From Pontiella desulfatans (GTDB lineage: Bacteria > Verrucomicrobiota > Kiritimatiellia > Kiritimatiellales > Pontiellaceae): a stretch of DNA of 64,000 nucleotides. The stretch spans positions 1,240,001 to 1,304,000 of the forward strand of contig NZ_CAAHFG010000002.1 in the NCBI RefSeq assembly GCF_900890425.1. Reading direction: 5' to 3'. A program made the translations under genes and the position numbers. Below the pieces are notes generated by a model, which saw only the letters and a program-made list of their open reading frames with translations, did not search any database and was not told where the DNA came from. Each line of letters begins with the position of its first letter. Within the stretch, counting starts at the first letter, position 1. This document shows positions 1 through 64,000 of the stretch, in pieces.

Positions 1-1
1 G

Positions 2-346
2 ATCCACCGCATCCGGAACCCGGAGCAAAACCAGGAATGGATGGGGAAGAAAGACCTCGTCGTTGAACGAACCCGCGACCTGGTGGATTTCCACCAGCGC
101 ATGTGCCTTTCGGTTTCGCCCCTGATGTTCGTGCTCATCGCCATTCCGCTGGGGATCAAGTCGCACCGCAAGGAATCCTCGATCGGCATGTTGATGAGCC
201 TCGTCATCATGTTCGTCTACTACATCTTCATCATCCTGTCCGACACCTTCGACAAAGACCCGCACCTCTACCCGTGGCTGATGCCCTGGTTGCCGATCGT
301 CTTCGGGCAGATCGCCGGCCTGGTGCTCATGCACCGCGCCAACTAA
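2..346 (+). CDS. LptF/LptG-family permease, C-terminal part (5' end outside window)
   Basis: The window opens inside this gene. The frame is open from base 2 to the TAA at 344-346 and gives the last 114 residues. They contain three hydrophobic spans (around SVSPLMFVLIAIPLGI, MLMSLVIMFVYYIFIILSD and WLPIVFGQIAGLVLM) separated by a short basic loop (KSHRKESS). This is the usual end of the YjgP/YjgQ permeases, inner-membrane subunits of the LPS-exporting LptBFG ABC transporter. F and G cannot be told apart from this fragment. It implies an LPS-bearing outer membrane. It converges on the oxidoreductase at 516-1943 across a 169-base gap that holds an inverted repeat. Confidence 0.8.
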   Translation: MHRIRNPEQNQEWMGKKDLVVERTRDLVDFHQRMCLSVSPLMFVLIAIPLGIKSHRKESSIGMLMSLVIMFVYYIFIILSDTFDKDPHLYPWLMPWLPIVFGQIAGLVLMHRAN

Positions 347-439
347 TCCCCAACCGCCCACCGCATTCGAACGTTCATCGTCGTGATCATCGCCCTCGCT
401 GGGGCGGTAGGACGATCAATGGAAAGGTGGAGTCGGAAA

Positions 440-506
440 CCGGAGGGACACGGAGACGACGCATTCCATACGCCAGACCCCTCTGTATGTCTCCGTGCCC
501 TCCGGG
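440..506. terminator. Hairpin between convergent genes
   Basis: An 18-base arm at 440-457 (CCGGAGGGACACGGAGAC) pairs with 489-506, with one mismatch and a loop of about 31 bases. It lies between two convergent stop codons and could end transcription in both directions, but no T-run follows. The ACGGAGAC/GTCTCCGT core makes it a diverged member of the CACAGAG-type palindromes found elsewhere in the window. Confidence 0.45.
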
Positions 507-515
507 GGTAAAGGT

Positions 516-1943
516 TTAGCTTTTCCAGAGTTCCTCGCCATATTCCCAGCCCTTGCGGACGGGTTCCTTGAGGTATTGGTTCAGTTCCGGACGGTTGGTG
601 ATCCGCATGTTCCTGGAATCCCACTCAATCTTGCCGCCATGGTTCACGGCAAGGATGCCCAGCAGCATGACCTCCGTGAACGGCGCGGCATAGTCGAAGT
701 TGGATCCGCATTCCGGAATCTCGCCCTTAACGGCGCTGATCAGCTCGCGGATGGGGCCGCTCTGCTTCAGGCGCGGATAGACTTCCTCGGGGTAGCCCGC
801 TTCCTTGTAGGCCTTTTGCGCTTCCTTGTTGGCGAGGCGCGGATTGTTGGAACGGGCATCGGTGTAGCCATTGTTCTTGGTGCCGAAGTAGTAGGTTCCG
901 TTTCCGGGCGTGTTTTCCCAGGTCCAGTCGTCCGGGGCCTTGGGAGCAAAGTGTGCGTTGCCGTTATACCAGTAGAGCTTGCAGGGCTCCTTGGTGCCGC
1001 GCTTCTCGAAATCGAAACGGACGCGGACGCCGTCGGGCACGATCCACTCGTTTCCGCCGGACACCTTCTCGGCCTCGACCGCAACGGGTTCGTAGAGATC
1101 GAGCAGCCAGACCGGGGCGTCGGCGATGTGGCAGAACCAGTCGCCGAAGGTGCCCGTGCCATAGGGATGGAACGCGCGCCATTTTTTCGGATGGTAGAGA
1201 TGGTTGAAAGGGGCCGGTCCGGTCGGACCCTGCCACAGGTCCCAGTTGAGGGTGGCCGGAACGGGATCGTTCGGCGGCGGGAACGCGCCGGGGCGTTCGA
1301 AATATTCGCCGCCCCATTCGGGGCCGCCGATCCAGGAATGCGCTTCGGTGATTTGGCCGAAGATGCCATCCTCGTACCATTCGCGAAGCTGTCGGATGCC
1401 GTTGTAGGTGTGGCCCTGGTTGCCCATGTTGGTGAGCACCTTGTATTGGGCCTTGGCCTTCTTCAGCGTGCGCGCCTGCCAAATGTTGTGGACCAGCGGC
1501 TTCTGGGTGAAGGTCGCGAGGCCGCGCTCCATCGAGGCCATCGTTGCGGCGAAGTGGGTATGGTCGGGCGTGCTGACGCAGACCATGTCGATCTCCTTGC
1601 CCATTTGGTCGAGCATCACGCGGAAGTCGGTGAACGTCGGTGCCGTGGCATTGTCTGGATGCTTGCCGAGGTGGTGGGCGAACATGGCCTCGTCGACATC
1701 GCAGCGCGCCACGATGTTTTCGTTCTGCGCTTCGTGGTAGACGTATGCGGCAATGTTGCCGGAACCAATCAGGGCAATGTTGACCTTTTCGTTGGCGGAG
1801 GGGCCGGGCTTGCCTATGTTGAATTGGTAGATTTCGCTTTTGCGGTTGGCGGTGGTTTGGCAGCCGGTGAGTCCCAGCGCCGAAGCCCCGGCCGCGGCGG
1901 AGCCGATGGCCTGAAACGATCTGCGGTTCATGTTTTTCATCAT
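516..1943 (-). CDS. Tat-exported Gfo/Idh/MocA-family oxidoreductase, probable lipoprotein
   Basis: 475 residues. The N-terminus has a twin-arginine motif (NRRSFQ, residues 6-11) and then a lipobox-like LTGC near residue 27, so export as a folded cofactor-loaded lipoprotein is likely. A Rossmann motif follows ([10 protein letters not shown]), then the family's STPDHTH and QKPLVHN segments (QKP replaces the common EKP) and a long C-terminal oligomerisation domain. Members are NAD(P)-dependent sugar dehydrogenases; exported ones are common beside sulfatases and glycosidases. AGGA lies 6 bases before the ATG at 1943; the next ATG (1940) would also do. It is a close paralogue of 2026-3399, and the last 40 or so residues are nearly identical. 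The substrate is unknown, and a GH109-type NAD-dependent glycosidase is an alternative. Confidence 0.85.
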
Positions 1944-2025
1944 TCAGTATCCTGTTGGTTTCTTGTGCTAAACATCCAATGGTCGCTTTGGTGAATGGTG
2001 GCCGGGATGTCGTCAATTGAATGGG

Positions 2026-3399
2026 TTAGCTCTTCCAGAGCTCCTCGCCATATTCCCAGCCCTTGCGGACGGGCTCTTTGAGGTATTGGTTCAGTTCCGG
2101 GCGGTTGGTGATCCGCATGTTCCTGGAGTCCCATTCGATCCGGCCGCCATGGTTCACGGCAAGGATGCCGAGCAGCATGATCTCGGTGAACGGCGCGGCA
2201 TAGTCGAAATTCGATCCCGGTTCGGGACCGCCCTTGATGGCGTTGACGAGTTCAAGCACCGGACCGCCTTCGATACGTGGAATGGTTTCGGCGGGATAGC
2301 CCGCGTTCTTGAACGCAATCGCGGCATCCCTGCTGGAGAGGCGAGGGTTGTTGGAGCGCTCGTCGGTGAAGCCGTTGTTCTTGGTGCCATGAAAGAATGT
2401 GCCGGCTGCGGGCAGGCTGCCCCAGCCCCAGTCTTCCGGAAGAGCCGGGCTGAACCGCTTGGGATCGCCGTTATACCAATAGACGGTGCAGGGGGCCTTG
2501 TCGGCGCGGCGTTCGAAGTCGAACCGGACGCGGCAACCATCGGCCACCATCCATTCGTTGCCGCCCTCCACGCTCTCGGCTTCGATGCAGACCGGTTCGT
2601 AGAGGTCGAGCAGCCAGACCGGGGCGTCGGCGATGTGGCAGAACCAGTCGCCGAACATGCCCCCGCCATAGCGATTGAAGCCGCGCCATTTTTTCGGGTG
2701 GTAGAGTTTGTTGAAGGGGGCCGGGCCGGTCGGCCCCTGCCAGAGATCCCAGTCCAGGGTGGCGGGAACCGCATCCGTTGCCGGCGGGAGGGTTTCCGGA
2801 CGCTGGAAATAGTTGCCGTTCCACTTCGGCCCGTCCCTGTAGGAATGCACCTCGGTGATCTGGCCGAAAATACCGAGGTCGTACCATTCCTTAAGCTGCC
2901 GGATGCCGTTGGAGGTATGGCCCTGGTTGCCCATGTTGGTGAGCACCTTGTAGTGGGCCTTCGCCTTTTTCAGCGTGCGTGCCTGCCAGACGTTGTGCGT
3001 CAGCGGTTTCTGCGTGAAGGTATGGATGCCGCGTTCCATGGCGCCCAGCGTGGCGGGGAAGTGCGTGTGGTCGGGCGTGCTGATGCAAACCATGTCGATC
3101 TCCCCGCCCAGCTTGTCGAGCATGACCCGGAAGTCGGCGAAGGTGGCCGCTTTCTCCATGGCGGAAAACCGTTTGGCATGTTGCGCGAACATCCGCGAAT
3201 CGACATCGCAGATGGCCACGAGGTTTTCGTTTTGGGTTCCTTCAAAAGCCCGCCATGCCACGTTGCCCGTGCCGATCACCGCGACGTTCAGCCTGCTGTT
3301 GGCCGATGGGCCGGGCTTGCCAATGCTGAAGAGCGGCACTGCGGTCGAGGCCGCCACCGCGGTTTTCTGGAACGATCTGCGGTTTACTTTTTTCATCAT
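2026..3399 (-). CDS. Tat-exported Gfo/Idh/MocA-family oxidoreductase, tandem paralogue
   Basis: 457 residues from the ATG at 3399; AAGGA precedes the MM pair by 4 to 7 bases, so I rejected a 26-residue upstream extension. It has a twin-arginine motif (NRRSFQKT) but no lipobox, which differs from its neighbour. The Rossmann motif is VAVIGTGNVA, and STPDHTH, QKPLTHN and the C-terminal [16 protein letters not shown] block match the 516-1943 protein closely. This is a tandem duplication within what looks like one operon, downstream of the metallopeptidase and the GH2. Two paralogues side by side suggest two related sugar substrates or a hetero-oligomer (inference). It should use a nicotinamide cofactor carried through the Tat system. 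Confidence 0.85.
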   Translation of the reverse strand: MMKKVNRRSFQKTAVAASTAVPLFSIGKPGPSANSRLNVAVIGTGNVAWRAFEGTQNENLVAICDVDSRMFAQHAKRFSAMEKAATFADFRVMLDKLGGEIDMVCISTPDHTHFPATLGAMERGIHTFTQKPLTHNVWQARTLKKAKAHYKVLTNMGNQGHTSNGIRQLKEWYDLGIFGQITEVHSYRDGPKWNGNYFQRPETLPPATDAVPATLDWDLWQGPTGPAPFNKLYHPKKWRGFNRYGGGMFGDWFCHIADAPVWLLDLYEPVCIEAESVEGGNEWMVADGCRVRFDFERRADKAPCTVYWYNGDPKRFSPALPEDWGWGSLPAAGTFFHGTKNNGFTDERSNNPRLSSRDAAIAFKNAGYPAETIPRIEGGPVLELVNAIKGGPEPGSNFDYAAPFTEIMLLGILAVNHGGRIEWDSRNMRITNRPELNQYLKEPVRKGWEYGEELWKS

Positions 3400-3453
3400 G
3401 CCATCCTTCATTTCATAGCTAGTCATGTTGATTGCTTTGCTACAGGAGGTGTT

Positions 3454-3532
3454 GACCGCGAAGACGCAAAGAAACAAAGGCGTGGAATCATCTGTACTTG
3501 GTATCTTAGCGTCTTTGCGGTCATATTTCCTG
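3454..3532. repeat. Inverted repeat between two minus-strand genes
   Basis: An 18-base arm at 3454-3471 (GACCGCGAAGACGCAAAG) pairs with 3515-3532, with two mismatches and a loop of about 43 bases. It lies between the metallopeptidase stop and the next oxidoreductase start, with no T-run. It could be a transcript-processing or attenuation hairpin, or a dispersed palindromic repeat. Confidence 0.5.
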
Positions 3533-3545
3533 CTACGGTGATGCT

Positions 3546-4493
3546 TCAGCCTTCTTCCTTTTTCTTTGCTTTCTGCTCCTCCTGGTAATTGGCGTACCAG
3601 TCGAGCAGCTCCTGCGGCCAGGCAAAGGTCGGGGCGGTCGCCGGGTCGTAGCCTGCGAGATGAATGTTTTCCGACGCGGCTCTAGCGGCGGGTTTCGCAT
3701 ATTTCCAATCAATGTCGCCGAGCTGTTCCATGATGATATCGGCAAGAACCGGATCGTATTCGGTCAGCTCTTCGCGGGTGTTGACGTGGTTGTGGTCGTG
3801 GTCCGGTTCGCGGTTGTCGTCGAAGAACGACTGCACCCCCTCGGCCCAATATTCGTGGACGTTGTTGGCGGCGTATTTGTCTTTCCAGAGCCCCTTGGCC
3901 ATGGCGTCGTCGTAGGCCGCCACCAGCCTGGGCTTGAATTCGGGATCGAGGTCGACGAGCGCCATGTCCATGATGGCGTGCGCGAATTCGTGGACGAGGA
4001 TGCTTTCCTGATGGTAGGGGTCGCCGGGGTAGCGCAGCACGTTTTCCTCGCCGCAGCTGACAGCGGGGCGTTGATGGTTGGGGCCAAGGCCCCGTGCGCG
4101 GCGGTCCCAGAACTTCGCGGGTTTCATGTCGCTGTATTCCGGCATCTGCGTCACGAATTCGGTGTAGTCGATCAGCACGAAGCGGACGTGGTTTTCGGCC
4201 AGTTTCTGGATCGCGTCGGGGCGGTTTTGCAGCATTTGCTTGACGATGTAGGCCGTCTCCCTGAAGGCATGGTCATCCACCTTGTCGTTGCCGACAATGG
4301 TGAAGCCTCCCAGATCCAGCGCCTTGGTGTAGAAGGGATCCAGGTTTAGGTCGGCCACCATTTCTTGCGTTGGCGCCGCAACCTTGAGTTTCGCGATCTG
4401 TTCGGAAATCCCCGCGCCGTCGGCAACGGATGTTTGTGCAAGGACGGTTGCGACTATGATGCTGAAAGCAATGGAGAAATATCTCGTATTCAT
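3546..4493 (-). CDS. Exported HEFAH zinc metallopeptidase (gluzincin-like)
   Basis: 315 residues from the ATG at 4493, which overlaps the GH2 stop as ATGA; the frame is open 33 codons further but has no better start. A signal peptide ends near VADGA (about residue 27). HEFAH (168-172) supplies two zinc ligands and a catalytic Glu. E218 in EYWAEG is the likely third ligand, 46 residues on, a spacing like that of lethal-factor/Pro-Pro endopeptidase-like gluzincins. A charged tail (EEQKAKKKEEG) ends the protein. The translational coupling to GH2 suggests the two act on one glycosylated target (inference). The exact family is not certain, and specificity cannot be read from the sequence. Confidence 0.7.
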   Translation of the reverse strand: MNTRYFSIAFSIIVATVLAQTSVADGAGISEQIAKLKVAAPTQEMVADLNLDPFYTKALDLGGFTIVGNDKVDDHAFRETAYIVKQMLQNRPDAIQKLAENHVRFVLIDYTEFVTQMPEYSDMKPAKFWDRRARGLGPNHQRPAVSCGEENVLRYPGDPYHQESILVHEFAHAIMDMALVDLDPEFKPRLVAAYDDAMAKGLWKDKYAANNVHEYWAEGVQSFFDDNREPDHDHNHVNTREELTEYDPVLADIIMEQLGDIDWKYAKPAARAASENIHLAGYDPATAPTFAWPQELLDWYANYQEEQKAKKKEEG

Positions 4494-7400
4494 TCGTTGC
4501 CACTCGATTTGCCGCGTTCGAAATACCAGGTGGAGAAGCGCGAGGCGATGGACATTGTTTCCGCTTCCTGCGAGTCGAGCTTCATGACGCACATCTGGTC
4601 GGTCACATACATGAAGAGCTTGCCCACCCCCGCGTCGTCCGGATTTTCAAACACATCGTCGGGATAGTCGTACCACCAGTAGCCGTAGAGGTTCCTTTCG
4701 GTGCCGTCGAGGGTGAACACGCTTCCGCTTCCATCAAAATCAAATGTGCGAGGGGCCACCTTTTTGACTTCCCCCTTGCCGCGTTGGATGGCGGTGAGCC
4801 TCCATTTTCCGACGACCTCCTTGTCCTTGGGGCCGTTGAAGGTTTGGGGGTCGTCGCTCCCTTCGGTGTCGAAGTTCGGGGAGGTGATTCGCGGCAGCGG
4901 CCCCTTGGTGAACGTGCTTTCGGTCGTCAGGAAGGGCTTTCCGTTCTTCGCGATGATCGCCTTGATGGTTGCGGTTTCATTCAGTTCGAACGGTGCCGTG
5001 TATCTAACCGCCTTTGATCCGTTGACAGAATAGGTGATGTCGAACCTGGCGTCGTCAAGATCACCCCTCAACGCAATCCGGTTCATCTCGATGGCAACCG
5101 TAGTGCTCTCCGGAAAGAGGGTGCGCCCGAGGATGCCCGCGCCGCTTACTTCGATGGCGCCGTCCTGGTCGGTGCTTTGGAAGATGCCGAGCGAGAGGCC
5201 GTTGAAGGTTTTGCGGTGGGTTTCGCGGTGGGTGGTGACGTCGAGCGGGTCGCCGTTGTCGAAGCCGAGCAGTTCGACCGGGCCGTCGATCTGGTAATCG
5301 ATTCGGTTGCAGGCCCACGGCACAAAATTGCCGTTGGCATCCTTGATCGTTGTGGTGAGGTGGCTGATGTCGAACCGGTCGGCGGCCATGTTTGTATTGT
5401 CGGCGGCAAACTCGATGGTCGTCGGGGCGCCGGCGGTCTTGAATATCTTTTCGGCAACGGCCTTGCCGCCGCGGTAGCCGACGGCTTTCAATGTTCCGGC
5501 TTCGTAGGGCACCTTCCAGACGATGTCGAGCAGGTCGCGCGGCGGCTTTTTGCCGAGCGGCTTGCCGTTGAGGAAGAGTTCGACCTCTTCGCAGTTGGAG
5601 TAGGCCACCACGGGAATTCCGACGCCCTCCATGCCGGGGTGCGTCCAGTGCGGCAGGAGGTGCACCATCGGCTCGTCCGTCCATTGGCTCTGGTAGAAGA
5701 AATAGTGGTCTTTCGGGAAGCCGCACAGGTCGATGATGCCGAAGTTCCAGATCCGCGCCGGCCAGCTGCCGCCGCCGAACGAGGCTTCGCCGAGATAGTC
5801 GAACCCGGTCCAGCGGAACTCGCCCATGATCCACGGCGTTTCCTTGGTGCGCTTCCAGCAGGTGCGGGCAGTGATGCGCACGCCGCAGTTGTCGTACGAC
5901 GAGCTGTAGCGTTCGTGGCCATCGAAGAAAATCTGCTTGTCGCCGTAAGCCGTGAACGGATTGACCATGATGCTGCGGTTGCGCCACCAGGTGAGCGTGC
6001 GGTAGAAGCCGCGCGTCTGCAGCGTATGCGGAACCTCGGTCAGCACAACGGCCTTTTCGGGATTTTCCTCGTGGAACTTTTCGAGGATGCCCGGTGTGCC
6101 GCCCGGCGCGTTGAAGCCCGCCACATCCACGCCATAGAACAGGCTGCCACCGGTGGTCGGGCGCGTCGTGTCGTATTTCTTCACTTCGGCGCTAATGTTG
6201 TGCGTATCCTTGATGCCGGTTTCGTTGCCGATGCTGTACATGATGACCGCGGGATGGTTGCGGTCGCGCCGCACCCAGTCCTTCACATCGGTTTTCCACC
6301 ACTCCTTGAAATGGTGGCGGCCATAGTCGTGCTTGCTCTTCGCTCCCCAGCCGTCGAACAGCTCGTCCATCACCATGATGCCCATTTCGTCGCACAGGTC
6401 GTAGAAGATCGGTCGGCGCGGATTGTGGGAGACGCGGATGGCATTGCAGCCCATCTCCTTCAGGATCCGCAGGCGGCGGCGCAGCACCTTTTCGGGAATG
6501 GCCGACCCGACAAGCCCCGCATCGGAATGCTCGCACACCCCCTTGAGTTTGGTCGATTTCCCGTTCAGGAAGAAGCCCTCGTCCGGATCGAACCGCAGCG
6601 AGCGGATGCCGAAGCGCGTTTGGTTGGTGTCGATGGTCTTGCTCCCGATCTTGATGGAACTGACCAGGGTGTAGAGGGCGGACGATTCCGGCGACCAGAG
6701 CTCCGGGGTTTCGATGCGCAAACCAAGCGTTGCCACGGACGGTCCGTTGGCCGCCAACAGAACCGCTTGTTTCGTCGATGCCACTTGCTTGCCCGCCCTG
6801 TCGAGCACGATGGATTCCACGGTGGCTTTATGCGCCTTGGCGGTGCCGTTGTTCAGCGTGGCTTCGACCGCGACGGTAGCCTGTCCAGCTGTGATGGACG
6901 GCGTGGTGACGAACACGCCCCATTGGTCGAAATTGATTTTGTTTTTGGATATCAGGGTCACGTCGCCATAGAGGCCGCAACCGGGGTACCAGCGGGCGTT
7001 GGGCGCCTGTTGGTTATCCACCCGCACGGCCAGCGTGTTGCGGCCGGAGTTCAGTTCCTGCGAGATGTCGATATAAAAGCTGATGTAGCCATAGGGGCGT
7101 TCGCCGACTTTGTTGCCGTTTACCCACACCTCGGTGTTCATGAAGGAGGCATCGAAGAGGAGCAGGTATTGTTTCGCGGGATCAACCTCGTCGAGCTGGA
7201 AGGTCTTGCGGTACCAGCCGAGTCCGGTCGGCAGATAGCCGCCTTGGCCGCCGCTGGGATTCGTTTTTTCATAGGGGCCGAGGATCGACCAGTCGTGGGG
7301 GATGCGCACCGTTTCCCATCCGGAATCGTCGAAACCGGGTTCCGATGCCAGGTCGGAGCCGGACCGGCTGAACGTCCAGCCGAACACGAGTTTTTCGGTT

Positions 7401-7498
7401 TGCGGAACCCCGGTCGCCGGTGGTGCCGCCGATGCCAGAAGCGGCGCGCAGGCTGCGGCCAGCAGGCCAACCCCCCATGCTTTGAATTTACGACCCAT
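4490..7498 (-). CDS. Exported glycoside hydrolase family 2 (beta-galactosidase-like)
   Basis: 1002 residues with a signal peptide cut near ASAA (about residue 25). The order is a sugar-binding jelly-roll domain (about 35-200, with GLGWYRKTF and NARWYPGCGLYGDV), an immunoglobulin-like domain, a TIM barrel (about 305-600), and further beta domains of the kind seen in Bacteroides-type GH2 enzymes. E426 in YSIGNETG is the expected acid/base. E488 in LTEVPHTL aligns with the SETAS-type nucleophile, and WTGFDYLGE is also conserved. It is the first gene of a probable operon with the peptidase at 3546 and the two oxidoreductases. The start is set by the signal peptide and by the 29-bp motif placed 54 bases upstream. 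Beta-galactosidase is most likely, but GH2 also includes glucuronidases and mannosidases. Confidence 0.88.
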   Translation of the reverse strand: MGRKFKAWGVGLLAAACAPLLASAAPPATGVPQTEKLVFGWTFSRSGSDLASEPGFDDSGWETVRIPHDWSILGPYEKTNPSGGQGGYLPTGLGWYRKTFQLDEVDPAKQYLLLFDASFMNTEVWVNGNKVGERPYGYISFYIDISQELNSGRNTLAVRVDNQQAPNARWYPGCGLYGDVTLISKNKINFDQWGVFVTTPSITAGQATVAVEATLNNGTAKAHKATVESIVLDRAGKQVASTKQAVLLAANGPSVATLGLRIETPELWSPESSALYTLVSSIKIGSKTIDTNQTRFGIRSLRFDPDEGFFLNGKSTKLKGVCEHSDAGLVGSAIPEKVLRRRLRILKEMGCNAIRVSHNPRRPIFYDLCDEMGIMVMDELFDGWGAKSKHDYGRHHFKEWWKTDVKDWVRRDRNHPAVIMYSIGNETGIKDTHNISAEVKKYDTTRPTTGGSLFYGVDVAGFNAPGGTPGILEKFHEENPEKAVVLTEVPHTLQTRGFYRTLTWWRNRSIMVNPFTAYGDKQIFFDGHERYSSSYDNCGVRITARTCWKRTKETPWIMGEFRWTGFDYLGEASFGGGSWPARIWNFGIIDLCGFPKDHYFFYQSQWTDEPMVHLLPHWTHPGMEGVGIPVVAYSNCEEVELFLNGKPLGKKPPRDLLDIVWKVPYEAGTLKAVGYRGGKAVAEKIFKTAGAPTTIEFAADNTNMAADRFDISHLTTTIKDANGNFVPWACNRIDYQIDGPVELLGFDNGDPLDVTTHRETHRKTFNGLSLGIFQSTDQDGAIEVSGAGILGRTLFPESTTVAIEMNRIALRGDLDDARFDITYSVNGSKAVRYTAPFELNETATIKAIIAKNGKPFLTTESTFTKGPLPRITSPNFDTEGSDDPQTFNGPKDKEVVGKWRLTAIQRGKGEVKKVAPRTFDFDGSGSVFTLDGTERNLYGYWWYDYPDDVFENPDDAGVGKLFMYVTDQMCVMKLDSQEAETMSIASRFSTWYFERGKSSGNE

Positions 7499-7552
7499 AC
7501 ACTAGTCCACTGTTTAGTAAGCCGATAAAGCTACCAGAGCCCGGATCGCGGC

Positions 7553-7581
7553 GTCTTGTAGGATTTGGGCATGCCTGTGTA
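7553..7581 (-). promoter_or_regulatory. 29-bp upstream motif shared with the GH97 gene
   Basis: Read on the minus strand it runs TACACA, G, GCATGCC, C, then AAATCCTACAAGAC. The same motif with two changes lies at 19194-19222. In both places its 3' edge is exactly 54 bases before the ATG of a glycosidase gene. The 54-base spacer also shows matches at fixed positions (GTAG, then AT.GG). This looks like a regulator site or leader element controlling the GH2 operon. An alternative is a 13-codon reading frame starting MPKSYKT that ends at the TAG in the spacer of both copies. Confidence 0.6.
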
Positions 7582-7604
7582 TCTGGGATTAGGCGCGGCG
7601 CAGG

Positions 7605-7735
7605 GAAAAACCGTTAAAGCGTCAAAGGCATAGCTTCCGGATCCGAGCTGCAGTTTCAATCCTTGGTCGGCGGGGAGTTTTTCCACGCCCACCGCGTTGT
7701 CGATCGTTCGTCCGTTCTCGTTGACGGACTTCGCT
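7605..7735 (-). pseudogene. Remnant of a GH78 rhamnosidase 3' end
   Basis: Bases 7622-7669 are identical over 48 bases to 9123-9170, the 3' end of the intact GH78 gene. On the minus strand they encode the same DQGLKLQLGSGSYAF tail. Upstream of it about 20 codons are recognisable but carry an insertion relative to the intact copy. The rest of the gene is missing: the sequence runs straight into the duplicated end of the transposase element. It appears to be the scar of a duplication or deletion linked to that element. Confidence 0.65.
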
Positions 7736-7740
7736 TCAGG

Positions 7741-7932
7741 CGTGGTGGGGTCAGCCCTCGAATTAATACTTTACTTGCTTGGGCTGCTGTTTGAACTTCT
7801 CAGTTCTTCCAGGCTTTTTTCGATGTTCCCGGGCGTGGTGGGCGTGGTGGGGTCAGCCCTCGAATTAATACTTTACTTGATTGGGCGGCTGTTTGAACTT
7901 CTCAGTTCTTCCAGGCTTTTTTCGATGTTCCC
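7741..7932. repeat. Direct repeat of the transposon's left end (two 90-bp copies)
   Basis: 7741-7830 and 7843-7932 are near-identical (three differences seen), with a period of 102 bases. The second copy contains the end of the transposase gene and the element's terminal inverted repeat. The first is an orphan copy of the same end, carrying its own 29-base terminus at 7747-7775. It was probably left by one-ended movement or unequal crossing over. Confidence 0.75.
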
Positions 7933-8919
7933 GCACGCCTTCCTAAGTTGGGCATTGGCGGCCAGCCAAACGGGAAGCTTGCGAAGCTGGGCACTCACCG
8001 CTCCGCCCGTTCCCATACCCAGAAACACTGCTGCTCCGCGCTGGGAAATTCCTGCAAAGCGAATGAGCATGGAGGCTGCTATTGCCCGCAAGGGGCTGTT
8101 CCGGCGGCGTACCATGAATGACGTCGTTTCGACGCCCAATGCATTGGCTACGGTTTCCAGAACCGTATTGGATGGCAATGGTTCGGTGATGTGGCGGAAG
8201 GAAACGTCTTCCCGATTGCAGTCCTTGGAACGCTTGCCATGCAGGTGATCAATCCAAGTGCGAAAGGATTCTCCCCCGATGCTGCGAGGAGAGAGCTTTA
8301 GTAGTTCCTGAAATTCAATGTCGTCGTTTGCCAGGCCGGATTCCACGAAGGACCGATAGCGTTTAGGCTGTTCGTCAGCACTCCCCCCGGCCATTGCGAG
8401 GATGGGGCAGTAGTCCACGAATTCGTGCGCTCTCCGTTTGCCGATATAGCTTGGGAAACTGCTCCATCGGTAGGCGCGCAGTGTAGAGATCCGCTCCCGG
8501 TTCGGCTTGGCTCTTTCGCTTTGGGTTTGAACTGGATTCAGGTGGACATAACGTGACAACGCGAGAAGATACCGGTCTCCCTCGACAAGCTTTGCCTTGT
8601 AGCGACCATCGAGCAGGTGGCCATGTCGGTGATGCCGGCGATTGTAGTAGACGGTGTAGGCTGTGGATAATGCCTGCATGAACGTTGAGCAGTTTCCGGC
8701 AGGAGTCTCGAACACGAGATGGAAGTGGTTGGTCATCAGCACATACAGGTAAAGGCGTATCTGGTGGCGACCAACCCGTTCGCTAAGTTGATCAATAAAC
8801 CGTGCGCGGTCTTTGTCGTCAGCAAACAGAGGGCTCTGGTCAAACCTATGGTCGCCAATCATTCTGCATGAGACATGATAGATTGCTCCATGGAACTCAA
8901 CTCTCAATGACCTTGCCAT
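7873..8919 (-). CDS. HUH (Y1) transposase, IS200-like/RAYT type
   Basis: 348 residues. The N-terminus MARSLRVEFHGAIYHV is the usual start of Y1 transposases. The HUH metal motif is HFH in LMTNHFHLVFE (about residues 65-67), and a Tyr in the GRYKAKLV segment (about 106) is a likely catalytic residue. A C-terminal extension of about 170 residues holds a helix-turn-helix-like segment (NTVLETVANALGVETTSFM), a feature of REP-associated transposases. The protein should nick single-stranded DNA at hairpin ends through a 5' phosphotyrosine. No frameshift is seen, so it may be active. The codon use and the insertion beside a broken GH78 copy point to acquisition. Confidence 0.88.
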   Translation of the reverse strand: MARSLRVEFHGAIYHVSCRMIGDHRFDQSPLFADDKDRARFIDQLSERVGRHQIRLYLYVLMTNHFHLVFETPAGNCSTFMQALSTAYTVYYNRRHHRHGHLLDGRYKAKLVEGDRYLLALSRYVHLNPVQTQSERAKPNRERISTLRAYRWSSFPSYIGKRRAHEFVDYCPILAMAGGSADEQPKRYRSFVESGLANDDIEFQELLKLSPRSIGGESFRTWIDHLHGKRSKDCNREDVSFRHITEPLPSNTVLETVANALGVETTSFMVRRRNSPLRAIAASMLIRFAGISQRGAAVFLGMGTGGAVSAQLRKLPVWLAANAQLRKACGNIEKSLEELRSSNSRPIK

Positions 8920-8948
8920 GAAGGGTTTGTGTCATGATATTGCTTGAT

Positions 8949-8977
8949 AGTAAAGTATTAATTCGAGGGCTGACCCC
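8949..8977. repeat. Right terminal inverted repeat of the element
   Basis: It is the exact reverse complement of 7849-7877 and of the orphan end at 7747-7775. It lies 29 bases upstream of the transposase start and may also carry its promoter. Confidence 0.85.
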
Positions 8978-9109
8978 GATTGGGGCTACCCAAACGGGTG
9001 GCAGGGAAAACGCGAATCCCTCCGCGAACAGGACGTTCGGGAGGGGGTCTCCAGTCCCGTCTATGGCATCCGTACGGTCGAAATTGGAATTGCAACCCAC
9101 GGCAGTGCG

Positions 9110-11839
9110 TTAAAGCTTCACTTCAAAGGCATAGCTTCCGGATCCGAGCTGCAGTTTCAATCCTTGGTCGAGCGGTCGTCCGCCTTCGGTGACGGACGAA
9201 GCGGTGGGAAGCGTCAGCACGGCCGTGGCGCCGACCGGGACGCGCAGCTCCAGTTCAACGGTGTTGCCGGTGCGTTTCCAGTTGCAGACGACCGGGCCGT
9301 GGATGGTGCGGTGCGAGCATTCGACCCAGTCGAGCCCTTCGACAAAGCGGGGTTGCAGGTTGATGCGGTCGAAGCCGATCGCGTCCTTGGCGGGTTCAAT
9401 GCCGCCGAGCCAGTTGTAGAACCATTGGCTGACGGAGCCGAACATGGGATGGTTATGGCTGAAGGTGTTGTCGCTGAACGACCAATGCTCCCACAATGTG
9501 GTCGCTCCGTTTTCGAGCATGTGCCCCCAGCCGGGATACGCCTTCTTGTTGACCATGGCGTTGACCGTTTCCTCTTCGCCGTCGCGGCTCAGCGCATCGA
9601 GCATATAGAAGGTGCCGAAGATACCGGTCGTCAGGTGACCATCATGATTTTCGATATCCTTGAGCAGATGCGCCAGCGCCTTGGGGCGCACGGATTCCGG
9701 CAACATGTCGAGATAGAGCGCGAACGACTGTGAGTTCTGGAATCCCGAGCCGGCCACGCCCGTTTGCTGGTCGACGAAGTTTTCGATGTAGGCCGCTTTA
9801 ATGGTTTCGGCGAGCTCGGCGTATTCCCTGGCCTCGTCCTCTCTGCCGAGGATGCTTGCGAGGCGCGCAAGTATGCGGGCGGATTCGCAATAGAGCGGGG
9901 TGACCATCTGCGGCGTTTTATCCTTTTTGATCGCCTCGTGGTCGTGCAGGCCGTTTCGTACGATATGATCTTTGTTTTTGGAGCGGACGAGTTCGAACCA
10001 GCGTCTGCTGACGGCATACTGCTCCTCGATAATCCGGCGGTCGCCGTAGTAGCGGTGGAGCTGCGCCTGAAGATGCGGATGCGCCATGGCCCAGCCCACG
10101 CCGCAATACTGGATCCCAACGGAAGGCGCGGTATCGGTCAGCATGCCGTTCGGCAGGGCGCTGTCGGCCCAGTCGCGGGTGGCCTTGGGATAGAAGGCCG
10201 ACAAGTCGAAGTTCATCATGAAGGCGTCCGACGAGGTGACCAGGTCGCCGCCGTAGCCGAAGCGCTCGCGGTGCGGGCAGTCGGACTGCACACCAAAGAG
10301 GTTGCTGAGGAACGTCCACTGAACCATCTTCTGGATGCGGTTGAACAGGTCGTTGGAACAGTTGAACGAGCCGATGGGTTCGACGGCCGAATTCATGCGC
10401 TGGCCTTCGATGTCGTCCAGCGCCGGCTTGGAGGGCAGCCCGGTCAGCTCGATATAGCGGAAGGCGTGGAAGGTAAACTGCGGCGTGTAGGTTTCGCCTC
10501 CGCCGCGGGCAACATAGGTGTCCTCCTGCCAGGCGATGGGCGGAGCGCCGGGAACCTGCGGCTTGCCGGATTTGTTTTTGATCTGCCCGCAGACGCTGGT
10601 CATCGGGTTGAGCGAGCCGTCTTCATGGACCAGCTCGCCGTAGCGCATCTTGATCTGCGTGCCGGCGGGTACGTTGAACTTAAAGCTCGCCCATCCGCCA
10701 AAGTTCTGGCCCATGTCGACGATATAAACGCCCTTGGCCGGCTCCATGATTCCCACGGGTTTGAACGTGGAGGTCACCTTAATCGCCGCGTTCGGCTGAA
10801 CCATCAGTTGGCCTTCGGGGGCGGGCGCGGTTTTGGCGGTCGCCCAGCTGCCGTCGTCCAGTCCGGGCGCGTCCCAGCCGGGGATGGCCTTGCGGGCATC
10901 GACCTTTTCGCCGAGATAAATGTTGTTGCGCAGGATCGGGCCTTCCGCAACCTTCCACGAAGCGTCGCTGACGATCGACTCGTTCGATCCGTCGGCATAG
11001 TTGATCTGCAGGCGGGCGATGAACTGCGGCCGCCCAACGGGCAGGTTTTCGCGCAGGTTTCGGCGGCCCCACAGGCGCAGGGGCAGGGGATTGTACCAGC
11101 CGTTGCCCAGCGAGACCCCCAGGCAGTTTTCTCCGGATGAAAGTTGCTTCGTCACATCGAAGGTGGAATAAAAGACGCGTTTATCCGGGCGCGTCCAAAG
11201 CGGATCCAGCTGTTGGTCGCCAACCTTTTCGCCGTTCAGCGACGCGCGGTAGTAGCCCAGCGCGGTGATATAGAGCCGCGCGGATTCAACCTTGCCCGAG
11301 AGCTTGAAGGGTTTGCGGAAGAGCGGCGCCGGATCGTCCTTGAAAAAGTCCTCGTCCTGCGTCGGGTTGGCCTTGCCGTCGTTGATCCACTCGGCCTGCC
11401 AGTCCGAAGCCTTCATCAGGCCCATTTCCCACGAGGAGGGGGCCGACCAGTCCGACGGCGTTCCTTCGGAGTCCCAAACCTGCACCATCCAGTAGCCGCG
11501 CTGGCCGGATGCCAAGGGTTTCCCTTCATACACGACACCCGCACTTTGGGCGGATTCAATCTTTCCGCTGTCCCACAGATCGCCATCGATCTTGCCGAGC
11601 CCTTCGGCCGTTGAGGAGACCACGACACGGTAGGCGGTCTGTTGGTCGCCGCGCGTTCCCGATTGCAGCACCCAGCCGAGGCGCGGCTGCGGGTGGTCGA
11701 TGCCCATCGGTTGGTCGCGATATTCGCAGTGCAGGCGCGAAACCTTCATGGTGGAAAAGGGTTTCACCGTGCTTCCTGGAAAAGCGGCCACGGGAAATAG
11801 CAATACGGCGCACAGGCCGATATTTGATTTAAAGCTCAT
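9110..11839 (-). CDS. Exported alpha-L-rhamnosidase, GH78
   Basis: 909 residues with a signal peptide (about 1-23, ending near FPGS). The N-terminal beta domains contain the family's LHCEYRDQPMGIDHPQPRLGW and GYYRASLNGEKVG segments. The (alpha/alpha)6 barrel (about 480-830) carries QSDCPHRERFGYGGD, the acidic motif in which GH78 enzymes hold their general acid. A C-terminal beta domain ends at KLQLGSGSYAFEVKL. It is an inverting enzyme releasing terminal L-rhamnose from polysaccharides or glycoconjugates, most likely in the periplasm or outside the cell. The gene is downstream of the sulfatase at 11951 with 111 bases between, including a palindrome. Part of its 3' end is duplicated at 7605-7735. 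Confidence 0.9.
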   Translation of the reverse strand: MSFKSNIGLCAVLLFPVAAFPGSTVKPFSTMKVSRLHCEYRDQPMGIDHPQPRLGWVLQSGTRGDQQTAYRVVVSSTAEGLGKIDGDLWDSGKIESAQSAGVVYEGKPLASGQRGYWMVQVWDSEGTPSDWSAPSSWEMGLMKASDWQAEWINDGKANPTQDEDFFKDDPAPLFRKPFKLSGKVESARLYITALGYYRASLNGEKVGDQQLDPLWTRPDKRVFYSTFDVTKQLSSGENCLGVSLGNGWYNPLPLRLWGRRNLRENLPVGRPQFIARLQINYADGSNESIVSDASWKVAEGPILRNNIYLGEKVDARKAIPGWDAPGLDDGSWATAKTAPAPEGQLMVQPNAAIKVTSTFKPVGIMEPAKGVYIVDMGQNFGGWASFKFNVPAGTQIKMRYGELVHEDGSLNPMTSVCGQIKNKSGKPQVPGAPPIAWQEDTYVARGGGETYTPQFTFHAFRYIELTGLPSKPALDDIEGQRMNSAVEPIGSFNCSNDLFNRIQKMVQWTFLSNLFGVQSDCPHRERFGYGGDLVTSSDAFMMNFDLSAFYPKATRDWADSALPNGMLTDTAPSVGIQYCGVGWAMAHPHLQAQLHRYYGDRRIIEEQYAVSRRWFELVRSKNKDHIVRNGLHDHEAIKKDKTPQMVTPLYCESARILARLASILGREDEAREYAELAETIKAAYIENFVDQQTGVAGSGFQNSQSFALYLDMLPESVRPKALAHLLKDIENHDGHLTTGIFGTFYMLDALSRDGEEETVNAMVNKKAYPGWGHMLENGATTLWEHWSFSDNTFSHNHPMFGSVSQWFYNWLGGIEPAKDAIGFDRINLQPRFVEGLDWVECSHRTIHGPVVCNWKRTGNTVELELRVPVGATAVLTLPTASSVTEGGRPLDQGLKLQLGSGSYAFEVKL

Positions 11840-11864
11840 CGATTAACTCCATGGATCTAATTTA

Positions 11865-11936
11865 ACCCCAGAGGGCTCTGAGGTGCAGGGGTTGGATTTT
11901 ATTTCTGATCCTCTGTGTCTCCGTGTCCTCAGTGGT
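11865..11936. repeat. CACAGAG-family palindrome
   Basis: The left arm (ACCCCAGAGGGCTCTGAGG) is imperfectly complementary to the right arm (CCTCTGTGTCTCCGTGTCC...AGTGGT). It sits between the sulfatase stop and the GH78 start on the minus strand. The arms match the family at 19243, 33085, 51662 and 53544. It is possibly an intercistronic terminator or a mobile palindrome. Confidence 0.5.
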
Positions 11937-11950
11937 GGAATAACAAATCG

Positions 11951-13420
11951 TTACGGGCGCCAGGGTTGCTTGCCGTTCTTTTCCCGGAGGAACTTGGCAT
12001 CGACCGTCTTATACCAGGCATGCAGCTTGGCCCGCATCTGCTTAACCTTTTCCGGGTGTTGCGCGGCGATGTCGTTCTGTTCGCCGATATCGTCCTTGAG
12101 GTTGTGGAGGGTGACGCGCCCATCTTCGTAGTTCTCGAACAGCTTGTAGTCGCCAACGCGGATGGCACCGCCGGGAATGCCTCCCTGGTTGCTGTAGTGC
12201 GGGTAGTGCCAATACAGCGGACGCTTTTCAAGCAACTCGCCTTTCAGCGCGGGCAGCAGATCGACGCCGTCGATCTCGTGTTGCACTTCAGCACCCGCCG
12301 CCGAGGCGAGGGTGGGGAAGAGGTCGATCGAACAAATCAACTCGTCGCTGACGGCGCCGGGTTGGGTGATGCCGGGATAGCGGATGATCCACGGTTCGCG
12401 GATGCCGCCCTCATAGACCCAGCCCTTGCCACCACGCAGCGGCAGGTTGCTGGTCGGTGAGCCTTCGGAGGTGGACAGGCCGCCATTGTCGGACGTGAAG
12501 ACCACGATGGTGTTGCCGGCCAGCCCGGATTCTTCGAGCTGCTTGAGCACGACGCCGACCGCTTCGTCCATGGCTTCGACCATGGCGGCATAGACGGCAT
12601 GCTTTTGCAGGAGGCGCACCTCGCGCTTTTTCTCCACCGGCCAGACCTGTTCTTCCGCGCCAAATTCATTGCCCGGAACCTGCCCGGCTTTCTTTTCATA
12701 TTTTTCCACCAGGTCGGGGCGGCCCATCAGCGGGGTGTGGACGGAGTAGAACGCCAGGTAGGCCAGGAAGGGGCCTTCCTTGTTTGCCTGGATGAACTTG
12801 GCCGTTTCGCGCGCCAGACGGGCCGGGAGATGTTCGCCCTCCGGGCTCTCCTCCTTGATCTGCGGATTTTCGAAGGGCGCGAAATAGCCTTTTCCGGAAT
12901 AGGGACCGCCCGCTTTGTGCCCGCCGATGTTGATATCGAAACCGCGGTTTTGGGGCCAATATTCCTCGGTGGGGCCCAGATGCCATTTGCCGGCGAAAAA
13001 GGTGGCATAGCCTTTGGCCTTCAGCGCTTGTGCGAGCGTGATCTCTTCCAGCGGCATCAGGTGCTGCATTTCCGCGCCTTTATACGTCGCGGGGCGGTTG
13101 CCCCCGAAAAAGTTCGTCGCCTCCGCGCGGGTGGGATATTTGCCGGTCATCAGGCTGTAGCGCGTCGGCGAGCAGACCGGGTTGGCGGCATAGCCGTCGG
13201 TGAAGCGCATGCCCGACTTTGCCAGCCTGTCGATGTTCGGCGTATCGTAGAAACAGTCGGGGTTGTTTGCGCCGATATCCATGTAGCCGAGGTCATCAAC
13301 CAGAAAGACCACCACATTCGGCGGAGTCTGCTCTTCCACCTGCGCCATGCTGGAGGCCAATAGGGGAAGCGCCGCAACCAAGCCCATCGCACCGCGTTGG
13401 CACTGTTTCAATCCGTTCAT
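11951..13420 (-). CDS. Exported S1-family sulfatase, Cys type
   Basis: 489 residues from the ATG at 13420, which has GGAAGG/AGGAAACAGG upstream; the frame is open 41 codons further but that part is not protein-like. A signal peptide ends near SSMAQ (about residue 26). VVFLVDDLGYMDIG holds the calcium-binding acids. C83 in CSPTR is the residue converted to formylglycine, TGKYPT follows it, and GKWHLG and FTSDNGG are the later S1 signatures. It hydrolyses sulfate esters on sugars or peptides. Activation needs a sulfatase-maturing enzyme, which is not in this window. It sits 28 bases after the SGNH hydrolase and so is probably co-transcribed with it. The S1 subfamily and substrate cannot be assigned by eye. 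Confidence 0.92.
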   Translation of the reverse strand: MNGLKQCQRGAMGLVAALPLLASSMAQVEEQTPPNVVVFLVDDLGYMDIGANNPDCFYDTPNIDRLAKSGMRFTDGYAANPVCSPTRYSLMTGKYPTRAEATNFFGGNRPATYKGAEMQHLMPLEEITLAQALKAKGYATFFAGKWHLGPTEEYWPQNRGFDINIGGHKAGGPYSGKGYFAPFENPQIKEESPEGEHLPARLARETAKFIQANKEGPFLAYLAFYSVHTPLMGRPDLVEKYEKKAGQVPGNEFGAEEQVWPVEKKREVRLLQKHAVYAAMVEAMDEAVGVVLKQLEESGLAGNTIVVFTSDNGGLSTSEGSPTSNLPLRGGKGWVYEGGIREPWIIRYPGITQPGAVSDELICSIDLFPTLASAAGAEVQHEIDGVDLLPALKGELLEKRPLYWHYPHYSNQGGIPGGAIRVGDYKLFENYEDGRVTLHNLKDDIGEQNDIAAQHPEKVKQMRAKLHAWYKTVDAKFLREKNGKQPWRP

Positions 13421-13448
13421 CCTGTTTCCTTCCCCGATATGTTCTGTA

Positions 13449-14186
13449 TCAATTCCCTGATGTTCTAGCTTCAAGGGCGGTGCGGATCGAGTCCGCCACC
13501 TGTTTGCCGAGCGTTGCATATCCGGTCTTCTTGAAATGGACATTGCCCGGGGCCGTAAGTTGATCCTTGATCGTGTTGGAGAGGGCGTGGAGATCGTTGA
13601 TCGCGATGCCGTGCTGTTTCATGATCGTTTCGGCGATCGCGTTGTATTTCACCTCGTCGCCCACAAAGCGCCCGGCTTCTTCTTCCGGCACGACGGTTGT
13701 GGAAGCCCAGATCAGGACGGCGCCCGTTTTTTCCAGTCGCTGCACCAGTGCCTCCAGGTTCTTTTCATACTGCTTCGGCGGCACAGCCTGGGTGCCGTTT
13801 TTCTTATCGCGGTTGCCCTGCGTCTTGGACTCGGGGTGGCGGTAGCACAGATCCCACAGGCCCCAGTTGAAATGGATCACGTCCCATTCCGTATTGCCCA
13901 GCCACGGGTCGATCTTCTGCAACCCCCGGGGGGTGTCGCCGCAGTTTTCCTTGACCCGCCTTACGTTGGCCACGCCCTGGAGCTCCTCAATGACGGGCTT
14001 GGTGTAGCCGATCGAAATCGAATCGCCAATGATCAGCACGTTGGGCAGGCCCTTCTGCATCTTCGACGCTGCCGTGATTCCGCCCTGGTCCGCCTTGGGG
14101 GTGTGGAAGTCCGAATTCGCCAATGCGGAGCCCATGCAGCATGCGAAGGTTAATAGGGCGGCGTGTTTGATTTGGTTCATGTTCAT
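13449..14186 (-). CDS. Exported SGNH/GDSL hydrolase
   Basis: 245 residues with a signal peptide (cut near SALANS, residue 23-25). GDS at 54-56 in LIIGDSISIGY provides the nucleophile. Block III-like HFNWGLWDLC follows, and a C-terminal GNVHF supplies the likely catalytic His. Members are carbohydrate esterases or lipases; those beside sulfatases often deacetylate glycans. GGAAAG lies 6 bases before the ATG. It is the first gene of a probable two- or three-gene unit with the sulfatase (28-base gap) and perhaps GH78. A hairpin terminator isolates it from the PEP-CTERM gene upstream. Confidence 0.8.
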   Translation of the reverse strand: MNMNQIKHAALLTFACCMGSALANSDFHTPKADQGGITAASKMQKGLPNVLIIGDSISIGYTKPVIEELQGVANVRRVKENCGDTPRGLQKIDPWLGNTEWDVIHFNWGLWDLCYRHPESKTQGNRDKKNGTQAVPPKQYEKNLEALVQRLEKTGAVLIWASTTVVPEEEAGRFVGDEVKYNAIAETIMKQHGIAINDLHALSNTIKDQLTAPGNVHFKKTGYATLGKQVADSIRTALEARTSGN

Positions 14187-14311
14187 CGTTGCTTTCCGGG
14201 TTCAAATGGTTGCCTTGCATTGTAGCGGCGCTTCCCGGAAGCGCAAGCGGCTCTTGGAGCCGGTACACTGTGTTTTTCCCGATGCACCGTCCTCGGTGCC
14301 ATGGACAATAA

Positions 14312-14337
14312 AAAACCCCGGATGCAACCGGGGTTTT
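14312..14337 (-). terminator. Rho-independent terminator
   Basis: A perfect 10-bp stem (AAAACCCCGG pairing with 14328-14337) has a 6-base loop. Read on the minus strand it is followed by a T6 run. It lies 20 bases beyond the stop of the PEP-CTERM gene at 14358-15077 and before the SGNH hydrolase. Confidence 0.85.
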
Positions 14338-14357
14338 CGTTTCGCAGGTGGACGTTC

Positions 14358-15077
14358 CTAGATGCTGAAGCGGCGGCGAATGAACATGACCGCTCCGCCG
14401 AACAGGGCGAACAGCCCCAGCGTCGCCGGTTCCGGAATGACGGTGCCTTGAACATAGTAATGGATGTTTCGAGTGGAGGGGGTTGTATGCGCGGTGGACG
14501 TGATTGCAACACGTCCGCCTGCAGAGCCTTCGTAGTGCTGGAATCGATCAGGATTCGATGTTGAGGATCGGTCATAGGTCATCAAGAATCCAAAATCGCT
14601 GTCCTCGCTGACTTCAAGTGCAGTGGCTAGCTGGAAGGTCACATAGTTGTTGTCGGCAAACGTTCCATTCAAAGTGAACGCCTCGGTATAAAGGGGGCTC
14701 ACGGTCGTATCCACAAAATAATTGCTTCCATCGATGCTGGTGGAGTGGCCTGTTCCTGTCCCCCATTGTGCTGCCGTTCCTTCGAAGATACGCAATGTGA
14801 GTATGTCGTTGGCATACGTCTGATTAACATCTTTCCGGATCGTGATCGCCGTAATCTTATATCCCGTGCCGGTGCCGTCGGCCAAGGAAAACAACTGCCC
14901 GCGTGCGTGGTTGTCGTTGGCATCTTCGTCGAAGAGCGAAGTGTTGATGCCCCCGCCGGCCGAAGACAAAATATCGCTCGTGGGGGCGCTGGTGGAAAGG
15001 GTCACGTCCGCATAGGACGCACTCAGGGCGACCAGGGCCGTTGCAACCGCAATCCCTGTAATTTTCATTGTTTTCAT
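14358..15077 (-). CDS. PEP-CTERM-anchored exported protein
   Basis: 239 residues. A signal peptide (about 1-23) is followed by an all-beta-looking domain of roughly 190 residues rich in Thr, Ser and Asp. The C-terminus has the sorting tail: VIPEPATLGL, a hydrophobic span (FALFGGAVMFI), then RRRFSI. The PEP motif, membrane span and basic end are recognised by exosortase in bacteria that make exopolysaccharide. AAGGAG lies 5 bases before the ATG. It stands alone, with a strong terminator downstream and a 170-base upstream region. The function of the beta domain is unknown. Confidence 0.85.
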   Translation of the reverse strand: MKTMKITGIAVATALVALSASYADVTLSTSAPTSDILSSAGGGINTSLFDEDANDNHARGQLFSLADGTGTGYKITAITIRKDVNQTYANDILTLRIFEGTAAQWGTGTGHSTSIDGSNYFVDTTVSPLYTEAFTLNGTFADNNYVTFQLATALEVSEDSDFGFLMTYDRSSTSNPDRFQHYEGSAGGRVAITSTAHTTPSTRNIHYYVQGTVIPEPATLGLFALFGGAVMFIRRRFSI

Positions 15078-15247
15078 GGTTTCTCCTTATTTTCTTCCTG
15101 CTTGCGTGGCGTTCGGCAGATCCAGCAGGAACCTACCAATTGCCTAGGATCAAGCTAGCAGGGGCGGCGTACAGCGTATTGCACGATCAGGGCGTCACTG
15201 TGTACAATATCACGCAAGGGGCCGGGTGGCGGTGTTCAACGAAACCA

Positions 15248-17152
15248 TTAGCCCATACCCGGGAAATAGAGGTCGATGATGTCCTGCAACGCGGCTTGTG
15301 CCGCCTTGCCATGCTCTTCGTTATATTTCGGCAACTGAACCTCATACCAACCCGGGCCAAACAACGGGTTGTTGTTCCGTCTGTTCAATCCCTTTGGATA
15401 GACGAGATGGGTGTGTTGCCGGAACGCATCGTTGTCCATCGGGATGGCCGTTTTGTAGTGTTGGAGTCGCTCGAGGATTTTTCTAGAAGGCTTGAGCCCC
15501 TCCTTTTTCATGGCTGCGGCCAAGGCGGTCGGGTGTTCCGGTTGGATGCCCCAGAAATGAATCAACGGCGTCAGGTCGGCCCCGGCCGCTTTCGACAGGC
15601 GCAGGATGCGGTCGTCGGTTGGGTCGGCATTGTTCGGAACCTTGTCGCCTTCCTTCCAGTTTGCGTTGTCCGTGTGCCAGAATCGGCTGAGCGCCTCCCA
15701 GCCAAACAGGTTGGCGATCTCGATATATTTGCCGAAGCCGCGATGCTGGTATTTCATTTCGTCGCCGGGTTTGTTGGAATGGTCCATCTCCTTGCCTTGG
15801 CGGAAGTTCTCGGTGACCATCCACATGGCGGCGATGTCCTCCATGGTGAGCTGGTCCATGTCCATGACCGCGTGGCCGTAGGCCTTGTCGAGGCTCCAGC
15901 CGAACTTCATGTTCAGGATCGCGGCAGTCGGCAGGTTGACGAGTGCTTCGACCTCGCCACGGAACTTCGAGCAAAACTGGGAATGGCCCACTTCGTGGAA
16001 CACCGTCCAGTCGGCGTGCTGCGGCCCCTTCACCATCCACGTGTGCCGGCACTCCCCGGGCTTGTTGGCGTTGTAGGGATAGTTCGACTGCGGATAGCCG
16101 GGAAAGTTGGCGCCGCCGCGCATGTTCACATCCGGCTGGGTGTAGAGGACGGTTTTCGAGCGTACGAGCGGGTGCCCGAATAGTTCCGACACGGCGTCCA
16201 TTGCCTGGTCAAAGTCGGCCATTAGCGCGACGGGGTCTTCAACCTGGTCGAGCCAGGCCGTTGGAATCTGCATCATGAATTTGTCGGTCTCGAAATCGGC
16301 CCACGGCGCCGGATGGGTTCTCTCGGTCTTGTTCCACGCATCGAGCGTTGTCAGGTCGAAGCTGCGCGCCGAGAAAAACGGTGCGCGGACCACGTTCTTC
16401 ATCGCAAGGGTAACCACGCCCGCGTCCGCTTCGTAGGGCACTTCGAGATAGATCCCTCCACCCAGCGGATTGGCGATCAGCGTGTCCCGTTTCTTGATCG
16501 GGTAAACGATGGAAACCCGGTCGAGCCGCTTGATGGACGGTTTTTTCGACAAATCCCAGGAATGCGCGCCAACGCGAATGGAATAGCCCGTGTCCACCAG
16601 GGCCGAAGGGACCCGCACCACCGCGATGTCGCCGGGGGCGAGATAGCAACCGGTCGGGCGGCGGGCGGGGCTGTCCTGCCCGCTGACGGGTTGGCCCCAC
16701 GCGGTCGTTTGCGAGGCGTTGACCTTCGCGGTTTCGACCGCGCTCGGGTTTGCCGGCGACTTGACGGCTCCGGGGAAGTAGGCCGAGGTTTCGAATGCTG
16801 CGCCATCGAGCAGGCTCTTGTGTTTTTCCAGATTTTCGGAGGTGTAGGTTTTATCGATCAAGCCCTGCTGGATGGCGATCAGGGCATAGTGGAGCTCCAT
16901 TCCGTCCTTGGGGCTGCGTGGCATTCCGTTGCGGGTGGCGCCGTTGATGAAGAGCGGTCCGACTTCGGTGTCGTATTGCCCGATCAGCTTGAACGCCGCA
17001 GTGATGGCGGGCCCATTGTTCTCCAGGCGGTCGAGGTTTGCCGCGATCGCTTCCGCTTTTTCCAGCAGCTGGTCGGTTTTGCCGGCCAAGGCTCCGGTTG
17101 CCAATGCGAGGCCGATTCCCAGCAGAAGGGATGTCCCGTGAAGTGGTTTCAT
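15248..17152 (-). CDS. Exported M60-like (enhancin/mucinase) zinc peptidase
   Basis: 634 residues from the ATG at 17152; AAGGAG lies about 6 bases before it. A signal peptide ends near GALAG (about residue 23). TGCYLAPGDIAVVRVP resembles the beta domain preceding the M60 catalytic core. HEVGH at 386-390 in WTVFHEVGHSQF gives the zinc ligands, with a downstream acidic residue in FRGEVEALVN as the third. The C-terminal helices (IEIANLFGWEALSRFW) fit the accessory domain. M60 members cut heavily O-glycosylated proteins such as mucins. It is the second gene of an operon with GH97, 10 bases after its stop. The pairing again links a peptidase with a glycosidase. Confidence 0.82.
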   Translation of the reverse strand: MKPLHGTSLLLGIGLALATGALAGKTDQLLEKAEAIAANLDRLENNGPAITAAFKLIGQYDTEVGPLFINGATRNGMPRSPKDGMELHYALIAIQQGLIDKTYTSENLEKHKSLLDGAAFETSAYFPGAVKSPANPSAVETAKVNASQTTAWGQPVSGQDSPARRPTGCYLAPGDIAVVRVPSALVDTGYSIRVGAHSWDLSKKPSIKRLDRVSIVYPIKKRDTLIANPLGGGIYLEVPYEADAGVVTLAMKNVVRAPFFSARSFDLTTLDAWNKTERTHPAPWADFETDKFMMQIPTAWLDQVEDPVALMADFDQAMDAVSELFGHPLVRSKTVLYTQPDVNMRGGANFPGYPQSNYPYNANKPGECRHTWMVKGPQHADWTVFHEVGHSQFCSKFRGEVEALVNLPTAAILNMKFGWSLDKAYGHAVMDMDQLTMEDIAAMWMVTENFRQGKEMDHSNKPGDEMKYQHRGFGKYIEIANLFGWEALSRFWHTDNANWKEGDKVPNNADPTDDRILRLSKAAGADLTPLIHFWGIQPEHPTALAAAMKKEGLKPSRKILERLQHYKTAIPMDNDAFRQHTHLVYPKGLNRRNNNPLFGPGWYEVQLPKYNEEHGKAAQAALQDIIDLYFPGMG

Positions 17153-17162
17153 TATGTGCTCC

Positions 17163-19139
17163 TTAAGATTTGCTGCGTTTAATGATGGCGGCATAGCCGC
17201 CGCCGGGCGCGAGTTTTAGCGTTAGCGTCGATGATGCATCGACGGTCGATTCGCCGATGGTGGTGTCGGTGGCTTCGGTGGCGGCGTTGGGGCCGTCCTT
17301 CCAGGAGTTCAATTGAAAGTCGCCGTTGCCGAGAAAACCGAGTTTGCACTCCAGCTCGCGCGGCGTCCAGTCGGTCATGGCGCCGATGTACCAGGTGTCG
17401 CCCTTGCGGCGGGCGACGGCCACAGCCTTGCCGACCTCCGCATGCAGCACCACTGTTTCGTCCCAGGTGGTCGGCACCGCCGACAGGAACGGCATGCACC
17501 CGGGATTCCGCCGGTATTTGGTCGGGGTGTCGGCCAGCATTTGCAGCGGGCTGAGATAGACCACATACATGGCGAGCTGATGGCAGCGGGTGCCCTGGCT
17601 GCCGGGGTTCCGGCCGACCGCGCGGAAGGTTGCTTCCGTATAGTTGTCCATGGCGCCGGGGGTATAGTCCATCGGACCGGCCACCATTCGGGTGAAGGGC
17701 AGCAGCACCGCCATGCCGGGCGTCGCGTTCTTGCTCCACTTGTTTTGTTCGAGCCCCAGCACCGACTCGTGCGTCAGCACGTTGGGATAGGTGCGCTGGA
17801 GTCCGGTCGGCTTCGAGCCACCGTGGAAATCCACCAGCAGTTGGTGGTTCGCGGCCACGATGGCGATCCGCTCGCAAAAGTCCATCATCACCTGGTCGTC
17901 GCGTTGCATGAAATCGACCTTGATTCCTTTGATGCCCCATGTTGAAAACTGTTCGAACGCCGCATCGAAATTTTGTTCGAGCGCGGCGGAGGTCATCCAG
18001 AGAATGACACCGACGTTTTTGGATTCGCCATGTTCAACCAGCTCCGCGATGTTCAGCGCGGGAACGACGTGCAGCAGGTTGTCCGGCCCTTTCTCGCTCC
18101 ATCCTTCGTCGAGGATGATGTATTGCAGGTCGTTGGCGGCGGCAAAGTCGATGAAGTGCTTGTAGGTTTCCTGGTTGATTCCTGCCTTGAAGGGCATGTC
18201 GGTAATGTTTCTATAGTTCCACCAGTCCCACGCCACCTTGCCCGGCTTGATCCACGCCGTGTCGTCCAGCCGGCAGGGGTCGGCCAGGGTGTGGAGCATG
18301 GTCGAGGTCAGCAGTCCGGCATCGTCGGCAACCACGAAAGCGCGCCATGGAAAGCTGCGGGTGCCGGGGCATTTCGCCAGGAAATCGCTCCGTTCCGCCA
18401 CCGTCAGGTCGCGGTCGCCCTTTAGTTCGGTCTTGGCCGGATAGGGCGGGAAGCTGGCTTTGAGGGCGGTGCCTTCCGCCCCTTCGATCCATAGCCCCGG
18501 ATAGTGTTGCACATTGACGTCGGTCAGCAGGAGCTTCCGACCACCGTCCAGCTCGAGCAGAACGGGCGGGCTCGTGGGCTGGCCTATCGGGGCCGCGGAG
18601 ATGGGAAGGCGACCTAAGCGCCGTTCCTGGTGGGAAAAGTAGCCCTTCTTTTCGGGCGTCGGGTAGTAGGCGGGGTAGTCATCCGCAAATTCGAAGGCCA
18701 ATTCTTCGCCGTTAACGGTCACCTCGCCCCGGTCGATCCGGCTTTCCCAGCGGAACGCCGCGCCGTCGTTATGGACGCGCACCCGCAAGTTCACCGGGCC
18801 ATCGAACCGGATCACGGTTTCGTTGCACTGCTCCCGGAACCGGCTGCTTATGCCGGGGATCACCGGAACGGTTTCCCGGTCGATGGTGCGCGTCTCCGTT
18901 TTGTTCAAGCCGCCGCTGCCGGGGTATTCAACACCGTCGATGGTGATCGACATCGGGATGCGATCGATCACGCTTTTACCGTCCACGGCCAGTTTCCCGC
19001 AGATGTTTGCACCCTCCGCCAAAATGCTGAAGACGATCGTTTCATCCGGCGAGACCGTCCGCACTTCCTGCGCCTGAACCAACGTGGCGGCGAAAACGGT
19101 AGTTGCCGTTATGGCCCAAATGCCCTGTATCATTCCCAT
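17163..19139 (-). CDS. Exported glycoside hydrolase family 97, retaining type
   Basis: 658 residues from the ATG at 19139; the ATG two codons later is possible, but the shared upstream motif fits 19139 best. A signal peptide ends near VQAQ (about residue 24). The N-terminal beta-sandwich is about 25-270. The barrel begins at WDWWNYRNITDMPFK, and D409 in IKVDFMQRDDQ aligns with the Asp nucleophile of the retaining alpha-galactosidase branch. THESVLGLE follows, and a C-terminal beta domain ends the protein. An alpha-galactosidase or alpha-glucosidase role follows, in the periplasm or outside. It is the first gene of an operon with the M60 peptidase. Upstream lie the 29-bp motif shared with GH2 and then a palindromic repeat. 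Confidence 0.88.
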   Translation of the reverse strand: MGMIQGIWAITATTVFAATLVQAQEVRTVSPDETIVFSILAEGANICGKLAVDGKSVIDRIPMSITIDGVEYPGSGGLNKTETRTIDRETVPVIPGISSRFREQCNETVIRFDGPVNLRVRVHNDGAAFRWESRIDRGEVTVNGEELAFEFADDYPAYYPTPEKKGYFSHQERRLGRLPISAAPIGQPTSPPVLLELDGGRKLLLTDVNVQHYPGLWIEGAEGTALKASFPPYPAKTELKGDRDLTVAERSDFLAKCPGTRSFPWRAFVVADDAGLLTSTMLHTLADPCRLDDTAWIKPGKVAWDWWNYRNITDMPFKAGINQETYKHFIDFAAANDLQYIILDEGWSEKGPDNLLHVVPALNIAELVEHGESKNVGVILWMTSAALEQNFDAAFEQFSTWGIKGIKVDFMQRDDQVMMDFCERIAIVAANHQLLVDFHGGSKPTGLQRTYPNVLTHESVLGLEQNKWSKNATPGMAVLLPFTRMVAGPMDYTPGAMDNYTEATFRAVGRNPGSQGTRCHQLAMYVVYLSPLQMLADTPTKYRRNPGCMPFLSAVPTTWDETVVLHAEVGKAVAVARRKGDTWYIGAMTDWTPRELECKLGFLGNGDFQLNSWKDGPNAATEATDTTIGESTVDASSTLTLKLAPGGGYAAIIKRSKS

Positions 19140-19193
19140 AAGCCTTTCTCGCTTCGATTTAACCCATGAATCTACAGAAACAACGTTCGGCGG

Positions 19194-19222
19194 GTCTTGT
19201 AGGATTTTGGCATGCATGTGTA
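19194..19222 (-). promoter_or_regulatory. 29-bp upstream motif, second copy
   Basis: It matches 7553-7581 at 27 of 29 positions, and the distance to the ATG (54 bases) is the same. It would control the GH97-M60 operon together with the GH2 operon. Confidence 0.6.
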
Positions 19223-19242
19223 GATAAGCCTGGCAGGTTTTC

Positions 19243-19312
19243 ACCACCCGCTGCGGTAGAGGACACTGGCACAGAGGATTAGAATGCTCTGTGTCTCTGG
19301 GTTCTCTGTGGT
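19243..19312. repeat. CACAGAG-family palindrome
   Basis: The left arm (ACCACCCGCTGCGGTAGAGG...CACAGAG) pairs imperfectly with the right arm (CTCTGTGTCTCTGGGTTCTC...GTGGT). It matches 33085-33156 and the inverse of 53544-53615 in both arms. It lies in the 355-base gap between the GH97 start and the SRP RNA. I see nothing else in the rest of that gap apart from the 29-bp motif and a short GC-rich inverted stretch near 19376-19440. Confidence 0.6.
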
Positions 19313-19494
19313 AATTCCATGCCCGGATCTAGGTTTGTTTGCCCGTGTTTCGGATGCCCCTTTGGCCCCGGTTCGTTGTTCGGGGAACCGCGCCAAATCG
19401 TTCTGCGCGGGATTTCCGGCCTGTCGGGCTTGCCTTGCCAAGGCGGCCTTAGTATCTTCCCGTTTCTTCCCTTGAACCGGGAGGACAACGAGAC

Positions 19495-19630
19495 GGTTCC
19501 CGGCAAGCGTGTTGAACGTTGGCATCCGGATGACGAGATCGGGCGAACCCCGTCAGGGTCGGAAGGCAGCAGCGGTAAACCATGTTTTTCGGGTGTCTGG
19601 AAGCGCCGGCGGGAGCGCTGGCCGGGAGCC
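19495..19630 (+). ncRNA. ffs: Signal recognition particle RNA (small bacterial type)
   Basis: The core at 19549-19574 (CCGTCAGGGTC, GGAA tetraloop, then GGCAGCAGCGG) is the conserved domain IV that binds Ffh: the GGAA loop is closed by GTC/GGC and the asymmetric CAG/AGCAG loop is intact. The ends 19495-19510 and 19615-19630 pair over about 16 bp with a few G-T pairs, closing a rod of about 136 bases. The length fits the small SRP RNA without an Alu domain. The position directly before dnaX is a common bacterial arrangement. End points are approximate. Confidence 0.85.
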
Positions 19631-19667
19631 CTTTCGTTGGCCTGCCGCAGGAAGTGGACTTTTATTT

Positions 19668-21311
19668 ATGGCTTATGAAGTACTAGCACGAAAATGGCGG
19701 CCGCAGCAGTTTGCTGATGTGGTCGGGCAGGGGCACGTCACCAAGACGCTCACGAATGCGATCGAAACCGAACGCGTGGCCCATGCCTATATGTTCGTCG
19801 GCTCGCGCGGTACCGGCAAGACCACCTCCGCCCGCATCCTGGCCAAGGCGCTCAATTGCCAAAAAGGGCCAACCCCGAACCCCTGCGATGTCTGCGACTC
19901 CTGCAAGGAGGTCATGGCCGGCAACAGCCTCGACGTCATTGAGATCGACGGGGCTTCCAACAACGGTGTCGACCAGGTGCGCGACCTGCGCGACAACGCC
20001 CGCTATTCACCGGCCCGCGGCCCGTACAAGATCTATATTATCGACGAAGTGCACATGCTCTCGACCGCCGCGTTCAACGCGCTGCTTAAGACACTCGAAG
20101 AGCCGCCATCGCACGTGAAGTTTATTTTTGCCACCACCGACGTGCACAAGGTGCTGCCCACCATCCTCTCCCGTTGCCAGCGGTTCGACCTCCGCCGGAT
20201 CTCCGTTCAGGATATTGTGGACCGCCTCCGCAAGGGGTGTGATGAGGAGGGGATCTCCATTACCGAAGACGCCCTGCTGGCCATCGCCCGCGGGGCGGAA
20301 GGCGGACTGCGCGATGCCGAGTCCGCCCTCGACCAAATCATTTCCTTCCGGGGCAAGGAAATCGATGAAGACGATGTGTTGGCCGTGTTCGGGCTGGTTT
20401 CGCGCCATGTGCTCGAAAACCTGACCGTGGCCATCCTGAAGTCGGACGTGCCGACCATCATCAACATTATCTCGGAGATGGACCGGGCGGGCAAAGATCT
20501 GCAGCGCGTGGTGATGGAGCTGCTCGAAAACTTCCGGAACCTGCTGGTGGTGCTCTATGCCGGGCAGGGCGCTTCCGCGCTGGAGCTTCCCGAGACGCAG
20601 CTGGCGTTCTACCAGGAGCAGGCTCCCGCAACCGAAGCCGGCCGTGTGCTGCGCATCATCGATGCCCTGGTCGAAACGGATGGCCGCATGCGCTATGCGC
20701 TTTCCAAGAAAACCCTGCTCGAAACCGGCTTGATTCGCTGTTCCCGTGCGGCCGAAACAGCCACCATCAACGAGCTGCTCAAACAGGTGGCCGACCTAAA
20801 AAAAAACTTTAAATCCGGCCCGGTAGCCTCCGCCAGGGTTGCGGAAACCGCCCCCGCCTATGGCGGCGGGGATCAAAAAAAAAAGATAGCCTCCGATAGC
20901 GAGGTCGAACTCCTGCTCGAAAAGTGGCACGACATCATCGACCACGTCGGCAAGGCCGATGCGCTCGCCAAGGGCAGCCTGCTCAACACCGCTCCGCTCC
21001 GCACCGACGAAACGCACCTGGTGGTGGGCTACGATCCGGAGTTTTCCAATGATCTCAAGCGGCTGGAGGACGACCGAGCCAAGCTCGCGCTCGCCCGTGC
21101 CGTGGATCGGCATCTCAATCGGCTGCTTGCCGTTTCCTACGAGGCGCTCAAGCCCGACGACCCACGCCCGTTGCCGGCCGATAGCCCCGTGAACGATCTC
21201 GGCCCCGACAACACGCAAACGCTCACCAAAGAGCAGAAATGGTATGCGAATCCCGTTGTTAAAACCGTGGTGGATGCTTTTAATGGCGAAATAACCGATA
21301 TTAGGGAGTGA
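19668..21311 (+). CDS. dnaX: DNA polymerase III subunit gamma/tau
   Basis: 547 residues. MAYEVLARKWRPQQFADVVGQ at the start is diagnostic; an in-frame extension back to 19509 overlaps the SRP RNA and is rejected. The Walker A motif is GSRGTGKT at 45-52. The zinc module uses C64, C73, C76 and C79. IDEVHMLS is Walker B and LSRCQRF holds the SRC arginine finger. Domain III ends near residue 375, followed by a short linker and a tau-like C-terminal domain. It is the clamp-loader ATPase of the replisome. Two poly-A runs (20798-20806 and 20875-20884) lie exactly where domain III ends, and slippage there would give a gamma-like product. It is upstream of ybaB and recR in the usual order. Confidence 0.95.
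   Translation: MAYEVLARKWRPQQFADVVGQGHVTKTLTNAIETERVAHAYMFVGSRGTGKTTSARILAKALNCQKGPTPNPCDVCDSCKEVMAGNSLDVIEIDGASNNGVDQVRDLRDNARYSPARGPYKIYIIDEVHMLSTAAFNALLKTLEEPPSHVKFIFATTDVHKVLPTILSRCQRFDLRRISVQDIVDRLRKGCDEEGISITEDALLAIARGAEGGLRDAESALDQIISFRGKEIDEDDVLAVFGLVSRHVLENLTVAILKSDVPTIINIISEMDRAGKDLQRVVMELLENFRNLLVVLYAGQGASALELPETQLAFYQEQAPATEAGRVLRIIDALVETDGRMRYALSKKTLLETGLIRCSRAAETATINELLKQVADLKKNFKSGPVASARVAETAPAYGGGDQKKKIASDSEVELLLEKWHDIIDHVGKADALAKGSLLNTAPLRTDETHLVVGYDPEFSNDLKRLEDDRAKLALARAVDRHLNRLLAVSYEALKPDDPRPLPADSPVNDLGPDNTQTLTKEQKWYANPVVKTVVDAFNGEITDIRE
20798..20806 (+). other. A9 slippage site in dnaX
   Basis: The reading is CTA AAA AAA AAC TTT AAA. One extra A in the mRNA, or a -1 ribosomal shift, gives CTA AAA AAA AAA CTT TAA and stops after residue 381. 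One A fewer reaches TAG six codons later. The truncated product would be domains I-III, which is the gamma form of other bacteria. Confidence 0.5.
20875..20884 (+). other. A10 slippage site in dnaX
   Basis: The normal reading is GAT CAA AAA AAA AAG ATA. Losing one A gives CAA AAA AAA AGA TAG at once. Gaining one gives a TAG eight codons on. It lies 77 bases after the A9 run, so both runs can yield proteins of about 380-410 residues. Confidence 0.45.
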
Positions 21312-21336
21312 CGAGTGATGACTGATGCGTGAATTT

Positions 21337-21370
21337 CGGCTCACGGCTCACGGCTCACGGCTCACGGCTC
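21337..21370. repeat. Heptamer tandem repeat (CGGCTCA, 4.9 copies)
   Basis: Four perfect CGGCTCA units and a partial fifth lie between dnaX and ybaB. The repeat is a likely length-variable tract, analogous to the ACGCATT array at 25470. Confidence 0.9.
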
Positions 21371-21432
21371 TCTTAATAGTGTATTTGTAGAAGATGATGT
21401 AATTTAATGAACCAACAGAAGGACGCGACGAT

Positions 21433-21753
21433 ATGAACATGATGAAAATGATGAAGCAGGCCCAGGATCTTCAGAAAAACATGAAGAAAAAACAGGCCGA
21501 ACTCGCCAAGACCGAAGTGCAGTTCACGGCCGGCGGCGGTATGGTGACGGTTACGGCCACCTGCGATATGAAGGTGACGAGCATCAAGATCAACCCCGAT
21601 GCGGTCGATCCCGAAGACGTGGAAATGCTCGAAGATCTCGTGCTGGCCGCCGTCGATGGTGCGCTCAACACCGCCCAGGAAACCATGTCCAAGGAAATGG
21701 GCAAGCTCACCCAGGGCATGGGCCTCCCCGCCGGTATGGATTTGCCATTTTAA
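21433..21753 (+). CDS. YbaB/EbfC-family nucleoid-associated protein
   Basis: 106 residues, the usual family length. The N-terminus is Met- and Lys-rich and helical (MNMMKMMKQAQDLQKNM), followed by the typical VQFTAGGGMVTVTATCDMKV strand region and the VDPEDVEMLEDLVLAAV helix. It binds DNA as a dimer. It lies between dnaX and recR, the standard ybaB context, 121 bases after dnaX. The start follows AAGGACGCGACG. It is cytosolic, and nothing unusual is seen. Confidence 0.93.
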   Translation: MNMMKMMKQAQDLQKNMKKKQAELAKTEVQFTAGGGMVTVTATCDMKVTSIKINPDAVDPEDVEMLEDLVLAAVDGALNTAQETMSKEMGKLTQGMGLPAGMDLPF

Positions 21754-21870
21754 ATTAAGAACATTGATTTAAGAATGTAGAATGGTAGATCTGCGGTTGC
21801 CTTCCTTTGAAAAGGCCAACGCCGTTTGAGTTCCTCCATTCTTCATTCTGAATTCTTAAATCTTCATTAA

Positions 21871-22473
21871 ATGAACCACCTCATCCCCCTCGATAATCTT
21901 GTTGCGGCACTGAGCCGGTTGCCGGGCATCGGGCGCCGCACGGCCGAACGCATGGCCATGGCGCTGGTGCAAGACGACAAGGGGCTGATGCGCATCCTGG
22001 CCAATGCGTTGCTGGAAGCCGACGACGGAATCGCAAACTGCGAACGTTGTGGCAATGTAACGCTGTCGGCCATCAACCCGTGCGAGCTGTGCACCCGCCA
22101 CCGCAAGGATGCGCAGATCCTCTGCGTGGTCGAGTCCCCCGCCGATATCATGAAAATCGAGGAATCCGGCGGATTCCAGGGGCGCTACCATGCCTTGATG
22201 GGGCGCCTCTCCCCGATGCATGGAACCGGTGCCGCCGACCTGCGGGTCGATCGGCTCCTCGGCCGCATTGCCGATGAGGGCATCGCGGAGGTGCTGATTG
22301 CATTGGGCACCGATGTGGAAAGCGACGCCACGGCCAGCTATCTCAAGGAAGTTCTCTCGAACCGCGAGGTGAAGGTGTCGCGCATCGCATTCGGTCTCCC
22401 GGCAGGCAGTGCCATCGAATATTCCGATGCCACGACCCTTGCCCGCGCCATCCAGGGGCGGCAGGCCATTTAG
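21871..22473 (+). CDS. recR: Recombination mediator RecR
   Basis: 200 residues, full length. The helix-hairpin-helix is at LSRLPGIGRRTAERMAM (14-30). A C4 zinc finger uses C57, C60, C71 and C74. The Toprim domain starts at ILCVVESPADIMKIE, and the conserved GRYHALMGRLSPM and GTDVESDATA segments follow, then a C-terminal Walker B-like strand. It loads RecA at gaps with RecO and RecF. It follows ybaB by 117 bases in the dnaX-ybaB-recR order. No strong Shine-Dalgarno sequence is visible before the ATG (TTCATTAA), so translation may be weak. Confidence 0.95.
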   Translation: MNHLIPLDNLVAALSRLPGIGRRTAERMAMALVQDDKGLMRILANALLEADDGIANCERCGNVTLSAINPCELCTRHRKDAQILCVVESPADIMKIEESGGFQGRYHALMGRLSPMHGTGAADLRVDRLLGRIADEGIAEVLIALGTDVESDATASYLKEVLSNREVKVSRIAFGLPAGSAIEYSDATTLARAIQGRQAI

Positions 22474-22486
22474 GGCCATTCTGGTT

Positions 22487-22891
22487 CTATCGGGTCAGCC
22501 GTTGCTCAATGTGGGAAGGCTCGAACGACTCCATTGTGTTCTCGTCGATGAAGCGATATTGAATCGGATCGTAGTCAATGGAGCTGCTCAATCGCGTGAG
22601 GGTCAGGATCCCGGTCCCCGGATCATAGGAACCCGTAAGATCCCAATCAAGGTTAGGCATTCCGTAGAGGCTGGAGGCCTTTTCTTCGTAACCGGAAACG
22701 CTGTTTCCGTTTTGGTCAAGATCCATGGTCAGTTCAAGGTTTTTGTCGTAATGGTATTCCCATCCGCTCCATGAACCGCTGACATCCGCAGGTTTGGTGT
22801 AGTTCATCTGCGGTTCGCCGCCGTCGTCGTTGCAACCGGCAAGTAGAAGTGTCAATCCCGATAGAATCACAATCGCTGTTTTTCTGTTCAT
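22487..22891 (-). CDS. Small lipoprotein of unknown function
   Basis: 134 residues. The signal ends in a clear lipobox, LLAGC (residues 17-20 plus C), giving a mature lipoprotein that starts CNDDGGEP. The mature part looks like a small beta-barrel or lipocalin-like fold: SGSWSGWEYHYDKNLELTMDLDQNGNSVSG, then DWDLTGSYDPGTGILTLTRL, alternating strands with turn residues. A -35/-10 pair is seen at 22957-22984. It converges on recR with a gap of 13 bases. No family is recognised beyond the general extracytoplasmic lipoprotein type. Confidence 0.75.
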   Translation of the reverse strand: MNRKTAIVILSGLTLLLAGCNDDGGEPQMNYTKPADVSGSWSGWEYHYDKNLELTMDLDQNGNSVSGYEEKASSLYGMPNLDWDLTGSYDPGTGILTLTRLSSSIDYDPIQYRFIDENTMESFEPSHIEQRLTR

Positions 22892-22956
22892 TTTTGTCTC
22901 CCTGAGATGCGGTTACATGATGCGACGACTCCACGAGCCGTAAATTCATCGAATAG

Positions 22957-22984
22957 TTTATATAGACTTGGCGAATGGACTCAA
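22957..22984 (-). promoter_or_regulatory. Sigma70-like promoter of the lipoprotein gene
   Basis: TTGAGT (22979-22984) and TATAAA (22957-22962) lie on the minus strand with a 16-base spacer, 66 bases before the start codon. Confidence 0.5.
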
Positions 22985-23131
22985 GTGTAAATATGTAAAA
23001 CATACCCTTGGATTACGCCATTGCAGGCCGGTGGCGAAATCAGGGGTTGCTTTTCCTGTTTGGGGGCGTTTTTCAGCGGGTATCCGAACGCTCCATTGAA
23101 TTCCATGGATTCATTGCTGCTCAGAACCCGC

Positions 23132-23158
23132 TTGACTCGAAGCGGCTGGGTCTATACA
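23132..23158 (+). promoter_or_regulatory. Possible promoter of the DEAD-box helicase gene
   Basis: TTGACT (23132-23137) and TATACA (23153-23158) are 15 bases apart, slightly short. A transcript from here would have a leader of about 95 bases, as is frequent for cold-induced helicases. The rest of the 370-base gap 22892-23261 shows no gene. Confidence 0.3.
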
Positions 23159-23261
23159 ACCGCGCCTTATTCATGGACGGCCAGTTCGGCCAAAGTCCTC
23201 TTTTTCTTCACTCCACCGGCGGCGAGCAGAAAAATATTTATTCGCCGGATAGGAAAAACAA

Positions 23262-24584
23262 ATGAAGAAAGCAAACGACCTCAACGGGGTCTTTGGATCG
23301 CTATTGCCCGAAATCGGCAGTGCCGTGTCCGAAGCAGGCTACCACACACCATCCCCCATCCAGGAGCAGGCCATCCCGCCGCTGCTGGAAGGACGCGACA
23401 TGATTGGTTGTGCCCAGACGGGCACCGGAAAAACCGCGGCGTTCACGCTGCCGATCCTCCAATACCTGGTCAAAAAAAATAAGCGGCCGGTTCCGAAAAG
23501 GCCCGAAGTGCTGGTGCTTGCGCCAACCCGCGAGCTGGCGGCACAGATCGGCGAAAGCGTCGAAAAATATGGGCGAAACACCAAAATCTCGCACACCGTC
23601 ATTTTTGGCGGGGTGGGCCAAAACCCGCAGGTGAAGGCCATCCGCCGCGGCGTGAACATCCTCGTTGCCACGCCCGGGCGCTTGATCGACCTGGTGAACC
23701 AGAACTGCATCGATCTCGGCGGGGTGGAAATCTTCGTGCTCGACGAAGCCGACCGCATGCTCGATATGGGCTTCATCCACGACATCAAAAAGGTGATCGC
23801 CAAGCTGCCGAAGAAGCGCCAGTCGCTCTTTTTCTCCGCCACGATGGAGCCGACGGTCAAACAGCTGGCGGAGTCGCTGGTGGCTAATCCGGTTCAGGTT
23901 GCCATCGAGCCGGAAAAGCCGGCCGTGGACCGCATCATACAGAAGGTCATGTTCGTCGGGAAAAAGAACAAGGACGAGCTGATCATGCAGCTGATGGCGA
24001 GCAAGAAGCTCGACCGCGTCATTGTCTTTGTCCAGATGAAGCACGTGGCCAACAAGGTGGCGCGTAAGCTCGAGGGCGTTGGGATTGCCGCCGCGGCAAT
24101 CCATGGCAACAAGAGCCAGGGCGCCCGTACGCAGGCGCTGGCCGATTTCAAGGCCGGCAAGGTGCGCGCGTTGGTGGCCACCGACATCGCCGCGCGCGGG
24201 ATCGACGTGAAGGAAATCTCGCACGTCATCAACTACGATATGCCGGTGGAACCCGAAACCTATGTGCACCGGATTGGCCGTACCGCCCGTGCCGGCGCCG
24301 AAGGCGATGCCATTTCGTTCTGCTGCGCGGAGGAGCGCGACTATCTCCGGGCCATTGAAAAACTGATCCGTATCGAGATCCCGGTCGATCTCAAGCATTC
24401 GCTCCATTCGGAATCGGCGATGAACGCCACCGGCGCCGATGCCAAGCCTGGCCCCAAGGTGCGCCAGCAACGCGGCAAGGTGACGGTGGGGAACGACGGT
24501 CGCCCGAAAAATACGAAGAAGGGGCAGCGCCCATCCCGGATCAAGAGCCGCCGTCCGAACCCGAGGAGACGCAGCCATGGTTGA
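23262..24584 (+). CDS. rhlE: DEAD-box ATP-dependent RNA helicase, RhlE-like
   Basis: 440 residues. The motifs are in order: Q motif region (GYHTPSPIQEQAIPPLL), AQTGTGKT, PTRELAAQ, TPGRLIDL, DEADRMLDMGF, SAT, then domain 2 with HGNKSQGARTQAL, ATDIAARGID and HRIGRTARAG. A basic tail of about 45 residues (KGQRPSRIKSRRPNPRRRS) gives non-specific RNA binding. The roles are RNA remodelling in ribosome assembly or mRNA decay in the cytoplasm. The last 8 bases overlap the start of the CvfB-like gene, so the two are co-translated. RhlE is the best fit by tail and motif variants; the exact subfamily needs a tree. Confidence 0.93.
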   Translation: MKKANDLNGVFGSLLPEIGSAVSEAGYHTPSPIQEQAIPPLLEGRDMIGCAQTGTGKTAAFTLPILQYLVKKNKRPVPKRPEVLVLAPTRELAAQIGESVEKYGRNTKISHTVIFGGVGQNPQVKAIRRGVNILVATPGRLIDLVNQNCIDLGGVEIFVLDEADRMLDMGFIHDIKKVIAKLPKKRQSLFFSATMEPTVKQLAESLVANPVQVAIEPEKPAVDRIIQKVMFVGKKNKDELIMQLMASKKLDRVIVFVQMKHVANKVARKLEGVGIAAAAIHGNKSQGARTQALADFKAGKVRALVATDIAARGIDVKEISHVINYDMPVEPETYVHRIGRTARAGAEGDAISFCCAEERDYLRAIEKLIRIEIPVDLKHSLHSESAMNATGADAKPGPKVRQQRGKVTVGNDGRPKNTKKGQRPSRIKSRRPNPRRRSHG

Positions 24585-25422
24585 AGTCGGGAAAATGAAT
24601 AAGCTGGCCGTTTCGCGCGATTCCGATTTCGGACTGCTCTTCGACGGCCTGGAGCTCGGCGAAATCCTAATGCCGAAACGCTTTGTTTCCAACGGCTGGA
24701 AAGAGGGCGACAAGGTGGACGTGTTTGTCTACCTCGACTCCGAAGACCGCCTGACGGCCACAACCCTGCGCCCCAAGGCGCAAGTGGGCGAGTTCGTGCT
24801 GCTCCGTTGCAAGGACAATACCCCCATCGGCGCATTCATGGATTGGGGACTGCCGAAGGATCTGTTTGTCCCGTTCCGTGAACAGCGCGTCAAGATGCGC
24901 CAGGGCGAGTCGTATTTGGTTCATGTCTACTTCGACCAGGCCAGCGGGCGCATCGTCGGGTCCTCCAAGCTCGATAAATATCTCAAGGGAACGAAGCGCT
25001 TCTACAAGCAGGGCGAAGAGGTGGATCTGATGGCCTGGCAGCAGAGCGACCTGGGCTTCAAGTTCATCATCAACAACGAGCGTTGGGGGATGGTGTTCCA
25101 TAACGAGGTCTTCCAGGCCTTGTCGCGCGGCCAGAAGCTGAAGGGATTCATCAAGAACGTGCGGCCCGATGGACGCATCGACCTGACGCTCCAGAAACCG
25201 GGCTACGAAAAAGTGACCGAGCTGACCGACGTCATCCTGAACGTTCTCAAAGAGCACGACGGTTTTATTCCAATCACGTTCAAAACGCCGCCCGAGCAGA
25301 TTAATGGATTGTTTGGGGTCAGCAAGAAAACCTACAAGAACGCCATCGGCGCGCTCTACAAAAAGCGGCTCATCACCATCGAGGAAGACGGGGTGCGGCT
25401 CGTCTCGGGGAGTAGCGAGTAA
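24577..25422 (+). CDS. CvfB/YitL-like S1-domain RNA-binding protein
   Basis: 281 residues. Three S1-like barrels can be traced: GLLFDGLELGEILMPKRFV to LTATTLRP, then VGEFVLLRCKDNTPIGAFMDWGLPKDLFVPFRE, then LKGFIKNVRPDGRIDLTLQKPG. A winged-helix end follows (FGVSKKTYKNAIGALYKKRLI). This is the CvfB architecture, known in Staphylococcus as a virulence and RNA-binding regulator. The ATG at 24577 overlaps the helicase stop by 8 bases; a second in-frame ATG six codons on is possible. The coupling to a helicase fits an RNA-metabolism unit. Confidence 0.88.
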   Translation: MVEVGKMNKLAVSRDSDFGLLFDGLELGEILMPKRFVSNGWKEGDKVDVFVYLDSEDRLTATTLRPKAQVGEFVLLRCKDNTPIGAFMDWGLPKDLFVPFREQRVKMRQGESYLVHVYFDQASGRIVGSSKLDKYLKGTKRFYKQGEEVDLMAWQQSDLGFKFIINNERWGMVFHNEVFQALSRGQKLKGFIKNVRPDGRIDLTLQKPGYEKVTELTDVILNVLKEHDGFIPITFKTPPEQINGLFGVSKKTYKNAIGALYKKRLITIEEDGVRLVSGSSE

Positions 25423-25469
25423 TACGTAATTCGTAATTGACTCGGCAGGCGGGGAGTTGTTCCCACTTT

Positions 25470-25538
25470 ACGCATTACGCATTACGCATTACGCATTACG
25501 CATTACGCATTACGCATTACGCATTACGCATTACGCAT
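25470..25538. repeat. Heptamer tandem repeat (ACGCATT, 9.9 copies)
   Basis: Nine perfect copies and a six-base tenth lie just upstream of the Sui1-like gene. A short GTAATTCGTAATT stretch at 25427-25439 is partly complementary to the array. The same vocabulary recurs at 28741-28813. The array ends 13 bases before the start codon, so its length could affect translation of the next gene. Confidence 0.95.
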
Positions 25539-25550
25539 GGGGACAAAAAC

Positions 25551-25880
25551 ATGAATTCATTCGACGATCTCGATATTGTTTTTTCAACCGACCAAGGGCG
25601 AATCAAGCCCGAGAAGAAAAAGCCGGATGCGCCCAAAGGCGACGGCATTGTCCGCGTTGGGCGCGAAACCAAGGGGCGGAAAGGCAAGGGGATGACCGTC
25701 ATCACCGGCGTCCCGATCCATCCCGAGGGCCTTAAGGACTTGGCCAAGAAGCTGAAGCAGAAATGCGGAACCGGGGGAACGGTCAAAGGCCAGGTAATCG
25801 AGATCCAGGGCGACCACCGCGACCTGCTGGTGAACGAGCTGACGCAGCTCGGCTACACCGTCAAAAAAGCAGGGGGATAG
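25551..25880 (+). CDS. Sui1/YciH-family translation initiation factor
   Basis: 109 residues from the ATG at 25551; an upstream in-frame extension would be encoded by the heptamer array (repeating HYALRIT) and is rejected. The N-terminal 45 residues are charged linker. The eIF1/Sui1 fold spans about 47-109: GMTVITGVPIHPEGLKDLA, KKLKQKCGTGGTVKG and IEIQGDHRDLLVNELTQLGY, the last holding the conserved core. YciH homologues affect start-site fidelity. Only weak Shine-Dalgarno sequence (GGGGAC) precedes it. The neighbours are RNA-related genes upstream and purF downstream. Confidence 0.92.
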   Translation: MNSFDDLDIVFSTDQGRIKPEKKKPDAPKGDGIVRVGRETKGRKGKGMTVITGVPIHPEGLKDLAKKLKQKCGTGGTVKGQVIEIQGDHRDLLVNELTQLGYTVKKAGG

Positions 25881-25910
25881 GCGGGATCCTTCGGCATTGA
25901 GTTCAACCGC

Positions 25911-25940
25911 AATTATCATACTTGCATAAGTGTGATAATT
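25911..25940. promoter_or_regulatory. Palindromic operator-like site 1 upstream of purF
   Basis: AATTATCATACTT, a four-base centre GCAT, then AAGTGTGATAATT: 13-base arms with one mismatch. It shares its inner arms (ATCATACTT / AAGTATGAT) with site 2, 60 bases away centre to centre. Confidence 0.55.
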
Positions 25941-25973
25941 GGTTTTATTCCGCTATTATTGGCCAATATGAAA

Positions 25974-25997
25974 CATCATACTTATGCAAGTATGATG
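25974..25997. promoter_or_regulatory. Palindromic operator-like site 2 upstream of purF
   Basis: CATCATACTT, centre ATGC, AAGTATGATG: perfect 10-base arms, 134 bases before the purF start. Two like sites 60 bases apart suggest a dimeric repressor binding on one DNA face with looping. The site does not match the known E. coli PurR or Bacillus PurBox sequences. Confidence 0.55.
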
Positions 25998-26131
25998 CTT
26001 TGGTCGGTTCCGGCCGAGGGGGAGTCGTTCCTGGCAGGAAATACTACTGCCAAGCTTGACCGGATTCGGTTTCTAGGGCACCGTGCTGTTTTTCCTAATC
26101 AAACCCGAACATAACCAGAGGACGGTATGTT

Positions 26132-28027
26132 ATGAGCGATTGGATCGGCCATGAGTGCGGTATTGCCGCCGTTAGACTTCTGAAACCGCTCGATTACTAC
26201 ATCGAGAAATACGGCACCGCCATGTATGCCGTCAACAAGCTGACACTCCTGATGGAGAAGCAGCACAACCGCGGGCAGGACGGCGCCGGCGCCTGCGCGA
26301 TCAAACTCGATATGCCGCCGGGCGTGCCCTATATCTTCCGAACGCGCTCGGCCGACAAAAACCCGATCATGGCCGTGCGCAACCGCATGGTGAAGGCCTT
26401 TGCCGATGCCCGCGAAAAGCATCCGGAAAAGATGGATGACGGCGCGTGGGTAAAGGAGAACGTGCTCTTCGCCGGAGAACTTTTGCTGGGGCATCTGCGC
26501 TATGGCACCCACGGTGCACAGGGCGAATCCTTCTGCCATCCCTTCCTGCGCCAGAATAACTGGATGACCCGCAACCTGGTGGTGGCCGGCAATTTTAACC
26601 TGACCAACAACAACGAGCTGTTCGATATGCTCGTCGATCTCGGTCAGCACCCGCGCAACAAGGCGGACACGGTGATGGTGCTCGAAAAGATCGGGCACTT
26701 CCTCGACGAAGCCAACGATTTCCTCTTCCGCAAATACCGCAAGGAAGGGCTCAACCGAATCGAGATCACCGAGAAGATCGTGCGCGAACTCGATGTTACC
26801 CGGATCCTCAAAAAGGCCACCCGTTCCTTCGACGGCGGCTATGTGATGTGCGGAATGATCGGCCATGGCGACCTGTTTGCCCTGCGCGATCCGAGCGGCA
26901 TCCGCCCCGGTTTCTATTACCAGGACGACGAAATCGTGGTGATCGCCTCCGAACGCCCGCAGATCCAGACGGCGCTCAATATCCCGATCGGGGAGGTTAA
27001 GGAGATTGATCCGGGTCACGCCCTGATCGTCAAGCGGACGGGCGAAGTCAGGATGGAGAAGGTCAACGAACCCCTGGAAAAAACACCCTGTTCGTTCGAA
27101 CGCATCTACTTTTCGCGCGGCACCGACGCCGACATCTACCAGGAACGCAAGAACCTGGGGCGCTCGCTGGTGCGCCGTGTGCTCGACAAGGTGGACTACG
27201 ACCTGGAGAACACCGTGTTTTCCTACATCCCCAACACGGCAGAGACCGCCTTTTTCGGGCTGGTCGAAGGGGTCAAGGACATGGTGGGCGAGCGGATGAA
27301 ATACCATCTGCTAAAGGAAAGCCGCCTGACCGCCGAGCGTATCGACGAGCTGCTTTCGTTCCAGCCCCGCGTTGAAAAGCTGATGACCAAGGATGCCAAG
27401 CTGCGCACCTTCATCACGGCCGATGCCGACCGCGAAGATCTCGTTGCGCAGGTGTACGATACCACATACGGCATTGTTAAGCCGACCGATACGCTCGTGG
27501 TGCTCGACGACTCCATCGTGCGCGGTACGACGCTGCGCACATCCATCCTTCGCATTCTCGACCGCCTCGGTATGAAGAAGATCGTCATTGTTTCCTCCGC
27601 GCCTCAGATCCGTTTCCCGGACTGCTATGGTATCGACATGTCGAAGATGAAGGATTTCGTGGCCTTCGAGGCCGCGGTTGAATTGTTGCGCGAATCCGGG
27701 CGCGAACATGTGCTGAACACTATCTACGAGGCGTGCAAAGAAGATGAGAAAAAGCCACGGTCCGAAGCCCAAAACCAGGTGCGAGGGCTGTTTGAACCGT
27801 TTACGCCCGACCAGGTTTCCGACAAGATTGCCCAGTTGCTCACGCCGGAGGGCATGAAGGCCGAGGTGCAAATCATCTATCAAAGCATCGGCGGCCTGCA
27901 CGAAGCCTGCCCCGGCCACAAGGGCGATTGGTACTTCACGGGCAACTACCCAACCCCCGGCGGCCACCGCGTCGCCAATCGCTCCTTCATCAACTTCATG
28001 GAAAACAGCAACGAACGCGCCTATTGA
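26132..28027 (+). CDS. purF: Amidophosphoribosyltransferase (PurF), long form
   Basis: 631 residues, against about 500 in E. coli. C9 in HECGIAAV would become the N-terminal nucleophile after removal of an eight-residue propeptide. RGQDGAGACA and LLLGHLRYGTHG are from the Ntn glutaminase domain, and TLVVLDDSIVRGTTLR is the PRPP-binding loop. The C-terminal 130 residues carry an extension between CYGIDMS and DWYFTGNYPTPGG, the segment that in iron-sulfur PurF holds cysteine ligands. Only some Cys are kept here (C before YGID, and ACPGHKGD), so a cluster is doubtful. It catalyses the first step of purine synthesis: PRPP plus glutamine to phosphoribosylamine. It is preceded by two palindromic operators. 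Confidence 0.9.
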   Translation: MSDWIGHECGIAAVRLLKPLDYYIEKYGTAMYAVNKLTLLMEKQHNRGQDGAGACAIKLDMPPGVPYIFRTRSADKNPIMAVRNRMVKAFADAREKHPEKMDDGAWVKENVLFAGELLLGHLRYGTHGAQGESFCHPFLRQNNWMTRNLVVAGNFNLTNNNELFDMLVDLGQHPRNKADTVMVLEKIGHFLDEANDFLFRKYRKEGLNRIEITEKIVRELDVTRILKKATRSFDGGYVMCGMIGHGDLFALRDPSGIRPGFYYQDDEIVVIASERPQIQTALNIPIGEVKEIDPGHALIVKRTGEVRMEKVNEPLEKTPCSFERIYFSRGTDADIYQERKNLGRSLVRRVLDKVDYDLENTVFSYIPNTAETAFFGLVEGVKDMVGERMKYHLLKESRLTAERIDELLSFQPRVEKLMTKDAKLRTFITADADREDLVAQVYDTTYGIVKPTDTLVVLDDSIVRGTTLRTSILRILDRLGMKKIVIVSSAPQIRFPDCYGIDMSKMKDFVAFEAAVELLRESGREHVLNTIYEACKEDEKKPRSEAQNQVRGLFEPFTPDQVSDKIAQLLTPEGMKAEVQIIYQSIGGLHEACPGHKGDWYFTGNYPTPGGHRVANRSFINFMENSNERAY

Positions 28028-28045
28028 TGGCCGGAACGGTTCTTG

Positions 28046-28732
28046 TTATTTCCCGGACGCCTTGACGAGGGCGAAGAAGCGGTCTTCGTAGGTTGACCAG
28101 AGCCCGTTTTGCTTGAGCATGTCGGCGAGGGCGTTGATCCGCCCGGGATCGCGCGAGGCTTCGAGGAACGCTTGGTCGATGTTGTCGACCAGGCGTTTTT
28201 TGAGATCGAGCGACTGTTGCTGAAGGTCTTGTATGTTGGCCTGGGCGGAATGCTGGACGAGCTCGACCATCAGCTTCATGAGGCAGACCCGCCAGGGGTC
28301 GTCGACCCCCACGAGAATGGCGCTGAGGGGATCGTTTAGCTCGGCCACTTCGGTTTTGACCCGCGCGAGGACGTTATCGATGTGGTCGGTAACGATGTAT
28401 TCCTTGAGCTCCTGCTTCTGCAACGAAAACCCGTATTGCAGGATGCGCAGGTCGTTGGCGTGTTCCTTCAGCCACTCTGCATACTGCCGGGCCTCTTCGC
28501 CAAGGTCGCCGACATCCACCTGCCCCAGTGCGCCGGGGGTGATGATGGCGGGCTTGAGCGCCTTGAGGTGGCCTTCGCGAACCACGACCTTCTCGGTGCT
28601 GTCCATCTGCTGGCAGACGAGGTAATAGTTCACCACCGTGTCGCCGAAGGTTTCGAGCCGGTTGGTCGGGGTGCTGATTAGTTCGGTGTTGTTCACCGCA
28701 TACCAAAAATCGAATGGTTTGTTATTGCTCAT
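28046..28732 (-). CDS. Conserved-looking protein of unknown function next to smc
   Basis: 228 residues from the ATG at 28732; a 16-codon extension would run through repeat sequence. No signal peptide or membrane span. It starts FDFWYAVNNTELISTPTNRLETFGDTVVNYYLVCQQMD, then charged helices, and resembles a soluble all-alpha protein with a possible coiled coil around QANIQDLQQQSLDLKKRLVDNIDQ. It lies directly downstream of smc on the same strand with an 84-base gap of repeat sequence. I do not recognise the family. An smc-linked or chromosome role is only a guess from position. Confidence 0.7.
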   Translation of the reverse strand: MSNNKPFDFWYAVNNTELISTPTNRLETFGDTVVNYYLVCQQMDSTEKVVVREGHLKALKPAIITPGALGQVDVGDLGEEARQYAEWLKEHANDLRILQYGFSLQKQELKEYIVTDHIDNVLARVKTEVAELNDPLSAILVGVDDPWRVCLMKLMVELVQHSAQANIQDLQQQSLDLKKRLVDNIDQAFLEASRDPGRINALADMLKQNGLWSTYEDRFFALVKASGK

Positions 28733-28740
28733 GGATTCGT

Positions 28741-28813
28741 AACGAATAATTCGTAATGCGTAATGTGTTCGGGCAGGCATTTAAAACCTTACGAATTACG
28801 CCTTACGCCTTAC
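28741..28813. repeat. ATTACG-type inverted repeat between smc and the 28046 gene
   Basis: TAATTCGTAATGCGTAATG at 28746-28764 and CTTACGAATTACGCCTTACG further on are partly complementary around a GGGCAGGC spacer. It uses the same words as the array at 25427-25538, including a GGCAGGC in the spacer. Confidence 0.6.
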
Positions 28814-28816
28814 GTC

Positions 28817-31800
28817 CTATTTCATATTTTTCTCGTTGGCGGTGTAGTCGGCGAACTTCATCGAGACCACCTTGGAGATGCCGCGGGTTTGCATGGTGAC
28901 GCCGTAGATCACGTCGGCCGCGGCAATGGTCTGGCGGCTGTGCGTGATGATGACGAATTGCGACATGGTGAGGAAATCCTTCAGGGCATCGACAAAGCGG
29001 TTGATGTTGGCGTCGTCGAGGGCGGCATCGAGCTCGTCGAGCACGCAGAAGGGGCTGGGCTTGACCTTGAAGAGCGAGAAGAGCAGGGCGACCGCCGTCA
29101 TGGTGCGCTCGCCGCCCGAAAGCAGCGAAATGGTCTGCAGCTTCTTTCCGGGGGGGCGGGCAATGATTTCGATGCCGGCCTCGAGCACGTCCTCGTCGTC
29201 GGTCAAAACCAGCTTGGCGGAACCGCCGCCAAAGAGCCGCTTGAACATTTCCTGGAACTGCTCGTTCACCTTGTCGAAGGTCTCTTTGAACAGCTCGGTG
29301 GTGGTGTTGTTGATGGTCTTGATCATGTCGAGCAGCTGGGTCTTGGCCGCCAGCAGGTCTTCCTGCTGCTTGTTCAGGAAGGCATAGCGTTCTTCGTGCT
29401 CGGCGTGTTCCTCGATGGCCACCAGGTTGACCGGGCCCATCGAATCGATCTTGGCCTGGAGCTCGGCCACGCGGGTTTCAATCACCTCACGCTCGGGCAC
29501 CTCGTCGTTTTCCCAGCGGGGGGCTTCGGATTCGCCGAGTTCTTCCTTGGTAATGTGGTAGGCGCCGGTCACGCGTTCCAGCGCGTTGTCGTAGCGCATG
29601 GCATATTCGGCCTTCTCGACCTCGAACTTGGATTTGCGGTTGAGTTCGGCTTCCAGCCCGGTGCGGATGGTCCGCAACCGGTTTTCGGCGGTGGTGAGGA
29701 TCTGGATGGTTTCCTCGCGGCGCGCGCGTTCGGCTTCGAGCGTCTGCGAGGTCTCGTCCAGCCGGATCTCGAGCGGCTCGATCTTGTTCTGCTCGTCCTC
29801 GATGGAAACCCGCAGGTCTTCGATGCGGCGGTTGTAGGAATCGATCCCGCCGGTGCGGTCGTTGATCAGTTCTTCGAGCTCGCCAATGCGCGCTTCCATC
29901 GGCTGTTTACGGTTGTTGAGATGCTCCAGCGCCCCCGATTTCTGCGAGTAGACAATCCGGTGCTCCGAGGTGATCTGCAGGGCATCGCTGCGCCGTTCCT
30001 CGATTTCGGTCAGAGCCTTGGTCTGCTCGGCGCTCTGGATGCGTACGGCGGACTGGCGGTCGCGGATTTCCTGGAGCTCGTTGGCCAGGCGGGTGCGCAT
30101 TTCAACGCCTTCGCTTTCGCTCTCGGTCAGGTTGTCGAGTTCGAACGTAACGGTTTCAACGCGGTCGCGCGCGGTGGCGGTTTCGCGGACAATGACCTGC
30201 CGTTCGCCCTCCTGCAGCGCGAGTTCGCGGCGGAACTCTTCGAGCATGTGGCGGGCGTTCTCGATGGTGCCGGCAATGCCGGACTCTTCACCGCGCAGGG
30301 TTTCGAGCGCGGTTTCCACGGCTTGGATTTCCGTTTCCAGCGCGTTGATCTCCACCTGCAACCGCTCGCGCATCTGGTGGCGGGCGAGGGGGCTCTTGTC
30401 TTCGGTTCCGGGCATCCAGATTTCCGACGCGCCGCAACCGGAAACCACGGTCCCGTTTTGGGTGGCGACCACGGTGTCGGCCGACAAGACCGTGGGGATC
30501 TCCATTTCGGAACCCACCACGCGCACGTTCCAGAAAAGGCGGCGCACCAGCGGGGCCACGGCATCGTCGAACGTGATGCAGTCGAGCAACCCCTTGCCAA
30601 TGGCGGAGGAATCGAGCGTGGCCGCTTCCTTGGGGGAGGATACGCTGAACAGGCGGGCGCTGCCGGCCTCCTGGTCGCGCAGCCAGTTGAGCGCTTCGCG
30701 CGCATAGGCCTCGTCGCGGACGACGATGGCATCGATGCACGGGCGCAGGATGGCCTCGAGCGCGGTCTGGTATTCCGGCGACGTGGTCATCTGTTCGGCC
30801 AGCGGGCCGATGATGCCGGCGCGGTCGGGCGTATAGTCGTCGGGCGGATCGAGCAGCATCTGTGCGCCGGGCGGGAACCCTTCCGTACGGGCCTCGCCGC
30901 CGGAAAGCATTTCGAGCTGTGCGCGCTTGGCGGCGGCGTTCTTCTGTGCCTCGTTCAGCTTGCGTTCGTTCTCGACAATCAAATCCTTGCGGTTGGCGCG
31001 GTCGGAGTTGAGGGCGTTGAGCGTATCGGCCTGTTCGGCCACCTTGCCCTGTAGCATTTCAACCTTGCCGTTCATTTCCTCCTCGCGCTCAAGAAAGGAT
31101 TTGAGGGAGCGCTCGAGTTCCGATTTCTCGGTGGCGAGGCGTTCCTTCTTGAGCATCGCCTCGCGGTCGCGCGCATCGAGGGCGTTGAGCTCGTTCTGCA
31201 TCTTGGAGGCCTTGGAATCGAGGGCGACCGACTCGTTGCGCAGGTTGTTGAGCTGCGCCCGGGTGCCGTTCATCTGCTCTTCGACGTCCTTCTGGACCGC
31301 GGTAACCTTCTCCAACCCTTCGGCGGCTTCCGCCTTGGCGGTTTGGGCCTCGGCGATGTCGTCGATGATTTTTTGCAGCTCGTTGCGGTGCGCTTCGAGG
31401 CGCATGCGGGCTTCCTCGGTCTCCTGCGAATTGCGCTGGGCGAGGGTGGAGAGCTCGGCGATGCGGTCGGTGTTCATCGCGATCAGGTTGCGGGTGCGCT
31501 CCAGCTCGCTCCGTGCGGCGGAGGCCTGTTCCATGGCCACCGAGATGGTCTCCTCGAGTTCGGTGAGCGCCTTGCGCGAGGATTCGGCTTCGTCTTCGGC
31601 GGTTTCGACCTGCTCGTGCAGCTCGTTCACCTTGCGCTCCAGCACATTCAGTTCGCCGGTCAGTTCGTTGAGCTTCCGGGCATATTCCTGCAGCCGCTGG
31701 TTGGTGACATAGATGTCGAGGCCGCGCATCTCTTCCGAGAGCTCCTTGAAGCGCTTGGCCTTGCCCGCCTGGCGCTGCAGCGAAATGATCTGGCGCTTCA

Positions 31801-32392
31801 CCTCGCGGATCACATCGTCCAAGCGCAGCAGGTTGGCCTCGGTGTGCTCCAGTTTGCGCAGGGCCTCCTTTTTATCGGCCTTGTATTTGGTGATGCCGGA
31901 AGCCTCTTCGAAGACGGTGCGGCGGTCTTCCGGGCGCGCGGAGAGAATCTGGTCGATCTTGCCCTGCTCGAGCACGGAATAGGAGTCGGTGCCAACGCCG
32001 GTGTCCATGAACAGGCGGTGGATATCCTTTAGGCGGCACGCCTTGCGGTTGAGGAAATAGCCACTCTCGCCCGAACGGAACACGCGCCGGGTAATGCACA
32101 CCTCGTTAAACTCGATGCCGAGCGCTTCCGTGCAGTCGGCCAAGGTGATGCTCACCTCGGCCATGCCGAGCGGTTTGGCGGAATCGGTGCCGTTGAAGAT
32201 CACGTCCTCCATCTTGGCGCCGCGCAGCGCCCGGGCGCGCTGTTCACCCAGCACCCAGCGCACCGAGTCCGATACGTTGCTTTTGCCGCAGCCGTTGGGC
32301 CCGACAATCGCCGTCATGCCCGGCTCGAATTCGAGCTTGGTCTTGTTCGCGAAGCTCTTAAAGCCAACGATTTCCAAGGTTTTCAAATACAC
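28817..32392 (-). CDS. smc: Chromosome partition protein SMC
   Basis: 1191 residues from a GTG at 32392, with GAGGAAC about 7 bases upstream; the open frame continues 44 codons but without Shine-Dalgarno sequence or similarity. The N-terminus reads VYLKTLEIVGFKSFANKT. Walker A is GPNGCGKSN. Two long coiled coils (about 170-510 and 675-1030) flank a hinge near 520-670 (GFPPGAQMLLDPPDDYTPDRAGIIGPL). The C-terminal ATPase half has LLSGGERTMTAVALLFSLF and CVLDELDAALDDANI. It is an ATP-driven chromosome-organising condensin working with ScpA/ScpB, which are not in this window. Confidence 0.97.
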   Translation of the reverse strand: MYLKTLEIVGFKSFANKTKLEFEPGMTAIVGPNGCGKSNVSDSVRWVLGEQRARALRGAKMEDVIFNGTDSAKPLGMAEVSITLADCTEALGIEFNEVCITRRVFRSGESGYFLNRKACRLKDIHRLFMDTGVGTDSYSVLEQGKIDQILSARPEDRRTVFEEASGITKYKADKKEALRKLEHTEANLLRLDDVIREVKRQIISLQRQAGKAKRFKELSEEMRGLDIYVTNQRLQEYARKLNELTGELNVLERKVNELHEQVETAEDEAESSRKALTELEETISVAMEQASAARSELERTRNLIAMNTDRIAELSTLAQRNSQETEEARMRLEAHRNELQKIIDDIAEAQTAKAEAAEGLEKVTAVQKDVEEQMNGTRAQLNNLRNESVALDSKASKMQNELNALDARDREAMLKKERLATEKSELERSLKSFLEREEEMNGKVEMLQGKVAEQADTLNALNSDRANRKDLIVENERKLNEAQKNAAAKRAQLEMLSGGEARTEGFPPGAQMLLDPPDDYTPDRAGIIGPLAEQMTTSPEYQTALEAILRPCIDAIVVRDEAYAREALNWLRDQEAGSARLFSVSSPKEAATLDSSAIGKGLLDCITFDDAVAPLVRRLFWNVRVVGSEMEIPTVLSADTVVATQNGTVVSGCGASEIWMPGTEDKSPLARHQMRERLQVEINALETEIQAVETALETLRGEESGIAGTIENARHMLEEFRRELALQEGERQVIVRETATARDRVETVTFELDNLTESESEGVEMRTRLANELQEIRDRQSAVRIQSAEQTKALTEIEERRSDALQITSEHRIVYSQKSGALEHLNNRKQPMEARIGELEELINDRTGGIDSYNRRIEDLRVSIEDEQNKIEPLEIRLDETSQTLEAERARREETIQILTTAENRLRTIRTGLEAELNRKSKFEVEKAEYAMRYDNALERVTGAYHITKEELGESEAPRWENDEVPEREVIETRVAELQAKIDSMGPVNLVAIEEHAEHEERYAFLNKQQEDLLAAKTQLLDMIKTINNTTTELFKETFDKVNEQFQEMFKRLFGGGSAKLVLTDDEDVLEAGIEIIARPPGKKLQTISLLSGGERTMTAVALLFSLFKVKPSPFCVLDELDAALDDANINRFVDALKDFLTMSQFVIITHSRQTIAAADVIYGVTMQTRGISKVVSMKFADYTANEKNMK

Positions 32393-32566
32393 GCGGAGTT
32401 CCTCCCAAAAAATGAACGCCGAAACTAGCACAGTCGGCCAGTGCGATGAAATCCGATTTTGGCGGAAATCGGGCGTTCCGAACGGATTGTGAAGGTATGG
32501 TTTCCAAAAGGTTGCCAGCGGCATTATTCTGCCCTATTCATTTTGCTCAAATTCGGAGGACGAGGA

Positions 32567-32905
32567 ATGGATATCTACAACGTTGAAAACGGCGAGACGG
32601 TCTTTGACCAGGACGGTTGTGTAGGGACGCGGCTTTACGAGGCGGCGGGGTGTGAATATGTGCACCTGGCCATCGCACCGGGCGGCGGGATTCCCGAGCA
32701 CGCGCTGCCGCTGGCGGTTTCGTTCTACGTGCTGGAAGGGCGGGGCCGATGCACGGTTTCCGGGGCGGAGTGCGAAGTGTCCGCCGGTGAAATGGTCGAA
32801 TGCCCGCCGAATGAGCCGCGCGGCTGGCGCAACGAGTCCGCTGAAACGTTGCAGGTGCTGGTGATCAAGCGGGCGGCAAACCGCGCTGGGCACGAATTGC
32901 GCTGA
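32567..32905 (+). CDS. Small cupin-fold protein
   Basis: 112 residues from the ATG at 32567, with GGAGGACGAGGA just upstream. It is a single cupin barrel: EYVHLAIAPGGGIPEHALPLAVSFYVLEGRG (motif 1 with one His and a Glu) and GEMVECPPNEPRGWRNES (motif 2, where the usual His is replaced). No signal peptide. Metal ligands are fewer than usual, so it may be a binding rather than catalytic cupin. It is divergent from smc across 175 bases that could hold both promoters. Substrate unknown. Confidence 0.85.
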   Translation: MDIYNVENGETVFDQDGCVGTRLYEAAGCEYVHLAIAPGGGIPEHALPLAVSFYVLEGRGRCTVSGAECEVSAGEMVECPPNEPRGWRNESAETLQVLVIKRAANRAGHELR

Positions 32906-32910
32906 CTTAT

Positions 32911-33042
32911 CCCAACCCGGCGGAGCCGGAACCAAATTTTACCACCCGGTTGCCGCTTCGCTGCCGTCGCTTCGCGCCAGCCTCACTTCGTGTCGCTAGA
33001 GAGCACCGAGACACAGAGAACTCCATCCCTCTGTGCCTCCGT
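32911..33042. repeat. 132-bp dispersed repeat, copy 1 (module A)
   Basis: It is identical to 51756-51887 except for one base that I can see (CTCC against CCCC near the end). It begins CCCAACCCGGCGGAGCCGG, is rich in short mirrored words (GCTTCGCTGCCGTCGCTTCG) and ends in CTCTGTGCCTCCGT. Confidence 0.95.
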
Positions 33043-33226
33043 ACTACTATCCGTCAATTTCTTGTTTTCCTGGCAAATTTTTTCACCACCCGCTGCGCTA
33101 GAGGACTCTGAGGCACAGAGGGTTAGGATGCTCTGTGTCTCTGAGATCTCTGTGGTAAAAAATCCGTGTCTTCGGTGTTCATCTGTAGCTTCAAATAATT
33201 TGGTTGCGGCACCGCTGCTCCAGGTC
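33041..33226. repeat. 186-bp dispersed repeat (module B), inverse of 53475-53660
   Basis: It is nearly the reverse complement of 53475-53660, with a few mismatches. It contains a CACAGAG-family palindrome at 33085-33156. It also carries a TTCATCTGTAGCTTCAAATA stretch. Confidence 0.9.
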
Positions 33227-33435
33227 CTCAGTGGTAAAAAAAATCCGTCGCAAACATGATAGGATTTGAAGAGGGACTAAACTCGGGAATGGAACCACGG
33301 ATGAACGCATATGGACGCTGATATTCTAGAAGATACGAAATTGGTCTCACCCGCCCTGTGGGTTGGATATCGGTTAGGCATATCCTGTGTGGGTCTCTGT
33401 GTTTATCCTCGTTCATCTGTGGTTCATTTACGTTT
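33227..33435. repeat. Repeat modules C and D (CCGTCGCAAACATG... and GAACCACGGATGAAC element)
   Basis: Module C (about 33244-33282, ending GGGACTAAAC) recurs in the same orientation at 51907-51949. Module D (33291-33435), bounded by GGAACCACGGATGAAC and GTTCATCTGTGGTTC, recurs at 51600-52045 in the opposite orientation and split by about 310 bases. Together with A and B it fills the 715-base gap between the cupin and the glycosidase. The remaining 33436-33562 has no gene. Confidence 0.8.
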
Positions 33436-33562
33436 CTAGCCTATAGTTTTTTTTCATGATGGCGCCGTTGCTTGGTGGGGCGGGCGGGCGCCGATCTACG
33501 GTGCGAGTTCCGTAGGGCCTGGTGGCCGTTTCCACTGGAACGCGTTTGATTAGAAAAAACGG

Positions 33563-33590
33563 TTGACTAATAGGGTGAAACGTTTAACTT
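33563..33590 (+). promoter_or_regulatory. Promoter with LacI-type palindrome before the second catabolic locus
   Basis: TTGACT (33563-33568), a 16-base spacer and TAACTT (33585-33590) make a plausible sigma70 promoter. The palindrome AAACGTTT (33578-33585), with a central CG like LacI/GalR operators, covers the spacer end. Transcription would start about 25 bases before the ATG at 33621. Confidence 0.4.
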
Positions 33591-33620
33591 GAGCGCTGGA
33601 TTCACAAAGGAACAGTTAGG

Positions 33621-34907
33621 ATGGGCGGTATGAAAAAACGGATTGTTAACGGGAAACGCGTTGAGTTGAGGCAGGGAAAGTTGTTTGTCGAGGGGGAGCA
33701 CCTCTTCCTGAAAATCGGAAAGCCGTTGCGCAATTTTGGCGATAAGGGTGAAATTGAGCAGCTGATTGCCGATCTGGATTTGCTCAAGGCAAAAAACTAC
33801 AACTGCATCGAGTTGAACTGCTATTGGCACCATCTGGACCGGGATGGCGACGGGGTGGTGGATGTGGACACCGAGCCGCTTAGTCGCCTGGTTGAGGAAA
33901 TCAATGCGCGCGGCATGTTCGCATCGCTGTCGGTGGAGACCTACGGCGTGGGGGGCGGCCAGATACCGGACGGTTTCTGGGAAGGGCGTCCGGGGAACAT
34001 TGCGGTGGGCATCGATGGCAACGAAGTGTCCGACACCGAGTTTGGCTACATGTCGAAGGTTCCTTCGCTCTATTCGCACGACTATCTGCGTTTGTCGCGC
34101 GCCTACATCACCGATCTGACCTCGAAGCTGGATGCCTCGAAGATTCTCTATTTCGAAACCACGGTCGAGCCGCAATACATGGGCGATGTCTGGATCGACT
34201 ATTCCGTCCGGGCGAAAGAGGCCTATGAAGCATGGGTTGCCGAGAACGGGGTTGAGAACGCACAGCCGTTCCCGACCACGTTCCCGGTTGCGCAGGATTT
34301 TATCTACGATCCCGTCTGGAACCGTTTCCGTGCGGAATGGCTGGCTGGCTGGGTGAGCGGCGATGCCCAGGCTTTCCGCGATGCCGCCGGGGCGGATATT
34401 TGGGTGGCGGCCGACTATCTCGATCCCGATGAATCGAGCGTGCTGGCCCGCTGCGGCGATCCGATCGTCTATCTGCGCGGTCTCGGCGCCATCGATATCG
34501 TCCAGGTCAACTGGCACTGGCACTATGCCGACCGCGCGCCGAACCTCAAGGCCTACCAGCGGGTGCGCCAGGTGAACGAGGAGACCGGCCGCGACTGGGT
34601 GATTTCGGAGCATATGACGATCAATGGAACCGACTACCATGCCAAGGAGATGGAGGGCTTGCTGCTGAACACCATCCGCAACAGCACCCATTTCGGCTGG
34701 GAGTTCGTGGATGTTGCCGCCGATCCCGACGGGCCGGAGGTTCCGGAAGGCGAGGTGCAACCCGGCATGTTCAAGCCCGCGCACTTTTCGGTCTACGACA
34801 AGGACTGGAATCCCAAACCCAGCATGGCCGTGGTGGACGACCAGTGGGGGCGTTGGATGGAAGAAATCCAGCGCGCCTGCGGCAGACTTGAAGCATCGTT
34901 GGCCTAA
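33621..34907 (+). CDS. Cytoplasmic clan GH-A-like glycoside hydrolase
   Basis: 428 residues with no signal peptide. The TIM-barrel character is clear: LLKAKNYNCIELNCYWHHLD, GMFASLSVETYGV, ILYFETTVEPQYMGD (a candidate acid/base Glu), DIVQVNWHWHYAD and WVISEHMTING (a candidate nucleophile Glu). The two Glu at the ends of the fourth and seventh strands are the clan GH-A signature, so GH5-, GH35- or GH42-like retaining enzymes are the closest ideas. AAAGGA lies 9 bases before the ATG. It is the first gene of a plus-strand unit with a sulfatase 11 bases on, GH38 and a symporter. I cannot name the family. Confidence 0.65.
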   Translation: MGGMKKRIVNGKRVELRQGKLFVEGEHLFLKIGKPLRNFGDKGEIEQLIADLDLLKAKNYNCIELNCYWHHLDRDGDGVVDVDTEPLSRLVEEINARGMFASLSVETYGVGGGQIPDGFWEGRPGNIAVGIDGNEVSDTEFGYMSKVPSLYSHDYLRLSRAYITDLTSKLDASKILYFETTVEPQYMGDVWIDYSVRAKEAYEAWVAENGVENAQPFPTTFPVAQDFIYDPVWNRFRAEWLAGWVSGDAQAFRDAAGADIWVAADYLDPDESSVLARCGDPIVYLRGLGAIDIVQVNWHWHYADRAPNLKAYQRVRQVNEETGRDWVISEHMTINGTDYHAKEMEGLLLNTIRNSTHFGWEFVDVAADPDGPEVPEGEVQPGMFKPAHFSVYDKDWNPKPSMAVVDDQWGRWMEEIQRACGRLEASLA

Positions 34908-34918
34908 AGGAGAAAGCC

Positions 34919-36490
34919 ATGAAGCGTCTGTTTTGCATGTTGTGTTTGCTGGGGGTGGCGTTCGGGGCGGTTGCCGCGAAGAAGCCGAACGTGATCCTGA
35001 TCATCACCGACGACCAGAGCTGGGACACGCTCGGTTTCATGGGCGGCAAGGTGCACACGCCGCGCATCGACCAAATGGCGAAGGAGGGGCTCTACCTCAC
35101 GGACTTCAACGTGACGTCCACGGTCTGCTCGCCGTCGCGCTACAGTTTCCTGACCGGGCGCTATGCCGGGCGCTGCACCGGCGAACGCTTCATGCTTGAG
35201 CATCCGCCTGGCGACCAGACCCAGGTCGAAAACATTGGTGAAATGGAGCCAGACCGCTGGAACCTGGCGAAGTTGCTCCGTAAAAACGGATACAAAACGG
35301 GCTTCGTGGGAAAGAGCCATTTGATCAACCATGATTGGCTCAGTGAGCATGGGGGAAACGAAGCCAGCTGGAAAAGGGCCGGCCTGGAGCTTTACGCAAG
35401 GGATGCCGACCCAAGGGACCCCGAGGTGAACGCGAAAATGCAGCGCAACCACCGGAAATGGTGCGAGGCCATGAAGCCGTACGGCTTCGACTATGTCGAT
35501 GGGTTTTACGCGGCGAACCTCCGCGAGTTGTTTAATGATGCCTTGAACGTCCACAACCTGGATTGGACGGTGGACAAGGCGTTCCGGTTTTTGGAGGGCG
35601 CCGGCGACGAACCGTTTTTCCTCTATTTTTCAACCACGCTGCACCATGGCCCGGCGCCGTGGTCGAATACGTTTTCCATGGATGCCGACCCGCGCATGAC
35701 CGGCGAGGGTTTTGTGGAGGAGGGCTTCGAGGTCCTGCCATCGCGCGCCGATGTGCTGGAGCGCAACCGCCAGGCGGGGTTCAAGGACAACAAGGCGTTT
35801 GCGCTTTGGCTCGACGACGGCGTCGGGGCGATCCTCGACAAGGTGAAGCAGCTGGGGCTGGAGGAGGATACGCTGGTGGTCTTCGTTTCCGACCATGGTT
35901 CCTATCGCCACGGCAAGGCCACGCTGCACGACTACGGCATGCGCGTGCCGATGGTGCTTCGCTGGAAAGGGACGATCAAGCCGGGGTCGAAGTATGACGG
36001 CATCGTGGGCAATATTGATTTTGCCCCGACCATCCTCGACCTCTGCGGCATCCAGCCTCCGGCCGACTATGCGATGGATGGCGTCAGCTTCAAGCCCGTG
36101 CTGTCCGGCAGCCAGGAGCCGGTCCGCTCGGTGTTGTTCGGCGAGCTGGGCCATTCGCGCGGCGTCAAGACCAAGGAGTGGAAATACATCTCCGTCCGCT
36201 ACCCGGAAAAGCTCCAGGCAAAGATCGACCGCGGTGAAAAGTTCAAGGGTTTCGAGGGCAACGAAATCGACCGGCCCTACCTGACGCGCAACGGCCATTT
36301 GGGGCACCATGCCTCCAGCCAGAACCCGCACTATTTCGAGGCCGACCAGCTCTACAATCTCAAGACCGATCCCGAGGAAACCGAAAACGTCTTCACGCAG
36401 CATCCGGAAGCCGCGCAGCGCATGAAGAAGGAGCTTTCCAACGCATTGAAGCAATTCGAAAACCGCCCCTTTGGCGAATTCACCCGATAG
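34919..36490 (+). CDS. Exported S1-family sulfatase, Cys type
   Basis: 523 residues. A signal peptide ends near GAVAAK (about residue 20). NVILIITDDQSWDTLGFMG provides metal-binding acids. C70 in CSPSR is the formylglycine precursor, followed by LTGRYAGRCTGERF. GKSHL, FVSDHG and GELGHSRGVKTKEWKYI are later S1 features. It removes sulfate from a glycan in the periplasm or outside. AAAGGAG precedes the ATG, and only 11 bases separate it from the glycosidase upstream. It differs clearly in sequence from the sulfatases at 11951 and 46057, so a different bond is likely cut. The maturation enzyme is not in the window. Confidence 0.92.
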   Translation: MKRLFCMLCLLGVAFGAVAAKKPNVILIITDDQSWDTLGFMGGKVHTPRIDQMAKEGLYLTDFNVTSTVCSPSRYSFLTGRYAGRCTGERFMLEHPPGDQTQVENIGEMEPDRWNLAKLLRKNGYKTGFVGKSHLINHDWLSEHGGNEASWKRAGLELYARDADPRDPEVNAKMQRNHRKWCEAMKPYGFDYVDGFYAANLRELFNDALNVHNLDWTVDKAFRFLEGAGDEPFFLYFSTTLHHGPAPWSNTFSMDADPRMTGEGFVEEGFEVLPSRADVLERNRQAGFKDNKAFALWLDDGVGAILDKVKQLGLEEDTLVVFVSDHGSYRHGKATLHDYGMRVPMVLRWKGTIKPGSKYDGIVGNIDFAPTILDLCGIQPPADYAMDGVSFKPVLSGSQEPVRSVLFGELGHSRGVKTKEWKYISVRYPEKLQAKIDRGEKFKGFEGNEIDRPYLTRNGHLGHHASSQNPHYFEADQLYNLKTDPEETENVFTQHPEAAQRMKKELSNALKQFENRPFGEFTR

Positions 36491-36580
36491 GGCAAATGTG
36501 GATGGAATGGGCAAGATCTTGTTCGGCCTTGTCCATCCCGTTGGCCCCGTAATCCCATCAAAAAAGAAGCAGTAGAATAG

Positions 36581-39232
36581 ATGAAGGAATTTCACGTCAT
36601 ATCGCATACGCACTGGGATCGCGAGTGGTACCAGCCTTTTGAGGAGATGCGCCTGCGCCTGCTCGACCTGGTCGACAACCTGTTGGCCATCTTCGAGCAG
36701 CAACCGGACTATGTCTTCCACATGGACGCCCAGATCGTCTGCCTGGAGGACTACCTCGAAGTCCGGCCGCATCGGCGCGCCGACATCGCGCGGCACATCC
36801 GCGAAGGCCGCCTGCTGGTGGGGCCGTGGTATGTCCAGAACGATTTCAACCTGTGCAGCGGCGAGGCCACCGTCCGCAACCTGCTGATCGGCTCGACCCT
36901 TGCGGAAGAATGGGGCGCGTGCCAGCGCGTCGGCTATGCGCCCGACCAGTTTGGCCTAACCGGGCAGCTGCCGCAAATCTATGCGGGCTTCGGGGTGTTC
37001 CATACGCTCGCCGCGCGCGGCTACCGCTTCTATGAACGCGCGGAAGATGGCGCGCTCAGGCAAAAGACCATGCCGATGGAGTTCGACTGGATCGGTGCCG
37101 ACGGCACGCGCATGAATTCGGTCAACCTGGCTTGCTGGTACAACAATGCGCAGCGTTTCCCCTCCGACGACAGCAAGGCCTGGGCATATCTGAGGCTGGT
37201 GGAGGAAAACCTGGAGCCGATTTCCAGCACGCCAACCAAGCTCTTGATGAACGGGGTTGACCATCTCGAACCGCAGGACGATCTGCTGCCCATTCTCGAC
37301 GGGCTCCAGAAGCGGCTGGGCGAAGCGGCGCAAATCAAGCAATCGACCATGATTGAATGCCTGGAAAAAATCGCGGCGGATTTCGAGGGGCGGGCCAAGC
37401 CGGAGATCCAAGGCGAACTGCGCCACGGCGACACCACCCTGATTCTGCAGGGCACGCTCTCCTCGCGCCCCTATCTGAAACTGCTCAACATGCAGTGCCA
37501 GAACCTGCTTGAGCTGGTGCTGGAACCCCTCTACACCCATCTCGCCCAATGGTCGGGCGGCGCGGTGGAATATCCCGCCGACATGCTCGACTATCTATGG
37601 AAAGAGCTTCAGAAGAACCACGCGCACGACAGCATATGCGGATGCAGCGCCGACCGCGTTCACCAAGACAACGAAAACCGCTTCATGCGCATCCTCGATG
37701 CGGCGAACGAACTGCGCCGGCGGGGATTGAACCATCTCGTCCAGCGCATCGACCGCAAGGGCATGGATTCCGACGGATATATCCTGACCGTTGCGAATAC
37801 CCTTCCATACGAACGCGCCGAAATGGTCGAGGCCGAACTGCATCCGTTGCTGGACGACGGGTTCGAGTCGTTTTCCCTGATCGATGAAAAAGGGAAAGCC
37901 ATCGATTTCGAACTGCTGGCAACGGGTGAGGGCAACCGTTGCCTGTTCACGCCCTGCAACCTGCCCGGCCAAAAGCGGGTGCACAACCATCGCATCCGTT
38001 TCCGCCTGGCGGTTCCCGCCGGAGGCTACCGCACCTTGCGGTTGTATCGGAATGCGAAGGAGGCGGAGGTGGCAAGCACCCTGCGTCCGGCGCCGCAGGG
38101 CTGGGTGATGCAGAACGAGTTCATGCGCGTTGTGGTGGGCGCCGACGGGCAGGTTGACCTGCTCGATTCCGAGACCGGGATCGAGAGCCCCGATATTTTC
38201 GGCTTCGAGGATGTGGCGGATGTGGGCGAATCCTATTGGTTCACGCCCGACCCCGGGGCCGCGCCGATCGATTGCACGGGCAACCCCGAGGTCGCCATCG
38301 TCGGGGAACGGGGCGTGCGGCTCACGTATGCCTTCGGGGTAAGGCTGCACCTTTGGCTGGATGCCGGGTGCCGGCACCTCGCGGTTTCGGCGGAGGTGGA
38401 CAACCGTCGCGAAAACCACCGCCTGCGCCTGCTGGTGCATACGGATGTACATTCCGACGAGTGCCTCAGCTCCCAGCCGTTCGACTGTGTTCGGCGGAGC
38501 GGTTCCCCGCCCTTCCCGGATTTGCGCGACGACTGGACCGAACCCAACAACGGGCTCGTTTCGGTGAAGGATTGGAACAAGCAATTTTCCATTTTCAACA
38601 ACGGGATCTATGAATACGAGCACCTGCGCGATGCCCGCGGAACCATCGCCCTCACGCTGATGCGCTCCACCGCGCGCATCGCCAACGACCCCATGTGCTG
38701 CCAGGACACCCATGCGCCAGACCCGATGTGGGACGCGCCGGAAAACCAATGCCTGCGCAAGGTGTCGTATCGCCTGGCCATCCGGCCGGGGCAGGCGACC
38801 GAAGCCGCGTTGATGCGCGAAATGCAGGGTTTCCAGGTTCCGCTGCTGGCGGTGTTCGATGCGGTGGATAGCCGCAAGTTCAGCGGCGGCCGCCCCTATG
38901 TCGGCGAGCCCGGGCTTCAGGAATATTGGCACCGCCTGCCGGGCGACCCGGAAATCAATTTCCCGCTGCAGCGCGAAGGGCTGGCCCTTGATGAAAAGGC
39001 CGTGTTCAGCGCATTGAAGCGCGCGCACGACCGGGCCGCATGGATTCTGCGCTTCTTCAACCCCGCGGAAAACGCGATGGTCGCCGAGGCGCCGAAGCTG
39101 GAGGCCCGGGTGTCGGATTTGGACGAGCGCACGGGCGGTGCCGAGTGGTCGGCGGGAATGAAGGTTGGCGCGAAAAAAATTGTTACGCTACGCTTTACTA
39201 AGAGGATTGGAGAAACAAATGACAATGATTGA
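36581..39232 (+). CDS. GH38 alpha-mannosidase, cytoplasmic
   Basis: 883 residues with no signal peptide. It starts with the family signature VISHTHWDREWYQPFE. The zinc site uses the His and Asp of THWD and a later conserved His in NHAHDSICGCS. D122 in YAPDQFGLTGQLPQI is the catalytic nucleophile. A three-helix bundle and large beta domains follow. It is a retaining, zinc-dependent enzyme cleaving alpha-mannosides. The 14-base overlap with the symporter gene suggests that imported manno-oligosaccharides are its substrate (inference). It is the only strong mannose-specific signature in the locus, apart from the GH99-like module at 41223. Confidence 0.92.
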   Translation: MKEFHVISHTHWDREWYQPFEEMRLRLLDLVDNLLAIFEQQPDYVFHMDAQIVCLEDYLEVRPHRRADIARHIREGRLLVGPWYVQNDFNLCSGEATVRNLLIGSTLAEEWGACQRVGYAPDQFGLTGQLPQIYAGFGVFHTLAARGYRFYERAEDGALRQKTMPMEFDWIGADGTRMNSVNLACWYNNAQRFPSDDSKAWAYLRLVEENLEPISSTPTKLLMNGVDHLEPQDDLLPILDGLQKRLGEAAQIKQSTMIECLEKIAADFEGRAKPEIQGELRHGDTTLILQGTLSSRPYLKLLNMQCQNLLELVLEPLYTHLAQWSGGAVEYPADMLDYLWKELQKNHAHDSICGCSADRVHQDNENRFMRILDAANELRRRGLNHLVQRIDRKGMDSDGYILTVANTLPYERAEMVEAELHPLLDDGFESFSLIDEKGKAIDFELLATGEGNRCLFTPCNLPGQKRVHNHRIRFRLAVPAGGYRTLRLYRNAKEAEVASTLRPAPQGWVMQNEFMRVVVGADGQVDLLDSETGIESPDIFGFEDVADVGESYWFTPDPGAAPIDCTGNPEVAIVGERGVRLTYAFGVRLHLWLDAGCRHLAVSAEVDNRRENHRLRLLVHTDVHSDECLSSQPFDCVRRSGSPPFPDLRDDWTEPNNGLVSVKDWNKQFSIFNNGIYEYEHLRDARGTIALTLMRSTARIANDPMCCQDTHAPDPMWDAPENQCLRKVSYRLAIRPGQATEAALMREMQGFQVPLLAVFDAVDSRKFSGGRPYVGEPGLQEYWHRLPGDPEINFPLQREGLALDEKAVFSALKRAHDRAAWILRFFNPAENAMVAEAPKLEARVSDLDERTGGAEWSAGMKVGAKKIVTLRFTKRIGETNDND

Positions 39233-41189
39233 TTATTTCGGAAAACTCGACTATTCCTTCATGATCTTTTATGTGGCCGTACTGATCGGACTGGGGTTCT
39301 ACCTCAAGGCCCAGGCCTCGAAAAGCCTGGACAACTATGTTTGCGGCGGCGGGAATATCCCCTGGTGGTGCATGGGCATCTCCGGAATGGCCTCATTCCT
39401 GGATCTCGCCGGCACGGCCGTGATTGTTTCGTTCCTCTTTATGATGGGGCCTCAGGGATTGTTTGTTGAATTCCGCGGCGGCGCGGTTCTGGTTCTTCCG
39501 TTCATGATGCTCTGGACCGGCAAGTGGCACCGCCGTTCCGGCTGTCTTACGGGGGCGCAGTGGAATATCTTCCGCTTCGGCGATGGCTGGGGCGGGCGCG
39601 CATCCCAGTTGATGGCGGTGATTGCCACAGTGCTGACTTCGATCGGTATGCTCGCGTATCTGATTATCGGTGCCGGTATTTTTCTTTCCACCTTCCTTCC
39701 GTGGTCTCCGGCAACCTGTTCAATTGGTCTTCTGGTTCTTGCAACTCCATACACGATGATGTCCGGGTTTTATGGTGTGATTTTCACCGACCTGTTCCAG
39801 TCCTGTATCATCATCGCGGCGGTCATCTATGTGACCATCACGGCGTTTGCCGGTGTTGGAAGTTCGCAGGAAGTTGCAGACGTCGCCTTGGCCGTAACCG
39901 GTAATCCGGACTGGATCAGCGGCATGCCGAAGTGGGAAGTGCACGTGCCGAAAGGCTATGAGGTGTATAAGCATCTCATCATCTTCTCCGGCTTCTATCT
40001 GCTTCGGACGGTCGTCGCCGGTATCGGCACCGGTGCGGATCCGCGTTACTTCGGGGCAAAAAATGACCGCGAGTGCAGTAAGCTTTCCATGCTTTGGACG
40101 GGACTGATGAGCTTCCGCTGGCCGTTGATGATCGGCATTGCTGTGCTCGGTCTGTATTTGGTGAACGAGCTGATCCCGAATCAGGCCAATATCCAGCAGG
40201 CCGCTGAAGTCATTCAGGCCGAATATCCGGATACGGCTAAACCACTGTGGGGCGATCTGATCTCCTCGATTGCGAATACCCCCGAAAAGCATGACGCTGA
40301 ATTGGTGACCTCGCTGCAGCAGATTCTCGGCGACGACAAGTTTGTTGAAAAAATGAACCTCATCAGTTTTGAAGGCACGGTGAATCCGGAGAAAATCCTT
40401 TCGCAGGTGCTGATGATGAAAGTGGCCAAGGGCATGCGCGGTATTCTGGTGATCGCGCTGATTGCCGCCGCCCTTTCAACCTTCGGCAGCTGGGTCAACC
40501 TGGGTACCAGCCAATTTGTGAACGACATTTATAAAGTGTGGTTCCGGCCGAAGGCTTCGACCAAAGAACTCATCCTGGCCAGTTGGATAACCGTAATATC
40601 GCTCGTCGGTCTCAGTTTCCTCTTCTCCCGTTCCCTGGAGAGTATCAACGAAATCTGGGGCTGGATGATGATGGGCTTCGGTGCCGGTTTCCTGGTGCCG
40701 AGTTTCCTTCGTCTTTACTGGTGGCGCTTTAATGGAGAAGGCAGCGCTATCGGAACCCTGGTCGGTCTGTCGGCCGCGATTGTTCAGCGCCTGATCGTGC
40801 CTGATCTTAACGAGGTGTACCAATTCTGCTTTGTGATGATTGTCGGGTTGATCGGTTCCATCGTAGCCACTCTGCTCACGAAACCGACCGATCCTGATGT
40901 GCTGGAGAACATGTATCTCAAGACCCGCCCGATGGGTATCTGGGGCCATCTGAAGAACAAGCTGCCGGAAGATGAGAAGCGGAAGGTGAGCATTGAGCAC
41001 CGTAACGACCTGCTCGCACTGCCGTGCGCTATGGTTTGGCAGGTCTGCATCTTCCTGGTGCCGATGCTGTTTGTGATCCACAACTGGAAAGGTTTTGCCG
41101 GTTCATTCGTGCTGGGATTGGCGGCTTTTGCCGGACTCTATTTTATCTGGTGGCGCAACCAGCCGGAAACCAACTTCTACGAAGATTAA
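39219..41189 (+). CDS. Sodium:solute symporter (SSS family)
   Basis: 656 residues from the ATG at 39219; GGAG lies 7 bases before, and the overlap with GH38 is 14 bases. There are about 13 to 14 hydrophobic spans. Family features near the N-terminus are DYSFMIFYVAVLIGLGFYLK and NYVCGGGNIPWWCMGISGMA. A loop of about 100 residues (LIPNQANIQQAAEVIQAEY...) lies in the middle. The transporter takes up a sugar or other small solute with Na+, consistent with a marine habitat. Its place between GH38 and the polysaccharide enzymes suggests a monosaccharide or small oligosaccharide import role. Base composition and codon use shift to lower GC (more TT/GA wobble) through this gene and the start of the next, possibly a transferred patch. 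Confidence 0.9.
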   Translation: MTMIDYFGKLDYSFMIFYVAVLIGLGFYLKAQASKSLDNYVCGGGNIPWWCMGISGMASFLDLAGTAVIVSFLFMMGPQGLFVEFRGGAVLVLPFMMLWTGKWHRRSGCLTGAQWNIFRFGDGWGGRASQLMAVIATVLTSIGMLAYLIIGAGIFLSTFLPWSPATCSIGLLVLATPYTMMSGFYGVIFTDLFQSCIIIAAVIYVTITAFAGVGSSQEVADVALAVTGNPDWISGMPKWEVHVPKGYEVYKHLIIFSGFYLLRTVVAGIGTGADPRYFGAKNDRECSKLSMLWTGLMSFRWPLMIGIAVLGLYLVNELIPNQANIQQAAEVIQAEYPDTAKPLWGDLISSIANTPEKHDAELVTSLQQILGDDKFVEKMNLISFEGTVNPEKILSQVLMMKVAKGMRGILVIALIAAALSTFGSWVNLGTSQFVNDIYKVWFRPKASTKELILASWITVISLVGLSFLFSRSLESINEIWGWMMMGFGAGFLVPSFLRLYWWRFNGEGSAIGTLVGLSAAIVQRLIVPDLNEVYQFCFVMIVGLIGSIVATLLTKPTDPDVLENMYLKTRPMGIWGHLKNKLPEDEKRKVSIEHRNDLLALPCAMVWQVCIFLVPMLFVIHNWKGFAGSFVLGLAAFAGLYFIWWRNQPETNFYED

Positions 41190-41222
41190 CCTGATTTCAT
41201 ACCGAGTATATTTAAAGGAGAG

Positions 41223-44033
41223 ATGATGAAGAAATTTCTGATGAGCAGTTGTGCTGCTTTGGCGGTGGGTGCTTTTGGTGCTGTCGTCAGTCCGGGTGAC
41301 GATCTGCAGGCGGTTTTGGATCGGGGCGAGGATCTCGAACTGAAGCCGGGTGTTGTGTATAATGTGAAAGCCACGCTGCGCCTCAAAAAAGAAGGGCAGA
41401 AGATTTATACGAAGGGTGCCAAGGTACCTTCAGATTTCGCAACACTGCGTATTGCGGATGAAAGCGTGATGATGCTGCTTAACGGCGGCGGCGTGAAAGG
41501 CGCAAAGCTTGAGCACGTCATCTTTGATGGTAACCGCTACCGTATGTCCGTTGTACCTAAACCTAAAATCGGCGGGGGCGGCCAGCCGCCGTTGGTTCAC
41601 TTCGGTGGCGACGGTGGCGACGATCAGGTTGTGCGTGAATGTGTCTTTATGAGCACCCGTACCTGGGCAACCCTCAAGTTCCATGAAGGAGCTTCCAATC
41701 TGCTGGCTGAAAACAACCTCTTCTTCGGCGCGGGCGTTGATCCGCGGGGGAATGGCAGAGAAGCCAATGAGCAGCCTTTCGGCTGGGGCGATGCCATCTC
41801 CTGCGCGGCGCGAGATTCGATGATCCGCAACAACCTCATCATCGATCCGACCGACGTCGGCGTCGTGCTCTACTGCGCGCCCGGCACCGTGGTGGAGGAT
41901 AATGTCATTGCTTCGGTGTCGCGCGAATCCCTGGGTGGAATCAATCTGGTCGATGGCCTGGACTACTACGCCATCGATAAAGAAAAAACGAAGTTCGACT
42001 ACCGCGGCTCGATCATACGCAACAACTATGTCGATGCTTTCGGCGCGCGCATCCACATGCACATTCCGGTCGGTTGCGTTCCGTGGGTGCCGCATTGGCG
42101 CGGGAAAACCCTGGTCGGCGGCGAGGTGACGGGCAATACGCTAGCGGGCGGCGCGGCGGCCTACGGCATGGTGGCCCACGATCTCAAGGATTGGAAAATC
42201 GAGGGCAACAAGAGTATCGCGTCCTATTCCGGCCTCGCCGAATACGGCGACCACAAGAATCCGCCGGATGATCCCGCGCCGTTCCTGTATGCAAACGGGA
42301 CGATCAATGACTGTCAGCTTCAATCCGATTTTGTTCCCGCCAAGCGCCACATCGAGCATTTGCTGCGCACGCAGTTTGCGCCGGAGGACGAACATGGCTA
42401 CCAGATGCACGACTATGGCGATGCCGAGGTCAAGGCGGTCGTCGAGGCGGCCTATCTCGAAATGCTCGGCCGCCCGGCCGACGAAGCGGGGCTGAAGGAA
42501 AAATCAAAACAGCTTCGGGAGCGCCAGTTCAATGCCGACGGCCTGCGCCGTGCGATGATGGCGAGCCAGGAATTCAAGAACAAGTTTGGCTATGTTGCGC
42601 CGGAGGACCTGCATCCGTACCGCGTCGGGCTGTGGTTCGGCATCTGCAACGAGCTGATCCGCAACCAGGGAAAGTTCCCTGCGGCGCTGGACCTCTATAA
42701 GGAAGCGCTCGCGTCACTGCTCGAAGACAAGCGCAATTTGCTCAAGATCGATCGCGTCGATGAATCGACCTTGCTCGGCAAGGTGATGTGCGGCTATCAG
42801 GGCTGGTACCGTGCACCGTCCGATGGTTCCGGCCTTTCGTGGGTGCACTGGCGCAGCCAGGCACTGCCCGGCGAAGCGGGCGATTTCTGGCCCGGGCGTT
42901 GCGGTATCGATTTTTGGCCGGACATGAGCGAGCTCGGCGAGCATGAAAAATTCAAGACCCAGTTCCGGCATGCCGACGGCTCCGCCGCCTATGTCTATAG
43001 CTCGCATGTGCGCGACACCACCGTGCGCCACTTCAAGTGGATGAAGGACTACGGCATCGACGGTGTTTTCGTGCAGCGCTTCATCATGGAAACCACCATC
43101 GACGGCGACCAGGAGGCCATCCTCAGCGGCCACGCCTACAACAAGGTGCTCGAGCATGTGCGCGACGGTGCCAACCAATATGGCCGCACCTACGCCATTA
43201 TGTACGACCTCACCGCGATGCCTGAGAACTATGTCGAGACGTTCAAGGAAGACTGGATGCAGTTGGTCGATGAAATGAACATCACCCGCGATCCGTATGA
43301 TAAAGCCTATCAGAAGCACAATGGTAAACCGGTGGTGGCCATCTGGGGCGTCGGCTTCCGGCGCGGCTACACGGCTGAAGACGTGGCTGAAATGGTCGAC
43401 TTCCTGAAAAACGATCCGAAGTATGGCGGGTGTTCCGTCATGCTCGGAACCGCCACCGGCTGGCGTACGGGCATGGGCGATGGCGCCTCCTTCAAAAAAT
43501 GGGAGCCGGTCTACAAGGCGGCCGATGTGGTTTCCGCCTGGACGGTGGGTCGTTTTGGCAAAGTGGTCGAAGCCATTAAATATGCAGAGGGCACCGCAAA
43601 GGAAGACCGGGTCTGGTGTCAGGAAAACGGGCTGGAATTCATGCCCGTCGTTTTTCCCGGCTTCACGTGGTCGAACCTGAAGAAGGAATTCCCGCACGAA
43701 AACCCCGGCGCGTGGATCGATCGCCAGGATGGCCAGTTCCTCTGGTCGCAGGTTGCCGCGCATCTGGAAAACGGTCAGACCATGATCTACCAGGCCATGT
43801 TCGACGAGCTCGACGAAGGCACGCAGATCTTCAAGGTTTCCGACAATCCGCCGGTGGGTGGGAGTACGTTCCATACCTACAACGGCCTGCCGTCCGACCA
43901 CTATCTCTGGCTCGTCGGCGAGGCCACCAAGATGGCGCGCGGCAAGGCGCCGGTGACGGATCGCATTCCCGAGCGCGAGGGGCACGACGATGTGAACAAG
44001 CGCACGGCGGAAGCCTACAAAAACAAAAAGTGA
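41223..44033 (+). CDS. Exported three-part protein: beta-helix, DUF4214-like linker, GH99/GH71-like domain
   Basis: 936 residues. AAAGGAG precedes two ATGs, and the second (41226) has the better spacing. A signal peptide is about 1-20. Residues 20-390 form a parallel beta-helix ([50 protein letters not shown]), as in pectate-lyase-like glycan lyases. Residues about 405-470 match the DUF4214 pattern ([16 protein letters not shown]). From about 520, [15 protein letters not shown]...WVHW and [14 protein letters not shown] resemble GH71/GH99-like endo-acting barrels, which act on alpha-mannan or alpha-glucan. It may bind or cut and then hydrolyse one polymer. The whole reads without a stop; each module is a moderate call. 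Confidence 0.7.
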
Positions 44034-44061
44034 GCCAGCACGTAGTGCAGGCTCTACTGGT

Positions 44062-44086
44062 AAAGCCGCCACTATGTGGTGGCTTT
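44062..44086. terminator. Intercistronic hairpin
   Basis: AAAGCCGCCAC, loop TAT, GTGGTGGCTTT: a perfect 11-bp stem with a 3-base loop, 29 bases after the fusion-protein stop and 17 before the esterase start. There is no long T-run. It may attenuate or protect the mRNA and set the ratio between the two genes. Confidence 0.6.
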
Positions 44087-44102
44087 CGCTAGTGAGGTGA
44101 AG

Positions 44103-46055
44103 ATGAAGAGTACCGTTATTGTATTGTCGTTGCTTGTTGCCGCTTGTGCTTCGGCGGAACTGCAACTCAACGGACTGTTCACCGACAACATGGTGCTCCA
44201 GCGCAATCAACCGGTTCCGATCTGGGGCACCGCCGATCCCGGCACGAAGGTCTCGGTTGGGTTTGCCGGCCAGAAAAAGATTGGTGTGGCAAGTGCCGGT
44301 GGCGAGTGGCAGGTGATGCTCGATCCCATGGACGCATCGACGAACTTGCAAATCCTTCAAGTTTCGAGTCTCAAGTCTCAAGTTTCACGCTCCAATGTGC
44401 TCATTGGCGATGTTTGGCTGTGTGCCGGTCAGTCCAACATGGCCCAGACCATGAAACGCTACCTGATCTGGGACCGGGTGAAGGATGGATTTTCCAACGA
44501 CCGGCTGCGTTTCTTTAAAATCAAGGAGGGCGGGGTTGGTAGTGCGGAGCCGATCAAGGAACTGGTTATTGATCCTTTCTTTAAAGACTCTTGGCAGGCG
44601 TGCTCGCCGGAATTCGCCGCCGAGTTTTCGGCGACGGCGGGCTTTTTCGGCATGAAGCTCCAGCGCGATGCCGGCGTGCCGGTCGGCTTGCTCTACGCCA
44701 ACCGCGGTGGAACCCAGGCCAACATGTGGATGCCGCGCGAGGTGTTGGAGGCCCAGCCGGACTATGCCCGCTTCCTGGATGCATCGAACCCCAACTGGAA
44801 ACCGTCGCAGGGGAATCCCGGTGCCATCCGTGCGCCCTCCCATCTTTATAATGGAACCATCCATCCGCTGGCCCCCTTCGCGATCAAGGGGTGCATCTGG
44901 TACCAGGGCGAGTCCGACTCGCAATACTCGGAGATCTATACGGAAATGATGGGCGACCTCGTCGCGTCGTGGCGCGCGGAGTGGGGCTATGGCTTTCCAT
45001 TCCTTTTCGTGCAGCTCGCGCCCTACGACCGCGTCAACTGGGATGCGCCGTCGGAAGGGTGGGCGTGGCAGCGCGAGGCGCAGTTCCAATGTCTGGAAAC
45101 AATTCCAAACACTGGAATGGCCGTGATCATCGATGGCGGTGAAGCCATGGACATCCACCCGCAGGCGAAAGACCTTCCCGGCGAGCGGTTGGCGGTTTTG
45201 GCGGCGGCCCTCGATGATCCCCAGGTGGACGCCGGTTTTCCAATGGTTGAAAAATCAACGGTCAAAAACGGCCAGGCGCTGCTTCAGTTCGAAAACGTTT
45301 CCGGCGGGCTCCAAACCATGCGGGTGGCGATGAATGTTGAACGGGGTGCGCTGCATGGAAAGGGCGCGGATGCGGTTGTGGCTGAAGCCGATGAGCTGAA
45401 GGGATTCACCATCTGCGGTGCTGACCGGAATTTTGTGGAAGCTCAGGCCAGAATTGTATCGAAGGATTCCGTGCGGGTTTGGTCGCCCGAGGTGAAGGAG
45501 CCTGTGGCGGTGCGCTATGGCTGGGCCAACTTCCCCCTCTGCAATCTGTATGGCGGCAACGGCATGCCGGCTTCGCCGTTCCGCACCGACGATTTTCCGA
45601 AACCGAACCTGACGGGCGAAAAGCTCGGCGAGCTATTCAATGGCGTTAAGCTGGCGTGGGGCGATGCGATGGAGCTGCTGAACGCGGGCGATGGAACATT
45701 CCAGACCTTAGACGTGTCCGGCCTGCAGTCAAGCAAGGCCGAGGGGAGCTATCTGTACGCGAAGGCTGGTTTTGATGCACCGAAAGAAGCCGTTGTTCGC
45801 GTGGTCTATTTTGATGAAGGCTTTGGATCCATGCAACTGCGTTACGATTCCACCTCCGATGAAATCTTCGCCGGAAAGATTCCCGGACGCTGGAAACCGG
45901 GCGGTGAGATAGAGCTTAAAAATTCCAGGGTATGGAAAGTCGCTGATTTTGAATTGCCGGATGGGAAGTTTGCCAAGCGGTGCAACGGAGGGGATATCCG
46001 TTTGCAGTCCACCGGCGGGCTGATCGTCGGCGGGATTTATGTTCAGGAGAACTAG
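44103..46055 (+). CDS. Exported sialate O-acetylesterase-like carbohydrate esterase
   Basis: 650 residues from the ATG at 44103, with GAGGTGAAG upstream. A signal peptide ends near ACASAE (about residue 18). The N-terminal jelly-roll starts LQLNGLFTDNMVLQRNQPVPIWG. S111 in CAGQSNM is the SGNH nucleophile; D350 and H352 in MDIHPQ complete the triad, and ANRGGTQANMWMP and KGCIWYQGESDS are the other blocks. It deacetylates sialic acid or other acetylated sugars. The insert at residues about 80-98 (QVSSLKSQVSRS) is coded by a TCTCAAGT-type simple repeat. It is followed one base later by the sulfatase. A C-terminal beta domain of about 150 residues (DAMELLNAGDGTF...) is extra. Confidence 0.85.
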   Translation: MKSTVIVLSLLVAACASAELQLNGLFTDNMVLQRNQPVPIWGTADPGTKVSVGFAGQKKIGVASAGGEWQVMLDPMDASTNLQILQVSSLKSQVSRSNVLIGDVWLCAGQSNMAQTMKRYLIWDRVKDGFSNDRLRFFKIKEGGVGSAEPIKELVIDPFFKDSWQACSPEFAAEFSATAGFFGMKLQRDAGVPVGLLYANRGGTQANMWMPREVLEAQPDYARFLDASNPNWKPSQGNPGAIRAPSHLYNGTIHPLAPFAIKGCIWYQGESDSQYSEIYTEMMGDLVASWRAEWGYGFPFLFVQLAPYDRVNWDAPSEGWAWQREAQFQCLETIPNTGMAVIIDGGEAMDIHPQAKDLPGERLAVLAAALDDPQVDAGFPMVEKSTVKNGQALLQFENVSGGLQTMRVAMNVERGALHGKGADAVVAEADELKGFTICGADRNFVEAQARIVSKDSVRVWSPEVKEPVAVRYGWANFPLCNLYGGNGMPASPFRTDDFPKPNLTGEKLGELFNGVKLAWGDAMELLNAGDGTFQTLDVSGLQSSKAEGSYLYAKAGFDAPKEAVVRVVYFDEGFGSMQLRYDSTSDEIFAGKIPGRWKPGGEIELKNSRVWKVADFELPDGKFAKRCNGGDIRLQSTGGLIVGGIYVQEN

Positions 46056-46056
46056 T

Positions 46057-47460
46057 ATGAGGAAAATGATTCCAGTGCTGGCTGGTGTTTTTGCCGCCGG
46101 GTTGGTTTTGGCGGGTGCATCTAAACCGCCGGAACAACTCAATGTGCTCTTTGTGGTGGTGGACGACCTGAATGTGGATATGGCCTGCTACGGCCATCCG
46201 GTGGTGCAGACGCCGAACATCGACCGGTTCCGCGAGCGGGGCATGGTATTCAATAAGGCCTATTCCCAGTATCCGCTGTGCAATCCGAGCCGCAACTCGT
46301 TTCTGACGGGGCTCTATCCGGGGACGAGCGGAAACCTGGACAACGGGCAGAACATCCGCGAGGTGGTGCCGGATGTCGTGACGCTGCCGCAGGTGTTTAA
46401 AAACAACGGCTATCGTGCCGTGACGACCGGCAAGGTGTTTCATCAGAAAGACCCGCAGTCGTGGTCGCATATTTCCAATGTCCGGACGGGCGGGCTGCTG
46501 CCGACCAATAAAGACCCGAAGTTTTATTTCGGCTGGGGCGATGAAGGACAGACCAAAGGCGAAGGGCGGATGCTGGCCGACGATACCGTGAAATGGTTTA
46601 CGTGGCGTTCGGTGGAAGAGGGCGAGGAATTTCTGAAGGATGGCCGTACGGCGCGCGCCACGGTGAACCGCATTGATGAGGCGGTGGAGTCGGGCGAACC
46701 CTTCTTTATTGCGGCAGGCTTCGCGCGGCCGCACGACCCCTATTTTGCGCCGAAGCGTTTCTTCGACCTGTATCCGTTGGAGTCGCTTACGCTTCCGGTG
46801 ACGCCGGACGATGCGAGCGAGGTGCCGATGTACGCGTTCTACGACGTTTTCAAGAAGGCGTTCGACTCCATGGATGAACAGCGCAAGCTGGAGGCGATGC
46901 GCGCCTACTATGCCGGCATCTCCTACATGGATGAGCAGTTCGGCGTGGTGATGGATCATATGGAAGCCAAGGGGCTGCTGGACAATACGGTGGTGGTCTT
47001 TATGGGCGACCATGGTTATCAGGTGGGCGAGAAGGGCTACTGGAACAAGGCGGTGCTGTTTGAGCGTTCCTGCCGTGCGCCGTTGATCATTGCCGCGCCG
47101 AACATGAAAACGGCTGGCGGTACGTGTGAACGCATTGTTGAATTTATCGATGTATATCCAACGCTGACGGAGCTTTGCGGTTTGCAGAACCCCGAAGGGC
47201 TCGATGGAACCAGTCTGGTTCCAATGCTTGGAAATCCGAACGCGGAGCGCCGGGAGATGGCCTATTCCTATGTCAATGCCGACCGCTCCGTCCGCGACCC
47301 GCGCTTCCGCTACATCGTCTGGAAAGGCGGGGGCCGCGCGCTCTACGACCATTCAAAAGATCCCGGCGAGCACTACAACCTGGCCGGCAATCCGGAATAT
47401 GCGCCCGTCGTCCAGCGGATGCAAAAGCTGGTCGAGGCCATGCCCGAGCCGGAAAAGTAG
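46057..47460 (+). CDS. Exported S1-family sulfatase, iduronate-2-sulfatase-like
   Basis: 467 residues from the ATG at 46057; CAGGAG lies upstream and the esterase stop is one base before. A signal peptide ends near VLAGAS (about residue 24). NVLFVVVDDLNVDMACYGHP carries metal acids. C75 in CNPSR is the formylglycine precursor, with LTGLYPGTSG after it, and GYWNKAVLFE and MGDHGYQVGEKG are later signatures. This CNPSR form with that context is typical of the iduronate-2-sulfatase-like branch. It would remove 2-O-type sulfates from uronic or other sugars. It ends the plus-strand catabolic unit (33621-47460); a 123-base gap follows. Confidence 0.92.
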   Translation: MRKMIPVLAGVFAAGLVLAGASKPPEQLNVLFVVVDDLNVDMACYGHPVVQTPNIDRFRERGMVFNKAYSQYPLCNPSRNSFLTGLYPGTSGNLDNGQNIREVVPDVVTLPQVFKNNGYRAVTTGKVFHQKDPQSWSHISNVRTGGLLPTNKDPKFYFGWGDEGQTKGEGRMLADDTVKWFTWRSVEEGEEFLKDGRTARATVNRIDEAVESGEPFFIAAGFARPHDPYFAPKRFFDLYPLESLTLPVTPDDASEVPMYAFYDVFKKAFDSMDEQRKLEAMRAYYAGISYMDEQFGVVMDHMEAKGLLDNTVVVFMGDHGYQVGEKGYWNKAVLFERSCRAPLIIAAPNMKTAGGTCERIVEFIDVYPTLTELCGLQNPEGLDGTSLVPMLGNPNAERREMAYSYVNADRSVRDPRFRYIVWKGGGRALYDHSKDPGEHYNLAGNPEYAPVVQRMQKLVEAMPEPEK

Positions 47461-47583
47461 GGCTCCCTCTGTTTTCATCGGGATGTATACTTGCTGGAGC
47501 GCCGGTTCGTGGCTATGGTTCAACCTTTCATGTGCTATCGGTGGTGAGGGGTTGTTGCTGGTGGAAAGGATGTAGGTGCGGGT

Positions 47584-48852
47584 ATGGGTGCGACGGATTG
47601 GATGAAGGGGCTCTTGGCGCTTCTGGTGGTTTCGGCATTTTCGGGATGTGGCAAGGATGCCCCGCCGAGCGAGCCGGTGGCCGTGGAACGCGATGTTTTG
47701 GTGGCGGAACAGGAGCCGCGGGTGGTGATCGAGGTGCCCACGCCCAGGATGCCGGTCCAGCTGGACGGCGGAGTGCTGCAACTGGGCCATAATGAATTCT
47801 CCTGCAAGATCCACCAGCCGGGCTCGGCGTTGAAGACCGTTGCGGCCATCACCTCGCCGGCCGTGAAGTTCGCCGGCCCTTGCCTAACGGTGGATGTGGG
47901 GCTGTCGGAAGGATTGGCCGAAATTCCGTGGGGAGAAGCCCTGGAGCTGGATGCCTTGCCCCACTTCGCGTTCTTTTCGCCGGAAAAAACAACGGTCGGC
48001 CTGTTCCTCGGCACGTCGGACCAGACGATCGGGACCACCCAACGGCTGTTTTTCCTCGATACCAAGACAGACCGCCGGGTGATGGTGATGACGCGCAACC
48101 GCGTTGCGCCGGATTGGATCGTGGGCGAAAACGGGTTGCCGGTGGGGGTTCGCGAACTGCGCTGGGATACGTTCGGGCTGAATGTTGCCCGGATCCACGA
48201 CAAGCCGCGGGTGGCGCGGTGCTGGCGCTTCGAGGGGCAGCGCAAGCTGCGGGACCGCGAGATGGAACAGGCCTTGTTTGCCGAGGCTTTTGACAAAATC
48301 AAGTTCGAGCCGAACGAGTTGGATGCCTTGCGGGCGGCGGAAAACGGAACCGTTCCGCCGGAGCTGGGAACGAAGCTGATCGATGCGGTCTATTATGGCG
48401 CCCGCCTGGGCCAGACCAAGGAGACCGCCGCGCTGCTGGAAAACGTGCATCCGTCGTTGGGCAAGCAGCTTTTTCCGCTGCTGGATAATCCCGACGGGTA
48501 TGCGCCAGAGGTTGGCGGCTTTGCCGGCGACCCTGCGAAATACGACCAGCTCACGGCCAGCCATCAGCGTTTCGAGGGCACCATCACCGCACTGCGCGGA
48601 TTGTTGCGGAAACCGAAGGCGAAGGCGGCGCAGGACTTTGTTTCGGGCTATGATTTCACCCATGCCGCTGCGGCGGACCTTCCATGGGAATCCGCGGGTT
48701 CCATCAAACTGCTGGGGGTTTCCGATGCCAATTCCGACGGATTCATGGATGCCATCCTGTTTGTCGATCCCGGCCAGGCCGGTGCCGGTGCACGCCTAAG
48801 CATTCTCTCGCGCAAGCAGGCCGGCGGTAAATTCAGCGAAATCTCGTTGTAG
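47584..48852 (+). CDS. Lipoprotein of unknown function
   Basis: 422 residues. A lipobox-like AFSGC at about 19-22 gives a mature N-terminus CGKDAPPSEP. The middle is beta-rich without a known motif (LDALPHFAFFSPEKTTVGLF). A helical segment (EMEQALFAEAFDKIKFEPNELDALRAAENG) follows. The C-terminus has DANSDGFMDAILFVDPG, a calcium-loop pattern like FG-GAP or EF-hand repeats. AGG lies about 8 bases before the ATG; a later ATG at 47602 is also possible. It stands alone between the sulfatase and folD. I do not recognise a family; a cell-surface role is likely from the lipobox. Confidence 0.7.
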   Translation: MGATDWMKGLLALLVVSAFSGCGKDAPPSEPVAVERDVLVAEQEPRVVIEVPTPRMPVQLDGGVLQLGHNEFSCKIHQPGSALKTVAAITSPAVKFAGPCLTVDVGLSEGLAEIPWGEALELDALPHFAFFSPEKTTVGLFLGTSDQTIGTTQRLFFLDTKTDRRVMVMTRNRVAPDWIVGENGLPVGVRELRWDTFGLNVARIHDKPRVARCWRFEGQRKLRDREMEQALFAEAFDKIKFEPNELDALRAAENGTVPPELGTKLIDAVYYGARLGQTKETAALLENVHPSLGKQLFPLLDNPDGYAPEVGGFAGDPAKYDQLTASHQRFEGTITALRGLLRKPKAKAAQDFVSGYDFTHAAAADLPWESAGSIKLLGVSDANSDGFMDAILFVDPGQAGAGARLSILSRKQAGGKFSEISL

Positions 48853-48954
48853 CCCGTTGCTGGCGTGAAAAGTGGAAATCGGGTTTGCGGCGGCTTTGCC
48901 GGGGCGGTATTGTTCCGAAATCAATTATTTATGGCCTGAAAGTGGGAAAAAAAT

Positions 48955-49842
48955 ATGTCGGCAAAGATTATCGATGGTAAGCAGATTGCGGCGGATATCC
49001 GCGAGGAATTGAAGGCGGAAGTCGCCGGCCTGAAGGAAAAGGGGATTGTCCCGGGGTTGGGCGTCATCCTGGTCGGGGCGGATCCGGCGTCGCAGTCGTA
49101 TGTTTCGGCCAAGGAAAAGGCCTGCGAAAACATTGGTATTTTTTCCGACGACAACCGCCTGCCGGCGGAAACCTCGCAGGAGGAGCTGCTGGCGCTGGTG
49201 GAGCGGATGAACAACGATCCGAAGATCAACGGCATTCTGGTGCAGCTCCCGCTGCCAAAGCATATCGATGAAGCCGCGGTGCTGCTGGCCATCGATCCGG
49301 ACAAGGATGTGGATGGCTTCCATCCAATGAGCGTCGGCAAGATGATGGTGGGCGAGGAGGCGTTCCTGCCCTGCACGCCGCACGGGGTGGTGCAGATGCT
49401 GATGCGGAGCGGGGTCGAAACCTCCGGCGCGCACGTCGTGGTGGTCGGGCGCAGCAACATTGTCGGCAAGCCGGTGGCCAACATGCTCTTGCAGAAGAAG
49501 GAGGGGGCCAACGCCACCGTTACCCTCTGCCATACCCGAACGAAGGATCTCGGCCACCACACCCGCCAGGCGGACATCATCATTGCCGCCTCCGGTTGGC
49601 CGAACACCATCACCGCCGATATGGTGAAAGAGGGCGCCGTGGTGATCGATGTGGGCGTCAACCGGGTCGAGGATGCCTCCCGCGAGCGCGGCTACCGCCT
49701 GGTCGGCGATGTCGATTTCGAGGCCGTCAAGGAAAAGGCCTCGATGATCACCCCGGTGCCGGGCGGCGTGGGCCCCATGACGATTACGATGCTGTTGTTC
49801 AATACGGTGGAATCGGCCAAGCGCGCCAACGGGATTGACTGA
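48955..49842 (+). CDS. folD: Bifunctional methylenetetrahydrofolate dehydrogenase/cyclohydrolase
   Basis: 295 residues, the usual length. The signatures are SYVSAKEKACENIGI, with K53 as the catalytic Lys, VQLPLPKHID, and the NAD(P)-site GRSNIVGKPVANMLL. DVDGFHPMSVGKMM and PVPGGVGPMTITMLL complete the family. It interconverts 5,10-methylene- and 10-formyl-THF for purine and formate metabolism in the cytoplasm. It stands alone on the plus strand, 102 bases after the lipoprotein, with a ferritin gene downstream. No Shine-Dalgarno sequence stronger than GTGGG is seen before the ATG. Confidence 0.96.
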   Translation: MSAKIIDGKQIAADIREELKAEVAGLKEKGIVPGLGVILVGADPASQSYVSAKEKACENIGIFSDDNRLPAETSQEELLALVERMNNDPKINGILVQLPLPKHIDEAAVLLAIDPDKDVDGFHPMSVGKMMVGEEAFLPCTPHGVVQMLMRSGVETSGAHVVVVGRSNIVGKPVANMLLQKKEGANATVTLCHTRTKDLGHHTRQADIIIAASGWPNTITADMVKEGAVVIDVGVNRVEDASRERGYRLVGDVDFEAVKEKASMITPVPGGVGPMTITMLLFNTVESAKRANGID

Positions 49843-49892
49843 ATTTGGTGTTAGGTGGATAGTTCTTAAACGAAGGGAATATGGAGGTAGTT

Positions 49893-50405
49893 ATGATTTC
49901 GGAAAAAATGCAGGAAGAGCTCAACGAGCAGGTGAACAAGGAATTCTATTCGGCCTATATGTATCTGGCCATGTCGGCGTATTGCAATACGATCGGTTTG
50001 CCGGGTTTTGAACACTGGATGCGGATGCAGTATGAAGAGGAGATCATGCATGTCACCAAGATGTATGATTATATTATGGGGCAGGGCCGTGCCGTGCATC
50101 TCAAAGCGATTGAGGAACCCCCGAAAGAATACGGTACCCCGCTGGAAATCATCCAGAAAACGCTGGAGCATGAGCAGTTCGTTACGAAGATGATCCACCA
50201 GCTGATGGATCTCGCGGTGCAGGAAAAAGACTATGCCACACAGACCTTCCTCCAGTGGTATGTGACCGAACAGGTCGAGGAGGAGGCCAATGTGAATGAT
50301 ATTCTTGCCCCGCTCCGGATGGTCGGGGGCGATAAGAGCGGACTGATGATGATCGACCAAAAGCTGGCCGGGCGCCCCGCGCCGGTTCCGCTAACCGCCA
50401 AGTAG
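49893..50405 (+). CDS. Bacterial non-heme ferritin
   Basis: 170 residues from the ATG at 49893; GGAGG lies 5 bases upstream, so the earlier in-frame ATG at 49881 (inside the Shine-Dalgarno sequence) is rejected. Ferroxidase ligands E17, E50 and H53 are in the expected places (NKEFYSAYMYL and QYEEEIMHVTKM). QVEEEANVNDIL holds the later Glu/Gln. It forms a 24-subunit iron-storage cage in the cytoplasm and limits iron toxicity. It sits between folD and two genes for exported small proteins. No IRE or Fur site could be identified with confidence. Confidence 0.95.
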   Translation: MISEKMQEELNEQVNKEFYSAYMYLAMSAYCNTIGLPGFEHWMRMQYEEEIMHVTKMYDYIMGQGRAVHLKAIEEPPKEYGTPLEIIQKTLEHEQFVTKMIHQLMDLAVQEKDYATQTFLQWYVTEQVEEEANVNDILAPLRMVGGDKSGLMMIDQKLAGRPAPVPLTAK

Positions 50406-50416
50406 GAGATAGTGCC

Positions 50417-51211
50417 ATGATCCTCCGTAGACGATTTACCGGTCTTGTGATCGCCCTGGTTGTTTGTGTTGCCGCTGCTTCGCTGGCCTCCCGCAAGAAC
50501 GAAGTAACGCTCTTGCTGGTTCCTCGGGAAGACCGTGCCAAACGAATCGGCATGGACATTGCGGGTTCCCAGCGGTTGCTGCTGATGAGCTATGCCGTGG
50601 GCGTCGATGGCTCGGTTTCGTTGCACGGTTGGACGGGAACCGAGTGGGTTAATGTGACGGTCAAAAAATTCAGGGAAGGGGCCTTTTTCCGAACCGGGCC
50701 GGATTCCGCCCTGATCGTGGAGAAGGCCGGCGTGCCCGTGCCCGACAGCCTGGTCCCGCCGGAAGCCTGGTGTGGTGCGGTCTACAAGATCACAACCACT
50801 GAAGAACGTCCGCTGATCCATCTGGCCGGCCAGTATTTCGACTTCAAATACAAGGAATGGCAAGCCTTTGCCGAAAACTACAACCTCCCGCTGGAGGCAA
50901 TCAATCCGGAAGGGTTGAACGTCTCCTGGTACCACAAGCGTCTGAATGAGCATTTCAAGAAGGGGATCATGGTCGGCTCGAACGACCTGCGTTATTGGGT
51001 TGCCGTGCGGCATCCCGAAGCGGCGGTTGCCGAAGAGCCGGTTGCCGTGCCTGCGGAGGAAGCCGAAGAGACGCCCGCCATGGAACTGCCGGACGATCCG
51101 GATACCAATCCGCTAACCAATGCCGCCCCCGAAGCGGTTGTGCTCGGTGCGGATACGGCGCAGGAAGCCGTCGTCGAGGAGGAACCCGAAACGGTTCCGG
51201 CCAACAACTAG
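50417..51211 (+). CDS. Exported protein of unknown function
   Basis: 264 residues. A signal peptide or anchor spans about 5-25 (RRRFTGLVIALVVCVAAAS), with ASLAS as a possible cleavage site. The mature part has a soluble domain (GSQRLLLMSYAVGVDGSVSLHGWTGTEWVNV) and a C-terminal tail of about 60 residues rich in Ala, Glu and Pro, likely flexible. No motif is recognised. It follows the ferritin gene by 11 bases and precedes the small lipoprotein by 10 bases, so the three may form one unit. A cell-envelope role is all that can be said. Confidence 0.7.
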   Translation: MILRRRFTGLVIALVVCVAAASLASRKNEVTLLLVPREDRAKRIGMDIAGSQRLLLMSYAVGVDGSVSLHGWTGTEWVNVTVKKFREGAFFRTGPDSALIVEKAGVPVPDSLVPPEAWCGAVYKITTTEERPLIHLAGQYFDFKYKEWQAFAENYNLPLEAINPEGLNVSWYHKRLNEHFKKGIMVGSNDLRYWVAVRHPEAAVAEEPVAVPAEEAEETPAMELPDDPDTNPLTNAAPEAVVLGADTAQEAVVEEEPETVPANN

Positions 51212-51221
51212 GACAGGTGGC

Positions 51222-51548
51222 ATGATGATTGGATTCAAACGTATGGCGGCAATGTTGCTGGCGGCCGGTTTGCTGGTTTCCGTCGGTTGCGTTTCAAAGA
51301 AGGTTGAGCCGGAGCACAAACCCAAGCTGGGCATTTCGCAAAGCACGGACGGAATTCTGACGATGAGCCTCGATACCGAGGTCGGCTACAAATACAGCAT
51401 CCTCTACCTCGATCCCAAGGAAAAGCGGTGGAAGATGATGAAAGGCTGCGAATCCATCATGGGCACCGGGAAAACCATCGAAATCCAGAAACGGGTCAAT
51501 CCCCGCAAGCCGGTGCCGGCGCTCACGGTCGACTACGTGAAATTGTAG
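51222..51548 (+). CDS. Small lipoprotein of unknown function
   Basis: 108 residues from the ATG at 51222 (ATGATG pair; AGGTGG upstream). The signal peptide ends in VSVGC (about residue 22), a lipobox, giving a mature CVSKKVEPEH. The rest is a compact beta-type domain with GILTMSLDTEVGYKYSILYLD and KTIEIQKRVNPRKPVP. It is likely partnered with the exported protein at 50417, 10 bases upstream. No family is recognised. Confidence 0.75.
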   Translation: MMIGFKRMAAMLLAAGLLVSVGCVSKKVEPEHKPKLGISQSTDGILTMSLDTEVGYKYSILYLDPKEKRWKMMKGCESIMGTGKTIEIQKRVNPRKPVPALTVDYVKL

Positions 51549-51599
51549 CAACGAATCCATTCATCTGGGGCATTCGTTGTATTTCCTTCATCCTGGAAA

Positions 51600-51631
51600 C
51601 GTAAATGAACCGCAGATGAACGCGGATAAGC
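51600..51631. repeat. Split half of repeat module D
   Basis: CGTAAATGAACCGCAGATGA and the following bases are the reverse complement of the right end of module D at 33404-33435. The other half is at 51950-52045, separated by about 310 bases of modules A and C and a palindrome. Confidence 0.7.
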
Positions 51632-51661
51632 TCATACCAAATTAAACTGATTCGTTTTTTT

Positions 51662-51724
51662 ACCACAGAGGGCACTGAGGAGCGGGATTGCTATATTTCT
51701 CTGTGCCTCCGTGTCCTCTGTGGT
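51662..51724. repeat. CACAGAG-family palindrome
   Basis: ACCACAGAGGGCACTGAGG pairs with CCTCCGTGTCCTCTGTGGT over 19 bases, with a G-T-type mismatch or two and a loop of about 25 bases. It is the cleanest member of the family. Confidence 0.8.
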
Positions 51725-51755
51725 GAGACCATTCAAGCTAAGTTCCTATCAGATA

Positions 51756-51887
51756 CCCAACCCGGCGGAGCCGGAACCAAATTTTACCACCCGGTTGCCG
51801 CTTCGCTGCCGTCGCTTCGCGCCAGCCTCACTTCGTGTCGCTAGAGAGCACCGAGACACAGAGAACCCCATCCCTCTGTGCCTCCGT
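51756..51887. repeat. 132-bp dispersed repeat, copy 2 (module A)
   Basis: Same sequence as 32911-33042 with one difference seen. It leads into a further CACAGAG-type palindrome at 51847-51899. Confidence 0.95.
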
Positions 51888-51899
51888 GTCCTCAGTGGT

Positions 51900-52045
51900 A
51901 AAAAAATCCGTCGCAAACATGATAGGATTTGAATAGAGAGGGACTAAACGGGATATGCATAACCGATATCTAACCCACCGGGAGGATGATACTAATTTCG
52001 TGTCTTCTTGAATATCAGGGTCCATCCGTGTTCATCCGTGGTTCC
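51900..52045. repeat. Repeat modules C and D, second array
   Basis: Module C (51907-51949) is in the same orientation as at 33244-33282. Module D (51950-52045, with GGATATGCATAACCGATATC and ending GTTCATCCGTGGTTCC) is reversed relative to 33291-33384. With the entries above it fills the gap between the lipoprotein and the TPR gene. Confidence 0.8.
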
Positions 52046-52061
52046 ATCCCCGAACTAAGGT

Positions 52062-53375
52062 TCATTCGTTGCCTTCCACTTTTTTTGCCACGTCGCGGTA
52101 GGTGATATCGACGGCATAGATTTGCCGGAAACACTGTTCCGCCTGGTCGGCATCGCCCGAGGCCATGCACAATTCGCCGAGTTCGTAGAGGACTTCCTTT
52201 TTCGTTTCATCCAGGGTCGGTAGTTCGGCCAGGGCGTTTTCCAGCTGTTCGCGCGCAATCGCAGGTTGTTCCTTGGCTTTGAAGGCCTTGGCCAGGTAGA
52301 GCAAAGCGCGGGTGCGCCGTTGCGGGTTGCGCTGCGCCTGTTGGAATTGCTGGATGGCTTCGGTGTGCCTTCCGCTCTCGAACAGCAGCTTCCCGAAATC
52401 GAACTTGAGTTGGAGGTCGTTGGGGTAGCGCTCCACTTGGCGCGCGGTGTTTTCCATGCGCATATCCGCCAGCTGTTTCCGGAGTTCGGCAACCTTTTCC
52501 CGGTCGTCCGCATCCTCGGCTTCGGCAAGCCTGGATGAAAGCAGGAGCTCCTTGGCGGTCAGCAGTTTCTGTTCAATCTGCGGATCGGGTGCGCCTGCGA
52601 GTTCCTGGCATTGTTCCAGGGTGGAGAGGGCTTGTTCATAGTCCTTGCCCCGCAACAGCAGGTCGGCCAAGGCCGTGCGATAGTTCAGGTTGCCAGGCTC
52701 TGCTTCAATCTTGGCGAGGAGCAGTTCGCGTTCGTCCCGTGTTCCGGTCGCATTCTCCCGCATCACGTCGCGATAGCTCTCCGCCTTTTGCCAACCCGCT
52801 TTGCCCATGGTCAGCCGGGCGGCGGAATCCTTCAGTTCCTTCAGGGCTTCCGTATCCGTGGGTTTGAGCCTGCTGATCTGTTCGCGGCATTTATACTCAA
52901 GGTCGAACTGCTCCGTCGTGCGGTAGAATTTTGCCAGGGGCTCCAGTACCGCAAGGGCGGGCGGCGCGTTGTCGGCCAGGATCCCAAGCGTCAGGATGCC
53001 GATCTCCGGAAGCCCCGCCCTTTCCGCCGCATCGCACTGCGCCTTGGCGAACTTGAGGTTGAGCGGATCGATCCGAAGCAGCTTTTCCGAAGCCGCGATG
53101 GCTTGAAGGGCATCCTTTTTAATCAGCGATGAAATCTTCAGCAGGCCGGGCATGGCTTTGGCGACGGCCAGTTTTGCGGGAGGGTGGGCCTTGGCCTTTT
53201 TCACGGCCGCCGCGCGCAGCAGTTTCCGCACCTGCAGCAACCGGGGTTCGATGCCCAGCGCCAACTCGAACATATCCATGGCATATTCGAGGTTGCCGCG
53301 CTCCATGGCGGCGATCCCCTTGTCGTAATAAGCCCTGACGCCCTGCGGCGCATCCTCAAGTCTAACCTCGGCCAT
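52062..53375 (-). CDS. TPR-repeat protein
   Basis: 437 residues from the ATG at 53375; GGAG lies 6 bases before it, while the ATG four codons earlier has no such site. No signal peptide. TPR-like helices run through most of the length: YYDKGIAAMERGNLEYAMDMFELALGIEP, LADLLLRGKDYEQALSTLEQC, LQLKFDFGKLLFESGRHTEAIQQFQQA and ALLYLAKAFKAKEQPAIAREQLENAL. The helical middle (about 90-230) has fewer clear repeats. It probably acts as a cytoplasmic protein-interaction scaffold. It has its own upstream repeat-rich gap and the divergent PLD gene beyond that. Partner unknown. Confidence 0.85.
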   Translation of the reverse strand: MAEVRLEDAPQGVRAYYDKGIAAMERGNLEYAMDMFELALGIEPRLLQVRKLLRAAAVKKAKAHPPAKLAVAKAMPGLLKISSLIKKDALQAIAASEKLLRIDPLNLKFAKAQCDAAERAGLPEIGILTLGILADNAPPALAVLEPLAKFYRTTEQFDLEYKCREQISRLKPTDTEALKELKDSAARLTMGKAGWQKAESYRDVMRENATGTRDERELLLAKIEAEPGNLNYRTALADLLLRGKDYEQALSTLEQCQELAGAPDPQIEQKLLTAKELLLSSRLAEAEDADDREKVAELRKQLADMRMENTARQVERYPNDLQLKFDFGKLLFESGRHTEAIQQFQQAQRNPQRRTRALLYLAKAFKAKEQPAIAREQLENALAELPTLDETKKEVLYELGELCMASGDADQAEQCFRQIYAVDITYRDVAKKVEGNE

Positions 53376-53474
53376 GTTCGTCTCCATATTCCGTTCTGCG
53401 TAGTTCGTATTGCTACACCAGATAAGGGGAAAAGGAAAACCGAAACCGGTGATAGACCGTTTGAACCACGGAAT

Positions 53475-53660
53475 ACCTGGAGCAGCGGTGCCGCAACCAA
53501 ATTATTTGAAGCTACAGATGAACACCGAAGACACGGATTTTTTACCACAGAGATCTCAGAGACACAGAGCATCCTAACCCTCTGTGCCTCAGAGTCCTCT
53601 ATCGCAGCGGGTGGTAAAAAAAAATTGCCAGGAAAACAAGAAATTGACGGATAGTAGTAC
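53475..53660. repeat. 186-bp dispersed repeat (module B), inverted copy
   Basis: Near reverse complement of 33041-33226, including the CACAGAG-family palindrome (53544-53615). It fills most of the 373-base gap between the TPR gene and the PLD gene; I see nothing else in the remainder. Confidence 0.9.
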
Positions 53661-53748
53661 AGAATACACGGAACGGGAAACAACCATGTGGGGCAGGCAA
53701 ACCCGCACCACATGCTGGATCCGCGTTGCGGTGTGTCCGGGGACTCCC

Positions 53749-55245
53749 CTACAGCACGGGGGTCATGAGGGCGGCGAGGTTTTCGGCGAGCTTTTGCAGG
53801 GAGGGGCGCTGGAGCCATTCGTTGAGGTTGAGTTCGGTGCTTAGCGAGATGTCTTCCAGCACCATGAGCTTGAGCTTGTTGACGGCGTTCTGGTCTTCGA
53901 AGAGCACCGTGGTTTCGTAGTTGAGTTCCAGGCTGCGGACATCCAGGTTGGCGGTGCCGACGAGCGCGATGCCGTCGTCGACGACCATGGCCTTGGCGTG
54001 GATGAACGGGGGTTTGCGCAGGAAGATGCGTACGCCGGCGGAGAGCAGTTCCTCGAAAAGGGCCTTGGAGGCGAGTCCGGCATAGCGGTGGTTGTTTTTT
54101 TCGGGGACGACGATGCGCACATCGATGCCGCGGCGGGCCGCGGAGCGCAGGGCCTTGAGGATATCGACGGTGGGCACGAAATAGGGGGTGACGACGAGGA
54201 TTTGCGTCTTGGCCAGCACGATGGCGTTGAAGAAGGCCTCGCCCACGAGTTCGGGGGGGGCGGAGGGGCCGCTGTCGATGATGCGCGCCATTGCGGAACC
54301 GCAGGCCTGGGCTTTCGGGAAGTGCGGGGATTGCAGCAGGTTTTCGATGGAATCCTCCGTCATGAAGAACCAATCGCTCAGGAAGGAATATTGCAACTCA
54401 TGCACGAGCGGGCCTTCGACCTTGAAGTGGTAGTCGCGGATGGCTTTGCGACCTTTTGAAGTGATGTTTTCACCGGCAATGTTCACCCCTCCGAAAAAGG
54501 CGACCTTGCCATCGACCACCAGGTTTTTCCGATGGTTGCGCAGGTTGATCTGGAACTGGCGTTTGAGGGGGTTGGCCTGGGTCCATCCGCAGATTTCCAG
54601 CTTCTGGACGGTGCGGTATTTGCGGAACATGCCGCCGAGGTAGGCATGGGTTGAGCCGAACGTATCGAACATGAGCCGGACTTGCACGCCCTCCTCGGCC
54701 TTGGCCTTCAGGGCTTCGAGGAATTTCCGGCCGGTGTCGTCGCGGTTGAAAATGAAGCTTTGCATGTGGATATGGTTCTTGGCGGAGCGAATGGCCTGGA
54801 GCATGAGCGGATAGGCCTCGTCGCCGCCGACCAACGGGGTGATGTGGTTGCAGTCCAGTAGCGGATGATCGGGATTGAGCTCGTCGATCGATTGGTTCAG
54901 CTCGCGACTCTGTTGGTTGGAAAGTTTACCGGGGAGGGCGCGGAAGCCCAGGTGCCCTTGGCCCGCCTCCTCATGCTGCTTGTTCCGCTGGAGCTGCATC
55001 AGTTGGTTGGCCGCCTTTTTTGCAAGGCCCTTGAGCGGAACACGGTCGATGCCGAACGAAAGGTAGAGCAGGGGGCCGAACAGGGGGAGCGACCATGCCA
55101 CAAAGATCCAGAGGACGGTGGCGCTGGCATTGCGCCGGCGTTTCAGCGCATGCAACGTGACGCCGATGAAGGCGACGATGTGCAGCCCGGTGCTGATGAC
55201 CACCCAGAATGTGAGATCGTGAGTCGCTGGTTCCATGGAATGCAT
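53749..55245 (-). CDS. Cardiolipin synthase-like phospholipase D protein
   Basis: 498 residues from the ATG at 55245; a further in-frame run upstream overlaps the divergent gene's promoter and is rejected, and an ATG at 55236 is an alternative. Two N-terminal membrane spans (FWVVISTGLHIVAFIGVTL and VLWIFVAWSLPLFGPLLYL) form the PLDc_N region. Two HKD motifs follow: HRKNLVVDGKVAFFGG near residue 230 and HAKAMVVDDGIALVGT near residue 410, each with the needed H, K and D. It condenses two phosphatidylglycerols at the inner membrane. Divergent transcription from 55330 leaves an 84-base shared promoter region. Confidence 0.92.
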   Translation of the reverse strand: MHSMEPATHDLTFWVVISTGLHIVAFIGVTLHALKRRRNASATVLWIFVAWSLPLFGPLLYLSFGIDRVPLKGLAKKAANQLMQLQRNKQHEEAGQGHLGFRALPGKLSNQQSRELNQSIDELNPDHPLLDCNHITPLVGGDEAYPLMLQAIRSAKNHIHMQSFIFNRDDTGRKFLEALKAKAEEGVQVRLMFDTFGSTHAYLGGMFRKYRTVQKLEICGWTQANPLKRQFQINLRNHRKNLVVDGKVAFFGGVNIAGENITSKGRKAIRDYHFKVEGPLVHELQYSFLSDWFFMTEDSIENLLQSPHFPKAQACGSAMARIIDSGPSAPPELVGEAFFNAIVLAKTQILVVTPYFVPTVDILKALRSAARRGIDVRIVVPEKNNHRYAGLASKALFEELLSAGVRIFLRKPPFIHAKAMVVDDGIALVGTANLDVRSLELNYETTVLFEDQNAVNKLKLMVLEDISLSTELNLNEWLQRPSLQKLAENLAALMTPVL

Positions 55246-55329
55246 GCTAATGGGGGCGGGTTTTAAATAACAGTGAAAAGTGGGCTTCCCGGTATTGCCA
55301 TCCTGAGGGAAGGGGCTACCATTCATGGG

Positions 55330-56082
55330 ATGAAATTCTTGCTGTACAACATTTGCTATGGAACCCACGGGAACCAGAAAAAACTACCCCTGCTGGGAAT
55401 GCTGGGCCGCACGAGCAACCATCTGGACGAAATCATCGATTTCATTGGCGAACTCAATCCCGACGTGGTGGGGCTGATCGAGGTGGATAGCGGATCCTAC
55501 CGCTCGCAACGCAAGAGCCAGGTGGAGGAGATTGCCGAAAAGCTGGGCCACTTCCATTCCTACCGCTCCAAATACGCGTCCGATTCCAGGTGGCAGTCCA
55601 TCCCCATCTACAACAAGCAGGGGAACGCGTTCCTGGCCAAGGATACGATCCAGAACGAGAAATACCACTATTTCGAACGGGGGATGAAAAAGCTGGTGAT
55701 CGAGCTGGAGCTGGAGAAAGTTACCTTCTTTCTCGTTCATTTGGCCCTGAGCTACAAGGTGCGGCAGGATCAGCTCCTGCACCTCTACCATATGATCAAG
55801 GCGACCAACCGCCCCTATATCCTGGCGGGCGACTTCAACGCCTTCCTCGGCGAGAAGGAGCTGCAGCTGCTGCAGGCCGCAAGCGGGTTGCAGAATGCGG
55901 ATCCATCGCTCCAGCCCTCCTATCCCAGCAAAAATCCGCGCAAGCACCTCGACTTCATCCTTCACAGCCCCAAAATAAAGATCAACAAATTCGAGATGCC
56001 CCGGGTTGAGCTTTCAGACCATTTGCCGCTTGTGGTGGATTTCGATATTATCGACACTGATGCAAACGAGGTGAATCAATGA
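55330..56082 (+). CDS. Endonuclease/exonuclease/phosphatase-family hydrolase
   Basis: 250 residues from the ATG at 55330 (an in-frame frame upstream to 55273 has no better start). MKFLLYNICYGTHGN holds the Asn of the EEP motif, VVGLIEVDSGSYRSQ the Glu, ILAGDFNAFLGEKELQLL the Asp/Asn, and LSDHLPLVV the catalytic Asp-His. No signal peptide. It is an Mg2+-dependent phosphodiesterase; nuclease and lipid phosphatase activities are both possible. It overlaps the DUF4230 gene by four bases (ATGA). The divergent neighbour is a lipid-synthesis gene, which leans towards a phospholipid role (inference). Confidence 0.85.
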   Translation: MKFLLYNICYGTHGNQKKLPLLGMLGRTSNHLDEIIDFIGELNPDVVGLIEVDSGSYRSQRKSQVEEIAEKLGHFHSYRSKYASDSRWQSIPIYNKQGNAFLAKDTIQNEKYHYFERGMKKLVIELELEKVTFFLVHLALSYKVRQDQLLHLYHMIKATNRPYILAGDFNAFLGEKELQLLQAASGLQNADPSLQPSYPSKNPRKHLDFILHSPKIKINKFEMPRVELSDHLPLVVDFDIIDTDANEVNQ

Positions 56083-56765
56083 ATGGGTTTCTAATTGGAA
56101 TGGCGGCCACGCTGGTGCTCGTGGGAGCGGTCTGGATTTGGCTGAAGGCAAAGAAGAGCAAACCGGCCAAGGAGATCCGGGTTTTCTCAAGCATTCAGCA
56201 ACTCAAGGCGATCGGGCAGCTTTCGGTCTACAAGGTGCTGACGAAAGAGATCGTGACCGAAACCGACCATACCTGGGGCGAGTTTGGCAACCGCTATCTG
56301 GGTTGGGTGCTCAGTGGCAAGAAGATGGCCATGATCTTCGAGTTCGAGATCGACTTCCGCTACAACCTCCAGAGCCCGTTGTTCGAGATCAAGGAGCGGG
56401 GCGAGGATTCCTATTCGGTGACCATGCCGCCCTGCGACTACGAGGTGCACATCCGCGATATCCGGTTCTACGACGAACAGGGCACCAAATTGCTGCCCTG
56501 GTTGCTGCCCGACCTGCTGAACGGATTCATCAGTGGCGGATTTTCCGAAGAGGACAAGAACAAACTCGTCGATGCCGCCAAAGGCCACGCCCAGAAGCAA
56601 GCGCTGGAACTCATCAACAATATCCAGTCCGAAGTCCAGAAGTCGGCCAAGACCACGCTCGAATCCATCAGCCGGGCCTTTGGCGCAACCGATATCGAAT
56701 TCAACTTCTCCACCAAGTCGGCGCCCGAAATCGAAGTCGCCGTCTCCGAAAAAATCGCCTCCTAG
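56079..56765 (+). CDS. DUF4230-type membrane-anchored protein
   Basis: 228 residues. One N-terminal membrane span (LIGMAATLVLVGAVWIWL, about 5-22) leaves the rest on one side of the membrane. FSSIQQLKAIGQLSVYKV fits the start of DUF4230, followed by the strand-rich part (VLSGKKMAMIFEFEIDFRYNL, SVTMPPCDYEVHIRDI) and a helical tail. The ATG overlaps the stop of the EEP gene, so translation is coupled. The family has no known function, and pairing with a phosphodiesterase is the useful clue here. Confidence 0.75.
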   Translation: MNGFLIGMAATLVLVGAVWIWLKAKKSKPAKEIRVFSSIQQLKAIGQLSVYKVLTKEIVTETDHTWGEFGNRYLGWVLSGKKMAMIFEFEIDFRYNLQSPLFEIKERGEDSYSVTMPPCDYEVHIRDIRFYDEQGTKLLPWLLPDLLNGFISGGFSEEDKNKLVDAAKGHAQKQALELINNIQSEVQKSAKTTLESISRAFGATDIEFNFSTKSAPEIEVAVSEKIAS

Positions 56766-56875
56766 GGGCTGCTGCCATAGAGGCGGGTTGCTGGATTCCC
56801 TCAATGGGTGCTTGGCTTTCCGGTGGCCTGAATTGGCGCGACACGGGCGAAGCCGTTTGCTAGCTTGCCAGACCT

Positions 56876-57484
56876 ATGGGTAATGAATGGCAGACCAGAC
56901 AGACGCTGTTGATGCGGGCAAAGAACCAGGACGACGATGCGGCCTGGGAGGAATTCGTGAAGTACTACCACGATTTTATCGTGATGGTTCTGCGGCAGAT
57001 GAACCTCTATTCCGGCGATTTCGATGACCTGACGCAGGACATCCTGATTAAGATATGGAAAAACCTGCCCGCTTATATCTATGACGAGGATCGGTCGCGG
57101 TTCCGAACCTGGTTGAGCCGCTTGATCCGCAACCAGGTGCTCAACCACATCCGTGCAACGCAACGTCGTAATCGAAAGCATACGGAAGCCCTGGAAGATG
57201 AAACCGCGGAGAGTCTTTCGGTCATTACCGAGCCGGACGTGGAAAAGATCATTGAAAAGGAGTGGATGGTATACATCACCCGGCTGGCACTGAAGAATAT
57301 TTCATCCCTCTTTTCCGAACGGGCGATCGAAGCGTTTTCCATGAGCATCGATGGCAAGAGCACGGCGCAGATTGCCGAGCATCTCGGGGTGAAACCCAAC
57401 TCGGTCGTCAAGCTGAGGAATCGGATCAAGGAGCGCCTGGTTAAGGAAATCCGGTTCCTGCGCGAGGAATTGGAGCCGGAATGA
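56876..57484 (+). CDS. ECF-type RNA polymerase sigma factor
   Basis: 202 residues. Region 2 covers about 20-90 (EEFVKYYHDFIVMVLRQMNLYSGDFDDLTQDILIKIWKNL, then RFRTWLSRLIRNQVLNHIR). Region 4 is about 145-190 (AIEAFSMSIDGKSTAQIAEHLGVKPNSVVKLRNRI), a helix-turn-helix for the -35 element. It has no regions 1 or 3, so it is ECF-sized. The gene overlaps the kinase start by four bases (ATGA), so the sigma factor and kinase form one translational unit. Phosphorylation-controlled sigma factors are known for some ECF groups; here the kinase is a likely controller instead of an anti-sigma factor. Confidence 0.88.
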   Translation: MGNEWQTRQTLLMRAKNQDDDAAWEEFVKYYHDFIVMVLRQMNLYSGDFDDLTQDILIKIWKNLPAYIYDEDRSRFRTWLSRLIRNQVLNHIRATQRRNRKHTEALEDETAESLSVITEPDVEKIIEKEWMVYITRLALKNISSLFSERAIEAFSMSIDGKSTAQIAEHLGVKPNSVVKLRNRIKERLVKEIRFLREELEPE

Positions 57485-59499
57485 GCGCAAAACCTTCCAA
57501 CGACGATAGACTTGACGATATGGCCGGGAAGCTTTACTCGCTCTATGATGATGAGGGGGAATCGGCGGAGGAGTTCGTGGGGGCGATCTATTCCGAGCTG
57601 CGAAGCTTTGGCGACCGCTATGTCGATGCGCGGGTGTTGGCGCGGGGTGGCATGAAGAAAATCAGCCGTGTATTCGATACGAAAACCGGGCGGCAGGTCG
57701 CGATGGCCGAGCTTCGCGCCAATGCCCCGCTGGAACTATACGAACCCTTTCTTCGCGAAGCCCGGCTCACCTCCTTGCTGGAGCATCCCAACATTATTTC
57801 AGTGCACGACACCGGGCTTCTGCCGGATGGACGTCCTTTCTTCACCATGGATTTAAAGCGGGGCGATTCGCTGGCCGATATCCTGCGGAAGAGCAAAATG
57901 CCGCATGAGCAGTTGCTTGAAATCTACATCAAGCTTTGCGACGCCATTTCCTATGCCCACTCCCAGAAGGTCCTGCACCTCGACCTGAAGCCGGAAAACA
58001 TCCAGGTCGGCCGGTTTGGCGAAGTGTTTATCTGCGATTGGGGCTTGGGGAAAATCATCGGGTCGGATGAAAGCGAGGGAATCGAGTTCGACGAAATTCT
58101 TTTCAATCCCGACTTGCTCAACAACATGACCCTCTCCGGGGAACTTAAAGGCACGCCCGGCTACATGGCGCCGGAACAGTTTGAAAAAGGCGGCATCAAG
58201 ACCTGTGGAACCGACGTCTATGCACTGGGTTGCCTGCTTTATGCGATCCTCACCCAGAAGCCGCCCTTCGCAGGGACGGCCGAGGAGATCCGCAAGCAAA
58301 CGCTGGCGGGGAAGATCGTTTCTCCAATGAGCGCATTTCCGAACAAATCCATTCCCAAAGGGCTGAATGCCGTCACCATGAAAGCGCTGGCGCTGAGTCC
58401 TTCCGACCGCTACGCCTCCGTGGCGGAGCTGCGCGACGATGTGAAAAACTATCTCTCGGGTTTTGCGACCACCGCGGAGAATGCGGGGTTTCTAAAGGAA
58501 GCCAGCCTGTTTTATAAGCGCAACCGGCCGGCGTGCCTGGTCGGGGTCGCGGCGATGGGGGTTGTTGTGCTAACGACATCGCTGTTCATTGTCAAACTCC
58601 AGAACAACATTGTGGAAATCAATCGGTCGAACGAGCGCACGACGGCCCAGCGCCACAAGGCGGAGGAGGCTTCGCGGCGCTACCGCGATGAGCTGGTCCG
58701 CTATACCCGGCTGCTGGGCAGCCTCTCCGGGGACCTGAAGGTGGAATCGCAGGAGTTGGCGCGTTCCCTGATCTATTCCGACCCCGTCCTGGCATTGGAG
58801 CTTTCGATGCAGCGGCTGAAGTTCCTGTTGTCGGATGAAGACGAGGCGAATGTTTCATCGCAGATTGGCTACACCTATTTCATCATGCAGGACTTTGCGT
58901 CCGCCAATGAATATTTCGATCCCCAAAATCCGGTCTTCGAGGATCTGATGCCGATCAGCCGCAAGTACGAGGTGCTCAAAACGGGAACGCTCTTGACGAT
59001 CGGGCAGCTGGTTGAGTTGATCAACGAGTTGGCGGCGCATAGGAAAGACCGCAAGCCATTGCTGGAAAAAATCTTGGTCTACGACCACGCCACGCGGGAG
59101 GGTCTTCTCGAATACGACCAAGTGGTGGGGGCGGTGTTGCGCGGTTGGAATAAAGAATGGACCGATGGACGGTTCGAATATGATCCGCGCGGCGGCCACC
59201 TCAAGATGACCGGGGAGCATCTGGTAAAGTTTGCACTCATCTCCGAAAACACCTCGGGCGAGAGTCCGATCCGCTTCCTCGATGTGAACCACCTGGAGGT
59301 GCAGGGAACCGGGCTGAAGGATCTCAACGAAATCAAAACCCTCCCGATCCAATCGCTCGATATGCGGGATACGGCGGTGGACGATTTAAGCCCCATCGGT
59401 CTGTTTTCTTCGCTGGAAACCCTGGTTGTATCCAAAAACCGGTTTTCCCGCAGGCAGCTTGCCGAACTGCCCCAAACGCTGAAGGTGGTCGAGCGCTAG
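57481..59499 (+). CDS. Membrane-anchored Ser/Thr protein kinase lacking the beta-3 lysine
   Basis: 672 residues. The kinase domain is about 47-335: glycine loop RGGMKKISRVF (56-65), then VAMAEL (73-78) where VAxK is expected, E93 in the alpha-C helix, catalytic loop HLDLKPEN (166-173, D168), DWG (186-188), and APEQ after GYM. The beta-3 Lys is replaced by Ala (A76), while K59/K60 sit in the glycine loop, as in WNK kinases where a loop Lys takes over. One membrane span follows (CLVGVAAMGVVVLTTSLFIV, about 350-370), then helices and a C-terminal leucine-rich-like stretch (QSLDMRDTAVDDLSPIGLFSSLETL). It overlaps the sigma gene. It probably transmits an outer signal to the sigma factor. Confidence 0.85.
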   Translation: MSAKPSNDDRLDDMAGKLYSLYDDEGESAEEFVGAIYSELRSFGDRYVDARVLARGGMKKISRVFDTKTGRQVAMAELRANAPLELYEPFLREARLTSLLEHPNIISVHDTGLLPDGRPFFTMDLKRGDSLADILRKSKMPHEQLLEIYIKLCDAISYAHSQKVLHLDLKPENIQVGRFGEVFICDWGLGKIIGSDESEGIEFDEILFNPDLLNNMTLSGELKGTPGYMAPEQFEKGGIKTCGTDVYALGCLLYAILTQKPPFAGTAEEIRKQTLAGKIVSPMSAFPNKSIPKGLNAVTMKALALSPSDRYASVAELRDDVKNYLSGFATTAENAGFLKEASLFYKRNRPACLVGVAAMGVVVLTTSLFIVKLQNNIVEINRSNERTTAQRHKAEEASRRYRDELVRYTRLLGSLSGDLKVESQELARSLIYSDPVLALELSMQRLKFLLSDEDEANVSSQIGYTYFIMQDFASANEYFDPQNPVFEDLMPISRKYEVLKTGTLLTIGQLVELINELAAHRKDRKPLLEKILVYDHATREGLLEYDQVVGAVLRGWNKEWTDGRFEYDPRGGHLKMTGEHLVKFALISENTSGESPIRFLDVNHLEVQGTGLKDLNEIKTLPIQSLDMRDTAVDDLSPIGLFSSLETLVVSKNRFSRRQLAELPQTLKVVER

Positions 59500-59533
59500 C
59501 GACGAAGTGCGGAATTAATCAAAGAAGGGTCTA

Positions 59534-59800
59534 ATTTCCCGCCCCTCAGGGGCGCATTATTGAGGAGCTGTGCTGAAGGCACTACACAGTTTAGCCCATG
59601 GCAACGCCATGGGAACAAATGATGGGGATGATTTGCCCTGAAGGGGCAACACAAATGCACGGCTAATTGTGTTGCCCCTTCAGGGCAAATGTCAGGGTTC
59701 AACGGGAACCTTGGGCTTTGCCCAAGGCTAAAATGTGTAGCGCTTTCAGCGCAAAAGGCATTATGAAGATACTCCGGCCCTTGGGTCGGGGAGCGTCATT
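59534..59800. repeat. 268-bp multi-hairpin dispersed repeat, copy 1
   Basis: It contains at least five stem-loops in a row. The strongest pairs TTTGCCCTGAAGGGGCAACA (59632 on) with its exact complement ending at 59689 over 21 bp. Others are CCCATGGC/GCCATGGG (59595-59613), CCTTGGGC/GCCCAAGG (59709-59727) and GCGCT/AGCGC (59740-59752). A near-copy is at 63366-63634. It lies 34 bases after the kinase gene. The stretch 59801-60045 beyond it holds no gene, but a 30-base sequence at 59815-59844 recurs at 61526-61554. Confidence 0.9.
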
Positions 59801-60045
59801 TTTCTTTCCCTTCGGCGTCACTCTTTTCCCGTGCCTGGTGTTAAAGCTCCCATGCCATTCTCTAAAACATATCACCCTGAATGATGGGCAACGTATCCAG
59901 TAGTTTGTGCCGGGAAGTTTTTGTGGATGGTATCACACGGGCGTCCCTGCGGGTTCAGGTTTTGGACGAGTGGGTTGGCCCCGCTATGACCGGATACTTG
60001 AACAATGGGGTTGGAGCAATTCGTCGGCGAGGACAGAAAAGGTAG

Positions 60046-61518
60046 ATGAAGCGGAACGTTGAAAGAATAGCGGTCGGGTTGGTTGCGGATGCCGGAACGG
60101 TGCAAAAGTTCCGCATCCGTGTTCTTCTTTGTCTCTTGGGCGTGTCCATCTGTTCCGCAGATGCGGTCGCAGCCGTCGGTCGAATAAATCTATCGGGCAT
60201 GACCGGCGTTGAGTTCAAAACCGGCATGGCGGATCAGGGGGTCCCTGTTTTCGATGATCTCACCTTTGGTGTTTCGGCCTCTCGAATCGTCATGAAACTG
60301 GATCAGATGATGGTCAATAGCATGGTTGTTCCGGTGCCTGAAAACTCGGTCATGAGCAACCAGACGGCGTTGGTCGAGTTTGTACGGAAAATCAGGGATC
60401 GGGGAGGAATCCATTTCAATCTGATTTTGAGCCGCCGAAAATGGAACCTGCATCTGGCGGCCAATCAGGAGGGATGGGCGAAGGATATTGCCCATGCCTA
60501 TGCGGCGCTGGATGATGCCGGTTTTTCCGATCAGGTGGCCGGGTTCCGGTTTGATGAAAATACGCCCTTGCATGGCGCGCCCTCGTCCACGGCATTGTGG
60601 GACGCCCGGCACAACGGGGTGCTGGGGGCGTTGGATGAACTTGCCGGCCGGATCGGCGGAGCCGCGGTTCAATTGCGTTCGGTCTTCATCCACGGGAAGG
60701 GGTACGGTTCGCAGTTCAAGGGCGTCAAGGCATCGTCCGACGGCATGGATTTCCCACAGCAGATGAATGCGCGCTGTCTGGACTATGCCTATTCCTTTAA
60801 GTGGTATCAGGAAGGGGAGCCAACCAACGGAACCACCTTGGTGGATTGGGAGAACCATTTCCGGGACACCTCCGGGTTTTCGGAAGTCCATGGGCTGGGC
60901 CGGGAGCTGGTATTCGCCGGGGACGCGGGCGATGGACTGCGGGCCGACATTCTCAATACAACGACCAAAGCCACCGCAATCTGGAAGGTCTTTCAGCAAT
61001 ATGGCTGGAGCAGCACGTTTTTCGGGCCGTTCCTGCGCCCTCCGGAATATGGCGGGCGCACCATCCTCCACTACTCCAACGGAAGCAACCTGTCTGAAAA
61101 CAGTGCCATCATGGACTCGTGGGAACAGTGGCATGCCGGAGTGGCTCCCTATGCCCTGTGGGCAAACTCGGCATTTGCCGGCGCGCCCGATGCAACGGAT
61201 GCGTCGGCCGGCGGCAATCCCGATGGAGATCGCTGGACGAACTATCAGGAATGGCTGCTCGTCTGCGATCCGCTGGTGGCCGATGCGCCACCGATGGAGT
61301 CAATGGTTCGTGATCCGGGGTTTGTGGTGACGTTCGATCGTCGAATCACCGACCATGCCGCTGCCCGGGCGCTTTGGAGTTCCTCGCTTGTTTCCGGAAC
61401 CTGGGCCACCAACGGGGTGACTGAAACCGTGGTGGAATCTTCCAACGATGTGGAAACCATCGAGGCCGCCGTTCCATTGGATCAAACCCATAAATTTATC
61501 CACATCGGATTTTTTTAA
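60046..61518 (+). CDS. Exported protein of unknown function with a C-terminal calcium-loop region
   Basis: 490 residues. It has a long N-region and a hydrophobic stretch around residues 24-42 (RVLLCLLGVSICSADAVAA), a probable signal peptide. The main domain has conserved-looking segments (IHFNLILSRRKWNLHLAANQEGW, QVAGFRFDENTPLHG, LVFAGDAGDGLRADILN) suggestive of a TIM-barrel-like enzyme, but I cannot name it. Near the C-terminus GGNPDGDRWTNYQEWLL resembles thrombospondin type 3 calcium-binding repeats, common on exported proteins of this phylum. AAAGGTAG precedes the ATG. It lies between the two 268-bp repeats with the next gene. Confidence 0.65.
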   Translation: MKRNVERIAVGLVADAGTVQKFRIRVLLCLLGVSICSADAVAAVGRINLSGMTGVEFKTGMADQGVPVFDDLTFGVSASRIVMKLDQMMVNSMVVPVPENSVMSNQTALVEFVRKIRDRGGIHFNLILSRRKWNLHLAANQEGWAKDIAHAYAALDDAGFSDQVAGFRFDENTPLHGAPSSTALWDARHNGVLGALDELAGRIGGAAVQLRSVFIHGKGYGSQFKGVKASSDGMDFPQQMNARCLDYAYSFKWYQEGEPTNGTTLVDWENHFRDTSGFSEVHGLGRELVFAGDAGDGLRADILNTTTKATAIWKVFQQYGWSSTFFGPFLRPPEYGGRTILHYSNGSNLSENSAIMDSWEQWHAGVAPYALWANSAFAGAPDATDASAGGNPDGDRWTNYQEWLLVCDPLVADAPPMESMVRDPGFVVTFDRRITDHAAARALWSSSLVSGTWATNGVTETVVESSNDVETIEAAVPLDQTHKFIHIGFF

Positions 61519-61642
61519 ACTTACACGTCCTCTTCTCCCGTTGCCTGGTGTTAAGGCGGCATACGGAAACCCATGTCCGGGGCTTTTGTCCCGGTTTCCG
61601 GGGTTTCCACGGTCTGAACATCAAGGAAAAGGAGAAACAGGA

Positions 61643-63301
61643 ATGAGGAAACAAATCGTGTTGGTGGCATCGTTGCTGGCAGGAGGCCTGTTGGCGCAGG
61701 CCCAAACCCAGACATGGGATCCGGATGGAAATTCCATCAGCGACGGCGGGGCCGGAACCTGGGATTTGGCAACGGGGAACTGGATGACGGGGGCAACCTG
61801 GGTCAACGGCTCGGATGCCTTTTTCGGAACAGGAAGCTACAACGTGACGCTGGGAACGGGGGTTGTGGTTCACGACCTGAGTATTGCCGAAGGAGCCGGG
61901 ACGGTTAATATCCAATCAGCGGTGGACGATACGGCATTGACCGTAGCCGGGAGCTCAACCTGGAACCTGGGTGGAAATACCCTGCATATGGTCAACACGA
62001 CTCCTGATACCCGTCTGAGCATGACCAGTGGAGAAACATTGACGGTAACCGGAGGTGGAACCTTCAATACCGGAGAGCGACCCAATGACGGGACGACCGG
62101 CCTCTGGGACGTCAATGGAGCGACGCTCGACTTTCAGGCCGATGTACTCATCGGCAATCAGCGCAGCATTGGCGAATTTGCGCTCGTGAAACTGGGAGCC
62201 AATTCAACGTTTATCAATCAGCGTAACGCACACCAGACGTTCAACAACAACTGGGAGTTCGGCGGCGGAACCATCACGTTCCAGAACAACTGGGCGAATA
62301 ACGGAAACATAACCGTGAATGGAACGGTGTCCGGATATGCTGACGAGTTTGTAATTGATATGGCCACTCCCACCAGCGGGAATCGGCTGGTCTACCTGAA
62401 TAATTCCGCAGCCTACACCGCCGGTACGAATCGGATTGCCGAGGCGGTGGTTCAACTGAATGCCGACCATGGTCTGTCCAGCTCGGTCTTGGTCCTCGGG
62501 GGTGTGTCAGGAAAGAACAGTTATTTGAATATGAATGGTCATGACCAATCCACCCGGGGCATTTCCAATGACATTGGAAACACCCGCGAAATTCGGAATA
62601 ACGCCGCCGTCACAACCTCCACGCTCACCGTTGATGTTGAAGCGGGCAATAGTTTTACCTACTCCGCCAACTTTAATGGCGCGGGCGTGATTAATCTGGT
62701 GAAGACGGGAGATGGAACGCAGGTCATCCAGCGGGCCAGTGGACATACCTCGGCTCTTGATACGCTCTCGGTCGAAGGTGGCGAACTGGTTTGGAACGTC
62801 GGCGGTAGCGGAAATAGCGGTACGGTTAATGTCGGAATTAACGGTACACTCAGTGGTTCCGGCATCCTCAACGGTGCCACTACGGTGGCCGGCAACCTGA
62901 TGCCGGGCAACAGCCCCGGAACACTGACCCTCAACGATGCCCTGACGCTGGAGTCCACCGCAACCTTGACGCTTGAAATCACCGGAACCGATGCCGGGTT
63001 GTACGATGTGCTGCTCAACGACGGTGGCGACACGCTGACTGCGGGCGGCACGCTCGTGCTCGACACCACAGGCTACACTGCTGCGCTGAACGATACCTTC
63101 ACGGTCTTTGAAAACTGGGGCGGTTTTTCGGGTGGTTTCGACGGCATCAGCGGCACCGACCTTGGCGGCGGGATGAGTTTCGACACCAGCAACCTACTGG
63201 TCGATGGAACGCTGACAGTCGTCCCGGAGCCGGGAACACTGGGCATGCTGGTTGCCATGGGCGGCGGCCTCATCTGGATCCGCCGCGTGTTCATGGTTTA
63301 G
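61643..63301 (+). CDS. PEP-CTERM protein with autotransporter-type repeats
   Basis: 552 residues from the ATG at 61643; AAGGAG lies upstream, so a longer frame reaching into the previous gene is rejected. A signal peptide ends near LLAQAQ (about residue 21). The body is built of Gly/Thr/Asn-rich beta repeats (GDGTQVIQRASGHTSALDTL, GGELVWNVGGSGNSGTVNV, GTLSGSGILNGATTVAGNL), the autotransporter-associated beta-strand (PATR) type. The tail has VPEPGTLGML, a hydrophobic span and RRVFMV, a PEP-CTERM sorting signal. It is a probable surface or matrix protein handled by exosortase. It is flanked by the repeat-bounded gap on its 3' side. Confidence 0.85.
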   Translation: MRKQIVLVASLLAGGLLAQAQTQTWDPDGNSISDGGAGTWDLATGNWMTGATWVNGSDAFFGTGSYNVTLGTGVVVHDLSIAEGAGTVNIQSAVDDTALTVAGSSTWNLGGNTLHMVNTTPDTRLSMTSGETLTVTGGGTFNTGERPNDGTTGLWDVNGATLDFQADVLIGNQRSIGEFALVKLGANSTFINQRNAHQTFNNNWEFGGGTITFQNNWANNGNITVNGTVSGYADEFVIDMATPTSGNRLVYLNNSAAYTAGTNRIAEAVVQLNADHGLSSSVLVLGGVSGKNSYLNMNGHDQSTRGISNDIGNTREIRNNAAVTTSTLTVDVEAGNSFTYSANFNGAGVINLVKTGDGTQVIQRASGHTSALDTLSVEGGELVWNVGGSGNSGTVNVGINGTLSGSGILNGATTVAGNLMPGNSPGTLTLNDALTLESTATLTLEITGTDAGLYDVLLNDGGDTLTAGGTLVLDTTGYTAALNDTFTVFENWGGFSGGFDGISGTDLGGGMSFDTSNLLVDGTLTVVPEPGTLGMLVAMGGGLIWIRRVFMV

Positions 63302-63365
63302 ATCTTCATTTAATCGCGTGAAAAGCCGCCCGAGCTTTGTGGACGGTTTGATGAAAGGCGGGGCT

Positions 63366-63634
63366 ATTTCCCCGCCCTTCTGGGGCGTATTATTGAGGAG
63401 CTGTGCTGAAAGCACTACACAGTTTAGCCCATGGCAACGCCATGGGAACAAATGATGGGGATGATTTGCCCTGAAGGGGCAACACAAATACACGGCTAAT
63501 TGTGTTGCCCCTTCAGGGCAAATGTCTAGGAACCAAAGGGAACCTTGGGCTTTGCCCAAGGCTAAAATGTGTAGCGCTTTCAGCGCACATGGCAATGTGA
63601 AGATACCCCGACCCTTGGGGCGGGGAGCGTCATT
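63366..63634. repeat. 268-bp multi-hairpin dispersed repeat, copy 2
   Basis: About 90% like 59534-59800 with all the hairpins kept; the 21-bp stem is at 63464-63521. It directly follows the PEP-CTERM gene and precedes the last ORF. Another short GC-rich hairpin (GCCGCCGCTACGCGGC) follows at 63648-63663. Confidence 0.9.
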
Positions 63635-63694
63635 AAAGAAGTAGTGCCGCCGCTACGCGGCTGCATTTTTACGTGGGGTGCGGGAAAAGGTACT

Positions 63695-64000
63695 ATGCAA
63701 ACGATACTCAAAACGGTCTGTTGTTCGATGCTGCTTGGATTCATCGCCGGGAACTCCTCGGCCGAATCAGAGGTGATTGCCGGGTGGCACGACTTCAATC
63801 CATCGGGCGCGAACGGTCTGTATAAAACATCGGCGGCGCAAAAGGCGCCGGATACTTCGCTCAATGGCGTGGACGGCGGGCTCTATTGCGCGGCGGGCAA
63901 CCGCTATAACTGGGGCTCGACCGACGGCACGTTCGGCACCTCGGCCGATACAGGGAGCACGTCCACCGACGGTGTAATGGCCATGCGCACCAATCCCGGC
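63695..64000 (+). CDS. Exported protein, N-terminal part (3' end outside window)
   Basis: 102 codons, open to the end of the window. A signal peptide (MQTILKTVCCSMLLGFIAG, cleavage near NSSAES, residue 23-24) starts it. The mature part begins IAGWHDFNPSGANG and is Gly-, Ser- and Thr-rich with a beta pattern (CAAGNRYNWGSTDGTFG). It looks like the start of a PEP-CTERM or LamG-like surface protein of the kind seen upstream, but the tail needed to prove this is missing. GGGAAAAGG lies before the ATG. It follows repeat copy 2. Confidence 0.7.
   Translation, partial: MQTILKTVCCSMLLGFIAGNSSAESEVIAGWHDFNPSGANGLYKTSAAQKAPDTSLNGVDGGLYCAAGNRYNWGSTDGTFGTSADTGSTSTDGVMAMRTNPG

Follow-up and report, generated by a model that had tools for sequence, protein, structure and literature searches.

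A predicted AraC-type operator and promoter shared by dispersed glycan and glycoprotein degradation genes of Pontiella desulfatans

Why do two glycosidase genes of different families carry the same 29-bp motif upstream of their start codons? In the window, a 64,000-nucleotide stretch of the Pontiella desulfatans F1 genome (contig NZ_CAAHFG010000002.1, positions 1,240,001 to 1,304,000), copies of the motif occur at 7553-7581 and 19194-19222, both on the minus strand, and are identical at 27 of 29 positions, as the preliminary description of this DNA had reported. We conclude, with a probability of roughly 0.85, that the motif is the predicted operator and promoter through which a PAS-AraC activator would control a dispersed sulfated-glycan and glycoprotein regulon.

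The first copy (TACACAGGCATGCCCAAATCCTACAAGAC, 7553..7581, minus strand) precedes a GH2 glycosidase gene (4490..7498, minus strand), the end of which is overlapped by a gene for an M90-like, gluzincin-type protein (3546..4493, minus strand; the Pfam M90 match is weak and below the curated cut-off). This predicted activator operator scores 46.0 with a profile built from other genomes only (shuffled maximum 15.1), and column conservation in an alignment of 42 sites identifies an extended -10-like box, TGG-TAGCTT, at 7528..7536 (minus strand). The second predicted operator (TACACATGCATGCCAAAATCCTACAAGAC, 19194..19222, minus strand) was also recovered by the other-genomes-only profile. Its -10-like box is TAGATT (19169..19174, minus strand), lacking the TG extension at the exact position, and it precedes a GH97 gene (17163..19139, minus strand) that is directly followed on the same strand by an M60 peptidase gene (15248..17194, minus strand). 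The likely ATG lies 54 bases past each copy, at 7498 and 19139. This equal distance had been considered meaningful, but it does not extend to the remaining three tight copies in the genome, where the distances to the likely ATG are about 68, about 30-45 and about 103 bases. Thus, the shared 54 is a coincidence, and the constant is the inner spacing to the -10-like box. The additional GTAG match in the spacer is real and corresponds to that box.

The window had been described as holding only two copies. A third, more divergent predicted operator and promoter, TACACAGTGACGCCCTGATCGTGCAATACG...TGCTAGCTT, is present at 15147..15206 (minus strand; 31.3 with the other-genomes-only profile), 70 bp upstream of the start at 15077 of a PEP-CTERM protein gene (14358..15077, minus strand). 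Downstream on the same strand are genes for a GDSL-type hydrolase (13449..14135), a sulfatase (11951..13420) and a GH78-type rhamnosidase (9110..11839, minus strand), the last a putative operon member judging by direction and order. Each same-strand run (GH2/M90-like; PEP-CTERM/GDSL/sulfatase/GH78; GH97/M60) has one site.

Other elements were identified in the surrounding DNA. Between the genes for rhamnosidase and GH2 lies a Y1-type (IS200-like) transposase gene (7873-8919, minus strand), accompanied by a direct repeat of 93 bp (7739-7933) and an exact 48-bp copy of the 3' end of the rhamnosidase gene (7622-7669 = 9123-9170). This region suggests an insertion with local duplication. A dispersed intergenic repeat rich in 'cacagag...ctctgtg...ctctgtggtaa' occurs at 19268-19314, 33112-33158, 51680-51726, 51855-51901 and 53561-53607, one copy being just upstream of the second site. 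No Rfam family matched at the motif; the sole match in the window is the bacterial small SRP RNA gene (19517-19614, plus strand), shortly upstream of the gene for the DNA polymerase III gamma/tau subunit.

A strict pattern derived from the motif matches twice in the window, compared with no matches in 100 dinucleotide shuffles, and five times in the 8,658,305-base genome, where the reversed pattern has no match. The five tight copies have the common form TACACA-N4-TGCC-N2-AATCCTACAAG, followed by an unrelated spacer and TAnnTT-like letters. A sequence-only profile built from these copies gave further sites, including that at 15147-15206, and was extended iteratively to profiles of 14 and then 42 sites. 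The 14-site profile found 27 matches at E<=10 in the P. desulfatans genome, many of them within C1:1.118-1.215 Mb, and matches in other genomes of the genus. With the 42-site profile there are 26 sites at E<=1.3e-4 and the next match has E=0.92, although E-values of training sites are partly circular because the models are iterative. The other-genomes-only profile and seven distant genomes (below) are free of this circularity. The former, a simple two-block matrix trained on 16 sites from other genomes and applied to 286 kb of the P. desulfatans genome, recovered all 26 sites (lowest score 26.7) and added a 27th at 25.0 (L092:2757, minus strand, upstream of a SASA esterase gene); the best score in five shuffled copies was 15.1. 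Thus, the small regulon that had been proposed is replaced by one of about 27 sites, a number that may omit a few weak sites since the genome was searched by region and through first-look filters.

The preliminary description had also called for a scan of related genomes. The strict pattern has no match in 387 further genomes of the phylum, and wider profiles detected sites in relatives. A species-private motif, suggested by the strict search alone, reflects the limit of that pattern, as the wider profile found sites beyond the species. Three one- or two-mismatch matches inspected in the genus appear to lie within coding sequence. We also considered whether an RNA-guided or spacer-like copy exists elsewhere; the sole extra exact occurrence of ATCCTACAAGAC in the genome appears to lie in a coding frame.

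The iterative-profile consensus is TACAC-N5-TGC-N8-TACAAGAC-N16-TGnTAnnnT. Judged by information per column across the 42 sites, TACA is invariant at two places 21 bp apart, with TGC between them, and the starts of TACAC and TACAA are 21 bp apart in almost all sites. T-rich letters precede the second TACA and GAC(G) follows it; then come about 16 variable bases and TGnTAnnnT, with a distance from the end of TACAAGAC that varies by at most 1-2 bp. The further sites found with the first profile show that AAAATCC in the middle of the motif marks a sub-type only, the general form being TACAC-N5-TGC-N8-TACAAGAC. The forms of the second box found in distant genome G557 (TGTTACAAT, TGATACAAT and TGTTATTAT) are nearer TATAAT, supporting the reading of TGnTAnnnT as the probable extended -10 of a sigma-A-type promoter. 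The column pattern resembles an AraC-type operator that abuts the -35 region of such a promoter: the direct-repeat contacts are two helical turns apart, and the predicted operator overlaps or abuts the -35 at a fixed distance from the -10. Downstream of GAC, the promoter-proximal part of a second half-site is unconserved, which leaves the exact AraC footprint uncertain. Hairpins seen by eye in the 18-bp spacer differ in position from copy to copy, and stems of 4 bp would, by a rough estimate, arise by chance in such stretches.

A codon-usage gene caller places all 38 examined sites between genes, with the next downstream gene on the same strand; 7.4% of random placements have this arrangement. 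In other families, 14 of 14 sites have a same-strand gene next; 13 of these sites lie outside called genes, and the remaining one overlaps the predicted start of the regulator gene next to it. The motif is therefore neither absent elsewhere nor scattered at random in coding sequence. The first or next genes encode glycosidases of families GH95 (three), GH29 (two), GH2, GH97 and GH43, and a GH141-domain protein. Also present are several sulfatases, SASA esterases, M60 and M90-like proteins, 3-keto-disaccharide hydrolase, Gfo/Idh oxidoreductases, xylose-isomerase-like proteins and sugar symporters. M60, sulfatase-modifying-factor-like and Gfo/Idh genes follow sites in G557; thus the functional theme recurs in a distant genome. 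The suggestion that glycan and peptide degradation are controlled together gains support from sites before GH2 plus M90-like and GH97 plus M60 genes, from sulfatases, fucosidases and esterases behind sites elsewhere, and from the M60 gene in G557.

Approximately 55 AraC-type genes are encoded in the genome, and two of these, for 257-aa PAS-AraC proteins that are 71% identical, end directly before a site (C1:72404-73174, site at C1:73178; C1:1214237-1215007, site at C1:1215011). In each case the adjoining site would serve the next operon. The proteins have PAS_4 and HTH_18 domains; the linked protein carries the C-terminal double HTH of the AraC/XylS family (PF12833/PF00165, E 3.9e-24, residues 172-250), and its relatives in the PDB include the DNA-binding domains of AraC, MarA and SoxS. 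The site begins 0-15 bp past the stop codon in 13 of 13 members of one PAS-AraC clade, which forms one side of a tree branch with support 94/89. Within this clade the same stop-codon-then-site order occurs in G586 and G597, from other families, and in at least five genomes 3-keto-disaccharide hydrolase is encoded by the first gene of the operon behind the regulator. In the genus, matches to the 14-site profile (E<0.02) are present in 10 of 10 genomes with the clade and in 0 of 18 without it. In a scan of the class, seven other-family genomes outside the training set (G557, G364, G410, G462, G463, G163, G367) have matches adjoining PAS-AraC homologs of 39-43% identity, most of these matches being in the intergenic region between divergent genes. 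Other genomes of the class also gave weak matches (E 0.004-0.02), about half of which are away from the regulator and may be due to chance. The upstream intergenic sites, their fixed spacing and the linkage to a PAS-AraC gene support the shared regulator site of the preliminary description.

The genus also contains a second clade of PAS-AraC paralogs (58-64% identical, e.g., C5:404975). It has the same domain order and length but differs from the site-linked clade in having no site past the stop codon in any of the six members examined; thus, it presumably has its own operator. Past the stop codon of this second clade in several genomes (L121-L123) is a different, recurring stretch that looks like a promoter, with TTCACTTT, about 20 bases and TAAGTT before an ATG, possibly the operator of that clade.

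We propose a sigma-A-type promoter with an extended -10 (TGnTAnnnT), with the operator directly upstream of its -35 region and overlapping it. Two AraC-type DNA-binding domains would contact TACAC and TACAA on one helix face, fitting the 21-bp spacing of two helical turns, with TGC about midway. The PAS domain would sense a signal, probably a small sugar-derived metabolite, and signal-bound PAS-AraC would recruit RNA polymerase at about 27 dispersed promoters, turning on as one regulon the genes for sulfatases, fucosidases and other glycosidases, together with those for esterases and for peptidases directed at glycoproteins.

Activation is indicated by one feature, the position of the site: like the sites of activators, it precedes the -10 and touches only the -35. 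The same predicted operator and regulator could instead act in repression, or paralogs could compete at subsets of sites, which we regard as unlikely. There are two paralogs, and the site middle differs between scattered copies and the C1:1.118-1.215 Mb cluster: the five scattered copies (window, L006, L007, L008) are of the CCAAAATCC sub-type, including that near one regulator gene (AraC1, L006:9405-10178), and those of the main cluster (L086-L091), near the other (AraC2, L091:2238-3008), are CTTTTTTTC. These sub-types perhaps mirror the paralogous regulators, although the site downstream of AraC1 itself is not of the CCAAAATCC type, so the division into sub-types by paralog is not clean.

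It is improbable that a different DNA-binding protein owns the site, with the PAS-AraC gene a mere neighbor in the regulon. Linkage differs from binding and many other AraC-type genes are available, but the linkage is to one PAS-AraC clade across families and in both orientations, and presence or absence of sites matches that clade. An ECF sigma factor could formally read the two conserved blocks as a -35 (TACAAGAC) and a -10 (TAGC); however, at about 29 bp the conserved upstream block well exceeds an ECF -35 in length, and in a distant clade the second block drifts toward TATAAT and has a TG extension.

The mini-ORF proposed earlier, a conserved leader of 13 codons (MPKSYKT...) acting by attenuation or translational coupling, is very hard to sustain. 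An ATG frame does end at TAG after 13 codons in both window copies and a few others, but that TAG is the -10 box, 13 of 38 sites have no ATG, and lengths range from 2 to >37 codons. Neither start codon, frame nor peptide is conserved: residues change and DNA contacts stay fixed. Copies of a mobile or repeat element lying before genes by chance can be dismissed almost entirely, given that, despite five near-identical copies and nearby repeats and a Y1-type transposase gene in the window, the middle 16-17 bp are unrelated between conserved flanking blocks, all 38 sites are in promoter orientation, and sites persist beside the same gene in other families.

The genes adjoining the regulator point to a product of 3-keto-sugar or deoxy-sugar metabolism as the putative inducer of PAS-AraC. 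A tentative extension, on balance doubtful, is that a single cytoplasmic PAS-AraC sensor reading a 3-keto-sugar (Gfo/Idh, PF06439) product, e.g., a keto-fucose derivative, is, in Kiritimatiellota, the master switch of a dispersed regulon of sulfatases, fucosidases and peptidases, in place of the locus-by-locus regulators that other degraders of polysaccharides use, the regulator-operator pair being conserved across the class and the regulon greatly enlarged in this species. P. desulfatans F1, with a genome of 8.6 Mbp, and P. sulfatireligans are reported to grow on fucoidan and to have many peptidases, for which the authors proposed glycoprotein substrates (PMC7356697). The regulator is present with only 1-2 good sites in G027 (putative P. 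sulfatireligans); so not every member of the genus has a large regulon. The P. agarivorans strain did not grow on fucoidan or fucose (PMC10880615), and regulator and site are both present in G001 (putative P. agarivorans). Given the few sites in G027 and the pair in G001, a "fucoidan regulon" is only a hypothesis. A literature search for a regulator or promoter of fucoidan or sulfated-glycan genes in Kiritimatiellota found none.

Sulfatases and glycosidases for sulfated algal glycans are very numerous in marine Kiritimatiellota, and how these are coordinated is now a testable question, with a candidate regulator gene, a precise operator-promoter consensus and a set of about 27 predicted target promoters. 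Peptidases are linked to the same predicted switch, and regulon prediction becomes possible in uncultured relatives.

The proposed mechanism is of a known kind; the regulator, operator and regulon are new. AraC/XylS-family activators act at class II promoters, e.g., AraC at araI1-I2, XylS, RhaS and MelR. In common with these, the PAS-AraC system has an AraC HTH (PF12833), predicted control of sugar catabolism, a regulator gene beside a target operon, and a predicted asymmetric, direct-repeat-like operator with a 21-bp period that abuts the -35. It differs in its sensor, a PAS domain rather than the cupin-type arabinose-binding domain of AraC, and in having one site type at many dispersed promoters, an extended -10 and a site directly after the regulator stop codon. 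Glycan utilization in Bacteroidota is regulated by SusR, hybrid two-component systems and ECF sigma/anti-sigma pairs. These also coordinate glycosidases, sulfatases and peptidases for complex glycans, and the hybrid two-component systems likewise end in an AraC HTH. Unlike them, the PAS-AraC protein has no membrane sensor (257 aa, PAS and HTH only), and one regulator type would serve scattered loci.
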